Source: Candidatus Syntrophosphaera sp. (GTDB lineage: Bacteria; Cloacimonadota; Cloacimonadia; Cloacimonadales; Cloacimonadaceae). From it: a stretch of DNA of 53,858 bases. Under the pieces are notes generated by a model. That model did no database searches and had not been told where the DNA came from. It was given only the letters and a program-made list of their open reading frames with translations. The stretch spans positions 1 to 53,858 of the forward strand of contig JAHYIU010000007.1 of the NCBI GenBank assembly GCA_019429425.1, given 5' to 3'. This document shows positions 1 to 53,858 of this stretch, in pieces (positions within the stretch are counted from its first letter, which is position 1; each line of letters opens with the position of its first letter). The position numbers were made by a program, and so were the translations under genes.

Positions 1-605
1 AGGGCGTAAAGCGCGGTGGCCAGAGTTCCCACCAGGAAATTTAGCAGCAGTTTGCTCTCCGCGGGGCGCTTGTCTTTCATGTTCAGGATCCAGTAAAATG
101 CCCAAACCAGGGAGGTGGAGACCGCCAAAGCGGAGCCGAGGGGATCGGCAAAATCGAGCCGGAACAGCCTGCCTTGGGTGGAGATCACGATCACGCCGAT
201 GAAACTGAGGCAGAGGGCGAGGATGTCCTTGATCCGGAACCGCTCCCTGAGGATGAGGATGGAAAGCACGGATAGCACGATCGCCCAGGTGTAGTTCAAA
301 ACCTGCGCTTCCTGGGCCCGCAGCCGGTCATAGGCGATGAAGAGGGCGAGGTAGTAGAGGAAGGGGTTGAGCAGGCCGGCCAGCGCTGACCTCTTCCAAG
401 CGCTGACGTCGGTCCGGAACGCCTTCCAGCCTTTTTGGGCCAGGTTCACCACTCCCAGGAAGATGGTCGCTGCCAGGGATGCCAGAAGCAGCAGGCCGAG
501 CGGCGTGAGATGCCGGAGGCTGAGCTTGAAGGCGGTGGAGACGGTGGACCAGGCCAGCACTGCGCCGAGGGCGTAGAGATAGGCGGTCCTTTGTTCGGTT
601 CGCAT
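1..605 (-). CDS. DMT/EamA-family transporter (3' end cut by window)
   Basis: Reading leftward from the ATG at 605 gives about 201 residues (MRTEQRTAYLYALGAVLAWS...) that run off the window edge, so the C-terminal part is missing. The visible part has at least six hydrophobic segments. An early 'YALGAVLAWSTVSTAFK' helix followed by 'LLNPFLYYLALFIAYDRL' is typical of EamA (drug/metabolite transporter) proteins, which have ten membrane helices in two repeats. Family members export metabolites or take up small solutes; the substrate cannot be told from this fragment. It lies downstream of the TPR lipoprotein gene on the same strand, but a terminator-like hairpin lies between them (616-646), so it may have its own promoter. 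Family call fairly sure; specificity unknown. Confidence 0.75.
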   Translation of the reverse strand, partial: MRTEQRTAYLYALGAVLAWSTVSTAFKLSLRHLTPLGLLLLASLAATIFLGVVNLAQKGWKAFRTDVSAWKRSALAGLLNPFLYYLALFIAYDRLRAQEAQVLNYTWAIVLSVLSILILRERFRIKDILALCLSFIGVIVISTQGRLFRLDFADPLGSALAVSTSLVWAFYWILNMKDKRPAESKLLLNFLVGTLATALYA

Positions 606-615
606 GGCTTGGCCA

Positions 616-646
616 GAAAAAAAGCCTGTCCGGGTGGGGGACAGGC
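616..646 (-). terminator. Rho-independent terminator after the TPR lipoprotein gene
   Basis: Read on the minus strand, a 9-bp stem (AGCCTGTCC / GGACAGGCT, 623-646 on the plus strand) is followed directly by a run of seven T. It lies just past the stop codon of the gene at 666-1751, so it would end that transcript before the transporter gene. Confidence 0.7.
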
Positions 647-665
647 TCAATCAGTCATGGGCGTG

Positions 666-1751
666 TCAGTTCATCCTGTTCAGGATGTTCTGATACTGGG
701 TGGCCAGGGCGGTGTTGTTGGTCAGCTGGGCGCCCAGGATCACGAGGCGGACGGCGTCTTTGTTCGTCTCGTCATAGTTGTGCCATTTGCGGGCGTAGGT
801 GATCATTTCCTCATAATTCTTCATTTCGTTGAGCAGGAAGCTGATTTCCTGGTAATCGGCGTCGTTGTCGCGGATGTCCAGCAGCCGCTTCAGATAGCCC
901 ACGGCGCCGGCGTTGTCAGCGAGCTTGTAGGCGATGTATTTGGCGTCGGAGAGGGCGTCGGGGTTCAGGGGTTCGATTTCCAGCACGAGCTGGGTGTTGA
1001 GTTTGGCCGCCTCATACTGTCCCAGTTCGAACTGGCAGAAGGACAGGTTCATCAGGTTGTTCACGTTGAGGGGTTCGCGCACCTTGACGCTTTCAAAGAA
1101 GGGCAGGGCCGCGGCGTAATCCTTCTTGTTCATGTAGAAGATGCCCATTTCCTGCAGGAGGAGAGGGTCGTTCTGGTCCTTGGCATAGATTTTGAGCAGG
1201 ATCTCCTCGGCCTTGTCGTCGTCCTTGAGGTCCACCTGGTAGATGGTTTTGAGCTTGATCAGGGGCTCGATGCGGCTGGTATCCAGGGCGGCCACCAGCT
1301 CAAAGATCTCGATGGCGCGCTGGGTGTTTCCGGCCTCGGCCTGCTCTTCGCCGGCCTTGAAAATGCGGGTCCAGGCGCTGGTGCGGCGCTTCTTCATGTC
1401 GCGGATGTCGGCTGCTTCGTCTTCGGAAAGCTTCTCATACTGCTCCATGATCTTGATGGATTTATCGTAGCCTTCCCAGGCGGCTTTGTTCAGGTCCACG
1501 GCCAGGTCCGAGAAGCGCTCGCCGTTGTAGAGGTTGATGTCCGCAACGCGGCGCAGGGCCAGGGCGTGGTTGGGATTGTCTTCCAAAACGAGCTGGTAGT
1601 AGGTCATCGCCGCTTCGACGTTTTGCTGGGCGTAATAGACGTTGGCGGTCTTGAGGTTGACGTTGCCCTGGGGGCTGAGCTTCTGCCGCGTGACCGAACA
1701 GGCGGATAGCAGCAGCATCGCTGCCAGGGCTATGATAACGAGATGTTTCAT
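666..1751 (-). CDS. TPR-repeat lipoprotein
   Basis: 361 aa. The N-terminus MKHLVIIALAAMLLLSACS is a lipoprotein signal peptide with lipobox LSAC, so the mature protein should be lipid-anchored at Cys18, facing the periplasm. The rest is helical and contains several tetratricopeptide units, for example 'AMTYYQLVLEDNPNHALALR', 'RAIEIFELVAAL', 'AALPFFESVKVREPLNVNNL' and 'AAKLNTQLVLEIEPLNPDAL'. Such proteins are protein-protein scaffolds; there is no catalytic motif and the partner is unknown. The start is supported by GGAG in 'CAGAGGAGACC' a few bases upstream. A terminator follows the gene at 616-646. The gene is divergent from the pyr operon, with about 240 bp between the two starts. Confidence 0.8.
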   Translation of the reverse strand: MKHLVIIALAAMLLLSACSVTRQKLSPQGNVNLKTANVYYAQQNVEAAMTYYQLVLEDNPNHALALRRVADINLYNGERFSDLAVDLNKAAWEGYDKSIKIMEQYEKLSEDEAADIRDMKKRRTSAWTRIFKAGEEQAEAGNTQRAIEIFELVAALDTSRIEPLIKLKTIYQVDLKDDDKAEEILLKIYAKDQNDPLLLQEMGIFYMNKKDYAAALPFFESVKVREPLNVNNLMNLSFCQFELGQYEAAKLNTQLVLEIEPLNPDALSDAKYIAYKLADNAGAVGYLKRLLDIRDNDADYQEISFLLNEMKNYEEMITYARKWHNYDETNKDAVRLVILGAQLTNNTALATQYQNILNRMN

Positions 1752-1791
1752 GTTGGGGTCTCCTCTGGTAGTTTCACATTTAATAGAAACA

Positions 1792-1819
1792 CTATTATGA
1801 ACCGGGGATATCAGTCAAG
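1792..1819 (-). promoter_or_regulatory. Possible promoter of the TPR lipoprotein gene
   Basis: On the minus strand a TTGACT box is followed after about 15 bases by TAATAG, roughly 45 bases upstream of the ATG. The spacing is short for a housekeeping promoter. A similar TTGACC...TAAACT pair reads toward pyrB around 1915-1941. The two -35 boxes are part of a 9-bp inverted repeat (GTCAAGAAA ... TTTCTTGAC) about 100 bp apart. Assigned by eye only. Confidence 0.3.
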
Positions 1820-1991
1820 AAATTTTCCAAGCAGGCTCCCTAATTTGCTTTCTGGCAAGCATCTTAGCACAGGCAAAGCAGCCGGATACAATCAGGGTAG
1901 CCAAGAATTTTCTTGACCAAATCCTCAGGCGCATAAACTGGGACAAAATAAATACCTTTAATCCGCGCCAGTGAGCCGGAAAGGAGCAAAT

Positions 1992-2930
1992 ATGACCACT
2001 ACGCCTCAATTCCTCGGTCGCAGCGTCTATGACCTCGACGACTATTCCGCAGAAGAAATCATGTATATCCTGGAAGCCGCCAAAGGCATGAAGGAGATCA
2101 ATCTGCGCGAATACAAAAAGATCCCCACCCTGCGCGGCAAAACCGTCTGCACCCTGTTCGTGGAAAACAGCACCCGCACCCGGATGAGCTTCGAGCTGGC
2201 CGCCAGCCGCCTGAGCGCGGACGTGGTGAGCTTCCAGGCCTCTGTATCCGCCCTGCAGAAAGGCGAAAGCCTGCAGGATACCGTCTATACCCTGGACGCG
2301 ATGGGCATCGACCTCTACTGCATCCGCCACAGCAGCCCCGGCAGCCCGCAACTGGTGCACAAATACTCCGGAAAACCGGTCATCAACGGAGGCGACGGAC
2401 GCCACGCGCATCCCACCCAGGCGCTGTTGGACATCTTTTCGGTCTGGGAAAAACTGGGCGAACTGAACGGCGTCAAGATCACCATCGTGGGCGATATCCT
2501 CAACAGCAGGGTGGTGCGCTCGAATCTGATCGGCATGAAAAAACTGGGCATGGAAGTGACGGTCTGCGGGCCGCGCACCCTGATGCCGGGCAGCATGGAG
2601 GAGATCTACGGCTGCCGGGTCGAATACAATTTGCGCGAAGCTTTGCGGGACGCGGACGTAGTGATGGGCCTCCGCATGCAGCTCGAAAGGATGACCGAAG
2701 GCCTGTTCCCCAGCCTGGAAGAATACAGCAAGCATTACGTGCTGTCCAAAGACACGATCAAATACGCCAAAAAGGACGCCCTGATCATGCATCCGGGCCC
2801 GATGAACCGGGGCGTTGAGATCCTGCCGGAGATCGCGGACAGTACCCACAGCATCATCGTGGAACAGGTGGCCAACGGCGTGGCGATACGCATGGCCCTG
2901 ATGTTCCTCATCCTCGGCGGCAAGGCATAA
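1992..2930 (+). CDS. pyrB: aspartate carbamoyltransferase catalytic subunit
   Basis: 312 aa, the usual length for PyrB. It catalyses carbamoyl phosphate + aspartate to carbamoyl-aspartate, the committed step of pyrimidine synthesis, in the cytoplasm. The carbamoyl-phosphate loop ENSTRTRMSFE is at residues 58-68. HPTQALLD follows in the middle, and HPGPMNRGVEI near the C-terminus is part of the aspartate-binding side. The ATG at 1992 is preferred over an in-frame start seven codons upstream because AAGGAG sits 5 nt before it and the protein then begins at the family's usual point. It is the first gene of pyrB-pyrC-pyrK-pyrD, with 13 bp to pyrC. No pyrI regulatory subunit gene is present in the operon. 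Confidence 0.96.
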   Translation: MTTTPQFLGRSVYDLDDYSAEEIMYILEAAKGMKEINLREYKKIPTLRGKTVCTLFVENSTRTRMSFELAASRLSADVVSFQASVSALQKGESLQDTVYTLDAMGIDLYCIRHSSPGSPQLVHKYSGKPVINGGDGRHAHPTQALLDIFSVWEKLGELNGVKITIVGDILNSRVVRSNLIGMKKLGMEVTVCGPRTLMPGSMEEIYGCRVEYNLREALRDADVVMGLRMQLERMTEGLFPSLEEYSKHYVLSKDTIKYAKKDALIMHPGPMNRGVEILPEIADSTHSIIVEQVANGVAIRMALMFLILGGKA

Positions 2931-2943
2931 AAGGAGAGCTGAA

Positions 2944-4215
2944 ATGACCACACTCATCACCAACGGACTGGCCTACATCGAGGGAAGCTTCGTTCCCTGC
3001 GACATCCTCATCAAAGGCTACAAGATCAGCAAGATCGCCCCCAAGATCGCCGGCAAGGCGGATCGTGTCATCGACGCCGCCGGAAAGCACGTGTTTCCGG
3101 GCTTCGTGGACCTCCACGTGCATCTGCGCGACCCCGGCCAAACCTATAAGGAAGACATAGTTTCCGGCACCAGGGCCGCGGCCAAAGGAGGCTTCACCAG
3201 CCTCTGCGCCATGCCCAACACCGATCCCGTGGTGGACAACATCGCCACTGTTGACTATATCCAACGCCGCGCCAAAGACCTCGGCTCGGCCCGGGTCTAT
3301 GTGGTGGGGGCGATGACCAAGAAAAGCGAAGGGCTGGAGATCAGCGAGATGGCCACCATGCAGAGCGGCGGGATCGTTGCCGTTTCTGACGACGGGAACT
3401 GCGTGCAAAACTCCAAGCTGATGCTGAACTGCATGCGCTACGCCACTAATTTCGGCCTGCCCCTGATCATCCACGCCGAAGACCACAACCTATCCGGAAA
3501 AGGGCAGATCCACGCCGGCAGGATCTCCTCCAAAGTCGGCCTGACGGGCATTCCCGGACTGGCGGAGGAAGTGATCATCTCACGCGACATAATGCTGGCG
3601 GAAAACACCAAGTCCAGGCTGCATATCGCCCATATCAGCACTGCCAGGTCGATCGAGCTGGTGCGCGAAGCCAAGGAACAGGGGATCCAGGTCTCCTGCG
3701 AGGTCACGCCCCACCATCTGATCCTCACCGAAGAGGCCTGCCAGGATTTTGACACCAACACCAAGATGAAACCACCCCTGCGCAGCGAAAAAGACCGCCA
3801 GGCCTGCGTCAAGGCCCTGCGGGAGGGGATCATCGACTGCATCGCCACCGACCACGCTCCCCACGCGGATTTTGAGAAAGCCCGCGAGTTCGACCACGCG
3901 CCCTTTGGGATAATCGGCCTGGAAACGGCTTTCCCTGCTTTGTACCATCATCTGGTCAAAACCGGGGATCTATCCCTGGAACGTTTGGCGGAAGCTTTGA
4001 CCTCGGCCCCGGCGCAGTTGCTGGGACTGCCGGAAAGCACTCTGAAACAGGGCAATCCGGCCGACATCACCATCATCGACTTGGAGCAGAACACCTCCTA
4101 CAAGCCGGAAAACATCCTTTCCAAAAGCAAAAACACACCCTGGCTGGGACAAACCCTCTCCGGACGCGTGCTCTACACTTTTTTGGAAGGCAGGGTGACC
4201 TGGCAGGCTGAATGA
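2944..4215 (+). CDS. pyrC: dihydroorotase
   Basis: 423 aa, class I dihydroorotase (amidohydrolase superfamily). It cyclises carbamoyl-aspartate to dihydroorotate. The metal motif DLHVHLRDPG lies at about residues 57-66 (His58, His60). Further metal-site histidines lie in HAEDH and HIAHIST, and the catalytic aspartate in CIATDHAPH. The barrel is flanked by the small beta domain formed by both ends. A ribosome-binding site AGGAGAGCTGAA precedes the ATG. The stop overlaps the pyrK start by ATGA, implying coupled translation. The metal residues are intact, so this should be an active enzyme rather than a PyrC-like pseudo-subunit. Confidence 0.96.
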   Translation: MTTLITNGLAYIEGSFVPCDILIKGYKISKIAPKIAGKADRVIDAAGKHVFPGFVDLHVHLRDPGQTYKEDIVSGTRAAAKGGFTSLCAMPNTDPVVDNIATVDYIQRRAKDLGSARVYVVGAMTKKSEGLEISEMATMQSGGIVAVSDDGNCVQNSKLMLNCMRYATNFGLPLIIHAEDHNLSGKGQIHAGRISSKVGLTGIPGLAEEVIISRDIMLAENTKSRLHIAHISTARSIELVREAKEQGIQVSCEVTPHHLILTEEACQDFDTNTKMKPPLRSEKDRQACVKALREGIIDCIATDHAPHADFEKAREFDHAPFGIIGLETAFPALYHHLVKTGDLSLERLAEALTSAPAQLLGLPESTLKQGNPADITIIDLEQNTSYKPENILSKSKNTPWLGQTLSGRVLYTFLEGRVTWQAE

Positions 4216-4955
4216 CGCCCGCGTATAAAATCCTGGCTGTAACACGCCGGGAACGAATCAACCGGGATTACCATGTGATCGGTTTACGGGAGCCCGAACT
4301 GGCGGCCAAATGCCAGCCCGGGATGTTCTTTGAACTCAAGGCTGGGACGGCGGGGCAGGACAGGAAACTGTTCAAGCCGGTGAGCGTGTATGGCGCGGCC
4401 GAAGCTGAGATATCTTTCCTGATCAAGGTCGTGGGATCCGGGACCAAAGCGCTGTCCGAACTGGCCATCGGCGACCCCGTCAAGCTGACCGGGCCGCTGG
4501 GAAACGGCTTTCCTATGATTCGCGATTCAAATGTCCTGCTGGTGAGCGGCGGGGTGGGCTATCCGCCTCTGGCGTATTTGCGCGAGGCTCTCAGCTCCGG
4601 CAACAGGATAACCTTCCTGCACGGCGGGGCTTGCGCTGATGACGTTTTCCCCTGCGACCGGGTTTATACGCTGGACGGAAGCTGCGGCCAGAAGGGCCTA
4701 GTCACCCGGGACGTAAAAGACCTGATAATTGAAGCAAAGATCGATATAGTCTATAGTTGCGGTCCCATCCCCATGCTCAAGGCTCTGGCGGAGATCGTGG
4801 CCCCGCTGCCGCATCATGTGAGCATGGAGGCCTACATGGCTTGCGGAGTCGGAGTTTGCCACGGCTGCGCGGTTCCGGTGGGGGATGCTTATCTGCGGGT
4901 TTGCGCGGACGGGCCTATCTTCAATGCTGCCGAAGTCTGCTGGGGAGAGTTGTGA
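4212..4955 (+). CDS. pyrK: dihydroorotate dehydrogenase B, electron-transfer subunit
   Basis: 247 aa. PyrK carries FAD and a [2Fe-2S] cluster and passes electrons from dihydroorotate oxidation in PyrD to NAD+. The N-terminal half is a ferredoxin-reductase-like FAD domain (KLFKPVSVYG). The NAD domain contains LLVSGGVGYPPLAYL. The cluster cysteines sit at the C-terminus in ACGVGVCHGCAVP followed by VCADGP (pattern C-x4-C-x2-C-x11-C). It overlaps pyrC by four bases, and pyrD begins with a GTG that overlaps its stop. The pairing marks the pyrD product as the NAD-linked 1B class typical of anaerobes and Firmicutes-type systems. Confidence 0.95.
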   Translation: MTPAYKILAVTRRERINRDYHVIGLREPELAAKCQPGMFFELKAGTAGQDRKLFKPVSVYGAAEAEISFLIKVVGSGTKALSELAIGDPVKLTGPLGNGFPMIRDSNVLLVSGGVGYPPLAYLREALSSGNRITFLHGGACADDVFPCDRVYTLDGSCGQKGLVTRDVKDLIIEAKIDIVYSCGPIPMLKALAEIVAPLPHHVSMEAYMACGVGVCHGCAVPVGDAYLRVCADGPIFNAAEVCWGEL

Positions 4956-5854
4956 ACCGCCTCTCGAGCAAATTGGGCAGGCTGGCGCTGCAAAGCCCGC
5001 TGGCAGTGGCTTCCGGCACCTTCGGCACGGAGTATTTTGACCTTTTCCCCCAGTCTGTTTTGGGCGCTTATGTTTCCAAAACCATCACCCTGCTCCCCAA
5101 AGCTGGCAATCCCCCGCCGCGCCTGTATGAAACGGAAGCCGGGCTGCTCAATTCCATCGGTTTGCAGAATACCGGACTTATCGGTTTCATCGAGGAAGAG
5201 CTGCCCCGTCTGCGGTCCATTTTGAAGATTCCCTTGATCGTGAGCTTCTCCGGGGCTTCAATTGACGAGTTTTGCCGAATCCTGTCAGTCTTGGAACAGG
5301 AACAGGGGATCTCAGGCTATGAGGTCAATGTTTCCTGCCCCAATGTGGAAAACGAGGGGATCGCTTTTGGCGCCGATCCGGATATCGTTTTTGAACTCAC
5401 CCGCAAGCTGGCAGAGCTGACCGAAAAAGAACTGGTCGTGAAGCTGAGCCCCAACGTCACCGACATCGCAAAAATCGCACGAGCGGCCGAAGCCGGGGGA
5501 GCCACCACACTTTCTCTGATCAACACCCTCTACGGGATGGCGATCGACTGGAACACAGGCAGGTCGCGTATTTCCCAAAAAGTCTGCGGCTACAGCGGCA
5601 TGGGCATCAAGCCTGTGGCCTTGGCCCTGACCCATAAAACAGCACAGGCGGTCAAGATCCCGCTATTGGCCATGGGTGGGATCCACACCTGGCAGGACGC
5701 TTTGGAGTTCTTTTACGCCGGAGCTGCAGCGGTGTCGATCGGAACGGCTTTATACAGTGATCCGCTGGCCGCGGTGAACGTTTACCAGGGGCTGGAGGCA
5801 TTCTTCGCGGAAAGAGGCCTCACCCTGAACGGCATTATCGGCACAGTGCGCTGA
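4952..5854 (+). CDS. pyrD: dihydroorotate dehydrogenase B (NAD+), catalytic subunit
   Basis: 300 aa, FMN-dependent TIM barrel that oxidises dihydroorotate to orotate with PyrK. Motifs: LAVASGTFG at the N-terminus; GYEVNVSCPNVENEG, with the catalytic cysteine that class 1 enzymes have in place of serine; VKLSPNVTDI; and LAMGGIHTWQDALEF near the phosphate-binding end. The start is taken as the GTG at 4952, overlapping the pyrK stop (GTGA), because this gives the standard N-terminus and length. A longer in-frame reading from 4757 would lie inside pyrK and is not plausible. Last gene of the pyr operon; pyrE and pyrF are not in the window. Confidence 0.95.
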   Translation: MNRLSSKLGRLALQSPLAVASGTFGTEYFDLFPQSVLGAYVSKTITLLPKAGNPPPRLYETEAGLLNSIGLQNTGLIGFIEEELPRLRSILKIPLIVSFSGASIDEFCRILSVLEQEQGISGYEVNVSCPNVENEGIAFGADPDIVFELTRKLAELTEKELVVKLSPNVTDIAKIARAAEAGGATTLSLINTLYGMAIDWNTGRSRISQKVCGYSGMGIKPVALALTHKTAQAVKIPLLAMGGIHTWQDALEFFYAGAAAVSIGTALYSDPLAAVNVYQGLEAFFAERGLTLNGIIGTVR

Positions 5855-5876
5855 TCCGCGCGCAAACAGATCAATC

Positions 5877-6998
5877 TCAATCCTGAGGCGCGTTGCGGCA
5901 GACCCGGAATCCGACTCCATAGTAGATATCAGTGGCCAAGCCGCCAATATTGCGGAAAGTGACTGCGCAAAAAGATCCCTGGCCGTGAAAGCAGCTTCCC
6001 CGGTTGACGCGGCAAGTGCCGTAATCGGGGCCATGGGGATTGGTCTGATCGCTTGTTGGATAAGTGGCAAAATAAAAATCCCACACCCATTCCCAGAGGT
6101 TTCCGCTCATGTCGTGGAAACCAAGCTCGTTGGGGACTTTAAGGCCCACTATATGGGCCACGCCGCCGGAGTTTTCATTGTACCAGGCCACCAGGTCCAC
6201 GTCGTTGCTGCCGCTGTAGATAAAATTCAGGGACTGATTTCCGCCTTTTGCTGCGAACATCCATTCCATTTCCGAGGGCAGCCTGTAGCCCGGGGCGCTC
6301 CAGTTGCAGTTCAGAAAGTTTTGGTTTTGGTAGTTGGCGTTCCAGCCTGTGGGCCAGGAATCTGGATCAGCCCCGTAATTTCCGTAGCTGTAGCAGGGCG
6401 TGATCCCTTCCTGGATGCTCCGCCGGTTGCAGTATTCGATCGCGTCGAACCAGGAAACCCGATAGACAGGATAGCTGGGCCCGACCCCATAGTCGTGGGA
6501 GGGATTTTCCTTCATGATCTGCTCGTAGCCGGCCTGGGTGAGCTCATAGCGGTCTAGGTAGAAACTGGAGAGGGTGATGTTTGAGGTGCCGTTGTGAAAG
6601 GTGCCTCCCTCCACCAGGATGAAGTTCGAAGGAATGCCGGGGCTGGGTTCGTCTTCGGCGCTGACCTTGAACCGGAATTGGTCGCCGTCCAGCCTGAAGG
6701 CCTCGCCGCCGGCGTTCCAGACTATGTGTTTGCCCGTTCCGGAGGCCACATCCGGGCCAATGTCCCCGGAAAGAAGGCCAGAAGAGGGATTCAGATCGAA
6801 GCTGACTCCGCCGTTGACAGAGACCTTGAGCTCAATCTCGCATAGATCGCCATCCGCGTCCCAGAGGTCGTACCAGATGTCGACTATCCTGCTTCCGTCA
6901 AGCCTCTGCGCGGCGGTGACGTTTGATACCATGGGAGCCGTCTGGGCAAGGCAAAACCCCGCCGCGGAAATAAAGAGCAATAACAGCAATCGCTTCAT
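5877..6998 (-). CDS. secreted SUMF1/FGE-domain protein
   Basis: 373 aa. The N-terminus MKRLLLLLFISAAGFCLAQ is a signal peptide, so the protein is exported. Residues about 20-120 form a beta-rich domain (SNVTAAQRLDGSRIVDIWYD ... DQFRFKVSAED) common in front of SUMF1 domains in Cloacimonadota-like genomes. Residues about 125-370 are a formylglycine-generating-enzyme-like (SUMF1) domain: FILVEGGTFHNG, LSSFYLDRYELTQ, SWFDAIEYCNRRS, GYRLPSEMEWMFAAKGG, DMSGNLWEWVWDF and GFRVCRN. Most secreted members are binding or structural proteins rather than sulfatase activators; I see no evidence for catalysis. Its ATG overlaps the stop of the gene at 6995-7771 (ATGA), so the two are translated together. A close relative is at 36512-38110. 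Confidence 0.85.
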   Translation of the reverse strand: MKRLLLLLFISAAGFCLAQTAPMVSNVTAAQRLDGSRIVDIWYDLWDADGDLCEIELKVSVNGGVSFDLNPSSGLLSGDIGPDVASGTGKHIVWNAGGEAFRLDGDQFRFKVSAEDEPSPGIPSNFILVEGGTFHNGTSNITLSSFYLDRYELTQAGYEQIMKENPSHDYGVGPSYPVYRVSWFDAIEYCNRRSIQEGITPCYSYGNYGADPDSWPTGWNANYQNQNFLNCNWSAPGYRLPSEMEWMFAAKGGNQSLNFIYSGSNDVDLVAWYNENSGGVAHIVGLKVPNELGFHDMSGNLWEWVWDFYFATYPTSDQTNPHGPDYGTCRVNRGSCFHGQGSFCAVTFRNIGGLATDIYYGVGFRVCRNAPQD

Positions 6999-7771
6999 TT
7001 CAGACCTCCCTTGAAGACCGGAAATTCTCTCAGCAAATCCTCCAGGGTCATTTTAAGGCCCGGCTCCGCTTTGAACCAATCGAGATAGCGGGCGAGGCTG
7101 CCGTTTGGATCGACATAAGCCAGCACCTTGTAAAACATCTGGGAACGGAAGAGCAGGACCCTATAGTGGGTGTAGGCCAAGCCGGCCGTTTCGCCCAGGA
7201 AATAGTAGTACAGGTCATCATCATAGGGGGTTTCGTTATACAGGATGATGTAACCCGTTGGGGCCAGCGGGTCGCCATGCATGTCCAGGGTCACGGCCTG
7301 CCAGGTGAGGACCACGTCCACATTGTTGGATGTGTCCAGAGTTAAACCCTGAGGCGGCTGGGGCGGAACGGCGGTAATGAAGAACGGGGTCGCGGAACTG
7401 CGGATCGATGAATTGCCGAAGTTGTCAGAGATCTGGATCCGGATTTTGGCAGCATTGGATTCCACGTCGGGCACGAGCCAAGGCTCGGTCCCGTCATTGC
7501 TCGTCCCCATGGCGATGGGAACGTAGGTATCGCCGCCATCCAGGCTGTACCAGATGTTGACCGAATTGGGGCTGGGATGGGAATCATAGGCGGACCAGAG
7601 GATGGCGTTGGTATCGCCCATATACCAGTGTTCCCCTCCCACTGGCGCGATCAGGGCCAGATTGGGGTTCACTGTATCCAGCGACACATCGCCGGAAACG
7701 CCGTATCCGCTGAGCGCGGCAAGTACGGAACAGGCCGGCAGGATGATGGACATAAGCAAGGAGCGGCGCAT
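6995..7771 (-). CDS. secreted protein with Fn3-like domains
   Basis: 258 aa. A hydrophobic signal peptide starts MRRSLLMSIILPACSVLAALS. Because 'PACS' lies within the segment, a lipoprotein cannot be excluded. Residues about 35-130 contain a beta-sandwich (LIAPVGGEHWYMGDTNAILW ... IRIQISDNFGN) like the immunoglobulin-type domains of surface proteins. Residues about 140-230 (PPQGLTLDTSNNVDVVLTWQ ... GYIILYNETPY) fit fibronectin type III. The start at 7771 is chosen over the ATG four codons upstream because GGAGG lies 5 nt before it. It is coupled to the SUMF1 gene downstream. Function unknown; adhesion or envelope structure is likely. Confidence 0.75.
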   Translation of the reverse strand: MRRSLLMSIILPACSVLAALSGYGVSGDVSLDTVNPNLALIAPVGGEHWYMGDTNAILWSAYDSHPSPNSVNIWYSLDGGDTYVPIAMGTSNDGTEPWLVPDVESNAAKIRIQISDNFGNSSIRSSATPFFITAVPPQPPQGLTLDTSNNVDVVLTWQAVTLDMHGDPLAPTGYIILYNETPYDDDLYYYFLGETAGLAYTHYRVLLFRSQMFYKVLAYVDPNGSLARYLDWFKAEPGLKMTLEDLLREFPVFKGGLK

Positions 7772-8256
7772 AGCCACCTCCACGAATTATTGCATACGCG
7801 GGTATACTGGTTGCATCTTCATAATCGATAAAAAGCAGAAAGGCCTTTTATGTCAAGGAGTTTTTTAGTCAAGATATGCCACCCCCTTTTGCCGACGCTG
7901 AGATGGTTTCGGTTATACAGGGAGTCCGGAAATTCCACTTTCCCACCCATGGCTCCCCTTATCAATACGGTGTCAATACGGACTCATTACGGACAAAGTC
8001 CGTAATGAGTCCGTATTGATAGCGTAATGATAAGGAGGGCGAAGGGAAAAATGGGTTGCAGATATAGAGTATCAAGTGAAATTGCAAATAGTATCACTTT
8101 CGTTGCAAATCGCTGTTTTTGGTGAGACCCCAGTATCAAGGTCCACATCCATCCTTGAAGTGATCTGTATACTCGGTGACGTTGGGTATTTTGCCACCCC
8201 TTCATGTCGTGGATGAAAACCTAACCTACTTGATCTGCAAGAAAGCCATAATTAAC
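7772..8256. other. Gene-free stretch between the Fn3-like gene and tmRNA
   Basis: About 490 bp with no convincing gene. It carries the 89-bp palindrome (7949-8037). Short open frames here have no ribosome-binding site. From 8070 to 8145 there are loose repeats of 'AGTATCA' with 'TTGCAAAT', too degenerate to classify. Confidence 0.6.
7949..8037. repeat. 89-bp palindromic dispersed repeat, copy 1
   Basis: The sequence is a near-perfect hairpin. Two arms of about 42 bases meet at an AAA loop (around 7995-7997 on this strand). Each arm is built of three imperfect 11-bp units of the type 'ATCAATACGG / ACTCATTACGG'. The reverse complement of this block recurs at 51013-51101 with two mismatches in 89. 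No open reading frame lies inside. The form is that of a MITE or REP-like palindromic unit. Confidence 0.85.
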
Positions 8257-8284
8257 TTGACATCAGGCCCGTTTCAAATAGCTT
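8257..8284 (+). promoter_or_regulatory. Promoter of tmRNA
   Basis: TTGACA at 8257-8262 and TAGCTT at 8279-8284 are separated by 16 bp. This places transcription start about 20 bases before the mature 5' end of ssrA. A good match to a housekeeping sigma promoter at the expected place. Confidence 0.6.
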
Positions 8285-8311
8285 GTCTTATGGATCTTTA
8301 CTCAGCGCATA

Positions 8312-8663
8312 GGGGGTGACATGGTTTCGACAGGGAATCAGAGTGTGAGAGATGCATGCCGGAGATGCTGTCCTCTCCGTTATCAAGCAGCAAACAAATC
8401 TAATTGCAAACAACAATTACTCCTTAGCAGCGTAAGCTCGCTAACGTTCAACCGTCCCGCGCCGCCGGGGATGGCTTGGGCGTCGCAACAGTGCGGCCGC
8501 TCCGGGTCCGAGAGCTCATAAGATCCGGCTAAGACCATGAGCCCTGGCCCCGGCGGGTCTGATTGTCTTTTACCGCCGGGTCCGAGATCAAAGACAACTA
8601 AGCATGTAGATTCACTCATGATCGGCTCTTTGGACGCGGGTTCGATTCCCGCCACCTCCACCA
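8312..8663 (+). ncRNA. ssrA: transfer-messenger RNA (tmRNA)
   Basis: The 5' end GGGGGTGACATGGTTTCGAC pairs with the 3' end ...CACCTCCACCA, forming the alanine-tRNA-like acceptor stem with encoded CCA. The T arm GCGGGTTCGATTCCCGC is intact. A tag frame lies at 8406-8435: GCA AAC AAC AAT TAC TCC TTA GCA GCG TAA, giving ANNNYSLAA, ending in the usual LAA degron. tmRNA rescues ribosomes stalled on broken mRNAs and tags the nascent chain for proteolysis. Length (352 nt) is normal. Its 3' end is next to the start of an A+T-rich gene cluster; tmRNA genes are common landing sites for islands, but no integrase or repeated 3' end was found. Confidence 0.95.
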
Positions 8664-8816
8664 GCTTTGGCTACTGGTTTTATAGGGTAATGGGCCAATT
8701 CTGCTATTAGTTAACCCTGAATATTGCGTGTTCATTGATCATTACAGTAACCTTGCTGCTTATGGGATTGAAAAAAAGAATTGACAGATTCGAGCAGCAG
8801 AATTATAAGTCTTATT

Positions 8817-10640
8817 ATGCGAAAGATAATAACAGCAAAGAATGGTCCTTTAGTTTTCATAAACCCGAAGGAAATTACTGAATCCAGCGGGAATAAATTT
8901 TCCGTTGATAAACCTTCTGCAGCTTTTTGCCGTTGCGGACATTCAAATAGCAAACCCTTTTGTGATGGAACTCACGGGAAAATCGGCTGGACAAGCGAAA
9001 AACGAGAGGATCGACAACCTCGAAAAGTTGATGATTACAAGGGACAAAAAATCACAATACATGATGATCGTGGAATTTGCGCCCATGTTGGTTTTTGTAC
9101 TGACGGACTTCCCAAAGTATTCCGGATGGGAGTAGAACCCTGGATCGATCCTGATGCCGAGACGGTGGAAAAAATCATCGCAACCATTAAAAAATGTCCT
9201 TCAGGCGCATTGAGTTATTCGATTGACGGTGTAAAATACGACAAATTTTCCACTCAACCCGAAATAGTGGTCACGGAAAACGGGCCATATTTCATTAAAG
9301 GCAGCATTGAGCTCGAGGATGATGACCATCCAGAATCGGAAGAGCATTATGCCCTTTGCCGCTGTGGGAATTCCCAAAACAAACCATTTTGCAACGGACA
9401 ACACTGGCACAGCAAATTCCGCGATGATGGCATAGCCAAAGATGTTGGCCTGAACGAAAACGAAAAAGTGGCCGAAATACAGAAACTTGCTCAAACAGGC
9501 AAAAGCGAAAACTCATCCATGTCAACCTTGCGCGAATATCCCACTTTGGATACGCTGGTTTTTAAAGGTGCGCAATTGCATAAAATGCCGCTCAATGAAG
9601 ATATTCAAGTCAATACTAAAACCATTATCGGTAAAACAGCCAAACATCCTTTGGAATTGGATATGCCGTTTTATGTATCGCACATGTCATTTGGTGCCCT
9701 GTCGCGCGAAGCAAAAATTGCCCTGGCAAGAGGTTCATCGCTTGTTGGAACGGCAACTTGCTCCGGCGAAGGCGGTTTGCTGCCTGACGAGCGTAAAGCT
9801 GCAAAGAAATTCATTTACGAACTTGGCACTGCCTCATTCTCCCACAAAGACGATTCCATCAAGCAAGCCGACGCCGTGGAGATCAAAATCGGCCAGGGAG
9901 TAAAACCAGGTTTGGGCGGACACCTTCCCGGCAACAAAGTTACCGCTGAAATTGCCAAAATTCGCGGACTTGAAAAAGGTGAAGACAGTGTATCACCCGG
10001 ACGGTTATCGGGTGTGGAAAATTTGGACGACCTGAAAAAAATGGTAGCCCACATACGCCAGATTACAGACGGAAGACCCGTGGGCATCAAATTCGCTTCA
10101 GGCCATATTGAAGAAGATCTTGAATTCGCTCTGCAGGCCGAACCCGATTTTATTACCATTGATTGCCGCGGCGGAGCCACAGGTTCTTCACCCAAGTTCC
10201 TGAAGGACAATGTTGGCGTGCCGCCCGTGTTTGCAATTCGACGTGCCCGGAAATACCTGGATGCAAGAGGAAGTACTGTAACACTCTGTATTACGGGAGG
10301 CTTCCGCAATAGCGCTGATATTGCCAAAGCTCTCGCCCTCGGAGCAGATGCCGTTGCTCTGGCCACCGCATCTTTAATATCCATAGGCTGCATACAGGCA
10401 AGAGTTTGTCACACAGGTACCTGTCCGGCAGGGATAACCACCCAAAATGAACAACTGCGCCAACTTTTCGATCCCGAAAACGGTGTGAGAGGTTTTGTTA
10501 ATTTTTTCACTGGCGCCAATAATGAGCTGAAAGTATTTGCGCGCACCAACGGAATCAAAGATGTTCATAACTTCTGTGTAACTGATCTGCTTACCGACAG
10601 TGTTATCGTTTCGCAATTTACTGATATTCAGCATATATAA
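8817..10640 (+). CDS. CDGSH-[4Fe-4S]-CDGSH-FMN glutamate synthase-like fusion
   Basis: 607 aa from the ATG at 8817. A TTG at 8781 would add 12 residues, and neither has a strong ribosome-binding site. Order of domains: CDGSH zinc-finger-like [2Fe-2S] site (Cys38, Cys40, Cys49, His53); divergent single-cluster ferredoxin (Cys88, Cys94, Cys127 in KKCPSGALSY); second CDGSH site (Cys181, Cys183, Cys192, His196); then a complete FMN-binding glutamate synthase barrel from about residue 240 (SHMSFGALSREAKIALARGS, IKIGQGVKPGLGGHLPG, IDCRGGATGSSP). The GltS [3Fe-4S] triad is kept as C-x5-C-x4-C (CIQARVCHTGTC). There is no glutamine amidotransferase domain, so it cannot release ammonia from glutamine itself. 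It shares its N-terminal module with the next gene, 17 bp downstream. Substrate unknown; a redox role in sulfur or amino-acid chemistry is inferred from neighbours. Confidence 0.85.
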   Translation: MRKIITAKNGPLVFINPKEITESSGNKFSVDKPSAAFCRCGHSNSKPFCDGTHGKIGWTSEKREDRQPRKVDDYKGQKITIHDDRGICAHVGFCTDGLPKVFRMGVEPWIDPDAETVEKIIATIKKCPSGALSYSIDGVKYDKFSTQPEIVVTENGPYFIKGSIELEDDDHPESEEHYALCRCGNSQNKPFCNGQHWHSKFRDDGIAKDVGLNENEKVAEIQKLAQTGKSENSSMSTLREYPTLDTLVFKGAQLHKMPLNEDIQVNTKTIIGKTAKHPLELDMPFYVSHMSFGALSREAKIALARGSSLVGTATCSGEGGLLPDERKAAKKFIYELGTASFSHKDDSIKQADAVEIKIGQGVKPGLGGHLPGNKVTAEIAKIRGLEKGEDSVSPGRLSGVENLDDLKKMVAHIRQITDGRPVGIKFASGHIEEDLEFALQAEPDFITIDCRGGATGSSPKFLKDNVGVPPVFAIRRARKYLDARGSTVTLCITGGFRNSADIAKALALGADAVALATASLISIGCIQARVCHTGTCPAGITTQNEQLRQLFDPENGVRGFVNFFTGANNELKVFARTNGIKDVHNFCVTDLLTDSVIVSQFTDIQHI

Positions 10641-10657
10641 GTACCAGGAAAAGATGT

Positions 10658-13258
10658 ATGAAAGAAAATAAAGCAAGTATCAAACCTCAGAAGAACGGAC
10701 CGCTGATAGTAAAGAACCTTGATAAATTCACCAATTCAAGGAATGAAGCGATCGAGATAAAACCTATAATGGTTTTATGCCGTTGCGGAGGGTCAAAAAA
10801 TAAGCCGTTTTGTGATCAAACTCATGCCAGCATAGGTTTTTCCGACGAACGAAGCGAAACTCGTGTACCTGATAGAAAAGACACCTACAAAGGCAGAAAT
10901 ATAACTATTCACGACAACCGCGGTATATGCTCTCACGCCGGCTTCTGTACCGATAACCTTTCCAGCGTTTTCCGCATGGGCAAGGAACCATGGATTGATC
11001 CTAATGGCGCTGATGTGGAGGACATCAAGCTTGTCATTAAAATGTGCCCCTCAGGCGCGCTATCATATACGGAAAACAACCTGGAAACTAATGATTTCTC
11101 AAACGACGAGGAAATACACATCAGAAAAAACGGCCCCTATAACGTACGGGGCGGTATCGTGATCGAAAACGTAGACTTGGGCGATGGTGCTTCAAAAGAG
11201 CACTACACACTTTGTCGTTGCGGGCATTCAGGAAATAAACCCCGCTGCGATGGTACACACTGGTACGCGGCATTTAAAGACGATGAGGGTAAAACCATTT
11301 CTGCCGCTGCACGTAAAACAGAACAGCAAGCACCCGAATGGGTGAAAGTGGCTCAGACTGATGAATTAATGAACGGACAAACCAAAAAACTGAACTTACA
11401 CAATCAGCAGATACTGCTATCGCGGGTTGATGATAAATACGGTGCAATCGAGGGGATTTGTTCACATCAAGGCGGGCCGCTAATTGATGCCAGGATTGAA
11501 GCCAAGATCATTCGTTGCCCCTGGCACGGACATCCTTTTGATCCCCTGAGCGGAAAATCCTTGGGCAACGATGCCAACCTTAAAACTTACAAAACGGATG
11601 TTCGCAGTGATGGCATATACCTGGAAATAGCAGCTCCCGAAAAATCGGCCTGGACGGTAAGCCATGTTCTGGCTGAAACATTTGTTAACTGGGGTATCAA
11701 GCATGTTTTTGGTATGGTCGGGCATTCCAACCTCGGTATTGCGGAAGCTTTTCGTATTCAGGAAGAAAAAGGGAATATCAAATACATTGGGATTCGCCAC
11801 GAAGGAGCGGCAGCTTTTGCAGCGTCAGCTTATTCCAAAATTTCGGGCAAACCCGCAATCTGTTTTTCTATTGCAGGACCAGGCGCCACCAACCTGCTAA
11901 CCGGATTGTGGGATGCTCATATAGACCGCACACCTGTTCTGGCCATTACTGGACAGATTAATACTCAGTTTTTAGGCCCTGGTTCCTTTCAGGAAATTAA
12001 TTTACCGGCAGCCTTTCAAGCTGTTGCGCCGTTCAGCAAAATTGTTATGCCCGACAGCAATCACGCAGCGCTGGCTTCTTTAGCTCTTAAAAATGCCATT
12101 GTTCAACGCAATGTTTCGCATCTGATCGTTCCGGACGATGTTCAAACGCTCGATGCCGGAACCCAGGCACCGGGCGAACCTGATGGGCGGCTTTCCGATA
12201 CTTGTATCGCTCCAGCCCAGGATGCTGTGAATCTCGCCATGTACCGCATTTGGCGAACCCGAAAACCAGCTGTTATCGTTGGCTATGGAGCCAGAAATAG
12301 CATGCCGGAAATTATCGAATTTGCCGAAAAGCTCAGGGCACCCGTATTGACGACTTTCAAGGCCAAGGGGCAGATTTCCGATTCACATCCTCTTGCAGTT
12401 GGTGTATTGGGAAAAAGCGGCACACCTCTTTCCGCCCACTTTATGAATACCGCGGATTTGCTCATAGTATTTGGATCATCCTTTTCTCAACATACCGGTA
12501 TTGACCAAAGCAAGCCTATTATTCAAGTGGACAATGAACAAATGGCACTGGCAAAATTTCATGCCGTTGAGAATCCCATCTGGGGCGATGCAGGGATCAC
12601 TGCCAGATTATTCATCGAGAAATTGGCAAACTATTCACTATCAACAATATCAACCGAGCAAATTGCTGCCAGTAAAGCAGAGTGGAAAGCCAAGAAAATT
12701 GATATGGCTGCAAAGATCGGCACAAATGGGGTGAATTCAAGATTCGTCATTAATGAACTTAGCCGTTTACTGCCCGATAATGCCATCGTTGCGCTTGATG
12801 TTGGGAATAGTACTTATTCATTCGGAAGGTATTTTGAATGCAAAGGCCAGCGGGTTATCTTGTCAGGCTATCTCGGCAGCATCGGCTTCGCATTCCCCGC
12901 AGCCATGGGCGCTTATTTTGCCATGCCCGGTCGTCAAGTGGTTTCGGTTAGTGGCGATGGTGGCTTCGGTCAATACATGACCGAGTTTAACACGGCCGTT
13001 TTGTATAATATGAATATTACGCACATATTACTGAATAACAACGAATTGGGCAAAATATCAAACGAACAACGCGAGGATAAGATCCCGGTCTGGCAAACAA
13101 GATTAAACAATCCGAATTTTGCTGATTATGCCAATAATTGTGGGGGATTAGGTATCCAGGTTACAAAAAGAGCTGATTTGGATCATGCTGTTCGCAAAGC
13201 CCTGGCTTACAATGGTCCCGCGTTGGTGGAAATTATTACCGACCCGCTTCTTACTTAA
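10658..13258 (+). CDS. CDGSH-[4Fe-4S]-CDGSH-Rieske-ThDP enzyme fusion
   Basis: 866 aa; ATG preceded by AGGAAAAG. Residues 1-210 repeat the module of the upstream gene: CDGSH site (Cys41, Cys43, Cys52, His56), one-cluster ferredoxin (Cys91, Cys97, Cys130), CDGSH site (Cys186, Cys188, Cys197, His201). Residues about 225-325 are a Rieske [2Fe-2S] domain with ICSHQGG (Cys268, His270) and CPWHGHPFD (Cys287, His290). Residues about 330-866 are a full thiamine-diphosphate enzyme of the acetolactate synthase/pyruvate oxidase type: RHEGAAAFAASAY (activating Glu), SIAGPGATNLLTGLWDA, and the ThDP/Mg motif beginning at GDG766 and ending NNNEL (about 793-797). It would decarboxylate a 2-oxo acid and pass electrons to the Fe-S chain. 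No FAD-specific motif was identified. The combination is unusual; the substrate is not known. Confidence 0.85.
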   Translation: MKENKASIKPQKNGPLIVKNLDKFTNSRNEAIEIKPIMVLCRCGGSKNKPFCDQTHASIGFSDERSETRVPDRKDTYKGRNITIHDNRGICSHAGFCTDNLSSVFRMGKEPWIDPNGADVEDIKLVIKMCPSGALSYTENNLETNDFSNDEEIHIRKNGPYNVRGGIVIENVDLGDGASKEHYTLCRCGHSGNKPRCDGTHWYAAFKDDEGKTISAAARKTEQQAPEWVKVAQTDELMNGQTKKLNLHNQQILLSRVDDKYGAIEGICSHQGGPLIDARIEAKIIRCPWHGHPFDPLSGKSLGNDANLKTYKTDVRSDGIYLEIAAPEKSAWTVSHVLAETFVNWGIKHVFGMVGHSNLGIAEAFRIQEEKGNIKYIGIRHEGAAAFAASAYSKISGKPAICFSIAGPGATNLLTGLWDAHIDRTPVLAITGQINTQFLGPGSFQEINLPAAFQAVAPFSKIVMPDSNHAALASLALKNAIVQRNVSHLIVPDDVQTLDAGTQAPGEPDGRLSDTCIAPAQDAVNLAMYRIWRTRKPAVIVGYGARNSMPEIIEFAEKLRAPVLTTFKAKGQISDSHPLAVGVLGKSGTPLSAHFMNTADLLIVFGSSFSQHTGIDQSKPIIQVDNEQMALAKFHAVENPIWGDAGITARLFIEKLANYSLSTISTEQIAASKAEWKAKKIDMAAKIGTNGVNSRFVINELSRLLPDNAIVALDVGNSTYSFGRYFECKGQRVILSGYLGSIGFAFPAAMGAYFAMPGRQVVSVSGDGGFGQYMTEFNTAVLYNMNITHILLNNNELGKISNEQREDKIPVWQTRLNNPNFADYANNCGGLGIQVTKRADLDHAVRKALAYNGPALVEIITDPLLT

Positions 13259-13339
13259 TCTAGGATAGCGAATTTTAATGAATAGCATGAGAAATAATGT
13301 TCAAAGGATTATAAACTCAAATGACAAGCGAGGAAAAAG

Positions 13340-14629
13340 ATGAAAATTATATCAACCCAAGAGCTACGCTCACTAATAGAAAAGAATAACGTGAAAATAA
13401 TCGATGTGCGTCCCGTGGATGCCTACAATGGATGGCAGTTACAGAGAGAAAAACGTGGCGGACACATCAAAGGGGCAAAATCATTGTCGGACAAGTGGAC
13501 AGACTATCCGAACTGGATCGATATTGTTCGCCAAAAAAACATTTCACTTGATGATGAATTGGTGATCTACGGCTATACAAGCGAAGGAACGCAAAACGTG
13601 GCAAAAATGTTTCAAAAGTCAGGTTATAATAATATCTCTGTGTATGATTCGTTTTTATCTGAATGGGTGATGAACGAAGAATTGCCCATGGACTACCTTC
13701 CGAATTACAAAAATCTGGTTCCGGCCGAATGGGTGAAACAGCTCATTTCAGGTGCAAGGCCGCAACATTACAACAATGATAAATATATAATTGTCCATGC
13801 CCATTATCGCAACCGCGACGCCTATTTGAGCGGACATATACCCGGCGCTGTAGACATGGACACACTGGCGCTGGAAGCCCCCGAAACATGGAACCGCCGC
13901 TCCCCGGAAGAACTCAAGGCTGCCCTCGAAGCGCATGGTATCACTGCCAACACCACCGTGGTCCTATACGGAAAATTCATGTTCCCGGATAATAACGATG
14001 AATTTCCTGGCAGAGCGGCTGGCAATATCGGCGCGATCCGTTGTGCCTTGATCATGATGTATGCCGGGGTAAAAGATGTCAGGATCATCAACGGAGGATT
14101 TCAATCATGGCATGACGCAGGATATCAAGTGGATACCGATGATTTGCCGAAAAAACCGATTGCCGATTTTGGGGCAATAATTCCACAACATCCTGAATTG
14201 ATCGTGGATATTGACGAAGCCAAACTAATGCTGAAGGCCACTGATGCAGAATTGGTTTGCGTGCGCAGCTATCCCGAATACACTGGCGCGGTCAGCGGAT
14301 ATAATTATATCAAAGTTAAAGGCCATATACCAGGAGCGATATTTGCAGATTGCGGAAGCGATGCCTATCATATGCAAAACTACCGCAATGTTGACAACAC
14401 CATCCGTGAGTTTCATGAAATCGACCAAATATGGAGTAATTTAGGAGTCACTCCCGACAAACACCTGGCATTTTACTGTGGAACAGGTTGGCGGGGCAGC
14501 GAAGCCTGGTTCAATGCGTGGTTGATGGGTTGGCCCAGGATTTCCGTTTTCGATGGAGGTTGGTTTGAGTGGAGCAATGATCCTACGAATCCGATCGAAA
14601 CAGAAATACCACAGAAATATTTGCGGTAG
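13340..14629 (+). CDS. eanB: EanB-like trimethylhistidine sulfurtransferase (three rhodanese domains)
   Basis: 429 aa. Three rhodanese domains: about 1-120, 125-275 and 280-425. Only the third has an active-site cysteine: Cys380 in FYCGTGWRGSE. The equivalent loops of domains 1 (YGYTSEGTQ) and 2 (YGKFMFPDNNDE) have none. Chlorobium EanB, which converts hercynine (N-trimethylhistidine) plus polysulfide to ergothioneine without oxygen, is a multi-rhodanese protein. From memory, it uses one C-terminal cysteine (Cys412, in a CGTGWR loop) and Tyr353. At the same offset of 32 this protein has Tyr321. An EgtD-type methyltransferase gene two genes downstream (EanA) supports the call. A plain thiosulfate or 3-mercaptopyruvate sulfurtransferase is the alternative. 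ATG with GAGGAAAAAG upstream. Confidence 0.78.
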   Translation: MKIISTQELRSLIEKNNVKIIDVRPVDAYNGWQLQREKRGGHIKGAKSLSDKWTDYPNWIDIVRQKNISLDDELVIYGYTSEGTQNVAKMFQKSGYNNISVYDSFLSEWVMNEELPMDYLPNYKNLVPAEWVKQLISGARPQHYNNDKYIIVHAHYRNRDAYLSGHIPGAVDMDTLALEAPETWNRRSPEELKAALEAHGITANTTVVLYGKFMFPDNNDEFPGRAAGNIGAIRCALIMMYAGVKDVRIINGGFQSWHDAGYQVDTDDLPKKPIADFGAIIPQHPELIVDIDEAKLMLKATDAELVCVRSYPEYTGAVSGYNYIKVKGHIPGAIFADCGSDAYHMQNYRNVDNTIREFHEIDQIWSNLGVTPDKHLAFYCGTGWRGSEAWFNAWLMGWPRISVFDGGWFEWSNDPTNPIETEIPQKYLR

Positions 14630-14633
14630 ATCC

Positions 14634-16004
14634 ATGCTTAATTATGCTGCTATTATAATAGGTTCGGGACAAGCTGGCACACCGTTGGCTTTTAAATATG
14701 CCTTAAACAAAAAGAAAGTGGCTTTTATCGAAAAAAAGCATTTTGGAGGGACTTGCCTGAATGTTGGATGCACTCCAACCAAGGCATATGTGGCAAGCGC
14801 TAAAAGGGCTTTTGATATCCAGCGTGCTGAAACACTTGGCATTGGCGTACCCACAGATTCAAAAGCGAATCTCGATAAGATCAAAGCACGCAAGGACGCG
14901 CTCATCCAAAAATCGGTTAACGGGCTTGCTTCATCACTTGAAGGGAGCCAATACATTGATGTTTATAAAGGTGAAGCACGGTTTGGCGGCCCCAAGGTTG
15001 TTGAAGTGAACGGCAAATCGCTTACTGCTGAAAATATATTCATCGATGTGGGCGCAAGGGCCAGAATCCCTGAAGGTTTTGAAAATGTAGATTACCTGAC
15101 CAATGAAGATATTTTGGGACTTACGGAAATCCCTGAACATCTTTTGATCGTGGGCGGAAGTTACATAGGCCTCGAGTTTGGACAAATGTTCAGGCGTTTT
15201 GGGAGCAGAGTCACCATAATTGAAAAAAACGACCGTTTGATAGCATATGAAGATGAAGATGTTTCGGAAACCATCCAGGAGATCCTCGAGGAAGAGGGCA
15301 TCGAATTCAGGTTCAATTCTGACTGCATTGGGGCATCTCAATCCGCGCCAGGGCATATTAAGGTTAAAACGGACTGCGATGGCGCTGGGGATGAAATTTT
15401 AGGAACGCATCTTTTGCTTGCTGTAGGACGCGTACCCAATACTGATCTACTGAATCTGGAAGCTGCGGGCATCAAAACCAACGCCAGAGGCTATATAGTG
15501 GTGGATGATCGCCTGCAAACCAATATCGAAGGTGTTTACGCTTTGGGCGATTGCAACGGGAAAGGCGCGTTCACGCATACTGCCTATAATGATTATCAAA
15601 TTGTTTCAGCAAATATACTTGAAAACGGAAACCGGAAAGTGACTGACCGAATTCAAACCTACGCATTGTTTATCGACCCACCCCTGGGACGGGCAGGCAT
15701 GACCCTGGCCGCAGCCAAAATAGCCGGTAACAAGGTAAAAACAGCCGAGTATCAGATGGCAAACGTTGCCCGGGCCCGTGAAAAAGGAGAAACCAAAGGA
15801 TTTATGCGCATCATCATCGATAGTGATACCGACAGAATTCTGGGTGCTTCAATCTTGGGTGTGGGTGGAGATGAGTCGATCGCAAGCATTTTGAATGTGA
15901 TGTATGCCGATAAACCATACACGCTAATTCGTGACTCGGTGCATATCCATCCCACGGTTTCCGAGCTGATACCGACCATGCTGGAAAAAACGAAATATGA
16001 GTAA
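14634..16004 (+). CDS. FAD/NAD(P) disulfide oxidoreductase (MerA/Lpd-like)
   Basis: 456 aa from the ATG at 14634, 4 bp after the rhodanese gene; an upstream in-frame start lies inside that gene and is rejected. FAD motif GSGQAG at residues 10-15. The redox-active pair Cys41/Cys46 lies in FGGTCLNVGCTPTKAYV. The NAD(P) motif is LLIVGGSYIGLEFGQM. The second FAD motif is VYALGDCNGKGAFTHTAYND. The dimer-interface base His439-Pro-x3-Glu444 is in HIHPTVSELIP. The family includes lipoamide dehydrogenase, mercuric reductase and glutathione-type reductases; the extra metal-binding cysteines of MerA are absent at the C-terminus. Its place between EanB and EanA suggests it reduces a persulfide, polysulfide or disulfide linked to ergothioneine sulfur insertion, but this is inference. 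Confidence 0.85.
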   Translation: MLNYAAIIIGSGQAGTPLAFKYALNKKKVAFIEKKHFGGTCLNVGCTPTKAYVASAKRAFDIQRAETLGIGVPTDSKANLDKIKARKDALIQKSVNGLASSLEGSQYIDVYKGEARFGGPKVVEVNGKSLTAENIFIDVGARARIPEGFENVDYLTNEDILGLTEIPEHLLIVGGSYIGLEFGQMFRRFGSRVTIIEKNDRLIAYEDEDVSETIQEILEEEGIEFRFNSDCIGASQSAPGHIKVKTDCDGAGDEILGTHLLLAVGRVPNTDLLNLEAAGIKTNARGYIVVDDRLQTNIEGVYALGDCNGKGAFTHTAYNDYQIVSANILENGNRKVTDRIQTYALFIDPPLGRAGMTLAAAKIAGNKVKTAEYQMANVARAREKGETKGFMRIIIDSDTDRILGASILGVGGDESIASILNVMYADKPYTLIRDSVHIHPTVSELIPTMLEKTKYE

Positions 16005-16146
16005 ACCAAATTTGCTGGAACCATTTCCCGGTTTATCCTGTTTGCTGCCGATGGCTGGATGTTATGCCCTTTCCTCGCACTTTTCCTTGGTTGGAGTTCC
16101 CAAGGCGGATATCCTGATCAATGGTTTTGTATATGATGCATTGTAA
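15997..16146 (+). CDS. Possible 49-aa small protein between flavoprotein and EanA
   Basis: An ATG overlapping the end of the flavoprotein gene opens a frame of 49 codons: MSKPNLLEPFPGLSCLLPMA, then GCYALSSHFSLVGVPKADIL, then INGFVYDAL. It ends inside the 5' part of the EanA gene in another frame. Two cysteines and several hydrophobic residues are visible; I recognise no family. The tight overlap on both sides suggests a translated link in the operon. It could equally be a non-coding spacer or the decayed start of a longer protein. Confidence 0.35.
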   Translation: MSKPNLLEPFPGLSCLLPMAGCYALSSHFSLVGVPKADILINGFVYDAL

Positions 16147-17137
16147 AGAGAACCTCGAGATTTGCAGTGACCAAATAGTAATTGAAGACTACCTTCAAGA
16201 GCTTGATATAAGTACCATTAGAAATGATATTATCTTGGGATTGTCGGCACAAGACAAGCACATTTCCAGTAAATATTTCTATGATGAAAAGGGCTCTGCA
16301 TTATTTGAGAAAATAACCCTGTTACCCGAGTATTATCCAGCACATTGCGAAAAGGAGATCCTTCGAAAATTGGACATCAGCTTTATTCCCGATTTCAAGG
16401 ATTTGAACATCTGGGAGCTGGGCAGTGGAGACCATACCAAAATATCATTGATAATTGATCGTATCCCCGTGCGCCACCAAAATTCCCTAATCTATCATCC
16501 CGTTGACATCAGTAGATCAGCTATGCAGCTTGCTGCAATCAAACTGCTTGAAATATATCCGGATATCAGGATCTGCGGTATTGTCGCTGATTTTATGCAC
16601 CAGTTGGACGTAATATCTCATGGAAGTAATTGCCTTTTATGTTTTTTGGGTGGCACAATTGGCAATTTTACCTTACAAGAAAGGTCGGATTTTCTAGCTA
16701 ACATGCATCATATCATGAACGATGGCGATTTTTTTCTGCTGGGTGTCGATACCGTTAAAAGCCGGCAGGTGCTTTATGATGCTTATAACGACAAACAGGG
16801 CATAACCGCTGCTTTCAATCTCAATATTCTAAACGTTGTCAACACACTGTGCAAGACTGATTTCAACTCGGAGGATTTCGAACATATCGCTTTATTCAAT
16901 GAAGATAAAAAACGAATTGAGATGTATCTTGAAGCGCGGACTGACATTTTGGTAAAAAGCCCTTTTACACCGAACGAAATCAAGATTAGAAAAGGGGAGC
17001 GAATCCACACCGAGAATTCCCATAAATTCGATGATGAGATGATTATGCAAATGGTTGAGACCTCCGGATTTCGTGTTTCAAAGGTTTTTAGCGATGATAA
17101 CGCCTGGTTTAAAGTGATCCTATTCCACAAGGCTTGA
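16121..17137 (+). CDS. eanA: L-histidine N-alpha-methyltransferase (EgtD/EanA)
   Basis: 338 aa from the ATG at 16121; ATGs at 16133 and 16136 are also in frame. It belongs to the EgtD family, which makes hercynine from histidine with three SAM. Conserved parts: KYFYDEKGSALFEKIT, LPEYYPAHCEKEIL, the SAM loop ELGSGDHTK, FLGGTIGNFT (Asn182), DAYNDKQGITAAFN (Tyr222) and ERIHTENSHKF (Glu298, Ser300). The spacing Asn-40-Tyr-76-Glu-2-Ser is exactly that of the substrate-binding residues recalled for mycobacterial EgtD (Asn166, Tyr206, Glu282, Ser284). No EgtB (oxygen-dependent sulfoxide synthase) gene is near; the rhodanese gene upstream gives the anaerobic route. Methylation yields S-adenosylhomocysteine, which ahcY at 20819 would remove. 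Confidence 0.9.
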   Translation: MVLYMMHCKENLEICSDQIVIEDYLQELDISTIRNDIILGLSAQDKHISSKYFYDEKGSALFEKITLLPEYYPAHCEKEILRKLDISFIPDFKDLNIWELGSGDHTKISLIIDRIPVRHQNSLIYHPVDISRSAMQLAAIKLLEIYPDIRICGIVADFMHQLDVISHGSNCLLCFLGGTIGNFTLQERSDFLANMHHIMNDGDFFLLGVDTVKSRQVLYDAYNDKQGITAAFNLNILNVVNTLCKTDFNSEDFEHIALFNEDKKRIEMYLEARTDILVKSPFTPNEIKIRKGERIHTENSHKFDDEMIMQMVETSGFRVSKVFSDDNAWFKVILFHKA

Positions 17138-17162
17138 ATTATCTTAATCCGAGAGGAGGCCA

Positions 17163-17456
17163 ATGAACAGGCCCAAAGTAATTCTATATGTTTGTGCTTC
17201 AGTTGATGGGAGAATCACGTTTGGGCCCAACACCACCATGTTTGACATCTATAAACAGCCTGAGCTTTATCAAATGCTGATGAATGAGGAAGAGTGGAAC
17301 AGCTTTTCCAAGGCGGTTTTTGCCCTTCACAAGCCTGACATGTATCTTGAGGGGAGCAACATGCTTGTGGCTGAATGCGAGGAACTGAAAGAGCTGCCCA
17401 AATACGGCGGCGGCATTAATGGCCTGTATGAGGATTTTTTCCCGCTGACATTGTGA
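17163..17456 (+). CDS. RibD-type reductase, N-terminal piece
   Basis: 97 aa; GAGAGGAGG lies just before the ATG. MNRPKVILYVCASVDGRITF is the first strand and loop of the RibD C-terminal/dihydrofolate-reductase-like fold that binds NADPH and reduces pyrimidine intermediates in riboflavin synthesis. It ends at TGA where relatives, as I recall them, continue without a break, and the next frame picks up the fold at once. The GTG of that frame overlaps this stop (GTGA, 17453-17456). Either a true split gene with coupled translation or a one-base frameshift (mutation, sequencing error or programmed). Confidence 0.65.
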   Translation: MNRPKVILYVCASVDGRITFGPNTTMFDIYKQPELYQMLMNEEEWNSFSKAVFALHKPDMYLEGSNMLVAECEELKELPKYGGGINGLYEDFFPLTL

Positions 17457-17932
17457 ACCGCCCGGGAAGGAAAACATGGACGGCTGTGGTTGACGGTAGA
17501 GGCAGGTTCAGGAATGGATACACGGCGAACACCGATGATCCGGAAACTTACATGGTCCACTTGACGGCTGAAACTGCTCCACCTGAATATCTGGCATTCT
17601 TGCGTTCCAGAAACATACCCTATCTTGTGGCAGGAAAAGGAAGGGTGGATCTTTCTGCAATGTTGCGCAAGGTAAAGGAAAAACTCAGGGTGGAAACAAT
17701 CGTGACCAGCTCCGGTGGGCGTTTGAGCGGAGCTCTGATCAGGAGTTCCCTTTTGGACGAGGTTAACATTCTTCTCAGCCCAATTGTCATTGGCGGTTTT
17801 TCCACTCCAACCCTCTTTTCCTCCCCGGATCTTAGCTGGCCATCGATCATGCCAAACAAACTCGCCCTCATGGAAACCAAAACATTGATGAATGACAAGG
17901 TTTGGCTAAGGTACAAGGTGGTCTATGATTAA
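17453..17932 (+). CDS. RibD-type reductase, C-terminal piece
   Basis: 159 aa starting at a GTG. It continues the fold: GRKTWTAVVDGRGRFRNGYT, PEYLAFLRSRNIPYLVAG, TIVTSSGGRLSGALIRSSLL, DEVNILLSPIVIGGFSTPTL. The pattern TSSGGxLxGALxxxxLxDE is that of RibD_C reductases (5-amino-6-ribosylamino-uracil reductase type). Together with the 97-aa piece the length (about 256 aa) matches a single-domain reductase. A deaminase domain and other riboflavin genes are absent, so the substrate is open. It is the last gene of the A+T-rich cluster; rpsO follows after about 115 bp. Confidence 0.7.
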   Translation: MNRPGRKTWTAVVDGRGRFRNGYTANTDDPETYMVHLTAETAPPEYLAFLRSRNIPYLVAGKGRVDLSAMLRKVKEKLRVETIVTSSGGRLSGALIRSSLLDEVNILLSPIVIGGFSTPTLFSSPDLSWPSIMPNKLALMETKTLMNDKVWLRYKVVYD

Positions 17933-18046
17933 GAAAGGGCAACCACCTTGCTTGAAGCTTATCCGAATTGGCGGGGCTGAGCAGAAAATGCTTTACAAAT
18001 AACCCTGTCCCAAAATGCTGGGTACAAAATTCATCTGGAGGATGAA

Positions 18047-18316
18047 ATGCCACTTAAACCTGAGGCCAAAACGGCTATCATGGCAGAGTTTAAACTCCAT
18101 GAATCAGACACCGGCTCGCCGGAAGTCCAGGTTGCCCTGCTGAGCAAGAGGATCAACGAGATCACCTTGCATCTGAAAGAGCATCCGAAGGACTTCAGTA
18201 CCAGGCGCGGGCTGTTGAAACTGATCGGGCAGAGAAGGCGCCTTCTTGATTATCTGAAACGGAAAGACATTACCCGCTACCGTGAACTGATCAAGGCGCT
18301 GAACATCCGCAAATAA
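18047..18316 (+). CDS. rpsO: 30S ribosomal protein S15
   Basis: 89 aa, the standard length. [20 protein letters not shown] and [20 protein letters not shown] are the core of S15, which binds 16S rRNA helices h20-h22 at the platform and bridges to 23S rRNA. The initial M is preceded by CTGGAGGATGAA, a strong ribosome-binding site. rpsO-pnp is a widely conserved gene pair, and pnp follows at 18513. Confidence 0.98.
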
Positions 18317-18336
18317 TACTCCGCCAAGATACAATG

Positions 18337-18379
18337 GGGTGGATTCTTTCAATGCTATTGGCGGGATCCACCCTTCTTA
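18337..18379 (+). terminator. Possible terminator or attenuator after rpsO
   Basis: An 8-bp stem GGGTGGAT / ATCCACCC with a loop of about 21 bases is followed by TTCTTATT. The U-run is interrupted, so it may be a partial terminator or an RNA-processing site between rpsO and pnp. Confidence 0.4.
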
Positions 18380-18436
18380 TTGAAACGCTCCGGAACATAT
18401 CCGAAGCACGTAACGCCAACCCCTACGGGAGTTTGA

Positions 18437-18482
18437 GCAATACGCTAAAGAGGCGCCCTTAACGCTCTTCAGCCTATTGCTT
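18437..18482 (+). promoter_or_regulatory. pnp leader hairpin
   Basis: Just upstream of the pnp ribosome-binding site, 'GCAATACGCTAAAGAG' and 'CTCTTCAGCCTATTGC' can pair as an imperfect stem around GCGCCCTTAACG. In enterobacteria pnp expression is autoregulated through an RNase III-cut leader stem. Whether that applies here is not known. Confidence 0.35.
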
Positions 18483-18512
18483 CTTCTCCCGCAGCCAAAC
18501 AAGGAGAAGAAA

Positions 18513-20735
18513 GTGCATAACTTCAACATCATCAAACGCGAGCTCGATTTCTGCGGCCGCAAACTCTATGTGGAAACCGGCAGAATGGCCAAACAGGCCA
18601 ACGGCAGCGTTTTCATCCGTTACGGAGACAGCTCCATATTGGTCACCGCCACCATGAGCAAAGACCCTGTGGAAAACCAGAATTTCTTTCCCCTAACGGT
18701 GGATTATATCGAAAAGATGTATGCCAGCGGCAAGATCCCGGGCGGCTTTTTCAAGCGCGAAGCCCGGCCCACAACCGACGCCACCCTTTCCGCCCGCGTC
18801 ATCGATCGCAGCATCCGCCCGCTCTTTCCGGATGGATTCCGCAACCAGGTGCACGTCGTATTGAACGTGCTTTCCTATGACGGAGAGAACGATCCCTCCG
18901 CCCTGGGCATCTTCGGAGCCTCTTTGGCCCTGACCCTGTCGGACATTCCGTTCAAGGGCCCGATCGCGGGAGTTACTGTCGGCCTGATCGACGATCAGAT
19001 CGTGGTTAACCCCAATCAGACCGATTTGGATGAAATATCCAAGCTCAACCTATCCGTGGCGGCATCTTCAACTTCAGTGGTGATGATCGAATCCGCCGCC
19101 CAGGAAATCAGCGAAGAGATCATGCTCGATGCCGTCTACACCGGCCACGAAGAGATCAAGAAGCTCTGCGCCCTCCAAAACGACATGGCTGCCGAATGTG
19201 CCAAACCCAAGGTGGAAATTGACTTGATCGGTATCCCGGAAGAGATCATGGCCAGGGTGGAAACCGAATTCGGGACCAAGATCGCCGAAGCGGCAGTCAT
19301 TCTGGGCAAACAGGAACGCCAGGACGCCTTCGACGCGGCCGAAGCCGAGATGCCGGAAAAGCATCAGGCCGAAGACGGGGATGCCTTTGAAGAGAACGAA
19401 AAGTGGTATAAAGAGGCTTTTGAAGAATTGATCCGCCGCTATGTGCGGGATTCGATCCTGAACAAGCACCACCGTGTCGACGGACGCGGTCTGGACGACA
19501 TCCGCGAGATCACCTGCGAGATCGACGTGCTGCCAATCGTGCACGGCTCAGCCCTCTTCACCAGAGGCGAAACACAGTCCCTGGGCACCATCACCCTCGG
19601 CGGCGGCAGCGATGAACAGATCATTGACGGCCTCGAGGTTGAATACAAGAAGCATTTCTACCTGCACTACAATTTCCCGCCCTTCAGCGTGGGCGAAGCC
19701 GGCAGAATGGGACCCGTGGGACGCCGCGAACTGGGACACGGCAACCTTGCAGAGCGCGCCCTCACCTGCGTTTTGCCCGATAGGGAAGCCTTTCCCTACA
19801 CCATGCGCATCGTCGCCGACACCCTGGAATCGAACGGTTCCTCGTCCATGGCCTCGATCTGCAGCGGCTGCCTGGCCATGATGGCTGCCGGCGTGCCGAT
19901 CAAAGCTCCGGTTGCAGGAATTGCCAACGGACTGATCATGGAAGGCGAAAACTACGTGGTTCTGACCGATATCATGGGCCTGGAAGACCACCTGGGCGAC
20001 ATGGATTTCAAGTGCGCCGGCACCCGCGAAGGCATCACCGCCATGCAGATGGATATCAAGATCGAGGGCATCACCAAAGACATCATGCGCATAGCTCTTG
20101 AGAAGGCAAAATCTGCGCGATTCCGCATCCTGGACCTGATGCATGAATGCATTGCCGAACCCAGAGAGGAACTGGCACCCACAGCTCCGCGCATCGAAGC
20201 CTTCAAGGTACCCGTGGACAAGATCGGCGAGATCATCGGGCCGAGCGGTAAGATGATCAAATCAATCATTGAAGTCTGCCAGGTGGAGATCAACATCGAG
20301 GACGACGGAACGGTCCGCATCCTCTCTCCCAACAAAGATTCGATAATGAAAGCCAAGGAAATGATCAAAGGCATCGCCATCGATCCCGCGGTCGGTGAGG
20401 AATTTGAAGGTCCGGTGACCCGCATCGAGCCCTACGGCGTTTTCGTTAAGATCCTGAACGGCGCTAAGGAAGGCATGGTGCACGTTTCCCAGATGCATAC
20501 CTCGCGCATCGGACATCCGGAGGATATGGTCAAGCTTGGCGATATCGTCCATGTCAAATCCCTGGGAATGGAAAAAGGCAAACTTTCCCTCACTATGAAA
20601 GGCGTCGCCGGAAATCCGGAGCCCGATCCCAACGCTCCCCAGCGTGAACGGGCACCCTACCGCCGCGACGACCGGGGCGGAGACCGTGACCGCCGTCCGC
20701 AGGGACGTGGTGGAGACCGTTTCCACAGGAGATAA
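18513..20735 (+). CDS. pnp: polyribonucleotide nucleotidyltransferase (PNPase)
   Basis: 740 aa. Phosphorolytic 3'-5' exoribonuclease of RNA decay. Two RNase PH domains: N-terminal, with [20 protein letters not shown]; and C-terminal, with [40 protein letters not shown] and [13 protein letters not shown]. They are followed by a KH domain ([20 protein letters not shown]) and an S1 domain ([16 protein letters not shown]). An Arg/Gly/Asp-rich tail ([20 protein letters not shown]) is likely to add RNA binding. The GTG at 18513 is chosen because AAGGAGAAGAAA lies directly before it and the protein then begins at the family's usual place; an in-frame upstream start at 18477 has no such signal. A strong terminator follows at 20747. 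Confidence 0.97.
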
Positions 20736-20746
20736 TCCAATCAAGA

Positions 20747-20789
20747 GTGCCGGATCTGGTTTTGTTTGACGGGATCCGGCACTTTGTTT
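20747..20789 (+). terminator. Rho-independent terminator after pnp
   Basis: Perfect 10-bp stem GTGCCGGATC / GATCCGGCAC (20747-20756 with 20773-20782), followed by TTTGTTTATT. Confidence 0.85.
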
Positions 20790-20818
20790 ATTATGTAAAC
20801 CCAAACAGGAAGTAAGTT

Positions 20819-22222
20819 ATGGAATACCAGATTGCCGATATCACTTTGGCCGGATTAGGCCGCAAAGAGATCGCGCTGGCCGAGATCGAGATGCCGGGAT
20901 TGATGGCTTTGCGCAGGAAATACGGGAAAAGCAAGCCCCTGGGCCGGGCCCGGATCACCGGCAGTTTGCACATGACGATCCAAACGGCCGTCCTGATCGA
21001 AACCCTCATTGAACTGGGGGCCAGGGTCCGCTGGGCCAGCTGCAACATCTTTTCCACCCAGGACCAGGCTGCCGCCGCCATGGCTGAAATTGGCGTGCCT
21101 GTCTTTGCCTGGAAGGGCGAAACGCTCCAGGAATACTGGCAATGCACCCTCCAGGCCTTATCCTGGCCTGATGGCGGGCCCGACCTGATCGTTGACGACG
21201 GCGGAGACGCCACCCTGATGGTTCACGAGGGTTACCGGCTGGAAGAGGAATTTCTGGCCACTGGCATCCCGCCTGAAGCCACTGCCGACAGCGAAGAACT
21301 CCGTATCGTGCAAAGTCTCATCATTGCCGGGCTTAAAGACGATCCGCGGAAATGGCATCGCATGGCCGAAGCTTTACGCGGTGTCAGCGAGGAAACAACG
21401 ACCGGGGTCAACCGGCTCTATCAGAAGCTGGCGGTGGGGGATCTGCTCTTTCCGGCGTTCAATGTGAACGACTCGGTCACCAAATCCAAATTTGACAACC
21501 TCTACGGCTGCCGCGAATCCTTGGCCGACGGCATCAAGCGCGGAACGGACATCATGGTGGCCGGCAAGGTCGTCATGGTTTGCGGCTACGGCGATGTGGG
21601 GAAGGGCTGCGCGCAATCCATGCGCGGTTTCGGCGCCCGGGTCGTGGTTAGCGAGATCGATCCCATCTGCGCCTTGCAGGCCGCGATGGAGGGTTTCGAA
21701 GTGAACACGGTCGACAACATGCTCGATGAAGCGGATATCTATGTGACCGCGACCGGCAACTGCGACGTTATCCGGGTCGACCATCTGCTGAAGATGAAAG
21801 ACCACGCCATTGTCTGCAACATCGGCCATTTCGACAACGAGATCCAGGTGGACAGGCTGCTGGCCATGGAAGGCGTGGCCAAAGAGAACATCAAGCCCCA
21901 GGTGGACAAGATCCATCTGCCCAACGGCCGCGCGATCATCCTCCTTTCAGAGGGGCGTCTGGTCAATCTGGGCAATGCCACGGGGCATCCCTCTTTCGTG
22001 ATGAGCTGTTCTTTCAGCAATCAGGTCCTGGCCCAGATCGAGCTCTGGCAAAACCCCCATGAGATCGGGGTTTACACCCTGCCCAAGCTGCTCGACGAAG
22101 AGGTTGCCCGGCTGCATCTCGAGAAGCTGGGAGTGGAACTGACCCATCTGAGCAAACACCAGGCCGAATATATCAGCGTACCTATCCAGGGGCCCTACAA
22201 ACCTGATCATTACAGATATTAA
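20819..22222 (+). CDS. ahcY: adenosylhomocysteinase
   Basis: 467 aa. Hydrolyses S-adenosylhomocysteine to adenosine and homocysteine, relieving product inhibition of methyltransferases. Motifs: [40 protein letters not shown], the NAD loop [13 protein letters not shown], and the C-terminal [15 protein letters not shown] ending KPDHYRY, which closes the NAD site of the partner subunit. AGGAAGTAAGTT precedes the ATG. The gene is 3 bp upstream of the NusG-like gene. Its product would be needed by the EanA-type methyltransferase encoded at 16121-17137, though it serves all methylation. Confidence 0.97.
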
Positions 22223-22225
22223 GCG

Positions 22226-22801
22226 ATGCCCACCCACGCGCCGGTTATCATCGATGAGCTGTTTGGCGAGCTCAAACCCGCCGAGGGTGACGAACGCTGG
22301 ACAGTGGTGCACACCAAGCCCCGCTGCGAAAAGAAACTGGCCGATTACGCCAGAAGAAGCGGGATCGTCTATTACCTGCCCCAGATCGAGAACAAACGCG
22401 TCTATCAGCGCAGGAAGGTCAGCTTCACCCAACCCATGTTTCCCGGCTATCTGTTTTGCGTTGCCGACGCGGACAAAAAACGGACCCTCACCATTTCCGG
22501 ATACACTGTCTCCTTCATCAAAGTCCCCCTGCAGGAGGAACTGCTCGAAGAACTGCTCAACATCAGGCTCAGCACCCAGCCCAAGGTAGAATTCCAAAGC
22601 ACCCTGTGGCTTTCCGAAGGCCTGAAGGTGGAAGTCATCAAAGGTCCGCTCAAAGGAGTGACGGGCATCGTGGAAAGCCATGCCAAACTCGGCGAAGTCA
22701 GGCTGCAGGTCAACATCCTGCGCCAGGCCGTAATGGTCAAGCTCGATCCCCGGGACCTCAAAATTATTAGCGATTACGTAATAGTGGATGTGGATAAATG
22801 A
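22226..22801 (+). CDS. NusG/RfaH-like transcription antiterminator
   Basis: 191 aa. The NGN domain (WTVVHTKPRCEKKLADYARR, YYLPQIENKRVYQRRKVSFT, PMFPGYLFC) is followed by a C-terminal KOW domain (VEVIKGPLKGVTGIVES). It differs from housekeeping NusG by the N-terminal extension and the early 'HTKPRCEKK'. This is typical of specialised paralogues (RfaH, UpxY, LoaP) that let RNA polymerase read long polysaccharide operons. Its stop overlaps the start of the epimerase gene (ATGA), so it leads a sugar-nucleotide gene pair, the normal context for such a factor. No ops-type sequence was identified upstream. Confidence 0.85.
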   Translation: MPTHAPVIIDELFGELKPAEGDERWTVVHTKPRCEKKLADYARRSGIVYYLPQIENKRVYQRRKVSFTQPMFPGYLFCVADADKKRTLTISGYTVSFIKVPLQEELLEELLNIRLSTQPKVEFQSTLWLSEGLKVEVIKGPLKGVTGIVESHAKLGEVRLQVNILRQAVMVKLDPRDLKIISDYVIVDVDK

Positions 22802-23739
22802 AAATACTGATCACCGGAGGAGCGGGATTCATCGCTTCGCACGTCACGGACGCCTATCTGGATGCAGGACATGAAGTTGTCGTTGTGGACAACCTCTCCA
22901 CCGGCTCGCTGGACAACCTAAACCCCCGGGCCAGATTTTACCGGCTGGATATCTGCGATCCCACGCTGGATGAGGTATTTGCCGCCGAACAGCCCGATAT
23001 CGTGAACCACCACGCCGCCCAGGTCAGCGTGCCCCTGTCCATCGCCGACCCCCAGCGCGACGCGGAGGTCAATGTCAAAGGCTTGATAAACATTCTGCAG
23101 AGCAGTGTAAAGCATAACATCAAGAAAGTTATCTTTATCTCTTCTGGCGGAGCTATTTACGGTGAAGCAAAAGAGTACCCGACCGCCGAAAACTATAGCC
23201 CCCAACCGCTCTCGGTCTACGGCATCAACAAATACGCAGGCGAACTGTATCTGCGCTTCTACCGCCACCAATATGGCCTGAACCACACGATCCTCCGCTA
23301 TTCCAACGTTTTCGGCCCCCGCCAGGTAGCACACGGCGAAGCGGGAGTGGTTTCGATTTTCATCGAGAAGCTGCTTGCCGGCGAAACCCCCACGATCCAT
23401 GCCTATCCTGATGAACCGGAGGGCATGATCCGTGACTATGTCTACGTGCTGGACGTGATCCGCGCCAATCTTGCCGCTCTGGACCGTGGAGAGAACGACT
23501 TTTTCAACATCGGCACCGGGATCGAGACCACCACGACCCTGCTGTACAGAACGATCACCCAGCAAATGGGGAAGAAGCTGAAGCCGCACTACGGCCCGGC
23601 CAGGCAGGGCGACCTGCGCCGCTCGATGCTCAATTGCGCCAAAGCCTTCAAAGAACTCGGCTGGAGCCCCGTCTATACCTTGGAAGAAGGCATCAGGGAA
23701 ACGATAGCGTATTTCCAAAACAGAAGGGAGAAACAATGA
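22798..23739 (+). CDS. NAD-dependent nucleotide-sugar epimerase/dehydratase
   Basis: 313 aa, extended short-chain dehydrogenase. NAD loop [11 protein letters not shown] at residues 6-16; catalytic [14 protein letters not shown] and Tyr-x3-Lys in [22 protein letters not shown] follows. Closest in appearance to UDP-glucose 4-epimerase (GalE-type), which makes UDP-galactose. The exact sugar (UDP-glucose, UDP-glucuronate or dTDP-glucose) cannot be fixed. It sits between the RfaH-like gene and UDP-glucose dehydrogenase, with ATGA overlaps on both sides, so precursor supply for a capsule or LPS is likely. Confidence 0.88.
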
Positions 23740-25058
23740 ACCTGGCAATAATTGGCACTGGATACGTGGGCCTGGTGAGCGGCGCCTGTTTCGCGGAGAT
23801 GGGCAACAAGGTCATCTGCGTGGACAATGACAACAGAAAAATAAAGATGCTAAACAACAATGAGATACCGATTTACGAACCCGGACTTAAAGAATTGGTT
23901 CACCGCAACAGCCATGAAGGCAGGCTGAGCTTCACCAAGGACATCGAAGCCGCAGTCAAAGCGGCGAAGATCATCTTCATTGCCGTCGGCACCCCACCCG
24001 ACGAGGATGGCTCCGCTGACCTGCAATACGTTCTGGCCGTGGCCAAAGACATTGCGCGCCACATGCAGGACCACAAGATAATCGTCGATAAATCCACCGT
24101 GCCCGTGGGAACCGCCGATCTCGTCGCGGAAACGGTCAGAGAGGTTCTGGGCTCCAGAGGCCGGGACATACCTTTCGATGTGGTCTCCAATCCCGAGTTT
24201 CTCAAGGAAGGTGCGGCGATCGAAGATTTTCTCAAGCCCGACCGCGTGGTGATCGGAGTTTCAAGTCCCGAAGCCGGCAACATCATGCGCGAACTGTATC
24301 TTCCCTTCAACCGGGCCAATGACCGGGTGATCCTGATGAGCGTGCGTTCCGCCGAGATGACAAAGTATGCCGCCAACGCCATGCTGGCCACCAAGATCTC
24401 CTTCATGAACGAACTGGCCAGGCTCTGCGAGGCCATGGGCGCCGACGTGGGCGAAGTGCGCCACGGGATCGGCTCCGACAGCCGCATCGGCTACAAATTC
24501 ATCTATCCCGGAGTCGGATATGGCGGTTCCTGCTTTCCCAAGGACGTCAAAGCCCTGATCCACATGAACCGGCAAAAGGGCCTCCAGCCCCGCATCATGC
24601 AGGCCGTGGAAGAGGTCAACGCGGAGCAGAAATTACTTTTAGTCGATAAGGTTAAATCTCATTTTGGCAACGACTTGAATGGACTCGTTTTTGCAGTCTG
24701 GGGCCTGGCCTTCAAACCTCAGACGGACGACATGCGGGAAGCGCCCTCCGTGGTGATCATCAACGCCCTTTTGGCATCTGGGGCCAGGGTCCAGGCTTAC
24801 GATCCCGTGGCCATGGACGAAGCGAAGAGGGTCTTTGGCGGCAAAACCGGGCTCAGTTATGGCCTCGACGAGTATCAGGCCCTGGTTGGAGCAGACGCCC
24901 TTTTGCTCATCACCGAATGGCACCAGTTCCGCTATCCCGATTTTGGCCTGATCAAAGCCAACCTGCTCCAGCCGGTTATCTTTGACGGCCGCAACCAGTT
25001 TGACCCCCGCCAGATGCGTGAATTGGGCTTTGCGTATTACTCCATCGGCAGGATGTAA
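23736..25058 (+). CDS. ugd: UDP-glucose 6-dehydrogenase
   Basis: 440 aa. Oxidises UDP-glucose to UDP-glucuronate with 2 NAD+. NAD loop [20 protein letters not shown] at the N-terminus; [10 protein letters not shown] and [20 protein letters not shown]; the catalytic cysteine in [16 protein letters not shown]; and the C-terminal [14 protein letters not shown] of the UDP-sugar domain. The start at 23736 has GAAGGGAG upstream and overlaps the epimerase stop (ATGA); longer in-frame readings fall inside the epimerase gene. With the epimerase it can supply UDP-glucuronate-type sugars for surface polysaccharide. Confidence 0.95.
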
Positions 25059-25220
25059 GCCGGTTTGATTGGCTGACTGGGCTGACCAACCCAGATTTCC
25101 CCCTGATATTCTGACCCTTGGTTGACTGGACGTTTCCCGCCGGATTCACGCCCGCCGGGCGGTTATCGTACGGGAGAAGTACGGGGGGCGGGCGAATGAG
25201 GTTTCAGGGCGAAATAGGGT

Positions 25221-26354
25221 TCAATCTTCCGCAAAGAATTTCGCCACTTCCTGCATCCGGGTGGGGATGTCGATATGCTGGGGGCATTTGCTGAGGCATT
25301 CGCCGCATTGAACGCATTTGTCGGCGCGCATTTCCTCGGTGATCCAGGCTTTGTATTCATGGGTGTGGCGTTCCTTGGCTTCGAACATGATGGCTTCGTT
25401 GTAGATCCCAAAGACGCCGGGAATGGCCACTTTATGAGGACAGGGCAGGCAATAGCGGCATTCGCTGCAGGGGATGGCGATGCGCCGGAGATACTCCAGG
25501 CGGGCCTGATTGTAGACCTTCAGTTCCCTGTCATCGAGCATGCCGGCCTTTGCGTGTTTGGCCAGGCGGATGTTTTCCTTGAGCTGCTCCAGGCTGCTCA
25601 TGCCGGAGAGAGCGACAGTGCTGCCGGGAAAGTTCCAAACCCAGTTCAGGGCGCGCTCGACAGGGCTCCAAGCGTGCCGGCTTTTGGACCAGATGGCTGC
25701 GATGCTCTGGGGAACGTGCTGGACCAGTTTTCCGCCGCGCAGAGGCTCCATGGCGATGATGCCCAAACCCTTTTGCACGGAAAGTTCGTAGCCTCTGATG
25801 CCGGCCTGGTAGCGGGTGTCCAGATAGTTGAACATGAATTGGCAGAATTCCCAATCGTAAGCTTCGACGATCTTGCGGAACACGGGATACTTGTCGTGGA
25901 AGGAGAAGCCGATGTGGCGGATCTTGCCGTCAGATCTGGCTTTGTCCAGCCAGTCCAGCACTTTCAGGCCGCGCATCTGCTTCCAGGATCTTTGGCCCAG
26001 GGAGTGGAGGAGGTAATAATCGATGTGATCGGTGCGCAGCTTTTCCAACTGCTGATCGAGGTAGGAATCCAGGTCTGAGGGGGTTTTCACGAGCCAGCAG
26101 GGTAGTTTGGTGGCAATATAAAGTTTCTCGCGCGGCACCTGGTCCACGAAGCGACCCAGCAAGGGTTCGCTTTCCCCGCCGTGGTAAGGCCAGGCCGTGT
26201 CGAAGTAGTTGACCCCGTTATCGAGGGCGTAGTGCAGCATTTCCTGGCATTTGTCCTCGTCCAGCTTGTTGTCCGGAGTGGTGGGCAGGCGCATGAGGCC
26301 GAGCCCCAGGATGGAGAGTTTTTCTTTCTGTCCGGGCATGGTTCGATATTGCAT
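25221..26354 (-). CDS. aldo/keto reductase with C-terminal ferredoxin domain
   Basis: 377 aa. Residues 1-280 form an AKR barrel: LGLGLMRLP; DNGVNYFDTAWPYHGGESE, with the catalytic Asp and Tyr; and YIATKLPCWLV, with the Lys. The C-terminal part has cysteine clusters CSECRYCLPCPHKVAIPG and CVQCGECLSKCPQHIDIP, the latter a clear [4Fe-4S] ferredoxin signature. This fusion is common in anaerobes (YakC/COG1453 type), where electrons may come from or go to ferredoxin; substrate unknown. It is a single gene, convergent with ugd and divergent from rocD. I see no strong terminator in the 160 bp beside ugd. Confidence 0.9.
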   Translation of the reverse strand: MQYRTMPGQKEKLSILGLGLMRLPTTPDNKLDEDKCQEMLHYALDNGVNYFDTAWPYHGGESEPLLGRFVDQVPREKLYIATKLPCWLVKTPSDLDSYLDQQLEKLRTDHIDYYLLHSLGQRSWKQMRGLKVLDWLDKARSDGKIRHIGFSFHDKYPVFRKIVEAYDWEFCQFMFNYLDTRYQAGIRGYELSVQKGLGIIAMEPLRGGKLVQHVPQSIAAIWSKSRHAWSPVERALNWVWNFPGSTVALSGMSSLEQLKENIRLAKHAKAGMLDDRELKVYNQARLEYLRRIAIPCSECRYCLPCPHKVAIPGVFGIYNEAIMFEAKERHTHEYKAWITEEMRADKCVQCGECLSKCPQHIDIPTRMQEVAKFFAED

Positions 26355-26494
26355 GTTATCCTCGCTCCAATGTTTTTTTTCCTGATGCTGGAAGCGGGGA
26401 AAACTGTCAATCAGTTTTCTGGCCCGGGGTCGCTGAAACTTCCGCCGCTCTTGAAACCTGAACCAGGGTCACGGCTTGCCGGGAAAGAATGTCC

Positions 26495-26523
26495 TTGACA
26501 CAAAAAGCGCATTTAGGGTTTGG
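26495..26523 (+). promoter_or_regulatory. Possible rocD promoter
   Basis: A consensus TTGACA at 26495-26500 lies about 60 bases before the rocD start; the -10 candidate (GTTTGG at 26518) is poor. Listed because the same TTGACA box occurs before ssrA, coaX and tRNA-Asp. Confidence 0.3.
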
Positions 26524-26558
26524 CTTGAGCATGAAAAAAATACAAGATATGGAGTGAA

Positions 26559-27803
26559 ATGATGCCCGAAAATCTCAAATATGGAACGGTAAGCTCAAGC
26601 CAGGCGATGGAGCTGGAGGAAAAGTACGGGGCCCACAACTATCATCCTCTGCCAGTCGTGCTGGCCAAGGGCGTGGGAGTGTTTTTATGGGATCCCGAAG
26701 GCAATAGATACTATGATTTCCTTTCGGCCTATTCCGCCGTGAACCAGGGACACTGCCATCCCAGGATAATCAATGCCCTGATCGACCAGGCCAGGGAACT
26801 GACCCTGACCTCGCGGGCCTTTTTCAACAACAAGCTGGGCGAATACGAACAATTCATCACCGAGTATTTCGGCTACGATATGGTGCTGCCGATGAATTCA
26901 GGCGCCGAGGGCGTGGAAACGGCCATCAAGCTCGCCCGCAAATGGGCCTACCAGGTCAAGGGCGTGGACAAGGACGGAGCGATCGTGATCTTTGCCCAGA
27001 ACAATTTCCACGGCCGTACGATGCTGGCGGTATCGGCTTCCACGGATCCAGATTGCTACGAGGGTTTCGGCCCCTTCCTGCCCGGCATTGCCAAGATACC
27101 CTACAACGATGCCAACGCTTTGAAAGAGTATTTGCAGGCCCATGGCAAAAACGTTGCCGCCTTCATCGTTGAGCCGATCCAGGGCGAAGCGGGAGTTTTC
27201 GTTCCGGACGAAGGCTATCTGAAAGCCTGCTACGACCATTGCAAAGAACACAATGTGCTGTTCATCGCCGATGAGATCCAGACCGGAATCGCCCGCACCG
27301 GCAAACTTCTGGCCTGCGACTATGAAAATGTGCGCCCGGACATCCTGATCCTCGGCAAGGCAATCTCCGGCGGCGTTTTGCCCGTGTCGGCGGTTTTGGC
27401 GGATCGGGAGATCATGCTCACGATCAAGCCTGGCCAGCACGGATCGACCTTTGGGGGGTTTCCCCTGGCCTGCGCCGTGGCCAAGGCATCCCTGGAAGTG
27501 GTGAGGGACGAAAACCTGGCAGAGCGAGCCTTCGAGCTAGGAAAGGCCTTCCGCGAGCAATTGCGCGCCATCCAGAATCCGATGATCAAGCTGGTGCGCG
27601 GAAAGGGCCTGCTCAATGCGATCGTAGTGGAGCCCAAGAACGGTTATGAGGCCTGGGACGTCTGCCTGAAACTGAAAGACCAGGGCGTCCTCTGCAAACC
27701 CACGCATCGCCACATCATCCGTCTGGCGCCGCCTTTGGTGATCACGAGAGAGCAACTGACCGAGGTTGCCGGGATCATCGAAGCAGTTATCAATGAGATC
27801 TGA
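26559..27803 (+). CDS. rocD: ornithine aminotransferase
   Basis: 414 aa, PLP-dependent class III aminotransferase. Converts ornithine and 2-oxoglutarate to glutamate semialdehyde and glutamate, linking arginine and proline metabolism. Typical ornithine-aminotransferase features: [18 protein letters not shown] and [15 protein letters not shown] near the N-terminus, [37 protein letters not shown], and the PLP lysine in [17 protein letters not shown]. Start ATG at 26559; the next codon is also ATG (26562), with TGGAGTG upstream. A terminator follows at 27821. Confidence 0.93.
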
Positions 27804-27820
27804 ATCAATAAATAGCCAGC

Positions 27821-27867
27821 TTACCGGAGCAAGGCGGATCGCCAGGTCCGCCCTCCGGTAATTCTTT
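27821..27867 (+). terminator. Terminator after rocD, abutting era
   Basis: Two-part stem: TTACCGGAG pairs with CTCCGGTAA (27821-27829 with 27853-27861), and inside it GGCGGA pairs with TCCGCC. It is followed by TTCTTT, and the era ATG begins immediately after, at 27868. The hairpin therefore also occupies the place where the era ribosome-binding site should be. Confidence 0.75.
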
Positions 27868-28752
27868 ATGGACAGGCCAGATTTCCGCAGCGGCTTCGTC
27901 GCCATTTTAGGCAAACCCAATACGGGAAAATCCACCCTGATGAATCTCATCCTGAATGAGAAGCTCTCCATCACCTCACCCAAGCCCCAAACCACCCGCT
28001 ACGCGATCAAGGGCATCCTCAACCGGGAGGACTGCCAGATAGTTTTCATCGACACCCCTGGCTATTTGAAGCCCCGCTACGAGATGCAGCAGAGGATGCA
28101 GAGGATCTGGTCCGATGCCTTCCGCGACGTCGACCTGATCCTGTTCATGAGCGACGTCCTCAAGTTTCCCACGGACTACGACCTGGAAGTGCTGGAACTG
28201 CTGAGCTCGGTCAGAACGCCCCAGATCGCCGTCTTCAACAAGATCGACCTGAAAAGCGACCTGGCCAGGGAAGCCTTCGTCTCCAGATTACCGGGGTCCA
28301 TCGGCGAAACGCACTTCGTATCCGCCCGGACGGGAGAGCTGGTCCCGGAACTGCTGGAATCGATCATCCGCCACATGCCCTATCATGAGCCCTATTATCA
28401 GCCCGACCAGCTTTCCGACCTGCCCCTGCGCTTTTTTGCCCAGGAGATCATCCGCGAAGCGATCTTTCACCTTTTCGCCCAGGAGATTCCCTATGCCACG
28501 GCGGTTTTGATCGAGAAATTCAGCGAGGAAGAGGACAAGACCGTGATCGACGCCGTCATCTGGCTGGAGCGGCAGAGCCAGAAACCGATCATCATCGGCA
28601 AAAACGGCGCCAACCTGGCCAGGATCCGCGAGTATGCTGAGGCTCAGCTTTCAGCGTTCATGGAAATGCCTGTGCAGGTGCATCTTTGGGTCAAGATCAA
28701 CCCCAACTGGCGCAAGAAGAACAGCTCCCTGAAAGAACTCGGATTCAGTTAA
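27868..28752 (+). CDS. era: GTPase Era
   Basis: 294 aa. Era binds the 3' end of 16S rRNA and checks 30S assembly. G1 loop GKPNTGKST near residue 17, G2 region KPQTTRYAIKGI, G3 DTPG, G4 NKID, G5 SARTG. A C-terminal KH domain includes VIDAVIWLERQSQKPIIIGK and the conserved GANLARI region. No obvious ribosome-binding site precedes the ATG because a terminator hairpin lies there; no alternative in-frame start would keep the G1 loop, so the start is retained. Confidence 0.95.
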   Translation: MDRPDFRSGFVAILGKPNTGKSTLMNLILNEKLSITSPKPQTTRYAIKGILNREDCQIVFIDTPGYLKPRYEMQQRMQRIWSDAFRDVDLILFMSDVLKFPTDYDLEVLELLSSVRTPQIAVFNKIDLKSDLAREAFVSRLPGSIGETHFVSARTGELVPELLESIIRHMPYHEPYYQPDQLSDLPLRFFAQEIIREAIFHLFAQEIPYATAVLIEKFSEEEDKTVIDAVIWLERQSQKPIIIGKNGANLARIREYAEAQLSAFMEMPVQVHLWVKINPNWRKKNSSLKELGFS

Positions 28753-28777
28753 AAAGCGCTGAAGCGCGGGAATTCTG

Positions 28778-28805
28778 TTGACACAATTGCAGTATCGCCA
28801 ATTGT
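28778..28805 (+). promoter_or_regulatory. coaX promoter with inverted repeat
   Basis: TTGACA at 28778-28783 overlaps a perfect 7-bp inverted repeat, ACAATTG (28783-28789) and CAATTGT (28799-28805), spaced by 9 bases. The repeat covers the spacer and the expected -10 area, so it could be an operator. No candidate regulator is encoded nearby. Confidence 0.4.
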
Positions 28806-28868
28806 AGCTTACAGAGCAGATCAGGCTTTATTTTTTATGTTTCCAAATCAAGATACAGCGTGGAGATT

Positions 28869-29663
28869 ATGTTTCAAAACAGCATTGATGAAGCCACCTT
28901 GGTAATCGACATAGGAAATACCAACATCACTTGCGGCATCTACCAGAATGAGGCCATGACCTGGTTTGCCAGGTTCTTCAGCTCCGCCAACCGGACCGCC
29001 GATGAATACTATGGCCTGCTGAACTCGCTGCTCAAGGACATCAGCCTGGGAACGATCGATGCTGTCGCCATGGCCAGCGTGGTGCCTGAATTGACCAGGA
29101 TCTGGCAACATCTTTTCCAGAAATACTCCGCAGCCAGGGTCTGGGAGATCAATGCCCTCTGTGATCTGGGCCTCAGCTATAAGGTTGCTGATCCCTCCTT
29201 CATTGGCGGCGACCTGATCGCCAATGCCTATGGCGCCTGGAAAAAATATTCCCGGGACTGCATCGTGATCGATCTGGGAACAGCCACCACAGTTGAGTTC
29301 GTCACCCAAAACGGCAGTTTTGAGGGGACTGCGATCACGCCGGGCCTGAAGACCGGCGCCGACCAGCTCTTTCAAAAGGCCGCCCTGCTCTCGCAGATCG
29401 AGATCGTCCCGCCAACCTCGCTCTTGGGCACCAACACCAGGGACGCCCTGCTGGCCGGGATCGTGCGCGGGCATGCATTCATGCTCGAGAGCTTTGTCCG
29501 GGAGATCGAATCCCAATATTCCGACAGGGCCGATATCCTCACTGTCGCGACCGGCGGGATCGCCGACCTGGTCAAACCCCTTGTCCCTTCGATCGACATC
29601 GTGGACAAGACCCTCACGCTGGATGGCATTCACCTGGCCTACCAACACCTCAAAAACAAATAA
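28869..29663 (+). CDS. coaX: type III pantothenate kinase
   Basis: 264 aa. First step of coenzyme A synthesis, ATP + pantothenate to 4'-phosphopantothenate. ASKHA fold: phosphate loop VIDIGNTNITCGIY, IVIDLGTATTVEFV, GTAITPGLKTGADQLF and TVATGGIADLV. The ATG at 28869 has GGAG 4 bases upstream; an in-frame GTG at 28860 is the alternative and would add three residues. The gene is followed after 9 bp by the SprA-like gene, so the two may share a transcript. Confidence 0.93.
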   Translation: MFQNSIDEATLVIDIGNTNITCGIYQNEAMTWFARFFSSANRTADEYYGLLNSLLKDISLGTIDAVAMASVVPELTRIWQHLFQKYSAARVWEINALCDLGLSYKVADPSFIGGDLIANAYGAWKKYSRDCIVIDLGTATTVEFVTQNGSFEGTAITPGLKTGADQLFQKAALLSQIEIVPPTSLLGTNTRDALLAGIVRGHAFMLESFVREIESQYSDRADILTVATGGIADLVKPLVPSIDIVDKTLTLDGIHLAYQHLKNK

Positions 29664-29672
29664 CAGCCCTAC

Positions 29673-32600
29673 ATGCTCAAATCTTGTATCCTTCTCGCAT
29701 TGATCCTGTTCCTGACAGGTGTTGCGGGGGCTTCGGAGTTTTATCCCCGCCTCTATATCGAAGGATACAACCCCCTCATCTACAACACGGTCGACATCCA
29801 TAAACTGTATAAAGGCCTGAATTACGCGAGCAGCCAGCCATACCTGATCCGTGACTTTGCCCCGGAAACGGTGGAAGAGATCGATTTTGATAACGACAAG
29901 GTCATCATAACCACCCGGGTGGGCGGATATGAGCTTGTTCCGGGCCGGACCCTAAGCTTCGGCACCTACTTTTCCAACCTGCAGCAAAAGACCTTCCGCC
30001 AATCCCTGATCGGCAGATACAAAACCCAGGCCCAGCGAACTGACGTCACCACCACCGGCCTGATCAAGGAATTTGTGCTGGAGCTTCCCACGATCGCCAT
30101 GCCCCGTTCCGTGCAAAGGGTTTTGGGTTCCTCCGCCGGCAGATTGAATCTGGACGGAACGCAGAAAGTGATGCTGGAAGCCGGCAGCACGAAACGGAAA
30201 AACGTTGCCATCTACGAAACCGACAACGCCAGCCGCTTCGACATCAAGATGGAGCAGGAAACAAACCTGCGCCTGTCCGGAACGATCGGCGAAAAGATCG
30301 CCGTGAACCTGAAATACAACAGCAAGCAGGACGAGCAGTTTTTCGATCCCAACAACGTCAGCATCAAATACACCGGCGACGAGGACGAGGTCATCCAATC
30401 CATCGAGGCCGGAAACATCACCCTGTCCCTCGCAGGATCACGCTATATCAGCTATTCCACCTCCTCGCAGGGCTTGTTTGGGGTCACGTCCAAGTTCAGA
30501 TATGGAAATCTGGACCTGACGGTTATCGCCAGCAAGGAAGAAGGCCAGAAAAACACACAAAGCTACATCGGCACCAGCCAGGCCGATTCCACCATTTTCC
30601 GCAGCCGGGATTACGCCTCCCGGACCATGTACTATCTCGAAGACCCCTATGACCTGTATGAGCTATATAGCCAGGAAGATGTTTCGCCAAACGTTCCGCA
30701 GGGTTGGGTGGACAACGCGATCAAGACCAGCCCCAGCGGCGCCTGGTACATCAAGAGCCCGGAGCTGCTGCCCGAGAACGGCACCGTGCGGGTGTTCATA
30801 GATGATGCCAACGCCAACAACAACGTGGCTTCGGCTGTGGGCGACACCATCTTTTTCAGCCCCACGGATTATTACGTTCCCTATTACGATGAATTGATCG
30901 AGGGCACTGACTTCGTGACCGACTACACCGCCGGCATCATCCAGATCAAGAAGGTCATTGACCGCAGGACCACGATCGCCGTCAAATACGTGAACCGGGC
31001 CGGACTGCCGGTTCCCCCGAACAGCGATGAACAGGACGGCGTCCTGCATGCCAAGGTGATCCGCCGCCGCAACCAGGAGTATGACCCCACCGATCCCAAC
31101 AATGTTTGGCACTACCAGATGCGCAACGTCTACAACATGAACAAGACCAACATCAAGAACGACGGATTCAGCCTGGAGATCTATACCGTCAACGTGAACC
31201 TGACGCGCAATTATCTGGTCCCGGATTCCCTATCCGTGCCCGGCGTAATCACCTACAACGATTATTTGCGAATGGACAGTACCGGCGACGGCCTGATCAA
31301 CGGCGACGACACCACGGTCAACCTGACCACCGGGCTCGTCATCATTCCAATGATCCAGCCCTTTGATCCTTTGGGCGACGGCATCATCTACCGGGATGAA
31401 AACGAGAGCATCAGCTATCTGGACATCAGCTTCTTCATGTCGGTCAAAGGCAAGATCGGACGTGAGGCGGTGGACCTGATGCAGGGCGGCATCCTCAAAG
31501 GCAGCGTGGTGGTGAAAGTCAACGGGGTCGAGCAAAGGGAGAACGTAGATTACCTGGTTGATTACGATTTTGGCCGGATCACATTTTTGACGTCCGCCGG
31601 CAAAGACCCGGACGCCAAGATCGAGATCGACTATGAGTATCGCAGCGCTTTCGAGATAGCCAGCAAGACCCTGGCCGGGGTGCGGGCAAACTGGAATCTG
31701 ACCGATTACGCCAAGCTGGGCGGAACTTTGATCTATCGCTCCGAAAACGTGGCCGACCGCCGGCCCCGGATCGGCAACGAAAACATCGAGATGATCATGG
31801 CCAACGTGGATGGCACCCTCACTTACAAACCCGCTTTCATGACCCGCTGGATCGACGCCCTGCCCCTGATCAGCACCAGCGCGGAAACACGCATCACGCT
31901 GTCCGGCGAGATAGCCTACACCATACCCAACATCTACGGAGATCCCAACGGCAAGAAGAAGGAAGCTTTCCTGGACGACATGGAATCGATCGTGGATTCC
32001 TATCCCATGGGCGTTACGATCGGCTCCTGGGTCATGGGGAGCAAGCCTTGGAACACTTCTCTGGCCAAGGGCAGGACGATCTGGTACAATCCCAAGAACA
32101 TCCGCCGGGAACAGATTGAAGACCCGGCCACGCTCACGGAAAGGGAGAAGAAGGAAACGGTGACGGTTTTGGCCCTGAAGGTCTTCCCCAGCAACCTCGG
32201 CATGCCCGGATCGAACGCCTGGAGCTGGGGCGGGGTGATGAAATACCTGGGCAACCAGCTTGATTTTTCCCAGAAAAAGTATATTGAACTGCTCGTCAAG
32301 GTGGACGTCAATCCCGGCGATCCGGTCCCCAATCCCGTCATGCGGATCGACCTGGGTGACATCAACGAGGATTTCTACACCGAGTTTGGCGGATTGAACG
32401 TCCTCAACAGCGAGGACAAAAACAATGACGGAGTCCTTACCCTGGAAGAAGATACTGGCCTGGACGGCATTTTCCACGGCCAGCCCGGAGCCGACCCCAA
32501 TGACCTGGCTTCCAACGAGATCGACCAGTTTGGCGATTATCCAAACATCAACGGCACCGAGGGCAACCGGGTGCTGGATACGGAGGACCTGGACGGAAAC

Positions 32601-35600
32601 GGGGTTTTGAACACCCTGGACCGTTATTTCAGCTATTCATTTTCGCTCTCCGATTCGCTCTACCTGGAAAACGTCAACCACGACGGCTGGCGCCTTTACC
32701 GCATACCCATCACCGATCCCAACGTCTACCAGATCGTCAACAATTCAACGGCCGGAGTGGCGCCCAGCCTCAAAAAGATCTCCTATGGCCGCATCGTTTT
32801 GGAAACAGACCAGACCGCCAGGGTCCTGATCTCCGATATCTCCGTGATCGGCAACAAGTGGCAGGATTTTTACGTGCGCACCTTGGACAACCAGATCCTG
32901 CCGGACGCCCTGGTCAACACCTACAACACGACCTATCTCTCCGGAATTGTCAATAACCAGAAGAACAGCGCCCATTACACCTCGCCCGAGGGTTCTTTCT
33001 ACATCGAATCGCGCCGCGAATCCAGCGAATCGGCGCTCACCCTGGCGGTGCAAAACCTCCAGCCGGGCCACCAGGTCCTGCTGCGCCAACGCTTGTTCGA
33101 TCCCTACAGCCTGCTCTCCTACGGAAGGATCAAGTTTTGGGTCTATCCCGAGGCCCGGGAAAGCAATCCCCTCAATCCGGATTCCATCGACGTCGTGTTC
33201 CGGGTCGGGGCCGACAGCCTGAATTACTACCAGATCCGCGAACGCGTGCCCGTGCTGCCCTATCTCGCCAAGATGGAGAGGGACATGTGGATGGAGTTTA
33301 CCTATGACCTGCAGGACGTAACCTCCCTGAAAGAGATCGATCCGGACGCGACGAGCGGCGAAAGCGCGAGCGGCTCGACGGTCTACAGTTTCCAGGGCAA
33401 CCCCACCCTGACCAACGTCCGGGACATTTATCTGGGTGTTTATTCGCCCGACGACCTGCCTCTGCCCACACCCTTCAACGGGACTCTCTATTACAATGAC
33501 CTCCGGGTCACGGAACCCTTTGAGGACGTTGGCATGGCCAGGCGGCTCTCGCTGAATTCCGTCTTTGCCGACCTGAGCACCCTGGACATCGATTACGAGG
33601 AAAAGAGCGAGAATTTCAATACCATCATCCAGCGTGGAAGGGCCAATACCTTCACCAGTTCCAGAACGCTCAACATGATGAACAAGTATTTCCTCAACAA
33701 GCTCTTTCCCAATTCCTGGGGTCTGGACATTCCCATCAGCCTGACCCGCAACTACACTCTCGGGATCCCGCGCTTCCGCGCCAATTCCGACCTCCTGCGC
33801 GAAAAGATCACCGATCCCGGGGAAAAGCACCGCGAACGCAACGAATCCTTGCTCTACGCGGCCGATTTCGGCTTCAGCCAGAGGACCGCGCCCAAGTCCA
33901 AGATCCTCGCTTACACGGTCTACCGCAGTTCGATCAGCGGCCGGATCGAACAATCATACCGGCACACCCCCACAGCGGTGGACACCACTTTCCTCTGGCG
34001 CGGCACCTATAACTACAACATCAGCTTCCCCAGCGACAAGGTCAGCTTCAAGCTGTTCAAGAACTATCGCCTGGGATTTTTCCCCACCACCTGGAACAAC
34101 AGCCTCACCCTCAACAACACCGAACCCCTAAGCTGGAACTGGGAAAGGCGCGAGGGTGCCTATGGCTGGCAGCCCCGCACCCAGACCGTGCCCACCAAAC
34201 TCCTGGCCACCGACACCAACATCAACTGGGGCCTCACTTCCGACATCGCGCTCACAGCCAGGCTGAACAGCAAGCGGGACCTCAAACAGAAAGAATACCT
34301 CCAATCCATAAATGTCGGCAAGCTCACCGAGTATGTGCAGGACCTCGGATTGAACTACAATCCCAATTACCTGCGGCAATACATCAATTTCACCGCCAGC
34401 GGCGGGACGCGCTTCTCGGAAATGCAGCGCAAATACTACCAAAACACCGACCAGGGGCAGATCGAGGTCTATCAGAGCGATGGGAATGCCAACCGCACCC
34501 TGCGCATGAACCTGACCCTGATGAATTCGCCCCTGCTGGCCTCATTGGCGTCCAAACTTGCCGCTGCCAAGCCTGCTGGCGAGATCAAGCCCCAAGACGC
34601 TCTGCAGCCTCCCAAAGACGAGCTCAAGGGTGGGGGAGACCCTTCCGAGGATGACAAGAAACGCCGGGATGACGAACAGCGGAAGCTGGAAGAGCAGAAG
34701 AAGCTGGAAGAGCAACTGCGCGAGGAAGAAAAGCTGAAAATGGAGAAGGAGCTCAAGGAACACGACGAATTCCCCCAGGAGGGGGAACCCAAGGAAGAGG
34801 GGGAACCCAAAGAAGAGGGGGAACCCAAAGAAGAGGGGGAACCCAAAGAAGAGGGGGAACCCAAAGAAGAGGGGGAACCTCCCTCTGATGAGCCCGACAA
34901 GGAGTTTGAGCCGGTAGACGAAGACTTGCCCGAGGATCTGAAGAAACTGCTGGAAATCCCGGAAGACGACGCCAAACCCGAAGACAAGGTCGAGCCGGGA
35001 GACAAAGCCCCGTCCCGGTCGATAAATTTCCCGGCCGTGATCGTCGGATATCTGGCCAAGCTGAAGAACGTCACCATTTCGATGCAGAATTCCTACGTCC
35101 AGGCCTATTCCCAAAAGAATGACCGCCCGCCTTTCCTCTTCCAGTTGGGAGTGCCGCATGCCGTGGATGGCGAATACCTTGATTCCGTCACCAACGACAA
35201 CACCCTCTCGCTTTCCAGCGGCGTGGCCTTCTCCCGCAAGCTGGACAGCGTCATGAGCTATTCCTATACGATCAACAAGCATTACGCCAACGCCTCGAAC
35301 CAGTCCATCGCGGTCACTTTCCCGGATGTGACCCTTACCCTGCTGGACATTGGCGACCTGGTCGGCCTGGGAAAATATGTCTCCAGCACCCGACTGAACA
35401 CGGGATTCCAATACACCGTCCGTTCCAGCGGCGACGTGGACTGGGTCGAGCCCAAGCAGGAAACCAGGACCATATCCCTGAATCCCTTGGTCGGCCTGGC
35501 CGGAACGCTTTTCAAGAACCTCAGCACCAATCTCAGCTATTCCATCAATTCCGGCGAAAACATCACCGACATGGATTCCTACGACATTATCAAGACCACC

Positions 35601-35936
35601 TTCACCCAGGCCATGAATGGCAACCTGTCCTATTCCTTCCGCAGTGGCCGGGGATTCACGGTGCCCTTCACCAAAAACAAGATCCATATCCGCAACGAAC
35701 TCACCTCCAGCATGTCTTTCCTCTATGAGAACAGCTTCGACGAGACCTTCGGCCGCGAATCCTCCCAGGTTGACCGCCAAACCCAGCGCATCGCCATCAC
35801 CCCCAGCGCCACCTACCAGTTTGACGCCAACATCCGGGGCGGGCTGACCGGAACCTGGGAAAAGACCGAGGACAAAAAGCGCGACACCGGGCTCCGCACC
35901 TTCAGGGTCGGCGTCTGGGTGGAAGTCAACCTCTAA
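29673..35936 (+). CDS. sprA: SprA-like giant outer-membrane protein
   Basis: 2087 aa with signal peptide MLKSCILLALILFLTGVAGA. SprA (Sov) forms the 36-strand outer-membrane pore of the type IX secretion system in Bacteroidota. Here the SprA N-terminal pattern (GRLNLDGTQKVMLEAGSTKR, DIKMEQETNLRLSGTIGEKI) is followed by long beta-rich stretches. Typical SprA blocks follow: KKEAFLDDMESIVDSYPMGV and NPKNIRREQIEDPATLTERE (domain about residues 750-830), then a series of amphipathic strands to a C-terminus ending VGVWVEVNL, a usual OMP end. A charged insert at about residues 1640-1770 holds the EGEPKE tandem repeat (34779-34880) and a Lys/Glu-rich coiled-coil-like run. Calcium-loop-like 'DKNNDGVLTLEED' and 'DLDGNGVLNTLDRY' are also seen. 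Proteins with T9SS-like tails occur in the window, so a secretion role fits. Confidence 0.82.
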   Translation: MLKSCILLALILFLTGVAGASEFYPRLYIEGYNPLIYNTVDIHKLYKGLNYASSQPYLIRDFAPETVEEIDFDNDKVIITTRVGGYELVPGRTLSFGTYFSNLQQKTFRQSLIGRYKTQAQRTDVTTTGLIKEFVLELPTIAMPRSVQRVLGSSAGRLNLDGTQKVMLEAGSTKRKNVAIYETDNASRFDIKMEQETNLRLSGTIGEKIAVNLKYNSKQDEQFFDPNNVSIKYTGDEDEVIQSIEAGNITLSLAGSRYISYSTSSQGLFGVTSKFRYGNLDLTVIASKEEGQKNTQSYIGTSQADSTIFRSRDYASRTMYYLEDPYDLYELYSQEDVSPNVPQGWVDNAIKTSPSGAWYIKSPELLPENGTVRVFIDDANANNNVASAVGDTIFFSPTDYYVPYYDELIEGTDFVTDYTAGIIQIKKVIDRRTTIAVKYVNRAGLPVPPNSDEQDGVLHAKVIRRRNQEYDPTDPNNVWHYQMRNVYNMNKTNIKNDGFSLEIYTVNVNLTRNYLVPDSLSVPGVITYNDYLRMDSTGDGLINGDDTTVNLTTGLVIIPMIQPFDPLGDGIIYRDENESISYLDISFFMSVKGKIGREAVDLMQGGILKGSVVVKVNGVEQRENVDYLVDYDFGRITFLTSAGKDPDAKIEIDYEYRSAFEIASKTLAGVRANWNLTDYAKLGGTLIYRSENVADRRPRIGNENIEMIMANVDGTLTYKPAFMTRWIDALPLISTSAETRITLSGEIAYTIPNIYGDPNGKKKEAFLDDMESIVDSYPMGVTIGSWVMGSKPWNTSLAKGRTIWYNPKNIRREQIEDPATLTEREKKETVTVLALKVFPSNLGMPGSNAWSWGGVMKYLGNQLDFSQKKYIELLVKVDVNPGDPVPNPVMRIDLGDINEDFYTEFGGLNVLNSEDKNNDGVLTLEEDTGLDGIFHGQPGADPNDLASNEIDQFGDYPNINGTEGNRVLDTEDLDGNGVLNTLDRYFSYSFSLSDSLYLENVNHDGWRLYRIPITDPNVYQIVNNSTAGVAPSLKKISYGRIVLETDQTARVLISDISVIGNKWQDFYVRTLDNQILPDALVNTYNTTYLSGIVNNQKNSAHYTSPEGSFYIESRRESSESALTLAVQNLQPGHQVLLRQRLFDPYSLLSYGRIKFWVYPEARESNPLNPDSIDVVFRVGADSLNYYQIRERVPVLPYLAKMERDMWMEFTYDLQDVTSLKEIDPDATSGESASGSTVYSFQGNPTLTNVRDIYLGVYSPDDLPLPTPFNGTLYYNDLRVTEPFEDVGMARRLSLNSVFADLSTLDIDYEEKSENFNTIIQRGRANTFTSSRTLNMMNKYFLNKLFPNSWGLDIPISLTRNYTLGIPRFRANSDLLREKITDPGEKHRERNESLLYAADFGFSQRTAPKSKILAYTVYRSSISGRIEQSYRHTPTAVDTTFLWRGTYNYNISFPSDKVSFKLFKNYRLGFFPTTWNNSLTLNNTEPLSWNWERREGAYGWQPRTQTVPTKLLATDTNINWGLTSDIALTARLNSKRDLKQKEYLQSINVGKLTEYVQDLGLNYNPNYLRQYINFTASGGTRFSEMQRKYYQNTDQGQIEVYQSDGNANRTLRMNLTLMNSPLLASLASKLAAAKPAGEIKPQDALQPPKDELKGGGDPSEDDKKRRDDEQRKLEEQKKLEEQLREEEKLKMEKELKEHDEFPQEGEPKEEGEPKEEGEPKEEGEPKEEGEPKEEGEPPSDEPDKEFEPVDEDLPEDLKKLLEIPEDDAKPEDKVEPGDKAPSRSINFPAVIVGYLAKLKNVTISMQNSYVQAYSQKNDRPPFLFQLGVPHAVDGEYLDSVTNDNTLSLSSGVAFSRKLDSVMSYSYTINKHYANASNQSIAVTFPDVTLTLLDIGDLVGLGKYVSSTRLNTGFQYTVRSSGDVDWVEPKQETRTISLNPLVGLAGTLFKNLSTNLSYSINSGENITDMDSYDIIKTTFTQAMNGNLSYSFRSGRGFTVPFTKNKIHIRNELTSSMSFLYENSFDETFGRESSQVDRQTQRIAITPSATYQFDANIRGGLTGTWEKTEDKKRDTGLRTFRVGVWVEVNL
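34779..34880 (+). repeat. In-frame 18-bp tandem repeat in sprA
   Basis: Five full copies of an 18-bp unit (GAGGGGGAACCCAAAGAA; the first differs by one base) and a partial sixth encode EGEPKE x5 then EGEPPS. The copies are almost identical at the DNA level, so the array is young and probably length-variable by slippage. It lies in a charged, probably periplasmic loop. Confidence 0.95.
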
Positions 35937-36511
35937 ACCGCCAGTTTGCCTTTGTCATCCTGGCGCAGGCTTTGTCGTCCCGGCCTCCTGGAGTCGAGCG
36001 AGGAACGAGCATGGACTCCAGGAACACGCCAGCCTCGACCCTTGTTTTCATCCCGGCGCAGGCCACCACGGGGAATGGCAGGCGCGGGCTGGCCCCCCCC
36101 CGCCTCAGGTGGGGTGAAGGACAATAGGCGGCGGCTTCAGCCGTCGTGTTTTATGATCAGGCCATCCATGTTTCATGACCCCACCCCCTCTGCAAACTCA
36201 GAGTCTGAGTTTGCAGAGGGTGTGGGGAATTCTGGCCAGATAAATCTGAACTCCGAGAATACCCGGGATTAATCCCTGGCCTATTGTCCTGCACCGGTTG
36301 AAACCGGTTTGTCTACAGCCTGAGACCCGGAGAGTCGGAAGATCTTAGCCCAACCGGTTGAAACCTGTTTGTCTAAAGGCTTAGCGGTATCTGACCGCTG
36401 TGGCAAAGCGGAATTTGCCACCCCAGGACCCGTCAGTTGTTTTTTTCTTGACTATTCCGAGCCCTCCCCAAAAATGCCAATGCTGGTCAATCAAGGATAT
36501 GAGAGGACCTT
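35937..36511. other. 575-bp repeat-rich intergenic region
   Basis: No gene. Contains 'CTGGAGTCGAGCGAGG' followed by 'ATGGACTCCAGGAACAC' (35988-36030), a motif pair that returns in 51110-51360. It also contains the modular hairpin element 36106-36295, a duplicated 'CCGGTTGAAACC.GTTTGTCTA' motif at about 36293-36317 and 36352-36375, and an inverted 28-bp copy of the 39230-39257 palindrome at 36398-36425. A TTGACT box at about 36447 could start the downstream lipoprotein gene. Confidence 0.7.
36106..36295. repeat. Modular inverted-repeat element 1
   Basis: The left end CAGGTGGGGTGAAGGACAAT (36106-36125, continuing AGGC) and the right end GCCTATTGTCCTGCACC (36279-36295) are inverted copies (one mismatch in 17). 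In the middle, 36186-36220 is a perfect 17-bp stem (CCCTCTGCAAACTCAGA and its complement) inside CCCCACC...GGTGTGGGG. The same architecture occurs at 40621-40875. Confidence 0.7.
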
Positions 36512-38110
36512 ATGAAAAAGCTTGCCCCTGTCGGCCGGGTTGGGATGGTTTTAGCGCTGGCGGCCCTGCTGTTTTTGTTTTCCTGCAACAAGACCACCGC
36601 GCCAGGCACGGTCGCGGACCCCGTTTTCGATCCTCCGGCGGGAGATTACGCCCAGGACCAGATGGTCTCGCTTTCCTGCGCCACCGATGGCGCGGAGATC
36701 CGCTACACGCTTGACGGCAGCGACCCGGACGACTATTCGGCCCGCTATCTCTCAGCCTTGTTGGTGGAATTGGGCAAAACGGTCAAAGCCCGGGCCAGCA
36801 AGCCGGGCATGGTTTCCAGCGCCATTGCCGGGGCATTCTATTCCGGGATCACGCCAACCCCGCAGATCGGGCTGGAATCCGGAGACTATGAGGCCGGACA
36901 GCCTGTGATCATCATCATCAACAACCAGGGCTTGAACCTGGAAAGCCTTTTCATCCGCTTCACCCTGGACGGAAGCGAGCCCAGCGATTCCTCCACTGTC
37001 TACCAGGGCCAGATCATGCTCACCGAATCCTGCACTGTCAAAGCCAGGGCTTTCTATCTGAACTGGAATCCCAGCCCCGTCGTGGCCGCCCATTACACCG
37101 TCAGCATCCCGACAGTGCAGGCCCCCAGCATCGATCCTCCCTCCGGCTATGTCCAGGTCCCTCTGACCATATCGATCTCCTGCCCAACCGCGGACGCCTC
37201 GATCCGTTTCACCCAAGACGGAACCGAACCCAACGAGGGTTCAAATCTCTACGCCGGCCCCATCCTGATCACGGAGACGGGGCAATTGACGGTCAAGGCC
37301 AGGGCCTACAAGGAATACGCTTATCCCAGCCAGGTCGCGTCCGAGAGCTACACGATCACCTGGCCGCCCCCGGAAATGGTCTTTGTCCAGGGCGGCAGCT
37401 TCAACAACGGCTCGTCCAACGTGACCCTGTCCAGTTTTTACATCGCCCAGTTTGAACTCACCCAGGCCGAGTACCGCGAGGTGATGGGCTACAATCCCTC
37501 CCAGAGCCACGGAGTGGGGGACATCTACCCGGTCTATTCCGTATCCTGGTACGACGCCATCGAATATTGCAACCGGCGGAGCTCTCAGGAAGGCCGCGTT
37601 CCCTGCTATTCCTACGGCGCTTACGGCAGCGATCCCGATGCCTGGCCCGCCGGCTGGAACCAATCAGCCGTCAACCACACCCTGCTGAATTGCGATTGGA
37701 GCGCCAATGGCTACCGGCTGCCAACGGAAATGGAATGGATGTTCGCCGCCAAAGGCGGAAACCAATCCCAAGGCTACACCTACAGCGGCAGCAACGATAT
37801 CGCTTCCGTGGCCTGGTATGGATCGAACGCCGGCAATTCCACCCATATCATCGGCGGCAAAGACACCAACGAACTCGGGACCTACGACATGAGCGGAAAC
37901 GTCTATGAATGGGTCTGGGACATCCAGGCCCCTTACCCCGCCGAAGACCAGTTTGACCCCCATGGCCCGGACAGCGGATTCTTCCGCGTTACGCGCGGCG
38001 GCTATTACAACTCCGTGGCAAATGCCTGCACCGTAACGTCCCGCAGCTCAAACAACGCCAATGTGGCCTATTCCCTCTACGGATTCCGGATTTGCCGGAA
38101 CTCCCGGTGA
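36512..38110 (+). CDS. SUMF1-domain lipoprotein with chitobiase-type repeats
   Basis: 532 aa. The N-terminus ...LALAALLFLFSCNKTT is a lipoprotein signal with lipobox LFSC, so it should be anchored in the outer or inner membrane. Three chitobiase/beta-hexosaminidase C-terminal-like repeats follow: FDPPAGDYAQDQMVSLSCAT with EIRYTLDGSDP; GLESGDYEAGQPVIIIINNQ with FTLDGSEPSDSS; and IDPPSGYVQVPLTISISC with RFTQDGTEP. Residues about 285-530 form a SUMF1 domain: VFVQGGSFNNG, SWYDAIEYCNRRSS, GYRLPTEMEWMFAAKGG, DMSGNVYEWVWD and GFRICRN. The SUMF1 part closely resembles the gene at 5877-6998. Surface binding or carbohydrate contact is plausible; catalysis is not shown. Confidence 0.85.
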   Translation: MKKLAPVGRVGMVLALAALLFLFSCNKTTAPGTVADPVFDPPAGDYAQDQMVSLSCATDGAEIRYTLDGSDPDDYSARYLSALLVELGKTVKARASKPGMVSSAIAGAFYSGITPTPQIGLESGDYEAGQPVIIIINNQGLNLESLFIRFTLDGSEPSDSSTVYQGQIMLTESCTVKARAFYLNWNPSPVVAAHYTVSIPTVQAPSIDPPSGYVQVPLTISISCPTADASIRFTQDGTEPNEGSNLYAGPILITETGQLTVKARAYKEYAYPSQVASESYTITWPPPEMVFVQGGSFNNGSSNVTLSSFYIAQFELTQAEYREVMGYNPSQSHGVGDIYPVYSVSWYDAIEYCNRRSSQEGRVPCYSYGAYGSDPDAWPAGWNQSAVNHTLLNCDWSANGYRLPTEMEWMFAAKGGNQSQGYTYSGSNDIASVAWYGSNAGNSTHIIGGKDTNELGTYDMSGNVYEWVWDIQAPYPAEDQFDPHGPDSGFFRVTRGGYYNSVANACTVTSRSSNNANVAYSLYGFRICRNSR

Positions 38111-38144
38111 TCACAGGATCCCATTCCTGTTTGGCATCCCGGGT

Positions 38145-38285
38145 GTAGCCGGAGCTTTCCAAAGCTCTGCCTTTTCCTTTGTTATTCATGCGGAGGATCG
38201 GAATCCTCCGGCTACATAAGATCTGGCAGAGGATCGGAATCCTCCGGCTACATGGCTCCACGCGTAACGCGTAACGCGTAACCCA
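38145..38285. repeat. GGAGGATCGGAATCC palindromes and GCGTAAC tandem
   Basis: 'GTAGCCGGAGCTTTCCAAAGC' at about 38145 and two copies of 'GAGGATCGGAATCCTCCGGC' plus TACAT (about 38193-38217 and 38229-38252) match, in inverse orientation, the repeats at 52111 and 52178. A short tandem ACGCGTA-ACGCGTA-ACGCGTAAC (about 38260-38281) follows. No gene in 38111-38285. Confidence 0.8.
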
Positions 38286-38735
38286 TCACATCTCCTGCGT
38301 GAGCAGCTCATAGCCGTTGACAGGGGCCAGCAGTCCGGCTTCGACCGCGCGTTTGACCGTCCGGCAGGGCAGGTCGTTGGCTTCGATCTGGGCGCGGGTG
38401 ATGGTCTCGAGGTCGATGTAGCCGGGGTCGCTCTTGGCCAGGTTCCACCTCAGGCGCGTGAAGGCATTGTACCAGTTCTGCAGGACCACATCCTGATTGG
38501 CGACGCGGCTGTTGAAGATATCCACGTACACGCGCAGGTCGCTCCTGAAGCTGGCCGAGGGCTCCAGGTTTTTCAGGTTGGCAGAGATCCGTCCGAAGCG
38601 GCGGGAGTTCTCTGTGGGCCTGGGTTTCACCAGGGGCCGCACGATCACGCGGTTGAGGCTGCGGTTGAAGTAGTAGACCAGGCCGTCGCATTTGCCCTGG
38701 TAGCACAGCAGCATGTTCTTGAAGTAGGCTCTCAT
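38286..38735 (-). CDS. Unrecognised 149-aa protein
   Basis: MRAYFKNMLLCYQGKCDGLV at the start, then a basic stretch (RVIVRPLVKPRPTENSRRFG) and a mostly helical rest; there is no signal peptide, membrane segment or catalytic motif. A strong ribosome-binding site region (AAAGGAGGAAAAAC) precedes the ATG, which argues for a real gene. The same leader AAGGAGGAAAA occurs before the 58-aa gene at 41203. Both lie in the accessory repeat region, which suggests a shared origin such as a mobile or strain-variable module. Function unknown. Confidence 0.6.
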   Translation of the reverse strand: MRAYFKNMLLCYQGKCDGLVYYFNRSLNRVIVRPLVKPRPTENSRRFGRISANLKNLEPSASFRSDLRVYVDIFNSRVANQDVVLQNWYNAFTRLRWNLAKSDPGYIDLETITRAQIEANDLPCRTVKRAVEAGLLAPVNGYELLTQEM

Positions 38736-38945
38736 GTTTTTCCTCCTTTATTTTTTCCTACGGATTCTACGGATTATACGGATTGAACGGATAAAGAGAC
38801 CGGCCAACCGGAAGCCACGCTAAAACGTTACAACGCTAAAACGTTACAACGCCTCATTCTACATTCTTCATCGTTCATTGCCCCGTCTCCCGCCGGATGC
38901 CCGCCAGCCGGGCGGGAATCCTCTGAGATACGGCCGGGGAGCGGG
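38736..38945. repeat. Short tandem repeats upstream of the 149-aa gene
   Basis: Four imperfect 9-10 bp copies of 'TACGGATT' (about 38758-38792) and two copies of a 17-bp unit GCTAAAACGTTACAAC (about 38818-38851). No gene seen here. Confidence 0.7.
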
Positions 38946-39186
38946 ATGTATTGTAAAAAATGTCCCTCCATATATATAGAGGATGAGAAAACGCCCTCTT
39001 GGGGGAAAAAATTTGCGGATCCGGGCGGCGGGAGGCGGAGCGGAAATTCCAAAGGCTTGGGAGGCAGAAAGATAGGGTTTCCGCGAAAAAATATGCTCCA
39101 GCCTCGCGCCTGCTTCGTGAGCTGGGATGAGGATTTCATCGACGCCGAGGGCGACGAACCCTTTGACCCGGACGCGTTTCTGGAAC

Positions 39187-39283
39187 AACACAGAGACACA
39201 GAGGCACAGAGAAAAGCGGAGGAAGAAATTGGGGTGGCAAATTCCGCTTTGCCACAGGGCTCGCAGAGCCCTTCGAAAAGCGA
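39187..39283 (+). repeat. 97-bp direct repeat, copy A
   Basis: Identical to 39365-39461. It begins AACACAGAGACACAGAGGCA, then contains a palindromic block (39230-39257) and 'GGGCTCGCAGAGCCC'. The block 39230-39257 is found again inverted at 36398-36425. Confidence 0.95.
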
Positions 39284-39364
39284 AGCGGACTCTGTCCGCT
39301 CTGCCAATTCGGAAATTGGCAGCCCCAATCATGACGATCAACGCCATCGGTAAAACGGGCTTTG

Positions 39365-39461
39365 AACACAGAGACACAGAGGCACAGAGAAAAGCGGAGG
39401 AAGAAATTGGGGTGGCAAATTCCGCTTTGCCACAGGGCTCGCAGAGCCCTTCGAAAAGCGA
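39365..39461 (+). repeat. 97-bp direct repeat, copy B
   Basis: Exact copy of 39187-39283. In this copy the frame that reads HRDTEAQRKAEEEIGVANSA is joined to the downstream coding part; in copy A the same peptide is in the frame of the upstream part. Confidence 0.95.
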
Positions 39462-40018
39462 GGCGGCCAGGGACTTCCGGGACGCAATCTACCGCGAACT
39501 GATGGAAAACATCGCCCTCAATGCCAACGATCCCCAGGCGGCCTATTGCGCGCGCATCTTCGACAACTACTTCTGGCGCTTCTGCATCCTCATCTTTGCC
39601 ATCAAACGCTGGCAAGACATCCGCGAAGCCCGGGATAACGACCACCTCGAAGCCTGGTTCGCCCGCAACAGGGTGGACGAGCAAACCTCAAGAGAGGCCT
39701 GGTACCTCTGCGAATACTACTTCCAGAACACCCAGCCCTTCCTCAAATCCCTGGCGGAGAACGCCCGGCTGGATGATGAGAAGAGGATACTCAAGATCCT
39801 GCAGAAAGCGCCGGGTAACGAGATGGCGCACTTCCGTCTGCTCTGCAAGAGCAAGATGACATCCCGCGAACTGCGCCAGTGCATGGAAACCCTGATCGAA
39901 CGTAAAGCCGTGATCTGCCACGAGGAGATGGGCTACCGGAACAAGGTGGGGCTTCGCTACAGCCTCAATCCGGTGCTGGCGGACATCGAACTGGACTGAT
40001 CCTTAACCTGAAACACGA

Positions 40019-40045
40019 AGGCCGGCAAATGCCGGCCTTTTTATT
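40019..40045 (+). terminator. Rho-independent terminator after the broken gene
   Basis: Perfect 10-bp stem AAGGCCGGCA / TGCCGGCCTT with an AA loop, followed by TTTATTTT. Confidence 0.85.
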
Positions 40046-40050
40046 TTCAG

Positions 40051-40312
40051 TTTAATACTTCTATTACTTAACTACTTCCCCGCCTTACGGCCTTTTCCCA
40101 AGCCAGAATCAAAACCTGCAGAGGGGGTATATAAGTATATGGTATATATAGTATTTATATATAATATATAGTAAATTAGTAGGTATTAGTAGTTGTATAG
40201 ATATATACCATATATAGCATATGCTTGGCTCATGCTGATGTCCATTCTGGAGGTTCAGGCCTCCGGCGGGGGTGGTAAGGCGGGGAAGTAGTTAAGTAAT
40301 AGAAGTATTAAA
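40051..40312. mobile_element. 262-bp element with perfect 38-bp terminal inverted repeats (MITE-like)
   Basis: Left end 40051-40088 (TTTAATACTTCTATTACTTA...) and right end 40275-40312 are exact reverse complements. The interior holds nested inverted pieces (CCAGAAT/ATTCTGG; TATATGGTATATA/TATATACCATATA) and a very A+T-rich core with many TATATA runs. No open reading frame. The whole block can fold into one long cruciform. A non-autonomous transposable element is the simplest reading; a structured RNA or an origin-like site are alternatives. Confidence 0.65.
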
Positions 40313-40620
40313 ATTTTTCCGCAAAGGTGAAATAATTGGCACCAGATATCCGCCTTGACATGATGGCATGAAGGCCATATACATAATATCCAAGCAGAGC
40401 GGGATCAGGGAAACAAGACCTCCCGGGGTCTCAGGACGGAGAGTTATTCAATTAAAGACCATTGAATAATAAACACAAAGCCAAGTTTATGTCATCCCGG
40501 CAATGGCTCGTGTCATCCCGGGCTTGGAGGCTGTGTGAAAATTCACCCCAGAGTTCCGTAGGGATGCCATTTCAGATAGTTGCGTTGGTTTTTTGCTGTT
40601 AGTGTGAGTCTCGTAGGGAC

Positions 40621-40875
40621 GCAGGCTGTAGCGAAACCCGCCGCAGGTGGGGTGCAGGACAATAGGCCCGGGATTTATCCTGGGTGTTTGTGTGGTATAT
40701 GCTTCTAAGATTAATTCCCCACCCCTCCTCAAACACAGATTTGATCTGTGTTTGGGGAGGGGGGGGGGGAGGGGCCATAATAAACAAAATACGCACGCTT
40801 TTAATACGACGGCTAAAGCCGCCGCCTATATTCCTTCACCCCACCTGCGGCGGGGTTTGTCAGCAGGCTGAGCCC
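40621..40875. repeat. Modular inverted-repeat element 2
   Basis: CAGGTGGGGTGCAGGACAAT (from 40644) on the left and GCCTATATTCCTTCACCCCA (from 40824) on the right are inverted copies. The similarity continues outward (CGGCGGG.TTT...CAG.CTG). The centre 40725-40759 is a 16-bp stem (CTCCTCAAACACAGAT and its complement, with one G-T pair). Its ends and centre match element 1 at 36106. Confidence 0.7.
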
Positions 40876-40892
40876 CGGAGGGGCGATAAAAC

Positions 40893-41062
40893 TTAGCCCA
40901 GGGTGGAAACCCTGGGTATAGGAAAGATAACGCTCCCTACCCCGGATTCCCCACCCCACCGAGTGCGCGGCTCTTAATGAGCCGCGAACAATTGTGGGGT
41001 GGGGCTTTGACAAATATGTGAAATCAACGCCTCGTACCCCCAGGGTTTACACCCTGGGCTAA
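40893..41062. repeat. Modular inverted-repeat element 3
   Basis: TTAGCCCAGGGTGGAAACCC (from 40893) is repeated inverted at 41039-41062 (...GGGTTTACACCCTGGGCTAA). In the centre CCCCACCCCA (40949-40958) pairs with TGGGGTGGGG (40995-41004) around an inner stem CGCGGCTC/GAGCCGCG. The left arm and its flank (GAGCCCCGGAGGGGCGATAA) are related to 36318-36365. Confidence 0.7.
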
Positions 41063-41202
41063 AATATGCCGCTCCTGCGGAGCTTCGCCGACGAGGACGT
41101 CGGCGTTCCCAAGCGCAGCCTTTCCACCAGAATTAATCCTCGCTGATCTGCTCTTTTATCCGCGCCGATCCGCGTGAAACAAAGAAAAACAAGGAGGAAA
41201 AT

Positions 41203-41379
41203 ATGGATTGCGATCTGGTGAAAGCATTGGCCCGGGAACTGGCCACCAAGGTGAACAAGGTGGTGGACATCCCGCTGGTGGTCGAGGAAGACGAACAGAG
41301 CTTCTTCGAACTGATCATCCTGATCCTGCTCGAGCTCATCTTCGCCAAGCTGGGCTTTGAGCTGAAAGTGGAGAAATAA
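41203..41379 (+). CDS. 58-aa small protein with hydrophobic C-terminal helix
   Basis: MDCDLVKALARELATKVNKV, then VDIPLVVEEDEQSFFELIIL, then ILLELIFAKLGFELKVEK. A near-perfect ribosome-binding site AAGGAGG sits 5 nt upstream of the ATG. The first half is amphipathic helix; the second half (FFELIILILLELIFAKLGF) is hydrophobic but with acidic residues at helix spacing, more like a helix-bundle or coiled-coil core than a membrane span. No family recognised. It stands alone between the modular repeats and a stem-loop terminator (41554-41587). Confidence 0.6.
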   Translation: MDCDLVKALARELATKVNKVVDIPLVVEEDEQSFFELIILILLELIFAKLGFELKVEK

Positions 41380-41734
41380 CCGGCGTTAAGCGTTAAGCGT
41401 GATGCGTGAAGCGGTGTGGGAAGGGGAATAGGGCAAAAGGGCAAAAGGGACGCTGCGCCGTGCCCAAGCCCCAATAAAGCTGAGAAAAAACACTGCAAAA
41501 AAGAGGCAACTGAAAAAGAACTGGATACCGGCCTGCGCCGGGATGACAAGAATGCCCGGGGCTGGGTTTTCCGGTCCCGGGCTTTTTGGTTTCCCGCAGA
41601 TTTCGCAGATAAAAAGCGCGGATTTACGCAGAGAAAAGCAAAGGTTTTTTTAAAACAGCAGGACAGAGGTTCCATTTTAACCAGAGGGACACGGGCATAA
41701 AAAGCGGGGTAGAGGGCCCCATGGCCTGGGCAAA
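41380..41734. other. Gap between the 58-aa gene and the MBOAT gene
   Basis: Begins with short tandem copies of 'GCGTTAA / GCGTGAT'. It holds one terminator-like stem (41554-41587) and otherwise nothing recognisable. Confidence 0.5.
41554..41587 (+). terminator. Terminator-like hairpin
   Basis: GCCCGGG (41554-41560) pairs with CCCGGGC (41576-41582) and is followed by TTTTT. It would end transcription from the 58-aa gene. Confidence 0.5.
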
Positions 41735-43225
41735 TCAGAACTGAAAATAGATGAAAGGCTGGAGATCGGCGGCGCGGAACTGGAACAGGATCCAGATGAC
41801 GATGGCCAGGATGAAAGCCTGGACGGCGACCGGGACCTGGCTGAGCCTTTCTTCCAGGCCGAGTTCAAAGCGCTTGGGAACCCAGTGGAAGAGATAGCCG
41901 AGGACGATCAGGGCGGCCACGACATGGTATTGCGCCAGCCAGAGAAAGATCACCCTGGGATTGAATTTGGTGAAGATCCGGGAGAGCATGAGCCAGGCAG
42001 AGGCAAAATCCCGGCTGCGGAAAAAGATCCAGGCAAAGGAGACGAAATTGAAGGTCAGCACAAGTCCGAGGACCCTGGAGAGGGGAGAGGGGTCGGGATT
42101 TTTGAGCATCGAAGCCGCGGAACGCCTGCCGATGGTGGTTTGGATCAGTTTGTCCAGCGCCAGGGCAGCTCCGTGCAGTCCGCCCCAAAAAACGAAATTC
42201 CAGGAAGCGCCATGCCAAAGCCCGCCCAGGAGCATGGTGGCCATCAGATTGACGTAGGTGCGGAACCTGCCTTTGCGGTTGCCGCCCAGAGGGATGTAGA
42301 GATAATCGCGCAGCCAGGAACTGAGCGAGATATGCCAGCGCCGCCAGAAATCCGTGATCGAGGCGGCGCGGTAGGGGGAATTGAAGTTCGGCGGTATCTT
42401 GAATCCCAAAAGGGTCGCCAGGCCGATCGCGATATCCGAATAGCCGCTGAAATCGCAATAGATCTGCAATCCATAGCCATAGACGGCGATCAGGTTTTCC
42501 ACCCCGGAAAACAGGGCGGGATTGTCGAATACGCGATCCACAAAGTTGATGCTGATGTAATCCGCGATCACGCCTTTCTTGATCAGGCCGGCGCAGATCA
42601 GGATCAGGGCTTTGGAGATCTGTTCCTGGCTTAGAGACAGTTTTTTGTTGATCTGGGGTATGAACCAGGAGGCGCGGAGGATGGGGCCGGCAACAAGCTG
42701 GGGGAAAATGGAGACGAAGAAGGCGAAATCGGCGAAATTGCGGACCGGCTTGAGTTTCCCGAAATAGATGTCCAGGGTGTAGCTCATGGCCTGGAAAGTG
42801 AAAAAGGAGATGCCGACGGGCAGAATGATGTCCTGCAGGGGCAATGAGCCGCCAAAGACCTGGTTGAGGGTGGCGATCACAAAATTGGTGTATTTGAAAT
42901 AGCCCATGAATCCGAGGTTCCAGAGCACATTGATCCAGAGCAGGGCAGATCTGGCCGCCTTGTTTTTTTCCCTCGCGATGAGGCCGCCAAACAGGAAATT
43001 GATGCCCGCGGTCACCAGCAGCATGAGCACGAATCCGCCGCTGGTCTTGTAATAGAAATACAGGGAAAAGATCAGGAGATACCAGGTGCGGACGCGCACC
43101 CTGCTTACCACGAGCGGGTAGAAGAGCATAACGGCGATGAAGAAGAAGAGGAAGAAGCCGCTGTTGAAGATCAGCGGATTCTGGGGATCGTAACCGAAGA
43201 CCTGGAGGATCTGGCCAACACTCAT
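41735..43225 (-). CDS. MBOAT-family O-acyltransferase (AlgI-like)
   Basis: 496 aa with about ten membrane helices. The MBOAT core is clear: LPVGISFFTFQAMSYTLDIY, FPQLVAGPILRASWFIPQI, YCDFSGYSDIAIGLATLLGF, FWRRWHISLSSWLRDYLYIP, and the catalytic histidine in LLGGLWHGASWNFVFWGGLH. AlgI/DltB/PatA-type proteins move acetyl groups across the inner membrane for O-acetylation of polysaccharide or peptidoglycan. The SGNH hydrolase gene 31 bp upstream on the same strand is the usual partner (AlgJ/AlgX/PatB role). The polymer modified is not shown. Confidence 0.92.
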   Translation of the reverse strand: MSVGQILQVFGYDPQNPLIFNSGFFLFFFIAVMLFYPLVVSRVRVRTWYLLIFSLYFYYKTSGGFVLMLLVTAGINFLFGGLIAREKNKAARSALLWINVLWNLGFMGYFKYTNFVIATLNQVFGGSLPLQDIILPVGISFFTFQAMSYTLDIYFGKLKPVRNFADFAFFVSIFPQLVAGPILRASWFIPQINKKLSLSQEQISKALILICAGLIKKGVIADYISINFVDRVFDNPALFSGVENLIAVYGYGLQIYCDFSGYSDIAIGLATLLGFKIPPNFNSPYRAASITDFWRRWHISLSSWLRDYLYIPLGGNRKGRFRTYVNLMATMLLGGLWHGASWNFVFWGGLHGAALALDKLIQTTIGRRSAASMLKNPDPSPLSRVLGLVLTFNFVSFAWIFFRSRDFASAWLMLSRIFTKFNPRVIFLWLAQYHVVAALIVLGYLFHWVPKRFELGLEERLSQVPVAVQAFILAIVIWILFQFRAADLQPFIYFQF

Positions 43226-43256
43226 TCAGGTCAATTCCAGGACCCCTGGGGATCGC

Positions 43257-44687
43257 TCACTTCGCGCCCCCGCCGGTGAGCGTTTCATACAGCATGGCGG
43301 CGATCTTGTTTGCCCCGGCGAGGTTGAAATGGGTGTAATCCGTGTTGGCCAGCGGGGGTTTGGCATTGACGTATTCCAGCATGGAGTTCAGGCCGCCCAT
43401 GGCCTCATAGACGTTCCAGAAAGCGCAGCCTGTGGCCGCGGCGATCTCGGCCTGGGTGTTCACCAGCAGCGGAATGTCCGGCGAAGTCTGGAAAACTCCG
43501 GCTTGTCTGATGCCGCGGTCATGAACGCCGATGATCAGGATCGGCACATCGGGCAGAGCGGCTTGGATATGCTGGACCGACCTGATCATCATGGTTTTGT
43601 AATCATCGTAATCACGGGCCTTGGGCTGCGAGACATTCAGCCCATACTGGAGCATGATCAAATCATAATCCAGATGTTCCTGAAACCCGGCCATATGCTC
43701 TTGCGGCAGGGCATTGAAATACATCCCAGTGTAGCCCCGCACGGCATGATTGTCCACATAAACTCCGTCGGTATCGTCAAAAGAGACGCCATAGACGTGG
43801 ATGGGATCCCTGGGGTCGAACTCCAGGCGGACCTTGTTCACGGGGCCTCCGGCACTCAGATCAAGGACCTGGATGCCTTCCTCCGCCTGAAGCTGGAAGG
43901 TTTGGGAAGGCTTGCCGTCAAACGCGGCCCTGATCCTGGACTTGGCAGAGGCCTGGCTGTAAAAAAGGCGGATCCTGCGAAACTGGGGCGCCCCGCCGGG
44001 ATTGTCGGTCCCGTAGTATTCGACCCAGGCAGGGCCGGCGACAGCAATGCGGCGGGTCTCTTTCTTCGCTTTGGTGGCTGGAGCGGCAACGCGGACGCTG
44101 TCTGCCTGGAGCGAGTCGGGAACCGCGATCTTTGGCTCCACCTTGATCACGGTCTCAGCCAGATAGTAGTTCCTGGGAATGAAAGTATAGCCGATCATGC
44201 CCAGGGGAACGTCGTAAGAGCCACGATTGGCAAAGGAACGGGACTCCCAATTGCGGGAAAACCTGTGCCCGATCGTCATGCGGAAATCGCTCACGATCGA
44301 AGTGATGGGAACCAAGCCGACTCCGCTGCCTCCGTATTCGGATTGCAGGAGTTCGCGCAGTTTGCCGGTGATCAGGTCGCCTTCGATGATGGAATCACCA
44401 TAGTGGGCGATGCGGATGTTGCCCTGGCCCTCTGCCTTGAGCTGGGCCAGCTTGGCGGTGAATGTGCGCAAGGGAACCGTTTCATTTTCCACGGGCGCTT
44501 CTTCTTCCGCGGTTTGCGGCTCTTCCATTTCCGGCGGAAAGAAAACCCTCAGCAATTCTTCCAGCCAGTCCATCCGCTTGATCGGGAACACCTGGTTATC
44601 CCAATCCGGAAGCAGCCGAAAGACGATCGAGATCAGCAAGACTGCTGTGCCGAGGATCAGAAACGGCCGCCAGAATGATCTATTCAC
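43257..44687 (-). CDS. Membrane-anchored SGNH/GDSL hydrolase, acetyltransferase partner
   Basis: 476 aa. One N-terminal membrane helix (FLILGTAVLLISIVFRLLP), then a periplasmic part. The catalytic serine block is RIAHYGDSIIEGD (Ser99). The Asp/His block NTDYTHFNLAG at the C-terminus gives Asp450 and His453. LIMLQYGLNVSQPK supplies an Asn of the family. An insert of about 200 residues between the blocks forms a beta-rich module. With the MBOAT protein it would transfer acetyl groups to a surface polymer. It starts with GTG overlapping the stop of the upstream gene (GTGA), so the three genes 46297-41735 form one operon. Confidence 0.85.
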   Translation of the reverse strand: MNRSFWRPFLILGTAVLLISIVFRLLPDWDNQVFPIKRMDWLEELLRVFFPPEMEEPQTAEEEAPVENETVPLRTFTAKLAQLKAEGQGNIRIAHYGDSIIEGDLITGKLRELLQSEYGGSGVGLVPITSIVSDFRMTIGHRFSRNWESRSFANRGSYDVPLGMIGYTFIPRNYYLAETVIKVEPKIAVPDSLQADSVRVAAPATKAKKETRRIAVAGPAWVEYYGTDNPGGAPQFRRIRLFYSQASAKSRIRAAFDGKPSQTFQLQAEEGIQVLDLSAGGPVNKVRLEFDPRDPIHVYGVSFDDTDGVYVDNHAVRGYTGMYFNALPQEHMAGFQEHLDYDLIMLQYGLNVSQPKARDYDDYKTMMIRSVQHIQAALPDVPILIIGVHDRGIRQAGVFQTSPDIPLLVNTQAEIAAATGCAFWNVYEAMGGLNSMLEYVNAKPPLANTDYTHFNLAGANKIAAMLYETLTGGGAK

Positions 44688-46297
44688 TGGTCGAGAAGCA
44701 GGACCCGGGAACTTGATTGATCCGACCTGAGCAGATATACTCCAGCCGGGCAGCGCTGTGCAAGCCGGTCACGGCCATCCCAGCGGAACAGGCCCACACC
44801 TTTGTTTTCCGCTTCGGGTTGGAGACGGCGCACCAGTTGTCCGCGCAGATTGTAGACATCGATCCGGGTGCTGTTTTTGGCTTCGATCGTGAAGCCGCCA
44901 AAACTCGGATTGGGATGGGCTGCCAGGCCTGGCCGGACCTGAACGGTCTGGTCATCAACGGAAGTGGCCAGACGGTCGTAGACGGCCACGAAAACGTCAA
45001 GGTTGGCCTCAGAGCCGCTATCCAGGATGTGGGAGCCGAATTTAAGCGCTCCGCTGAACCAGCCCGTGACAATAAACTTTCCCGGGCCGAAGGCCTTGAT
45101 ATCCGTGCCCACGTCCGAATTGACGCTTCTAGCGCTGATCGGCGCATGCTGGCTCTGCAGGATGCCGATGTCCCAATATCCATTGCCATACAAAGTGGTC
45201 CCGCCAAAATCGACCTGGCCTGCAAAGGAACACAGCTCCGCGGTCTCGGAACCGATGTCGATCGCCCTGCCCTTGTCGGAACCGGGGCCGCCGTAATGCT
45301 CCACGTTCGTCCAGTTTCCGAAGCTGTCAAACCAGGCGATGTAGATGTCGTCCGATCCATCCACGCTATTCAGGGTGGTGTTTCCGATCGTGCCAGTGCC
45401 TGTCACCCTGCCGATCACGGCATGTTCCTGGTCGACCGGGTCATAATGGTCGGCGGAGATATTGATGGCTCCGGCATTGCAGGAGGGCAGCACCCATTGG
45501 ATGTTGCCGCTGGAATCGTATTGGGCCACGAACATGCCCATGGCGTCGGTCGTGATCCCGTTAAAATTGCTGCCGGGGCTGGCCTGCCCGGTGATGTAGA
45601 CATGGCTTCCCGTGACGTCCACGTCGACCTTGTATCCGTATTCCACCCCCACGGTTCCGGCGTGGCGTGCCCAGAGCGGATCGCCGTTGGTATCGAATTT
45701 GATCAGGTAGATGTCGCTGCCGCCGTAGCTGGTGAGGCTCACCGTGTCTGAAAGCGTGATCGTATCGGCAAACCAGCCCGTGACATAGAAATCGCCCTGG
45801 TCAGTGGCCGCGATCCCGTATCCCATGTCACTTTGGACTCCGCCAAAGCACTTAATCCAGAGCAGGCCTCCGTTGGGAGCCAGCTTTCCGTAAAAAACGT
45901 CCCATTGCCCGGCGCCCTGGATGAAGTATCCGTCCAGAGCGATGGATTCGGAGAAAAACCCCGTGAAATAGCAGTTTCCAGCGGCGTCAGCCGAGACGGA
46001 CAGGCAGACGTCGCCTTCTGTCGAACCAAAGGTTTTCACCCACTGGACCTGGCCGGAAGCGGAATATTTGATGATGAAACAATCCGACTGGCCGTTGGAG
46101 GGATAGGAAACACCATTGACTGTGAGCGAGTCGGTGTATTCACCGCTCACGTAGAAATACTCATTGGAAGGGCCAGTCGCGAGGTCCCAGGCCGATTCCA
46201 TGCCCTGGGAGCCGAAGCCGCTTGCCCATTGCCAGGCGCCTGCTGCAAGCTGGCCGCCAATTATCAGGACTATCATGATGATTGGATATGATCTCAA
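44684..46297 (-). CDS. Secreted beta-propeller protein with T9SS-like C-terminal tail
   Basis: 537 aa when started at the TTG at 46297, which has GAGG 5 bases upstream and gives signal peptide MRSYPIIMIVLIIGGQLAAG. An in-frame ATG at 46372 would place 25 polar residues before the signal and is less likely. The body is made of SBBP-type repeats (FYVSGEYTDSLTVNG, CFIIKYSASGQVQWVKTFGS, IYLIKFDTNGDPLWARHAGT). The C-terminus (AHPNPSFGGFTIEAKNST, RIDVYNLRGQLVRRL) is the sorting domain seen in type IX secretion or Cloacimonadota FlgD-like tails. First gene of an operon with the SGNH and MBOAT genes. Confidence 0.8.
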   Translation of the reverse strand: MRSYPIIMIVLIIGGQLAAGAWQWASGFGSQGMESAWDLATGPSNEYFYVSGEYTDSLTVNGVSYPSNGQSDCFIIKYSASGQVQWVKTFGSTEGDVCLSVSADAAGNCYFTGFFSESIALDGYFIQGAGQWDVFYGKLAPNGGLLWIKCFGGVQSDMGYGIAATDQGDFYVTGWFADTITLSDTVSLTSYGGSDIYLIKFDTNGDPLWARHAGTVGVEYGYKVDVDVTGSHVYITGQASPGSNFNGITTDAMGMFVAQYDSSGNIQWVLPSCNAGAINISADHYDPVDQEHAVIGRVTGTGTIGNTTLNSVDGSDDIYIAWFDSFGNWTNVEHYGGPGSDKGRAIDIGSETAELCSFAGQVDFGGTTLYGNGYWDIGILQSQHAPISARSVNSDVGTDIKAFGPGKFIVTGWFSGALKFGSHILDSGSEANLDVFVAVYDRLATSVDDQTVQVRPGLAAHPNPSFGGFTIEAKNSTRIDVYNLRGQLVRRLQPEAENKGVGLFRWDGRDRLAQRCPAGVYLLRSDQSSSRVLLLDQ

Positions 46298-46557
46298 TTT
46301 AACCTCACAAAAAAAACAATGTTTCCGGCAATCGCTTTTTTGACAAGAGAAAAAGCTGAATTCAGTTGACAAATATGCCCCTCGCTTTTTTCTGGCCTTG
46401 CCAGGCGCAGCGCAATGATCGCTTGTGAACCATGTCAGATCAGGAATGAAGCAGCATTAAGCAATGTGGGTCGTGTGTCGCTGTCAGCCTGGCTTTGATC
46501 TGTTAGGCTTGAATCTTGCTTCAGATCTCTTCACGAACAATGTTAAGGAAACTCCAT

Positions 46558-49452
46558 ATGAAAAAAGCAGTGTTGATCCCAGCCCTGATGCTCCTGATGG
46601 CCCTGGCCCATGGCTATCCCGTGCTGATCAGAAGCTGGAATCCCCAGGCCGACGCGAAAACCCTGAGCCAGATGAACATCAGCGTCGTCAACGTCAACCG
46701 GCAAAGCGGCAGCATCACGGCATACGTGCGCGGCAACGAGGAATTTGAAGAGCTTCTGGACCACGGTTTCCAGGCTGCCAAGCTCCCCGATGAGGCGCGC
46801 GAGAACGCTTTACGCCTGCATTCGCAAGATCCCGGCAGCGCGCCCAGGGATGAGTATTACACGATTGACCAATATCATCAATTCATGGTCGACACTGCAG
46901 CCCAGTATCCCAACATCTGCCAGCTTGTCCAGGTCGGAACCTCGATCCAGAACCGGCCGCTCTACTTTCTCAAGATAACGGACAATCCCGCGCTCGAAGA
47001 AGCGGAACCCGAATTCAAATATATCTCGTCCATGCACGGCAACGAGGTGGTGGGCTACGACATGTGCATCCGGCTGATCCAACTGCTCACCTCCGAATAC
47101 GGGACCGACGCCCGTATCACTGATCTGGTGAATAGTACGGAGATCTGGATCTGCCCGATGATGAATCCCGACGGATTTGTCCTCGGCCAGCGCTACAACG
47201 CGGCGGGGGTGGACCTGAACCGCAATTTCCCGATGCCCACGGGAAACCAGCATCCGGACGGAAACGCCTGGGCGCCCGAGAACATAGCGGTCATGGATTT
47301 CTGCAACGATCAGAGCTTCGTGCTCTCAGCCAATTTCCACACCGGCGCCCTGGTGATGAATTATCCTTGGGACTATACCTATAACCTCACCCCGGACGAC
47401 GCACTGATCCAGGCCGCGGCGCTCTCCTACTCCATCCACAACCTGCCCATGTACAACAGCACCGAGTTTCCCAACGGCATCACCAATGGCGCGGAGTGGT
47501 ACGTGATCACCGGCTCGATGCAGGATTGGAACTACGGCTATACCGATTGCATCGACATCACCGCGGAGATCAGCAACTCTTTCTGGCCGCCGGCTTCCAC
47601 CCTGCCCACCTATTGGGCGCAAAACCAGGAATCGATGTTGTCCTACCTGGAATTCGTCCACAAGGGAGTTCACGGCCTGGTGACCTCTTCGTCTGGAACT
47701 CCTTTGGACGCGAAGATAACCGTGCAGGGCAACGCCAAGGCCATGCACACCGATCCGGATGTGGGCGATTTCCACAGACTGCTGCTGCCAGGCTCGTACA
47801 CCATCACTGCCGAATCCTATGGCTATCTGCCTCAAACAGCCCAGATCACCGTTCCAGCCAGCGGCTCCACGAGCCACAACTTCGTACTCGAACACGCCGT
47901 GTCCGTGAATCTGCGTGGCCAGGCCCGCGATCCTGAGGGTTACCCCCTGGCCGGGCTGGAAGTCGCTCTGCTGGCTGAAACTCCCATCACGGCAAACACC
48001 GACGCCCTCGGCAATTTCCAAATCAACGGCATCTACGAAGGCAATTATCAGATCAGCTTCAGCCAGGCCGGAGCAGTGATCTGGGAAACATCTTTTTTGC
48101 TCACCCGGGATGAGACCCGGCGGATCTTCGTGATCTCAGATCCTCTTGAGCTGTTCTCTGACCCCTGCGAAACGATCGGCAACTGGACCGCCACGCCGCC
48201 CTGGGGCGTTTCGACCTACCAAGGCGAGAGTGTGATAACTGACTCTCCGGGCGGCAACTATGCCAATCGAATCAGTAAACCACTTTTACTCACTAATCCT
48301 ATCTCATTGCAAAATATAGAGAATCCTGTTCTTACATTCAGAACCGCCTACGCCCTGGAAAACGGCTATGATTTCGTCTATGTGCAGGCTTCCAACACCA
48401 CTTCCAACTGGACGACCCTGGGCAGCATCACCGGCACCCAGTTGAGCTGGCAGGACATGTCTTTTTCCCTGGCCCAGTTTGCCGGCCAGAGCGTGCATGT
48501 CCGCTTCCTGATCGTCACGGACTACAGCGTTACGGCCGATGGGATCTATCTCGACGACATCACCATCAAAGGCATCGACTCCACAGAGCTAATCTATGGC
48601 GATGCCGACGGCAACCGGCAGCTCACCAAAGCCGACGGACTGAGCATCCTGGCCTATTCGATCGGCCTGGACCCGCTTCCCGACATCGATCCCCGGCCTT
48701 GGTCGGCAGAGCGGATCGCTGCCTGCGACCTGGACGCGGACCAAAGCATTGACGCCTTTGATGCCTGGCTGCTGTTCAACTATATTGGCGAAGCGGGTTG
48801 GCGCCTGCCGGTGCAGACCGATGTGCCGGAAAACCCGGGCGATCCGGTGCTCACGGCACATTACAATGGGGTTTTGGTCATCGATCTCGAACACCCGGAG
48901 TTGCTGAAATCCATCAGTTTTTCCACCTCGCCGGTGAATGTTGTCCAGATCAGCCACGTCGGGACCCTGCATGACGATCTTTACGGGCAATTCTTCAACG
49001 CGGATGAGGATCGCTACGGCTATGCCGGCCATGCCGTGCAGCATTTGTCCCTGACCGTAACCCTGGAGGACGATCCTTCCGATTTCACTTTGCAATACAG
49101 CCTCAACGGCGTTCCTGGCTCGGTTTTCATCAGCACCTCCGCGGCCGGCGATGATCCTTTGGTTCCTGTTCCGGTGTTCAGCCTGGCGCAGAACCATCCC
49201 AATCCTTTCAACCCCAGCACGCGCATCACAATTTCCCTGGCCAAAGCGCACCAGACGGCCCACTTGAGGATCTACAACGCCAAAGGCCAGCTTGTTAAGA
49301 CCCTGTTGTCAGGAATCCAGCCGGCCGGGGTTCAGAATCTCGTCTGGGACGGACGGGATGACTTTGGCAAACCAGTTTCCAGCGGGATTTACCTCTACCG
49401 TCTGGAGAGTGGGGGAGAGTCCCTCACCCGGAAAATGATCCTGCTCAAGTGA
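46558..49452 (+). CDS. Secreted M14 zinc carboxypeptidase with T9SS-like tail
   Basis: 964 aa; AAGGAA before the ATG and signal peptide MKKAVLIPALMLLMALAHGY. Residues about 100-390 are an M14 peptidase: zinc ligands His160 and Glu163 (MHGNEVVG) and His261 (ANFHTGA), substrate Arg222 in DLNRNFP, and catalytic Glu337 in DITAEISN. This resembles the carboxypeptidase N/E/D group, which also has the following carboxypeptidase-regulatory-like beta sandwiches (LVTSSSGTPLDAKITVQGNA, and LRGQARDPEGYPLAGLEVAL). Then a MAM/jelly-roll-like domain, a dockerin-like segment (YGDADGNRQLTKADGLSILA, ACDLDADQSIDAFDAWLLFN) and a C-terminal tail HPNPFNPSTRI ... LRIYNAKGQLVKTL. It would be surface-attached or released and trim peptides. 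Confidence 0.92.
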   Translation: MKKAVLIPALMLLMALAHGYPVLIRSWNPQADAKTLSQMNISVVNVNRQSGSITAYVRGNEEFEELLDHGFQAAKLPDEARENALRLHSQDPGSAPRDEYYTIDQYHQFMVDTAAQYPNICQLVQVGTSIQNRPLYFLKITDNPALEEAEPEFKYISSMHGNEVVGYDMCIRLIQLLTSEYGTDARITDLVNSTEIWICPMMNPDGFVLGQRYNAAGVDLNRNFPMPTGNQHPDGNAWAPENIAVMDFCNDQSFVLSANFHTGALVMNYPWDYTYNLTPDDALIQAAALSYSIHNLPMYNSTEFPNGITNGAEWYVITGSMQDWNYGYTDCIDITAEISNSFWPPASTLPTYWAQNQESMLSYLEFVHKGVHGLVTSSSGTPLDAKITVQGNAKAMHTDPDVGDFHRLLLPGSYTITAESYGYLPQTAQITVPASGSTSHNFVLEHAVSVNLRGQARDPEGYPLAGLEVALLAETPITANTDALGNFQINGIYEGNYQISFSQAGAVIWETSFLLTRDETRRIFVISDPLELFSDPCETIGNWTATPPWGVSTYQGESVITDSPGGNYANRISKPLLLTNPISLQNIENPVLTFRTAYALENGYDFVYVQASNTTSNWTTLGSITGTQLSWQDMSFSLAQFAGQSVHVRFLIVTDYSVTADGIYLDDITIKGIDSTELIYGDADGNRQLTKADGLSILAYSIGLDPLPDIDPRPWSAERIAACDLDADQSIDAFDAWLLFNYIGEAGWRLPVQTDVPENPGDPVLTAHYNGVLVIDLEHPELLKSISFSTSPVNVVQISHVGTLHDDLYGQFFNADEDRYGYAGHAVQHLSLTVTLEDDPSDFTLQYSLNGVPGSVFISTSAAGDDPLVPVPVFSLAQNHPNPFNPSTRITISLAKAHQTAHLRIYNAKGQLVKTLLSGIQPAGVQNLVWDGRDDFGKPVSSGIYLYRLESGGESLTRKMILLK

Positions 49453-49459
49453 GGCAATT

Positions 49460-49981
49460 TTGCCCAGATATCTTCTTTCCCTAATGATCCTGACCCTGGT
49501 CCTCGGCCTCAGCGCCTGCAAGCGTGAACCTAAAAGCCCGGAAACGGATCAGACAGCGGAAAGCGCCATTCCCGGCACGATCTTCCGCAAGGACGGGGAA
49601 CTGAGCATTTTAGCACCGGACGGAAATCTCCGCGGCAGCTTCGGCATCGAGCTCGCCAACACGGAAAGGACTATCACCCAGGGCCTCATGTATCGCGAGA
49701 GCATGGCGTCAAACCAGGCCATGCTGTTTGATCCTCAAGGCCTTTCCCGCAATCCCTTCTGGATGAAGAACACCTACCTGCCTTTGGATATCCTGTTTAT
49801 CGACGACGAACGCAGGATCATGCACATTGCCGAGAACACTCATCCCTTCAGCGAAGAAACAATCCAACCCGGAGGCATCTACAGATACGTCCTGGAGATC
49901 AATGCCGGGCTTGCCCATCAACTCAAGCTCAATATCGGAGACACCCTCACATGGACGCTCGCTCCCTCAACCGGATCCTGA
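49460..49981 (+). CDS. DUF192-domain lipoprotein
   Basis: 173 aa. Starts at a TTG just after GAGG; the N-terminus MPRYLLSLMILTLVLGLSAC is a lipoprotein signal (LSAC). Residues about 60-170 are a DUF192 domain: TITQGLMYRESMASNQAMLF, FWMKNTYLPLDILFIDDERR, and YVLEINAG near the end. The fold is known but the biochemical role is not. Seven bp after the peptidase gene and overlapping the deacetylase gene by 31 bp, so transcribed with both. Confidence 0.85.
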   Translation: MPRYLLSLMILTLVLGLSACKREPKSPETDQTAESAIPGTIFRKDGELSILAPDGNLRGSFGIELANTERTITQGLMYRESMASNQAMLFDPQGLSRNPFWMKNTYLPLDILFIDDERRIMHIAENTHPFSEETIQPGGIYRYVLEINAGLAHQLKLNIGDTLTWTLAPSTGS

Positions 49982-50877
49982 TCATTGTAACGCTCAGCCT
50001 GGCCGCGTTGGCTTTTTCCTGCCAGAGCCAGGATTCAGCCGCAAACCGGACCCGCAGGCCACAAGAAAGGCCCAGCATCTATCAACGCCACCTGGACGAA
50101 GAGATCCCCACCGCAGAACTCGAACAGGCCCAGGAGGTGGCAGCAAGCGCGGAAAAGCTTGCCCTGAAAGACTATGCCTACACTTGGACCGATTCGGACC
50201 AGATCCCGGATGTGGTGATCATCGTGGATGATTTTGGCAATAGCGGAGCGCTGCTGGAGGATTTCGCGCAGCTGCCATCAGAGGTCGTCTTTGCCGTTCT
50301 GCCCGATCTTTCCCACACCCGGCAGGCCGGCCAGATCGCCGCCCAATACGGCCACGAAGTGCTGATCCACGTTCCCATGCAGGCTCTCTCCGCCTCAGCC
50401 AATCCGGGTGACAGATACATCAAAACCACTTCCACGGAAGACGAGATCTCCGCGCTGTTGGATGAATTCCACACCCAACTGCCCATGGCCATCGGAGCCA
50501 ACAACCATATGGGCAGTGCCGTCACGGCGAACCGGGACGCCATGTCCTTTATCCTCAGGCAACTGCACGCCCAAGGCTTGTTCTTCGCGGACAGCTTCAC
50601 CACCGGCGAGACCGTGGGCCCCGCATTGGCACGGACTATGGGCTATCCGGCCCTGCGCCGGGACATCTTTCTGGACGTGCCGGATAACAGCGACGCCACC
50701 CTGGCCGGCAAGATCTCGTCCCTGGGCAAATACAAGGGCAGAAGCGAGCCCGTCATCATCATCACCCATTGCCACAGCCGGGATAAGCTGAAGGCCCTGC
50801 AGAAATTCATCACCCAGGTCCAGGGTATGGGAGTCCGCCTCACCACCCTCTCCCGGGCCAGCGCCATTTCCGCTTGA
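49951..50877 (+). CDS. Divergent polysaccharide deacetylase (YibQ-like) lipoprotein
   Basis: 308 aa. N-terminal hydrophobic segment ending LAFSC (lipobox). Residues about 90-300 fit the divergent polysaccharide deacetylase family (PF04748): VVIIVDDFGNSGAL, FAVLPDLSHTRQAGQIAAQY, HEVLIHVPMQALSASANPGD, IGANNHMGSAVTANRDAM, FFADSFTT and VIIITHCHSR. The fold is that of NodB deacetylases with a changed metal site. In Gram-negative bacteria the members act in the envelope, but their substrate is debated. Overlaps the DUF192 gene. Confidence 0.87.
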   Translation: MDARSLNRILIIVTLSLAALAFSCQSQDSAANRTRRPQERPSIYQRHLDEEIPTAELEQAQEVAASAEKLALKDYAYTWTDSDQIPDVVIIVDDFGNSGALLEDFAQLPSEVVFAVLPDLSHTRQAGQIAAQYGHEVLIHVPMQALSASANPGDRYIKTTSTEDEISALLDEFHTQLPMAIGANNHMGSAVTANRDAMSFILRQLHAQGLFFADSFTTGETVGPALARTMGYPALRRDIFLDVPDNSDATLAGKISSLGKYKGRSEPVIIITHCHSRDKLKALQKFITQVQGMGVRLTTLSRASAISA

Positions 50878-51653
50878 TTCACTGACATAATTGGGAATCA
50901 ACAAGGATCAACCTGGATAAGACTTTTGCTGATTGTATTTTATCCTTCCGCTGGGAACATTGCTCACACTCATTGCGCTAACATCTCCACGCCAATCCTT
51001 TAGCCCGTCTTTCTCCTTATCATTACGCTATCAATACGGACTCACTACGGACTTTGTCCGTAATGAGTCCGTATTAACACCGTATTGATAAGGGGAGCCA
51101 TCTGGGCTGGAGTCGAATCCACCTCGCTGGAGTCGAGCGAGGGACGGCTCACGCTGGAGTCGAGCCCGCCCTTTACCCGGTTCCGCTGATAGATATCTTG
51201 AGTTATGGCTGGCGGGCATGGACTCCAGCAACACAACCCTCATTCGCGGAGCAGGAGATCCTGGAGTCCATGCGGGGCGGAGACAGAACCTGGAGCTTGA
51301 ACAAGACAAGCCACAGACCGCCCCGCTCGACTCCAGGGTCCCGCTCGACTCCAAGTTTCATCCCGCCAGCACACCACTATGCCCCATTAGCTCTGAACCA
51401 AAGAGGGCGCCATTGTTGTACGTGCTGGTAAATATATGAAACAGCTATAATTAGCTTGACAGAAATGAGCATGGTAGCATATATTGCATAGAGGTTATCT
51501 GTATGGAGAGACCAGGTTATTGGCTGCGCGCGCGGCAATGCCAGCGCGATTTTATCTCATGTAGGAAAGAAAAGCATCACGAGCCGGGAATCCATTCCCG
51601 GGCGGCGGAGGCCCGGCAGGGCAGAATACAAGCACCAGCAAGGAGAAAGGCAA
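50878..51653. other. Repeat-rich intergenic region
   Basis: About 775 bp without a convincing gene. Holds the second palindromic repeat (51013-51101), then several 'GCTGGAGTCGAG' and 'GGACTCCAGCAACAC' motifs (about 51110-51360) like those at 35988-36030. Open frames here overlap those repeats and are rejected. Confidence 0.6.
51013..51101. repeat. 89-bp palindromic dispersed repeat, copy 2 (inverted)
   Basis: Reverse complement of 7949-8037 with two differences (at about 51045 and 51076). Same two-arm structure with a TTT loop. The flanks beyond the 89 bp do not match. Confidence 0.85.
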
Positions 51654-52050
51654 TGAACAAGATCCTCATTTTCCTGGCGCTTCTCGTTTTGACGGGGAGC
51701 ATCCAAGCCTTCGTCGGCGAGGGCGAATCCAACGTGTTTGAGATCACCCAGACCGGAGTGGAGGAATCCATCATTCCTCCGATCCAGCAGACCGGCTCCA
51801 GCGTCTGGCGCGGCTTATGAGATCATCTGGCACTACGGGCAGGACGGAGTGGGGCCCGGAACCAGTTACCGGGTGAAAGTGATCGCCGACGACTGGGCCG
51901 GGGAGGTGGCACAGCCTTTCTTTGACCCGCCCGGCGGCTTTTACGCCAGTCCCCAAAGCGTGAGCATCTCCTGCGCCACGGAAGAAGCAACGATACGCTA
52001 TACCGACGACGGCAGCGAGCCGACCGAAACAGCTACGCCGGCGGGTTTCG
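51654..52050 (+). pseudogene. Remnant of a secreted SUMF1/chitobiase-repeat protein
   Basis: A signal peptide MNKILIFLALLVLTGSIQAF starts at 51654 after AAGGAGAAAGG, but the frame stops at 51820. A second frame continues with protein-like sequence: YEIIWHYGQDGVGPGTSYRV and KVIADD resemble the beta domain of the gene at 5877-6998, and FDPPGGFYASPQSVSISCAT with IRYTDDGSEPTE matches the chitobiase-type repeats of 36512-38110. No SUMF1 part remains; the coding sequence fades into a GGAGGATTCC repeat at 52111. A decayed, truncated family member. Confidence 0.65.
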
Positions 52051-52110
52051 TCTCTGCAGGGCTATCAACTGATCGGTTCTTGGCTTTTGGAGCTTGGGCA
52101 TTGGTGGCAA

Positions 52111-52210
52111 TGTAGCCGGAGGATTCCGATCCTCCGCCTGAAAGGGGAAAAGGGAAAAAGAGAAAAAGGGGAAACCCTGTAGCCGGAGGATTCCGATCCT
52201 CCGCCTGAAG
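52111..52210. repeat. Two copies of the GTAGCCGGAGGATTCC palindrome
   Basis: TGTAGCCGGAGGATTCCGAT followed by CCTCCGCCTG at 52111-52140 and again at 52178-52207, separated by an A+G-rich run. Inverse copies are at 38191-38252. Confidence 0.85.
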
Positions 52211-52299
52211 GGAAGCGGAAGCCCCGCGAGCGGGGACCCCTGCTTTGGAAAGCTCTGGCTACATTTGCTCAAGCTGTAAGGTCCGGTCCAAATTTTCGC

Positions 52300-52305
52300 T
52301 TGACA
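52300..52305 (+). promoter_or_regulatory. -35 box of tRNA-Asp
   Basis: Consensus TTGACA about 55 bases before the tRNA. The -10 box is not clear. Confidence 0.35.
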
Positions 52306-52357
52306 GATAAGGGGGCTGCCAAAATCGTGCCCCTACAAAACATTAATTGAACAGCGC

Positions 52358-52435
52358 GGGGGCGTAGTTCAGTTTGGTTAGAACGTCTGCCTGTCACGCA
52401 GAAGGCCGCGAGTTCGAGTCTCGTCGCTCCCGCCA
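52358..52435 (+). tRNA. tRNA-Asp (anticodon GTC)
   Basis: Acceptor stem GGGGGCG pairs with CGCTCCC. The D arm is GTTCAGTTTGGTTAGAAC. Anticodon stem TCTGC/GCAGA has loop CTGTCAC, anticodon GTC at 52393-52395. T arm CGCGAGTTCGAGTCTCG. Discriminator G and encoded CCA at 52433-52435. Complete and normal. Confidence 0.97.
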
Positions 52436-52486
52436 TATACTCGGATGCCTGCAAAGGCATCCATTTTTTTTAATAGGAAGCGTTTC

Positions 52487-53704
52487 ATGCCGTTGATCAT
52501 CTTTCGCCTGTTCAGCCGGATCCTGGAGATTCTGATCATCCCCCTCTATCCCTTGCTGTATCTATTTCTCGGGTTGAAACAATACCAGGCGGCATTGAAC
52601 TACAATTCCACAAGCAGCGAAAAGGGGATTCTGATCCATGCCGCTTCCGTGGGCGAAGTGAACGCTGTAAAACCCTTGCTGAAAGCGCTGCAGGAGAGGC
52701 ATCCGGAGAAGAAGATCGTGGTCACCACCACCACGGTCAGCGGACTGGCGCAGGCCAGAAACCTTGGCGTGCCGGCGCATCTGGCGGTTCTGGACCTGCC
52801 CTGGCTGCGCAAAAAACAGCTGCAGGCGATCGATCCCGGCTTGATCATCATCGTGGAAACCGAGATCTGGCCAAATCTGCTGGACCAGGCCAGAGCGCAG
52901 GGCCGGGACGTGGTTTTCGTGAACGCGCGGATGTCCGCCCATACGCTGAGGCGATATCTAAGGCTGAAATGGCTGTGGCGTTACCTGCAGGCTCCGGTGA
53001 AGGCGGTTTTCACCCAATCCGAAGCCGACGCGGAGAGATTCCGGCAGCTTTTTTCCATCCCGGTCCACAACGCCGGAAACCTGAAATTCGCCATCCAGCT
53101 TCCGGAATACGATGTTTATGCGACGCGCGAGAAGTACGGCTACCGGCAGCAGGATTTCCTCATCTGCCTGGGCAGTTCGCGGCCTGGGGAGGAGAAGCTG
53201 CTTCAGTCCATCCTGCCAGCTCTAAAGTTGGGTATCGCGAACCTGAAGTTCATCATCGCCATCCGCCATCCCAAAAGGGCGGCTGAGGTCCAGGCCCTGT
53301 TTCCCGGGCACGCGCTGTTTTCCCAATTGCCGGTTGGAGCGGGCGCGGAAGTCCTGTTGGTGGACACGATCGGCCATCTGAACGAGTTTTACGCCATCTG
53401 CGACATCGCCATCGTGGGTGGCTCTTTTTATGATTTTGGCGGCCACAATCCGCTGGAGCCGGCATTCTATGCCAAACCCGTGATCATGGGCCCGCATCAC
53501 AGTTCCTGCTCCGCGTCTGTGCTTAATCTGCAGTCTCATTCGGCGATCCAGATCTCCAGCGCGGAAGAGCTGGCCAAGGATATCGTGTCCCTGTACGATC
53601 ATCCCGAAAGGCGTGCCAGTCTGGGGCGCAACGCCAAAAAATGCGTTGACAGGAACAGCCGCTCCCTGGAAAATCACTTGCGAGGTTTGGAACCATGGCT
53701 ATGA
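52487..53704 (+). CDS. waaA: 3-deoxy-D-manno-octulosonic acid (Kdo) transferase
   Basis: 405 aa, GT30 family. Adds Kdo from CMP-Kdo to lipid IVA at the inner face of the cytoplasmic membrane. N-terminal membrane anchor (IIFRLFSRILEILIIPLYPL). Then the catalytic region ILIHAASVGEVNAVKPLLKA (Glu acting as base), VVTTTTVSGLAQA, VETEIWPNLL, VNARMSAHTLRRY, LGSSRPGEEKL, VGGSFYDFGGHNPLEPAFY and KPVIMGPH. ATG at 52487 with GGAAG upstream; a longer in-frame start at 52445 begins inside the tRNA flank. Its presence shows that the organism makes LPS-type lipid A. Confidence 0.95.
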   Translation: MPLIIFRLFSRILEILIIPLYPLLYLFLGLKQYQAALNYNSTSSEKGILIHAASVGEVNAVKPLLKALQERHPEKKIVVTTTTVSGLAQARNLGVPAHLAVLDLPWLRKKQLQAIDPGLIIIVETEIWPNLLDQARAQGRDVVFVNARMSAHTLRRYLRLKWLWRYLQAPVKAVFTQSEADAERFRQLFSIPVHNAGNLKFAIQLPEYDVYATREKYGYRQQDFLICLGSSRPGEEKLLQSILPALKLGIANLKFIIAIRHPKRAAEVQALFPGHALFSQLPVGAGAEVLLVDTIGHLNEFYAICDIAIVGGSFYDFGGHNPLEPAFYAKPVIMGPHHSSCSASVLNLQSHSAIQISSAEELAKDIVSLYDHPERRASLGRNAKKCVDRNSRSLENHLRGLEPWL

Positions 53705-53858
53705 TTACAGAACGTGAAGCGATGTTTTATGAACAAAGGGGGGAAAACAGGGTCCGCTGTTTGCTTTGCCCGCATTGCTGCGAACTGGAGACAGGGGAGA
53801 GGGGTCGATGCCGTGGCCGGCAAAACATAGGCGGCAAGCTGATCGCGACCAATTATGG
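53695..53858 (+). CDS. amrS: AmmeMemoRadiSam-system radical SAM enzyme (5' part)
   Basis: 55 residues to the window edge. CLLCPHCCELETGERGRCRG matches the N-terminus of AmrS-type proteins (C-x2-C-x2-C-x8-C with RGRQN and GGKLIATNYG). These radical SAM proteins occur with AmmeMemoRadiSam partners A and B; the radical SAM CxxxCxxC would lie beyond the edge. The start is taken at 53695 (GAGG 9 bases upstream); the ATG at 53701, overlapping the waaA stop as ATGA, is equally possible. Confidence 0.75.
   Translation, partial: MAMITEREAMFYEQRGENRVRCLLCPHCCELETGERGRCRGRQNIGGKLIATNY

Follow-up and report, generated by a model that had tools for sequence, protein, structure and literature searches.

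The window, a stretch of 53,858 nucleotides from Candidatus Syntrophosphaera sp., carries a gene island that very probably encodes the EanA/EanB pathway for biosynthesis of the antioxidant ergothioneine. EanA and EanB produce ergothioneine from histidine, SAM and polysulfide; judged from their sequences, EanA is expected to convert histidine to hercynine by trimethylation, and EanB to thiolate hercynine with polysulfide or persulfide sulfur. We regard it as an evenly balanced proposition that the island as a whole is a horizontally acquired, oxygen-independent ergothioneine operon bundled with a conserved redox module and serving stress protection.

An ergothioneine gene cluster beside tmRNA

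Six co-directional genes lie on one strand (positions 8817 to 17932) with intergenic gaps of 4 to 116 bp, in the order GltS-like fusion, ThDP fusion, EanB, FAD enzyme, EanA and RibD-like gene (Table 1). Domain scans confirmed the positions and the common strand that the initial annotation had given for these genes, and two starts were corrected: the GltS-like fusion probably begins at ATG 8817, and the flavoprotein begins at ATG 14634, 4 bp downstream of EanB. Scans for promoters and terminators gave matches no more numerous than those in shuffled sequences.

Table 1. Features of the ergothioneine island and its boundaries in the window
Feature	Position	Strand	Evidence
CDGSH-Fer4_19-CDGSH-GltS-like FMN fusion (607 aa)	8817..10640	+	Pfam zf-CDGSH, Fer4_19, Glu_synthase; motifs; site residues
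CDGSH-Fer4_19-CDGSH-Rieske-ThDP (pyruvate oxidase-like) fusion (866 aa)	10658..13258	+	Pfam; NF006377 top NCBIfam match, below cut-off; PoxB 3eya top PDB match
EanB, polysulfide-dependent ergothioneine synthase (429 aa)	13340..14629	+	full-length PDB 6ktv match; Tyr321, Cys380, CGTGWR
FAD/NAD(P)H disulfide oxidoreductase (MerA/Lpd/mycothione-reductase-like)	14634..16004	+	NF004992 above cut-off
EanA, histidine N-alpha-methyltransferase (EgtD family)	16121..17137	+	TIGR03438 above cut-off; EgtD structures
RibD_C-like reductase, frameshifted, probable passenger	17163..17932	+	RibD_C in second half only; T6 run 17435-17440
tmRNA (ssrA), left island boundary	8312..8663	+	ARAGORN; Rfam RF00023
Inserted low-GC island, ~9.36 kb, whole cluster inside	8669..18024	.	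GC; sister-genome comparison
rpsO, right island flank	18047..18316	+	88% DNA identity to sister G025, colinear

The rhodanese aligns without gaps to Chlorobium EanB (PDB 6ktv) over residues 4-425 (684 bits, E 9e-205), compared with 300 bits for YnjE, the next PDB match, and at most 85 bits for ordinary rhodaneses and mercaptopyruvate sulfurtransferases. Pfam finds three rhodanese stretches in it, so that it has the three-domain, full-length build of EanB. The active-site Tyr and the CGTGWR loop are invariant in 110 of 110 relatives, and in the window enzyme both Tyr321 and Cys380, the single persulfide Cys of the C-terminal CGTGWR loop that the initial annotation had singled out, are in place. 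We take these residues to be the Tyr353 and Cys412 of published EanB; the Tyr353 numbering fits a Tyr-to-Phe variant structure among the EanB PDB matches. EanA scores 333.7 bits against TIGR03438 (cut-off, 290.9) and aligns with EgtD structures through the TIGN, AYxD, IEM and TExSxKF segments, and the earlier claim that the methyltransferase keeps the EgtD substrate residues held in the TIGN, IEM and TExSxKF segments. We asked whether the rhodanese might instead be an ordinary YnjE/MST-type sulfurtransferase rather than an ergothioneine synthase. The fold is common to both, and YnjE directly follows EanB among the PDB matches; however, the gap between 684 and 300 bits, the invariant Tyr and Cys loop, and an EanA adjoining EanB in the window as well as at most EanB loci render this reading extremely unlikely. 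In Bacillus licheniformis, ergothioneine was produced by an EanA from Bacteroidales together with an EanB-like enzyme sharing only 38% identity with Chlorobium EanB (PMC11767532). Since this more distant enzyme works, function of the window EanA and EanB is very likely, and the proposal of an anaerobic ergothioneine cluster was upheld. The same two enzymes, with full-length homology and the catalytic Tyr and Cys, are found in Chlorobium limicola (Clim_1148/1149), whereas the window cluster lies in an island next to tmRNA and includes a set of ThDP, GltS and FAD redox enzymes, which none of the papers we found reports for the known pathway.

The GC content is 0.41-0.48 across the island and 0.53-0.60 (~0.57) in the flanks. 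In the closest sister genome within the genus (pnp 87% identical), only 694 bp separate tmRNA from rpsO and the cluster is absent. Colinearity with this genome breaks at ~8668, ~5 bases past tmRNA, and at ~18025, such that ~9.36 kb in the window replaces ~0.67 kb of other sequence. None of the other genus members examined has EanB. The two other EanB genomes in a sample of the phylum (G056 and G061) pair with each other in the EanB tree, and the rows nearest to the window EanB are Bacteroidota. Therefore, we read the island as an independent horizontal acquisition. The window GltS fusion likewise groups with Bacteroidota and a 'Deferribacteres' MAG. An integration signature at tmRNA was considered and rejected, as neither an att site or direct repeat at the insertion nor an integrase in the island was found.

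Fe-S fusion enzymes and the flavoprotein

As the initial annotation had claimed, two of the genes encode CDGSH-containing fusion enzymes. Pfam zf-CDGSH and Fer4_19 matches and the ligand motifs agree on this: in each, two CxCxxSxxxPxCxxxH motifs flank Fer4_19, which places both in class II of the CDGSH proteins, and the ThDP fusion additionally carries a Rieske motif (CSH...CPWH). The CDGSH, Rieske and 3Fe-4S ligand motifs are all intact.

The GltS-like core shares with GltB and ferredoxin-dependent GltS (Fd-GltS) the FMN-domain core, the CX5CX4C 3Fe-4S motif and, by alignment with Synechocystis Fd-GltS, the equivalents of Glu903, Lys966, Lys972 and Arg992. It differs from them in that no glutaminase domain was found (Pfam/NCBIfam scan), all 31 GltS-like rows have His in place of Gln978, and the CDGSH-GltS fusions and nearly all other GltS-like rows lack the PPPHHD loop. 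Gln978 and the PPPHHD loop presumably form part of the 2-oxoglutarate pocket of glutamate synthase. Given these site residues and a score of 147 bits against NF008730 (cut-off, 1047), we rejected an ordinary glutamate synthase: the enzyme belongs to the glutamate-synthase fold family but should not bear that name. The predicted structure of the GltS fusion was left unused because of its poor quality, with a mean pLDDT of 58 and values below 50 in the N-terminal part. The ThDP fusion contains a complete ThDP enzyme; its best models, pyruvate oxidase and PoxB, all stay below their cut-offs (404 bits against NF006377; cut-off, 742), and its top PDB match is PoxB (3eya). It shares the ThDP fold with pyruvate oxidase and PoxB, its closest relatives in similarity, but unlike PoxB it has N-terminal CDGSH, Fer4_19 and Rieske domains and no C-terminal membrane tail.

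The flavoprotein passed NF004992 ('FAD-containing oxidoreductase'; 634 bits, cut-off 629), fell below the cut-off of the MerA model TIGR02053 (313 compared with 454 bits) and below that of the Lpd model, and is related to mycothione, glutathione and lipoamide disulfide reductases. The RibD-like gene runs over two overlapping frames with a RibD_C match in the second half only. The initial annotation was right about its presence, but what had been described as a split reductase looks like the product of a one-base frameshift in the T6 run at 17435-17440. No relative of it was found at any EanB locus examined; frameshifted and unconserved beside EanB, it was rejected as a member of the module and is probably a broken passenger. 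A haloarchaeal neighbour annotated as 'dihydrofolate reductase' is a true DHFR_1 and not RibD_C.

Conservation of the neighbourhood and co-occurrence with ergothioneine genes

We fetched 80 EanB loci from GTDB genomes, many of them on short contigs. In 60 of them EanA was near EanB, and 26 had a DUF427 gene nearby. In 15 loci, from Bacteroidota, Ignavibacteriota and others, EanB had a GltS-like or ThDP fusion no more than 9 kb away; the other 65 had no nearby GltS or ThDP gene, though many of the contigs are short. One locus (L166) reads, as a single run, EanB, FAD enzyme, TauE-type (TSUP) exporter, EanA, GltS, X286 and ThDP, and thus has the same core set as the window. Therefore, the neighbourhood is conserved in other genomes, as the initial annotation required; the linkage to EanB and EanA that it had proposed recurs for the fusions and, more rarely, for the flavoprotein, orthologues of which adjoin EanB or EanA in four loci (L007, L016, L161 and L166). 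In other EanB loci, cysteine desulfurase and SufE genes come after EanA. The X286/DUF5996-like neighbour in related loci was rejected as a functional clue: despite a confident predicted structure (pLDDT 92), no PDB entry matched the model at E 0.001 or better.

The Fe-S N-terminus of this catalytic pair comes in two forms. The window and five loci (L009, L012, L029, L059 and L062) have CDGSH-Fer4_19-CDGSH, and six loci (L008, L019, L032, L033, L044 and L054), among others, have a single Rieske domain. Because two different Fe-S N-termini are attached to the same catalytic pair, electron transfer appears to be the conserved property, and the exchange of Rieske for CDGSH/Fer4_19 suggests that the Fe-S part matters as an electron carrier and not as a specific fold. 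The stand-alone GltS genes L156-L160 are separated by the tree from the Fe-S-fused GltS.

The loci of this set had been found through EanB, and whole genomes were therefore tested separately. EanB was present in 31 of the 247 genomes of an order-level sample (the order of genome G129). The GltS-like enzyme was present in nine, eight of them with EanB (Fisher p 2e-7, kinship ignored); the ninth has the stand-alone GltS of L160, which lacks an Fe-S N-terminus. All five genomes with the ThDP enzyme had EanB (p 2e-5, kinship ignored), and all five also had GltS (p 8e-9, kinship ignored). The co-occurrence test that the initial annotation had proposed thus gave a significant association of the GltS-like and ThDP enzymes with EanB.

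A phylum-wide sample comprised 396 genomes. Ten genomes (Bacteroidota) encoded a Rieske-ThDP enzyme and none of the ten had EanB, which refutes an obligate tie of the ThDP enzyme to EanB. EgtD was present in eight of these ten compared with 13 of 70 control genomes of the same sample (p 2e-4, kinship ignored), the absence of ThDP in the controls resting on a search that listed only ten positives in the sample. In seven of the eight, EgtD has an EgtB neighbour well above the cut-off, and in the eighth an EgtA-like neighbour. The two Rieske-ThDP genomes without EgtD are near-identical sisters by gene order, and G650 and G771 also look like close relatives, so the independent events are fewer than the counts. 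The aerobic EgtB/EgtD pathway, which is absent from the window, thus shares with the EanA/EanB pathway an association with the ThDP enzyme but differs from it in its unrelated sulfur chemistry. As the ThDP enzyme without EanB goes with EgtD and EgtB, we conclude that the ThDP/GltS pair goes with ergothioneine whichever of two unrelated pathways makes it, and that it does not act as an accessory of EanB.

Relatives of the pair also occur on plasmids. Haloarchaeal plasmids carry the Rieske-ThDP enzyme (~52% identical), with a Rieske-GltS-type gene in three of four, beside TauE-type, DUF3179 or MerA-type genes; the ThDP enzyme is found on a Mycobacteroides plasmid, and CDGSH-GltS lies near Dps on Vibrio plasmids. 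No ergothioneine genes were seen on the haloarchaeal, Mycobacteroides or Vibrio plasmids with these enzymes, and a plasmid search for EanB returned only YnjE-like and clostridial or fusobacterial rhodaneses. In other Bacteroidota (L235 and L236), the pair stands beside a membrane Rieske/ferric-reductase-like protein. All of these wider contexts point to redox or stress.

A putative role for the ThDP/GltS pair

We hypothesized that the Fe-S-fused ThDP oxidase passes electrons to the GltS-like FMN enzyme in a two-component system not described before, in which ergothioneine, supplied via EanB in anaerobes or EgtB in aerobes, would be the reductant, the acceptor or a protected thiol. Together with the disulfide reductase next to them, the two would make up a redox cycle dedicated to ergothioneine, a reading that we hold to be less likely than not. 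The ThDP fusion would oxidize a 2-oxo acid (pyruvate-like), and its electrons would pass to the Rieske, CDGSH and Fer4_19 clusters and from there probably to the matching clusters and the FMN/3Fe-4S site of the GltS-like partner. Because the ThDP fusion lacks the membrane tail of PoxB, the electrons would leave through the Fe-S clusters. The FAD enzyme may use NAD(P)H to reduce polysulfide or the disulfide of ergothioneine. The joint system would spend metabolic electrons on stress protection, with ergothioneine as a low-molecular-weight thiol. That the pair is functionally tied to the physiology of ergothioneine has, in our estimation, a roughly even chance of being correct, and direct chemistry of the pair on ergothioneine is doubtful. 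Points against our overall reading of the island are the loss of the Gln978 equivalent and the PPPHHD loop from the GltS-like core, the 65 of 80 EanB loci without a nearby GltS or ThDP gene, the small number of loci in which the FAD enzyme is adjacent, and the presence of the pair on haloarchaeal plasmids that showed no ergothioneine gene.

The initial annotation had suggested that the flavoprotein and Fe-S enzymes feed persulfide sulfur or electrons to EanB. Adjacency and the same-strand arrangement favor this, EanB needs a sulfane-sulfur donor, and the desulfurase and SufE genes after EanA in other loci imply that EanB operons recruit sulfur suppliers. However, EanA and EanB suffice heterologously in B. 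licheniformis (PMC11767532), relatives of the pair occur with EgtB, in EanB-less genomes and on haloarchaeal plasmids, and the Pfam scan found no desulfurase or rhodanese domain in either fusion. We consider the suggestion improbable and, since the module is also present in genomes that lack EanB, discarded sulfur supply to EanB by the fusions as the main reading. The other suggestion made there, ergothioneine as a redox partner, is favored by the EgtB/EgtD association, which falls short of proof. Since the pair has relatives that accompany EanB and others that accompany EgtB, the likely common factor is ergothioneine itself or the oxidative-stress lifestyle associated with it.

An alternative is a stand-alone stress or redox module (directed, for example, at peroxide, NO or metal) in which the ThDP, GltS and FAD enzymes are co-selected or co-regulated with ergothioneine genes and never touch ergothioneine. 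The ten Bacteroidota genomes without EanB, the haloarchaeal plasmids with MerA, TauE and DUF3179 genes, and Dps near CDGSH-GltS in Vibrio all argue for such a module, which we judge a serious prospect, though well short of an even chance; EgtD in eight of those ten EanB-less genomes, with EgtB alongside in seven, and the tight linkage of the pair to EanB and EanA in Bacteroidales-like genomes argue against it. A cluster that uses or degrades ergothioneine for nitrogen, for sulfur or as an electron acceptor, with EanB running in the salvage direction, is very unlikely. The GltS-like FMN enzyme, the TauE-type exporter of related loci and the disulfide reductase would suit salvage, but the Pfam and NCBIfam scans of the cluster returned neither an ergothionase-type lyase nor thiourocanate enzymes, and EanA, the committed biosynthetic enzyme, is present.

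Parts of the island are already known, namely EanA/EanB and the CDGSH-GltS architecture. A CDGSH domain fused to glutamate synthase has been reported with its architecture and phylogeny (PMC5859297), and the class II CDGSH-Fer4_19 proteins with fused Glu_synthase described there match the first fusion in architecture; in the accessible portion of that paper, they differ in having neither an ergothioneine link nor a ThDP partner fusion. Our literature search, largely outside subscription papers, found no description of the ThDP fusion, the pair or the ergothioneine link, in accordance with the earlier statement that no such combination had been described, and found no dedicated ergothioneine redox partner. 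The ThDP/GltS pair linked to ergothioneine is a possible new system within the island.

Read as a horizontal acquisition, the island shows that the anaerobic ergothioneine pathway can cross between phyla as a single unit. What ergothioneine does in the cell, particularly in anaerobes, is still debated (PMC9516567). We link three candidate enzymes to its biosynthesis; for the Fe-S pair, this link comes from gene order as well as from co-occurrence with two unrelated routes of synthesis, and the enzymes of the cluster are thus named, testable candidates for the cellular use of ergothioneine.

Edge of the island and other features of the window

The tmRNA gene forms the left edge of the island (window 8669-18024), where we looked for a direct repeat of the tmRNA 3′ end and for an integrase within the island and found neither. 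The RibD-like gene is divided over two frames at a T6 run (window 17435-17440); this break may be a recent frameshift, an assembly error or slippage. Elsewhere, the window encodes a protein matching SprA_N (gliding or type IX secretion-related) and contains two Acido-Lenti-1 RNA matches above the gathering score, in opposite orientation and separated by ~120 bp.

Coordinates of features in the window and in related loci from other genomes (L numbers)
Feature	Locus	Position	Strand	Remark
tmRNA gene	window	8312-8663		
SprA_N protein	window	29673-35936		2087 aa
Acido-Lenti-1 RNA	window	40871-40916	-	above gathering score
Acido-Lenti-1 RNA	window	41039-41084	+	above gathering score
Ferric-reductase-like/Rieske membrane protein	L235	10478-11503		
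	L236	5533-6573		
DUF5996-like gene	L166	6529-7332		
	L161	9287-10084		
	L165	5677-6474		
	L048	9101-9925		
DUF427 protein	L007	13647-13925		93 aa
EanB-EanA-cysteine desulfurase (SufS-like)-SufE	L084	8297-12251		
	L085	4541-8504		
	L079	5854-9842		
Putative ECF sigma/anti-sigma-like/peroxiredoxin-like/DoxX-like genes	L007	2302-5601		read by eye from sequence

Recurrent neighbours and islands lacking EanB

After EanA, the commonest neighbour of EanB is a DUF427 protein, present in 26 of the 80 EanB loci (L007 and 25 others). A DUF5996-like family with an invariant WPHHFD motif lies repeatedly between or next to GltS, ThDP and EanB, in the tabulated examples and in further loci; its AlphaFold model is confident (pLDDT 92) and had no significant fold match in the PDB.

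EanB is absent from the islands of four haloarchaeal plasmids (L172, L174, L175 and L176), all of which carry Rieske-ThDP and three a GltS-related gene, alongside TauE-type, DUF3179 and MerA- or Lpd-type genes. In two loci of Bacteroidota without EanB (L235 and L236), Rieske-GltS and Rieske-ThDP adjoin a membrane protein combining a ferric-reductase-like transmembrane domain with a Rieske domain, possibly a membrane electron acceptor.

Possible sulfur supply and stress-type genes

Three loci (L084, L085 and L079) represent an EanB operon type distinct from that of the window, and the first two are the only other genomes with EanB in the sample of the window's phylum. Since a SufS-like cysteine desulfurase and SufE directly follow EanB-EanA there, this order suggests cysteine persulfide as the sulfur source. 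In several Bacteroidota, putative genes for an ECF sigma factor and for small anti-sigma-like, peroxiredoxin-like and DoxX-like proteins lie 5′ of EanB, which suggests that these EanB loci are under stress control.

Follow-up and report, generated by a model that had tools for sequence, protein, structure and literature searches.

The same CDGSH-ferredoxin-CDGSH module on two predicted redox enzymes encoded side by side in an acquired ergothioneine operon of Candidatus Syntrophosphaera

Background

Type 7 CISD proteins, in which CISDs are conjugated to DUF1271, were described from 31 species; in their subtype CDC, a DUF1271/Fer4_19 domain sits between two CDGSH domains (Lin et al. 2011, PMC3174974). 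In type 5 CISD proteins, a glutamate synthase domain is joined to a tandem CDGSH (PMC3174974), and a 2018 phylogeny records combinations of CDGSH with Fer4_19, Glu_synthase, Ferritin-like and Rieske_2 domains (PMC5859297). Anaerobic ergothioneine synthesis by EanA and EanB is known from Chlorobium, and an unrelated ergothioneine synthase, MES, has a molybdopterin plus cysteine-desulfurase architecture (PMC9516567). Our literature search, with most subscription journals outside its scope, found no description of a Rieske-ThDP fusion or of a CDGSH domain beside EanB.

Here we analyse a stretch of 53,858 nucleotides from Candidatus Syntrophosphaera sp. (contig JAHYIU010000007.1), hereafter the window, in which two adjacent genes, A and B, begin with the same module and continue into different catalytic heads.

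Results and discussion

Gene A (8817–10640, + strand, 607 aa) and gene B (10658–13258, + strand, 866 aa) have their ATG codons at 8817 and 10658 and are separated by 17 bases on the same strand. In both, Pfam finds zf-CDGSH, Fer4_19 and zf-CDGSH, each at 1e-22 or better. Module A (8817–9440, +; residues 1–208) and module B (10658–11296, +; residues 1–213) are homologous over their full length, with 104 of 196 aligned residues identical (53%), and the alignment scores 569 (BLOSUM62) vs 34±5 in 300 shuffles (maximum 55), so that the similarity reaches well past the metal motifs. The ligands come in identical order with spacing that differs by a few residues at most: C38, C40, C49 and H53 in the first CDGSH domain of A (C41, C43, C52 and H56 in B), C88, C94 and C127 in the ferredoxin-like part (C91, C97 and C130), and C181, C183, C192 and H196 in the second CDGSH domain (C186, C188, C197 and H201). 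The first-pass annotation had claimed, for a range (8817–11290) that correctly extends from where module A starts to where module B ends, that the adjacent genes carry one module with near-equal ligand spacing on two unrelated heads; the Pfam domains, ligand positions and 53% identity bear this out.

All eleven ligands are invariant in an alignment of 63 modules from bacteria and archaea, as is a twelfth residue, H90, within the C-x-H-x3-C of the ferredoxin-like part. AlphaFold2 predicts the module to be one rigid unit (mean pLDDT 94.8, pTM 0.89). In the model, the first CISD resembles the type 4 CISD 3tbm (Z 6.5, 1.7 Å over 61 residues), the second the type 3 CISD 3tbo (Z 4.5, 1.4 Å over 46 residues), and the ferredoxin-like part matches small ferredoxins, among them a [3Fe-4S] ferredoxin from Pyrococcus (1siz). 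A fold search of the PDB with the whole module matched single domains and no chain spanning the entire module. Judged by its domain order, its 3Cys-1His ligands and the type 4-like CISD fold of the model, the shared stretch is a type 7 CISD of subtype CDC. Both window proteins have the domain order and ligands of the described CDC proteins (PMC3174974) and differ from them in fusing the module further, to glutamate-synthase (GltS) and Rieske-ThDP heads, in adjacent genes. In the full-length model of A, which was built from 26 sequences with four plasmid-record rows left out of the alignment, residues 209–214 between module and head have pLDDT below 50, as a tether would predict.

The head of A (9453–10637, +; Glu_synthase, Pfam 5e-97) is a predicted glutamate-synthase-type FMN/3Fe-4S enzyme without a glutamine amidotransferase domain. 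It keeps the equivalents of E903, K966, Q969, K972 and R992 of ferredoxin-dependent glutamate synthase (Fd-GltS), five of the six residues checked, with His at the equivalent of Q978; in Fd-GltS these residues bind 2-oxoglutarate and FMN. In A they are E318, K357, Q360, K363 and R383, which are invariant in 24 aligned relatives together with C525, C531 and C536, the putative ligands of the 3Fe-4S cluster. Thus the FMN/2-oxoglutarate site and the 3Fe-4S cysteines of a glutamate synthase are both present, whereas the equivalog model NF008730 gives 147 bits vs a cut-off of 1047. A shares with Fd-GltS the FMN barrel, the cluster cysteines and five active-site residues, but it lacks the amidotransferase domain and has its own tethered putative electron adapter. 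Like type 5 CISD proteins, it carries CDGSH N-terminal to a GltS FMN domain, with heads of the same family (L173 of Vibrio, L146, L163). It differs in having Fer4_19 between its CDGSH domains, where a type 5 protein has a type 6 tandem CDGSH, ~20 residues apart, fused directly to GltS; moreover, the head of A does not branch with those of type 5 proteins but beside rubredoxin-tagged heads.

B continues from the module into a Rieske [2Fe-2S] domain (11336–11572, +; residues 227–305, Pfam 2e-15) and then into the TPP_enzyme N, M and C domains of a ThDP head (11630–13255, +). The closest solved relative of this head is E. coli pyruvate dehydrogenase [cytochrome] PoxB, with which it aligns end to end (248 bits), and it has the catalytic Glu and the GDG...N motif of PoxB-type enzymes; RHE (380–382) and GDGG (766–769) are invariant in seven relatives. 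The best NCBIfam models are pyruvate oxidases, although all curated cut-offs are missed (NF006377, 404 bits vs 742). On these sequence features, B is assigned as a Rieske plus pyruvate-oxidase-type thiamine enzyme. It belongs to a coherent CDC-Rieske-ThDP family, the other bacterial members of which are 55–78% identical to it. Unlike PoxB, it carries Rieske and CDC N-terminally, and it stops where the alignment stops, at residue 527 of 572 of PoxB, so that the C-terminal tail of PoxB is absent.

The first-pass annotation called the module probably duplicated, and copying of the module between neighbours in this operon lineage would suit two adjoining genes with identical module order. A single clade of A and B was not rejected by the AU test either (p 0.39; operon members alone, p 0.14). 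At 53%, however, the A and B modules are no more alike than either is to its best-matching stand-alone modules from other phyla (55–59% for A, 56–58% for B). In the module tree, A clusters with other GltS-fused modules (support 96/80), and B with other ThDP-fused modules, proteobacterial ones included (95/96). Aligned as DNA, codon positions 1, 2 and 3 are 63, 72 and 37% identical, and only 46 of the 104 identical residues use the same codon, which points to an old relationship with no trace of a fresh copy. A recent local duplication is thus unlikely, and we regard copying within the operon lineage as highly improbable; the two modules may nevertheless share an old common origin.

The annotation had not connected the A/B pair with the operon that contains it, an ergothioneine cluster. 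Downstream of B lie an EanB homologue (13340–14629, +; phmmer to the 6ktv family, 684 bits, 9e-205), a rhodanese-type anaerobic ergothioneine synthase that matches the characterised Chlorobium enzyme over residues 4–425, its full length, and has the loop CGTGWRG at C380; an FAD-containing pyridine nucleotide-disulfide-type oxidoreductase (14634–16004, +; ATG at 14634; NF004992, over cut-off); and an EgtD/EanA histidine N-alpha-methyltransferase (16121–17137, +; TIGR03438, 333.7 bits vs a cut-off of 290.9). As in Chlorobium (PMC9516567), EanB and EgtD homologues occur together, but here A, B and the FAD oxidoreductase are added, and the SufS and SufE genes of some other EanB operons are missing.

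The operon is part of a horizontally acquired insert. The block (8664–17990, the right end being approximate) begins at the tmRNA gene (ssrA; 8312–8663, +; ARAGORN), its insertion point, and occupies ~9.3–9.4 kb between tmRNA and rpsO, with a G+C content of 45% vs 55–57% for any 9.3-kb stretch elsewhere in the window. In a congener (G007), rpsO follows ~125 bp after tmRNA, and the module and EanB are absent from all 12 congeners examined. A search between tmRNA and rpsO for attL/attR direct repeats and an integrase found none. Another congener (G005, locus L269) has a different insertion at the same junction, which contains GGGTTAAT-type repeats together with a small gene of ~120 aa, whose product resembles a four-helix-bundle intervening-sequence protein; this second insertion suggests that the junction is an insertion hot spot.

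Across relatives, the heads of A and B carry exchangeable adapters. GltS heads occur with CDC, CDC plus Rieske (L018, L041), CDC plus tandem CDGSH (L180), tandem CDGSH (L173), Rieske (L126, L178, haloarchaea) or rubredoxin (L176, L184, L288). The GltS head tree requires ten changes of adapter label, and the nearest heads to A outside its CDC clade bear a rubredoxin-like domain. ThDP heads carry CDC-Rieske, Rieske or rubredoxin, and in Methanococcoides (L008) a rubredoxin-ThDP gene lies beside two stand-alone CDC genes. Rubredoxin and Rieske domains are known electron carriers. Where a genome or plasmid has both partners, the adapters are usually of one kind (CDC/CDC, Rieske/Rieske or rubredoxin/rubredoxin): 16 of 19 match, vs a mean of 9.9 in shuffles, of which 53 in 100,000 reach 16, for pairs that were hand-listed, with related genomes counted as independent and Rieske being the common kind in Bacteroidota. 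One mismatch is clear (G571, rubredoxin-GltS with CDC-Rieske-ThDP).

The two enzymes also co-occur. Among 296 Bacteroidota genomes, GltS heads with such an adapter (redox-tagged GltS) are found in 7 of 8 genomes with Rieske-ThDP vs 40/288 others (p=1.2e-5; p=6.6e-5 without the genome by which the sample was chosen), and in 80 genomes of a second phylum the counts are 4/5 vs 7/75 (p=1e-3). In proteobacteria, redox-tagged GltS is present in 2/5 CDC-Rieske-ThDP genomes vs 10/43 controls (p=0.37). The genes lie side by side or close together in the window, in L005, L016, L178, L237 and L238, and on haloarchaeal plasmids (L167, L168); L178 (with one 0.9 kb gene between), L237, L238, L167 and L168 are outside ergothioneine clusters. 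The first-pass annotation had read the shared module as docking to a common partner or as a shared electron wire, as in a two-enzyme complex, a reading to be given up if each gene frequently occurred without the other. In 40 of the 47 Bacteroidota genomes having redox-tagged GltS, Rieske-ThDP is absent, and 3 of 5 other genomes with CDC-Rieske-ThDP, all proteobacterial, lack redox-tagged GltS. A and B are therefore not obligate partners; of that interpretation, the functional link between the heads survives, indirectly, through the 7/8 and 4/5 associations and the 16/19 adapter matches, and constant pairing is refuted.

The same adapter on A and B, usually matched in relatives, suggests wiring to one carrier or to each other. 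We place about even weight on the reading that A and B share a route for electrons, to which each connects through the same interchangeable, tethered adapter. From the sequences, we infer electron transfer, its direction, the substrates and any contact between A and B as follows. The module would be a rigid electron adapter on a flexible tether, in which one 3-Cys ferredoxin-like cluster lies between two NEET-type [2Fe-2S] sites. B would be a soluble enzyme of pyruvate-oxidase type; it would decarboxylate a 2-oxoacid and pass the electrons out via its Rieske domain and adapter, not to a quinone. Electrons would pass from the 2-oxoacid to the ThDP/flavin of B, to Rieske and CDC, and then to a carrier used by both enzymes or straight to the CDC of A; they would next reach 3Fe-4S/FMN and reduce an imine or 2-oxoacid; the simplest reaction of A would be that of 2-oxoglutarate plus ammonia. 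Matching adapters would let A and B use one carrier or each other, and 2-oxoacid oxidation would drive the reduction without NAD(P)H. The reverse electron direction or a membrane donor is possible.

More tentatively, and at clearly less than even confidence, redox-tagged GltS and Rieske-ThDP may be the halves of a previously undescribed two-enzyme system, in which the oxidation of a 2-oxoacid is coupled to reductive amination or some similar reduction and NAD(P)H is not needed. The partners would keep the same plug-in adapter through swaps. If so, it would point to an NAD(P)H-independent partnership and offer a natural experiment in modular electron transfer, in which NEET-ferredoxin-NEET, Rieske and rubredoxin adapters are exchanged and yet tend to match. 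It would also give a testable role to type 7 CISD proteins, a group common to many bacteria and archaea that has no established function in the literature covered, and it marks out a linked gene set beside two unrelated ergothioneine synthases in anaerobes.

The setting of the pair might suggest a role in ergothioneine metabolism instead, for example in supplying reduced sulfur, recycling oxidised ergothioneine or converting it further. In the window and in L005, L006 and L016, A-type genes adjoin EanB or B-EanB; L126 has a Rieske-GltS gene at a distance of two genes from EanB. In L018 (10001–16600), a CDC-Rieske-GltS gene directly precedes that of a 1131-aa molybdopterin plus cysteine-desulfurase protein, the architecture of MES, and then EgtD. 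But L006 has no B, and redox-tagged GltS is missing near EanB in 12 of 14 Bacteroidota loci and in both from other members of the window's phylum, several EanB operons carrying SufS and SufE in place of a GltS-type gene; at the genome level, EanB is borderline with GltS (5/14 vs 42/282, p=0.05) and shows no association with ThDP. The ergothioneine link is therefore recurrent but loose. Pairs without EanB nearby (L178, L237, L238, haloarchaea) also speak against such a role, and the chemistry of EanB and MES (PMC9516567) would seem to need no added electrons. We consider this explanation unlikely.

Alternatively, A and B might be redox enzymes that work independently and whose genes frequently move together on stress or accessory islands. 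The block in the window is an insertion, each gene is also found alone, and the haloarchaeal plasmid copies sit with MerA-type reductases, peroxiredoxin, DsrE and SRPBCC genes. Against this, adapter kinds match beyond shuffling, and the association in two phyla includes partners on separate contigs of one assembly (G260, G268, G324, G339, G502), which shared cargo alone would not predict; we judge such independence improbable to the same degree as the ergothioneine role. NEET domains reportedly hand over entire clusters in addition to electrons (PMC5859297), so that the module might be an iron-sulfur cluster store or donor, or a redox sensor regulating two unrelated enzymes, with no electron path. 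That rubredoxin and Rieske domains replace it on the same heads makes this very unlikely. A shared electron route through matching adapters remains the reading that we prefer.

Further observations concern the surroundings of these genes. A was also considered as sulfur supplier of EanB, a role weakened by the SufS/SufE genes of other EanB operons and by the desulfurase domain of the L018 synthase itself. In L138–L141, SufS and SufE genes follow EanB-EgtD operons and are likely to provide anaerobic ergothioneine synthesis with a cysteine-sulfur source of its own. Members of the FAD oxidoreductase family are present at 7 of 22 ThDP loci vs 0 of 27 GltS-only loci (p=0.002), and those of haloarchaea are MerA-like. 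In some Bacteroidota clusters, a membrane protein of ferric-reductase type with its own Rieske domain is present as well, along with two unnamed proteins. This set recurs beside Rieske-GltS or Rieske-ThDP (L252:5313–7937, L237:7533–10184, L248:11129–12942) and comprises the ferric-reductase-type protein, with Rieske at its C-terminus; a membrane-anchored protein with the motif DxKCYxGVMxPG...HKxCAxRCxxGGxPPV; and, in L252 and L237, a soluble protein with the motif WPHHFD, the latter two having no Pfam match.

At the right end of the insert, a RibD_C/dihydrofolate-reductase-like gene (17163–17932, +) is split over two frames, with its ATG at 17163, a stop near 17456 and the remainder from about 17453; it is either a pseudogene or an assembly error. 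A long imperfect inverted repeat (7946–8046; 49-nt arms, 86% complementary, 3-nt loop) sits between FGE-sulfatase-type genes and tmRNA. At 8781–8817 (+), TTGACA and TATAAG are spaced by 17 nt, and TATAAG ends 7 bases 5' of the ATG of A. With boxes this close and no obvious ribosome-binding sequence, A may have a leaderless transcript; in a consensus promoter scan of the block, matches were no more numerous than in shuffles.

Beyond A and B, a scan of 84,980 genomes gave at least 543 confirmed relatives of the module, the best 80 of which are mostly stand-alone proteins of ~220 aa. In others, the module is joined to GltS, to Rieske-ThDP, to a ferritin-like domain, to a TPMT-type methyltransferase or to a DUF420-like domain. 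In a Nitrososphaera genome (L031:2579–3835), the CDC module is fused to a TPMT/TehB-type methyltransferase. In Eremiobacterota proteins (L049, L050, L057, L058, L062, L064), it is C-terminal to a part of 450–630 aa, which in L050 matches the Ferritin-like family PF12902.

Follow-up and report, generated by a model that had tools for sequence, protein, structure and literature searches.

The 866-residue protein encoded at positions 10658..13258 of the window (the 53,858-nucleotide stretch of DNA analysed here) is, on the evidence of its sequence, a true, intact, conserved and unusual enzyme, in which CDGSH, ferredoxin and Rieske domains precede a complete ThDP enzyme. However, its partner is a more interesting feature than the fusion itself. 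The gene directly upstream encodes a glutamate-synthase-like protein that carries the same N-terminal arm, and both proteins belong to a conserved pair. We hold it to be an evenly balanced proposition that the 866-residue protein would be a 2-oxo-acid dehydrogenase, with Fe-S clusters carrying its electrons to the glutamate-synthase-like reductase.

The gene of the 866-residue protein is a single ORF on the + strand without any internal stop. Pfam assigned to its product, every time above the gathering score, two zf-CDGSH domains (8e-28), a Fer4_19 domain (2.5e-22), a Rieske domain (2e-15) and the TPP_enzyme_N, M and C domains (3e-32, 2e-27 and 4e-34, respectively), which confirms the preliminary description of two CDGSH sites, a ferredoxin, a Rieske domain and a full ThDP enzyme in one chain. 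Pfam and the ligand pattern locate the CDGSH sites at residues 41-56 (CRCGGSKNKPFCDQTH; 10778..10825, +) and 186-201 (CRCGHSGNKPRCDGTH; 11213..11260, +). The Fer4_19 domain lies between them (residues 77-139; 10886..11074, +; Pfam, motif and alignment) and, as its conserved cysteines are only three (C91, C97 and C130), the predicted cluster would be either a [3Fe-4S] or a [4Fe-4S] with a non-Cys ligand. The Rieske domain (residues 227-305; 11336..11572, +; Pfam and alignment) has the ligands C268, H270, C287 and H290 (C-x-H...C-x2-H), identical in 96/96 aligned relatives. The ThDP part, delimited by Pfam together with PoxB and family alignments, comprises a PYR domain (residues 333-448; 11654..12001, +) with the catalytic Glu E382 and F444-Q445, a middle domain of the FAD/ADP-binding type (residues 527-649; 12236..12604, +) with G585, F609 and D625, and a PP domain (residues 714-859; 12797..13234, +) with the Mg/ThDP residues D767 and N794 as well as K799 and E803. 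None of the 96 relatives departs from E382, F444, Q445, D767, K799 and E803; at position 794, 89 of them have N and 7 have D. A one-off fusion or an assembly error was ruled out since the identical five-domain order recurs in 10 other genomes, with 52-78% identity.

Proteins of the Rieske-ThDP type are widespread. One scan of genome contigs gave at least 80 loci in Bacteria and haloarchaea (50-78% identity), every one of them with Rieske plus ThDP, distributed among Bacteroidota, Myxococcota, Pseudomonadota, Acidobacteriota, Cyanobacteriota, haloarchaea and others, and five further loci were found on haloarchaeal and Mycobacteroides plasmids. Contrary to the preliminary description, the fusion is therefore not rare; the one uncommon feature is the CDGSH-Fd-CDGSH arm, which in its full form is a minority variant (11/96). 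In a tree of 96 proteins, the 11 with the full arm group together with six having a double CDGSH and one having a membrane anchor (18 rows, support 91), and those outside this group start with the Rieske domain. Among the papers that could be searched, none deals with a fusion of Rieske and ThDP domains, with DUF5996 or with the combination of EanB and CDGSH proteins and, as far as could be found, this widespread family is apparently unstudied. In riboflavin catabolism, Rieske and ThDP enzymes are separate proteins (PMC12746152).

The partner (619 aa; 8781..10640, +) has TTG as the annotated start codon, with an in-frame ATG at 8817. Pfam recognized in it a CDGSH-Fer4_19-CDGSH arm (zf-CDGSH x2, 7.8e-30; Fer4_19, 1.7e-22) joined to a glutamate-synthase-like FMN/[3Fe-4S] enzyme (Glu_synthase, 5.8e-97), and the motif C537-x5-C543-x4-C548 (residues 537-548) aligns with the 3Fe-4S cysteines of glutamate synthase. 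The preliminary description was silent on the presence of the same arm in 8781-10640. The partner family shows GGHLPG where glutamate synthase has GGQLPG, the Gln of which we take to be a contact of 2-oxoglutarate, and the Lys and Arg of the 2-oxoglutarate site are kept. Because His replaces Gln at this presumed contact, the substrate of the partner may be other than 2-oxoglutarate, namely another imino or oxo acid.

Among the loci examined, 40 have a glutamate-synthase-like gene together with the ThDP gene, both being on the same strand in 35 and within 1.5 kb in 33. In addition, within 395 Bacteroidota genomes taken as a fixed sample, the Rieske-type partner, present in 48/395 overall, was found in 10 of the 11 genomes having the ThDP protein, with 1.3 expected (Fisher p=2.9e-9). 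The partners of arm-less ThDP proteins begin with a Rieske domain of their own (C-x-H...C-x2-H) and, when the ThDP protein is N-terminally extended by a further domain, the adjacent partner has a homologous module in 5/5 pairs. These modules are the full arm in the window (104/196 identical) and L008 (50/101), the double CDGSH in L018 (53/93) and L023 (66/87), and the membrane anchor in L019 (22/48), the alignment score of all five pairs being above each of 200 shuffles. The comparison of matched modules, 5/5 against 0/32, gave a Fisher p of about 2e-6, with related loci not being independent. Two genomes have a matched pair in trans, that of L009 with the full arm (partner 73% identical) and that of L021 with the double CDGSH. 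The tree of the partners separates a deep lineage holding the full-arm and anchor forms from a second one with the Rieske and double-CDGSH forms, and since both of these separate GltS lineages show the matching, the tree indicates that it arose at least twice.

The partner was not found in 7 of the 11 full-arm genomes (L010-L013 and L015-L017; draft MAGs), and in those of L014 and L032 (draft MAGs) it is of the Rieske type and not of the arm type. In L096 and L098 the GltS partner lies next to EanB, and no ThDP protein was found in either genome, so the partner can function in its absence. In 14 loci, L096 and L098 among them, the third gene encodes a DUF5996 protein or a relative of it of about 275 aa. 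The recurrent neighbours are Na+/H+ antiporters (8), Rieske-ferric-reductase-like membrane proteins (4), FMN reductases (3) and, in 3 loci, malic enzymes, whose product is pyruvate, in keeping with a 2-oxo-acid dehydrogenase. The RibD_C ORF at 17453-17932 gave no tblastn match at 1e-3 with the dihydrofolate-reductase genes beside haloarchaeal GltS partners.

The absence of the partner from many arm-bearing genomes, together with its presence without the ThDP protein in 38 of the 48 partner-bearing Bacteroidota genomes, would also fit an independent action of both proteins. The ThDP protein would then, like PoxB, pass the electrons of a 2-oxo acid to a general acceptor (quinone, O2, cytochrome or ferredoxin), which would also feed the GltS-like protein, the arms docking both proteins to a common carrier. 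The stand-alone CDGSH-Fer4_19-CDGSH protein L149 (about 250 aa) of the L017 genome, the recurrence of the above-mentioned ferric-reductase-like membrane proteins and FMN reductases and the common membrane anchor of the L019 pair agree with this possibility. However, no single carrier gene is recurrent in most loci, and the 10/11 co-occurrence and the matched modules are simpler under a direct partnership. We judge a common carrier to be unlikely, although far from negligible.

In the window, the partner and the ThDP gene head an operon that continues with the genes encoding EanB, a disulfide reductase and EgtD/EanA, in this order. The first is an anaerobic ergothioneine synthase of 429 aa with three rhodanese domains (13340..14629, +; E=9e-205 to the structures 6ktv/6h98 of EanB), the second an FAD disulfide oxidoreductase with the redox motif GGTCLNVGC (14634..16004, +; NF004992, 633.9 bits, cut-off 629) and the third a histidine N-alpha-methyltransferase (16121..17137, +; TIGR03438, 333.7 bits, cut-off 290.9; 4pim, 1.7e-54). 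Residues Y321, C380 and R385 of EanB correspond to Tyr353, Cys412 and Arg417 of C. limicola EanB, which are mechanistic residues (PMC10903977). Selenocysteine in EanB relatives, which TGA matches had suggested, was rejected: two of these TGAs end their genes as stops, and one stands in place of a Trp codon in the draft MAG L041.

The ergothioneine operon is laterally acquired on an island at ssrA. The tmRNA gene (ssrA; 8312..8663, +; ARAGORN) is the left edge of the operon-bearing insertion, the low-GC island lies between ssrA and pnp, and over the stretch of about 8.7 to 18 kb of the window the G+C content is 0.45, down from 0.57. In the congener G005 (L155), the sequence matching the window from 18025 onwards starts about 670 bp past ssrA, the distance here being about 9.4 kb. 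The Rieske-ThDP protein is absent from 59/59 genomes related to that of the window. Neither an att repeat nor an integrase was found for the ssrA island within the window. Another congener, G002, has a 35-base ssrA match located at a contig end.

EanB is physically adjacent to the ThDP gene in five loci (the window, L008, L010, L041 and L077), and in L096 and L098, where the ThDP gene is missing, it adjoins the GltS partner. EgtD-like genes are nearby in L009, L046 and L080, and betaine-type ABC transporter genes adjoin EanA in L008. All these neighbourhoods, as well as the disulfide reductase of the window operon and the sulfite exporter, DsrE and MerA genes near haloarchaeal copies, favour a sulfur or thiol module which, with EanB, would make or recycle persulfide, polysulfide or ergothioneine disulfide, the ThDP substrate being sulfur-bearing, for example mercaptopyruvate or sulfopyruvate. 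However, this is improbable, as most Rieske-ThDP loci have no ergothioneine or sulfur gene within reach and EanB works with SufS/SufE instead in other members of the phylum to which the window belongs, two further genomes of the same order having EanB and EanA grouped with SufS and SufE. Moreover, the published scheme for EanB with polysulfide requires no external electron supply (PMC10903977). Co-occurrence of EanB with the ThDP protein among Bacteroidota was not above chance (1 seen, 0.5 expected), and that of EanB with the GltS partner (5/18, p=0.054) is only suggestive. The adjacency of EanB in some loci, its grouping with SufS/SufE elsewhere and the lack of co-occurrence beyond chance make the ergothioneine link real but optional.

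With regard to the ThDP part, sequence, NCBIfam scores and the model fold all place it nearest pyruvate oxidase (PoxB) and not acetolactate synthase. PoxB matched it at 2.7e-72, and the pyruvate oxidase model NF006377 gave 404 bits (cut-off 742) and the acetolactate synthase model TIGR00118 277 bits (cut-off 538), each below its own cut-off, values that rule out an acetolactate synthase orthologue and give no support to the name acetolactate synthase-like, used in the preliminary description. The AlphaFold2 model of the 866-residue protein (pLDDT 85.5, pTM 0.78, 36 sequences) is a monomer and lacks the dimer interface at which the ThDP site lies. Its best fold match was the E. coli pyruvate oxidase 3eya (Z 41.9, rmsd 2.5, 514 aligned), tied with the HKA synthase 8xod (Z 41.3) and followed by the C. 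glutamicum pyruvate:quinone oxidoreductase 9ev6 (Z 40.4). Although HKA and acetolactate synthases are nearly equal to pyruvate oxidase by fold (Z 38-41), a non-oxidative carboligase of either type with the Fe-S domains as regulatory or structural redox sensors is very improbable, because the sequence favours pyruvate oxidase, the invariant cluster ligands and the conserved redox partner exceed the needs of a sensor, and no regulatory subunit was seen within the window operon.

The alignment places the end of the chain at about PoxB residue 530, and the C-terminal lipid/quinone/membrane segment of PoxB is absent. The lysine K799, invariant across the Rieske-ThDP proteins, stands where PoxB has F465, a residue that enters the active site upon activation. 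Residues G585, F609 and D625, invariant in 96/96, align with G252, F276 and D292 of PoxB (UniProt P07003), which we take to be FAD contacts. The invariance of these positions makes the presence of FAD in the ThDP part likely rather than its absence. An oxidation of the ThDP adduct through Fe-S clusters, as contemplated in the preliminary description, is also plausible because universally conserved Rieske ligands are fused to an intact ThDP active site. However, the two restrictions added to that proposal found no support: the best relatives of a protein in which no FAD was held to be evident are FAD-dependent pyruvate oxidases with the above-mentioned positions conserved, and the supposed single-chain oxidoreductase is one half of a conserved pair.

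According to the dehydrogenase-reductase reading, which we prefer, the 866-residue protein would belong to the pyruvate-oxidase/PoxB branch and act as a 2-oxo-acid dehydrogenase with ThDP and probably also FAD, the N-terminal Rieske cluster being the electron exit in place of the C-terminal quinone/membrane segment of PoxB. Electrons would leave the decarboxylated ThDP adduct for the Rieske cluster, by way of FAD if this is bound, and pass from the cluster, either directly or via the CDGSH-Fd-CDGSH arm, to the [3Fe-4S]/FMN of the partner. The reaction of the latter would be reductive, most simply the reductive amination of 2-oxoglutarate or of a related 2-oxo or imino acid, and the reductase would be driven by the 2-oxo acid and not by NAD(P)H or free ferredoxin. 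In terms of potential, a downhill electron path from pyruvate to glutamate is feasible, since ThDP adducts are strong reductants after decarboxylation, the potentials of Rieske and CDGSH clusters are moderate and the reduction of 2-iminoglutarate takes place at about -0.12 V. As the window pair is co-transcribed with EanB, the disulfide reductase and EgtD, it would serve the thiol-redox/ergothioneine module. We propose tentatively, and with somewhat less than even confidence, the complete two-protein system, that is, a Rieske/CDGSH-wired ThDP dehydrogenase that would drive a GltS-type reduction with neither NAD(P)H nor free ferredoxin, whose modules would have been swapped in parallel and which would feed ergothioneine in some anaerobes. 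If this is true, a 2-oxo acid could drive glutamate-synthase-type chemistry through dedicated Fe-S wiring and, to our knowledge, a 2-oxo acid has not been described so far as the source of reductant for this class. In addition, the fact that two unrelated enzymes have had their N-terminal modules exchanged in parallel provides a clear sequence clue to electron-transfer partners, and the EanB-type ergothioneine operons gain two unexplained companions.

Compared with the EanA/EanB system of Chlorobium limicola, the window operon likewise combines an EgtD-type methyltransferase with an EanB that retains the three mechanistic residues, but it differs in having two Fe-S-armed enzymes in front and a disulfide reductase alongside; the papers that could be searched describe no genes of these kinds with EanB. 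With the pyruvate oxidases (PoxB, C. glutamicum PQO and L. plantarum POX), which are the best sequence and fold match, the 866-residue protein shares the three-domain ThDP fold, the catalytic Glu, the FQE and GDG...N motifs and the FAD-type middle domain (G585, F609 and D625). However, it has the Rieske domain (plus arms) added N-terminally, lacks the C-terminal membrane/quinone segment, bears the invariant K799 instead of F465 and reaches only 404 bits of the 742 of the cut-off. The partner, for its part, shares with the ferredoxin and NADPH types of glutamate synthase the Glu_synthase domain, the C-x5-C-x4-C motif and the SGEGG and QGxKxGxGG loops, and differs from them in the absence of the amidotransferase and GXGXG domains (Pfam), in its N-terminal Fe-S modules, in GGHLPG and in a score of 147 bits with the glutamate synthase model, whose cut-off is 1047. 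Finally, the stand-alone protein L149 has an arm of identical layout as a separate protein, whereas in the window this arm is fused twice, onto two different enzymes.

The genes for the ThDP protein (10658-13258, + strand) and its glutamate-synthase-like GltS partner (8781-10640, + strand) lie in a low-GC island at 8663-18025, flanked by ssrA and pnp, with a G+C of 0.45 versus 0.57. In the congener G005 (L155) the ssrA-pnp junction is nearly empty by comparison. Neither an integrase nor an att repeat was seen for this island within the window. An extra stretch of about 2.4 kb (5858-8311) was also found just 5' of ssrA, containing an FGE-sulfatase-domain gene (5877-6998) and a 262-aa ORF (6995-7783). 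This stretch is absent from the congeners, whose upstream match stops about 250 bp from ssrA.

At the protein level, K799 of the ThDP protein, at the position of PoxB F465, is a lysine in all 96 Rieske-ThDP proteins aligned, and it may set the choice of substrate or acceptor. In addition, the genome of L017 encodes both a ThDP protein with the CDGSH-Fer4_19-CDGSH arm and this arm as a separate protein of about 250 aa (L149), and shows no GltS partner.

Among the neighbouring genes, DUF5996 or a relative was repeatedly found with Rieske-GltS and/or Rieske-ThDP genes at 14 loci (L096:7151-7978, L098:2927-3751, L077:9069-9878, L022, L024, L028, L040, L046, L063, L069, L080, L087, L112, and L119), and its product is likely a third component beside these proteins. 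Next to Rieske-ThDP genes, a membrane Ferric_reduct domain fused to Rieske is likewise encoded repeatedly, at L053:3761-4819 and in three further neighbours.

Regarding ergothioneine, the EanB-EanA clusters of L088 and L089 (G040 and G041, of the same taxonomic order as the window's genome) include SufS, SufE and an FMN-reductase-like protein and lack the Fe-S-armed pair. Finally, at L008 EanA is immediately followed by a betaine-type ABC transporter (6626-8858; permease-OpuAC fusion and ATPase), which resembles the ergothioneine importer EgtUV.
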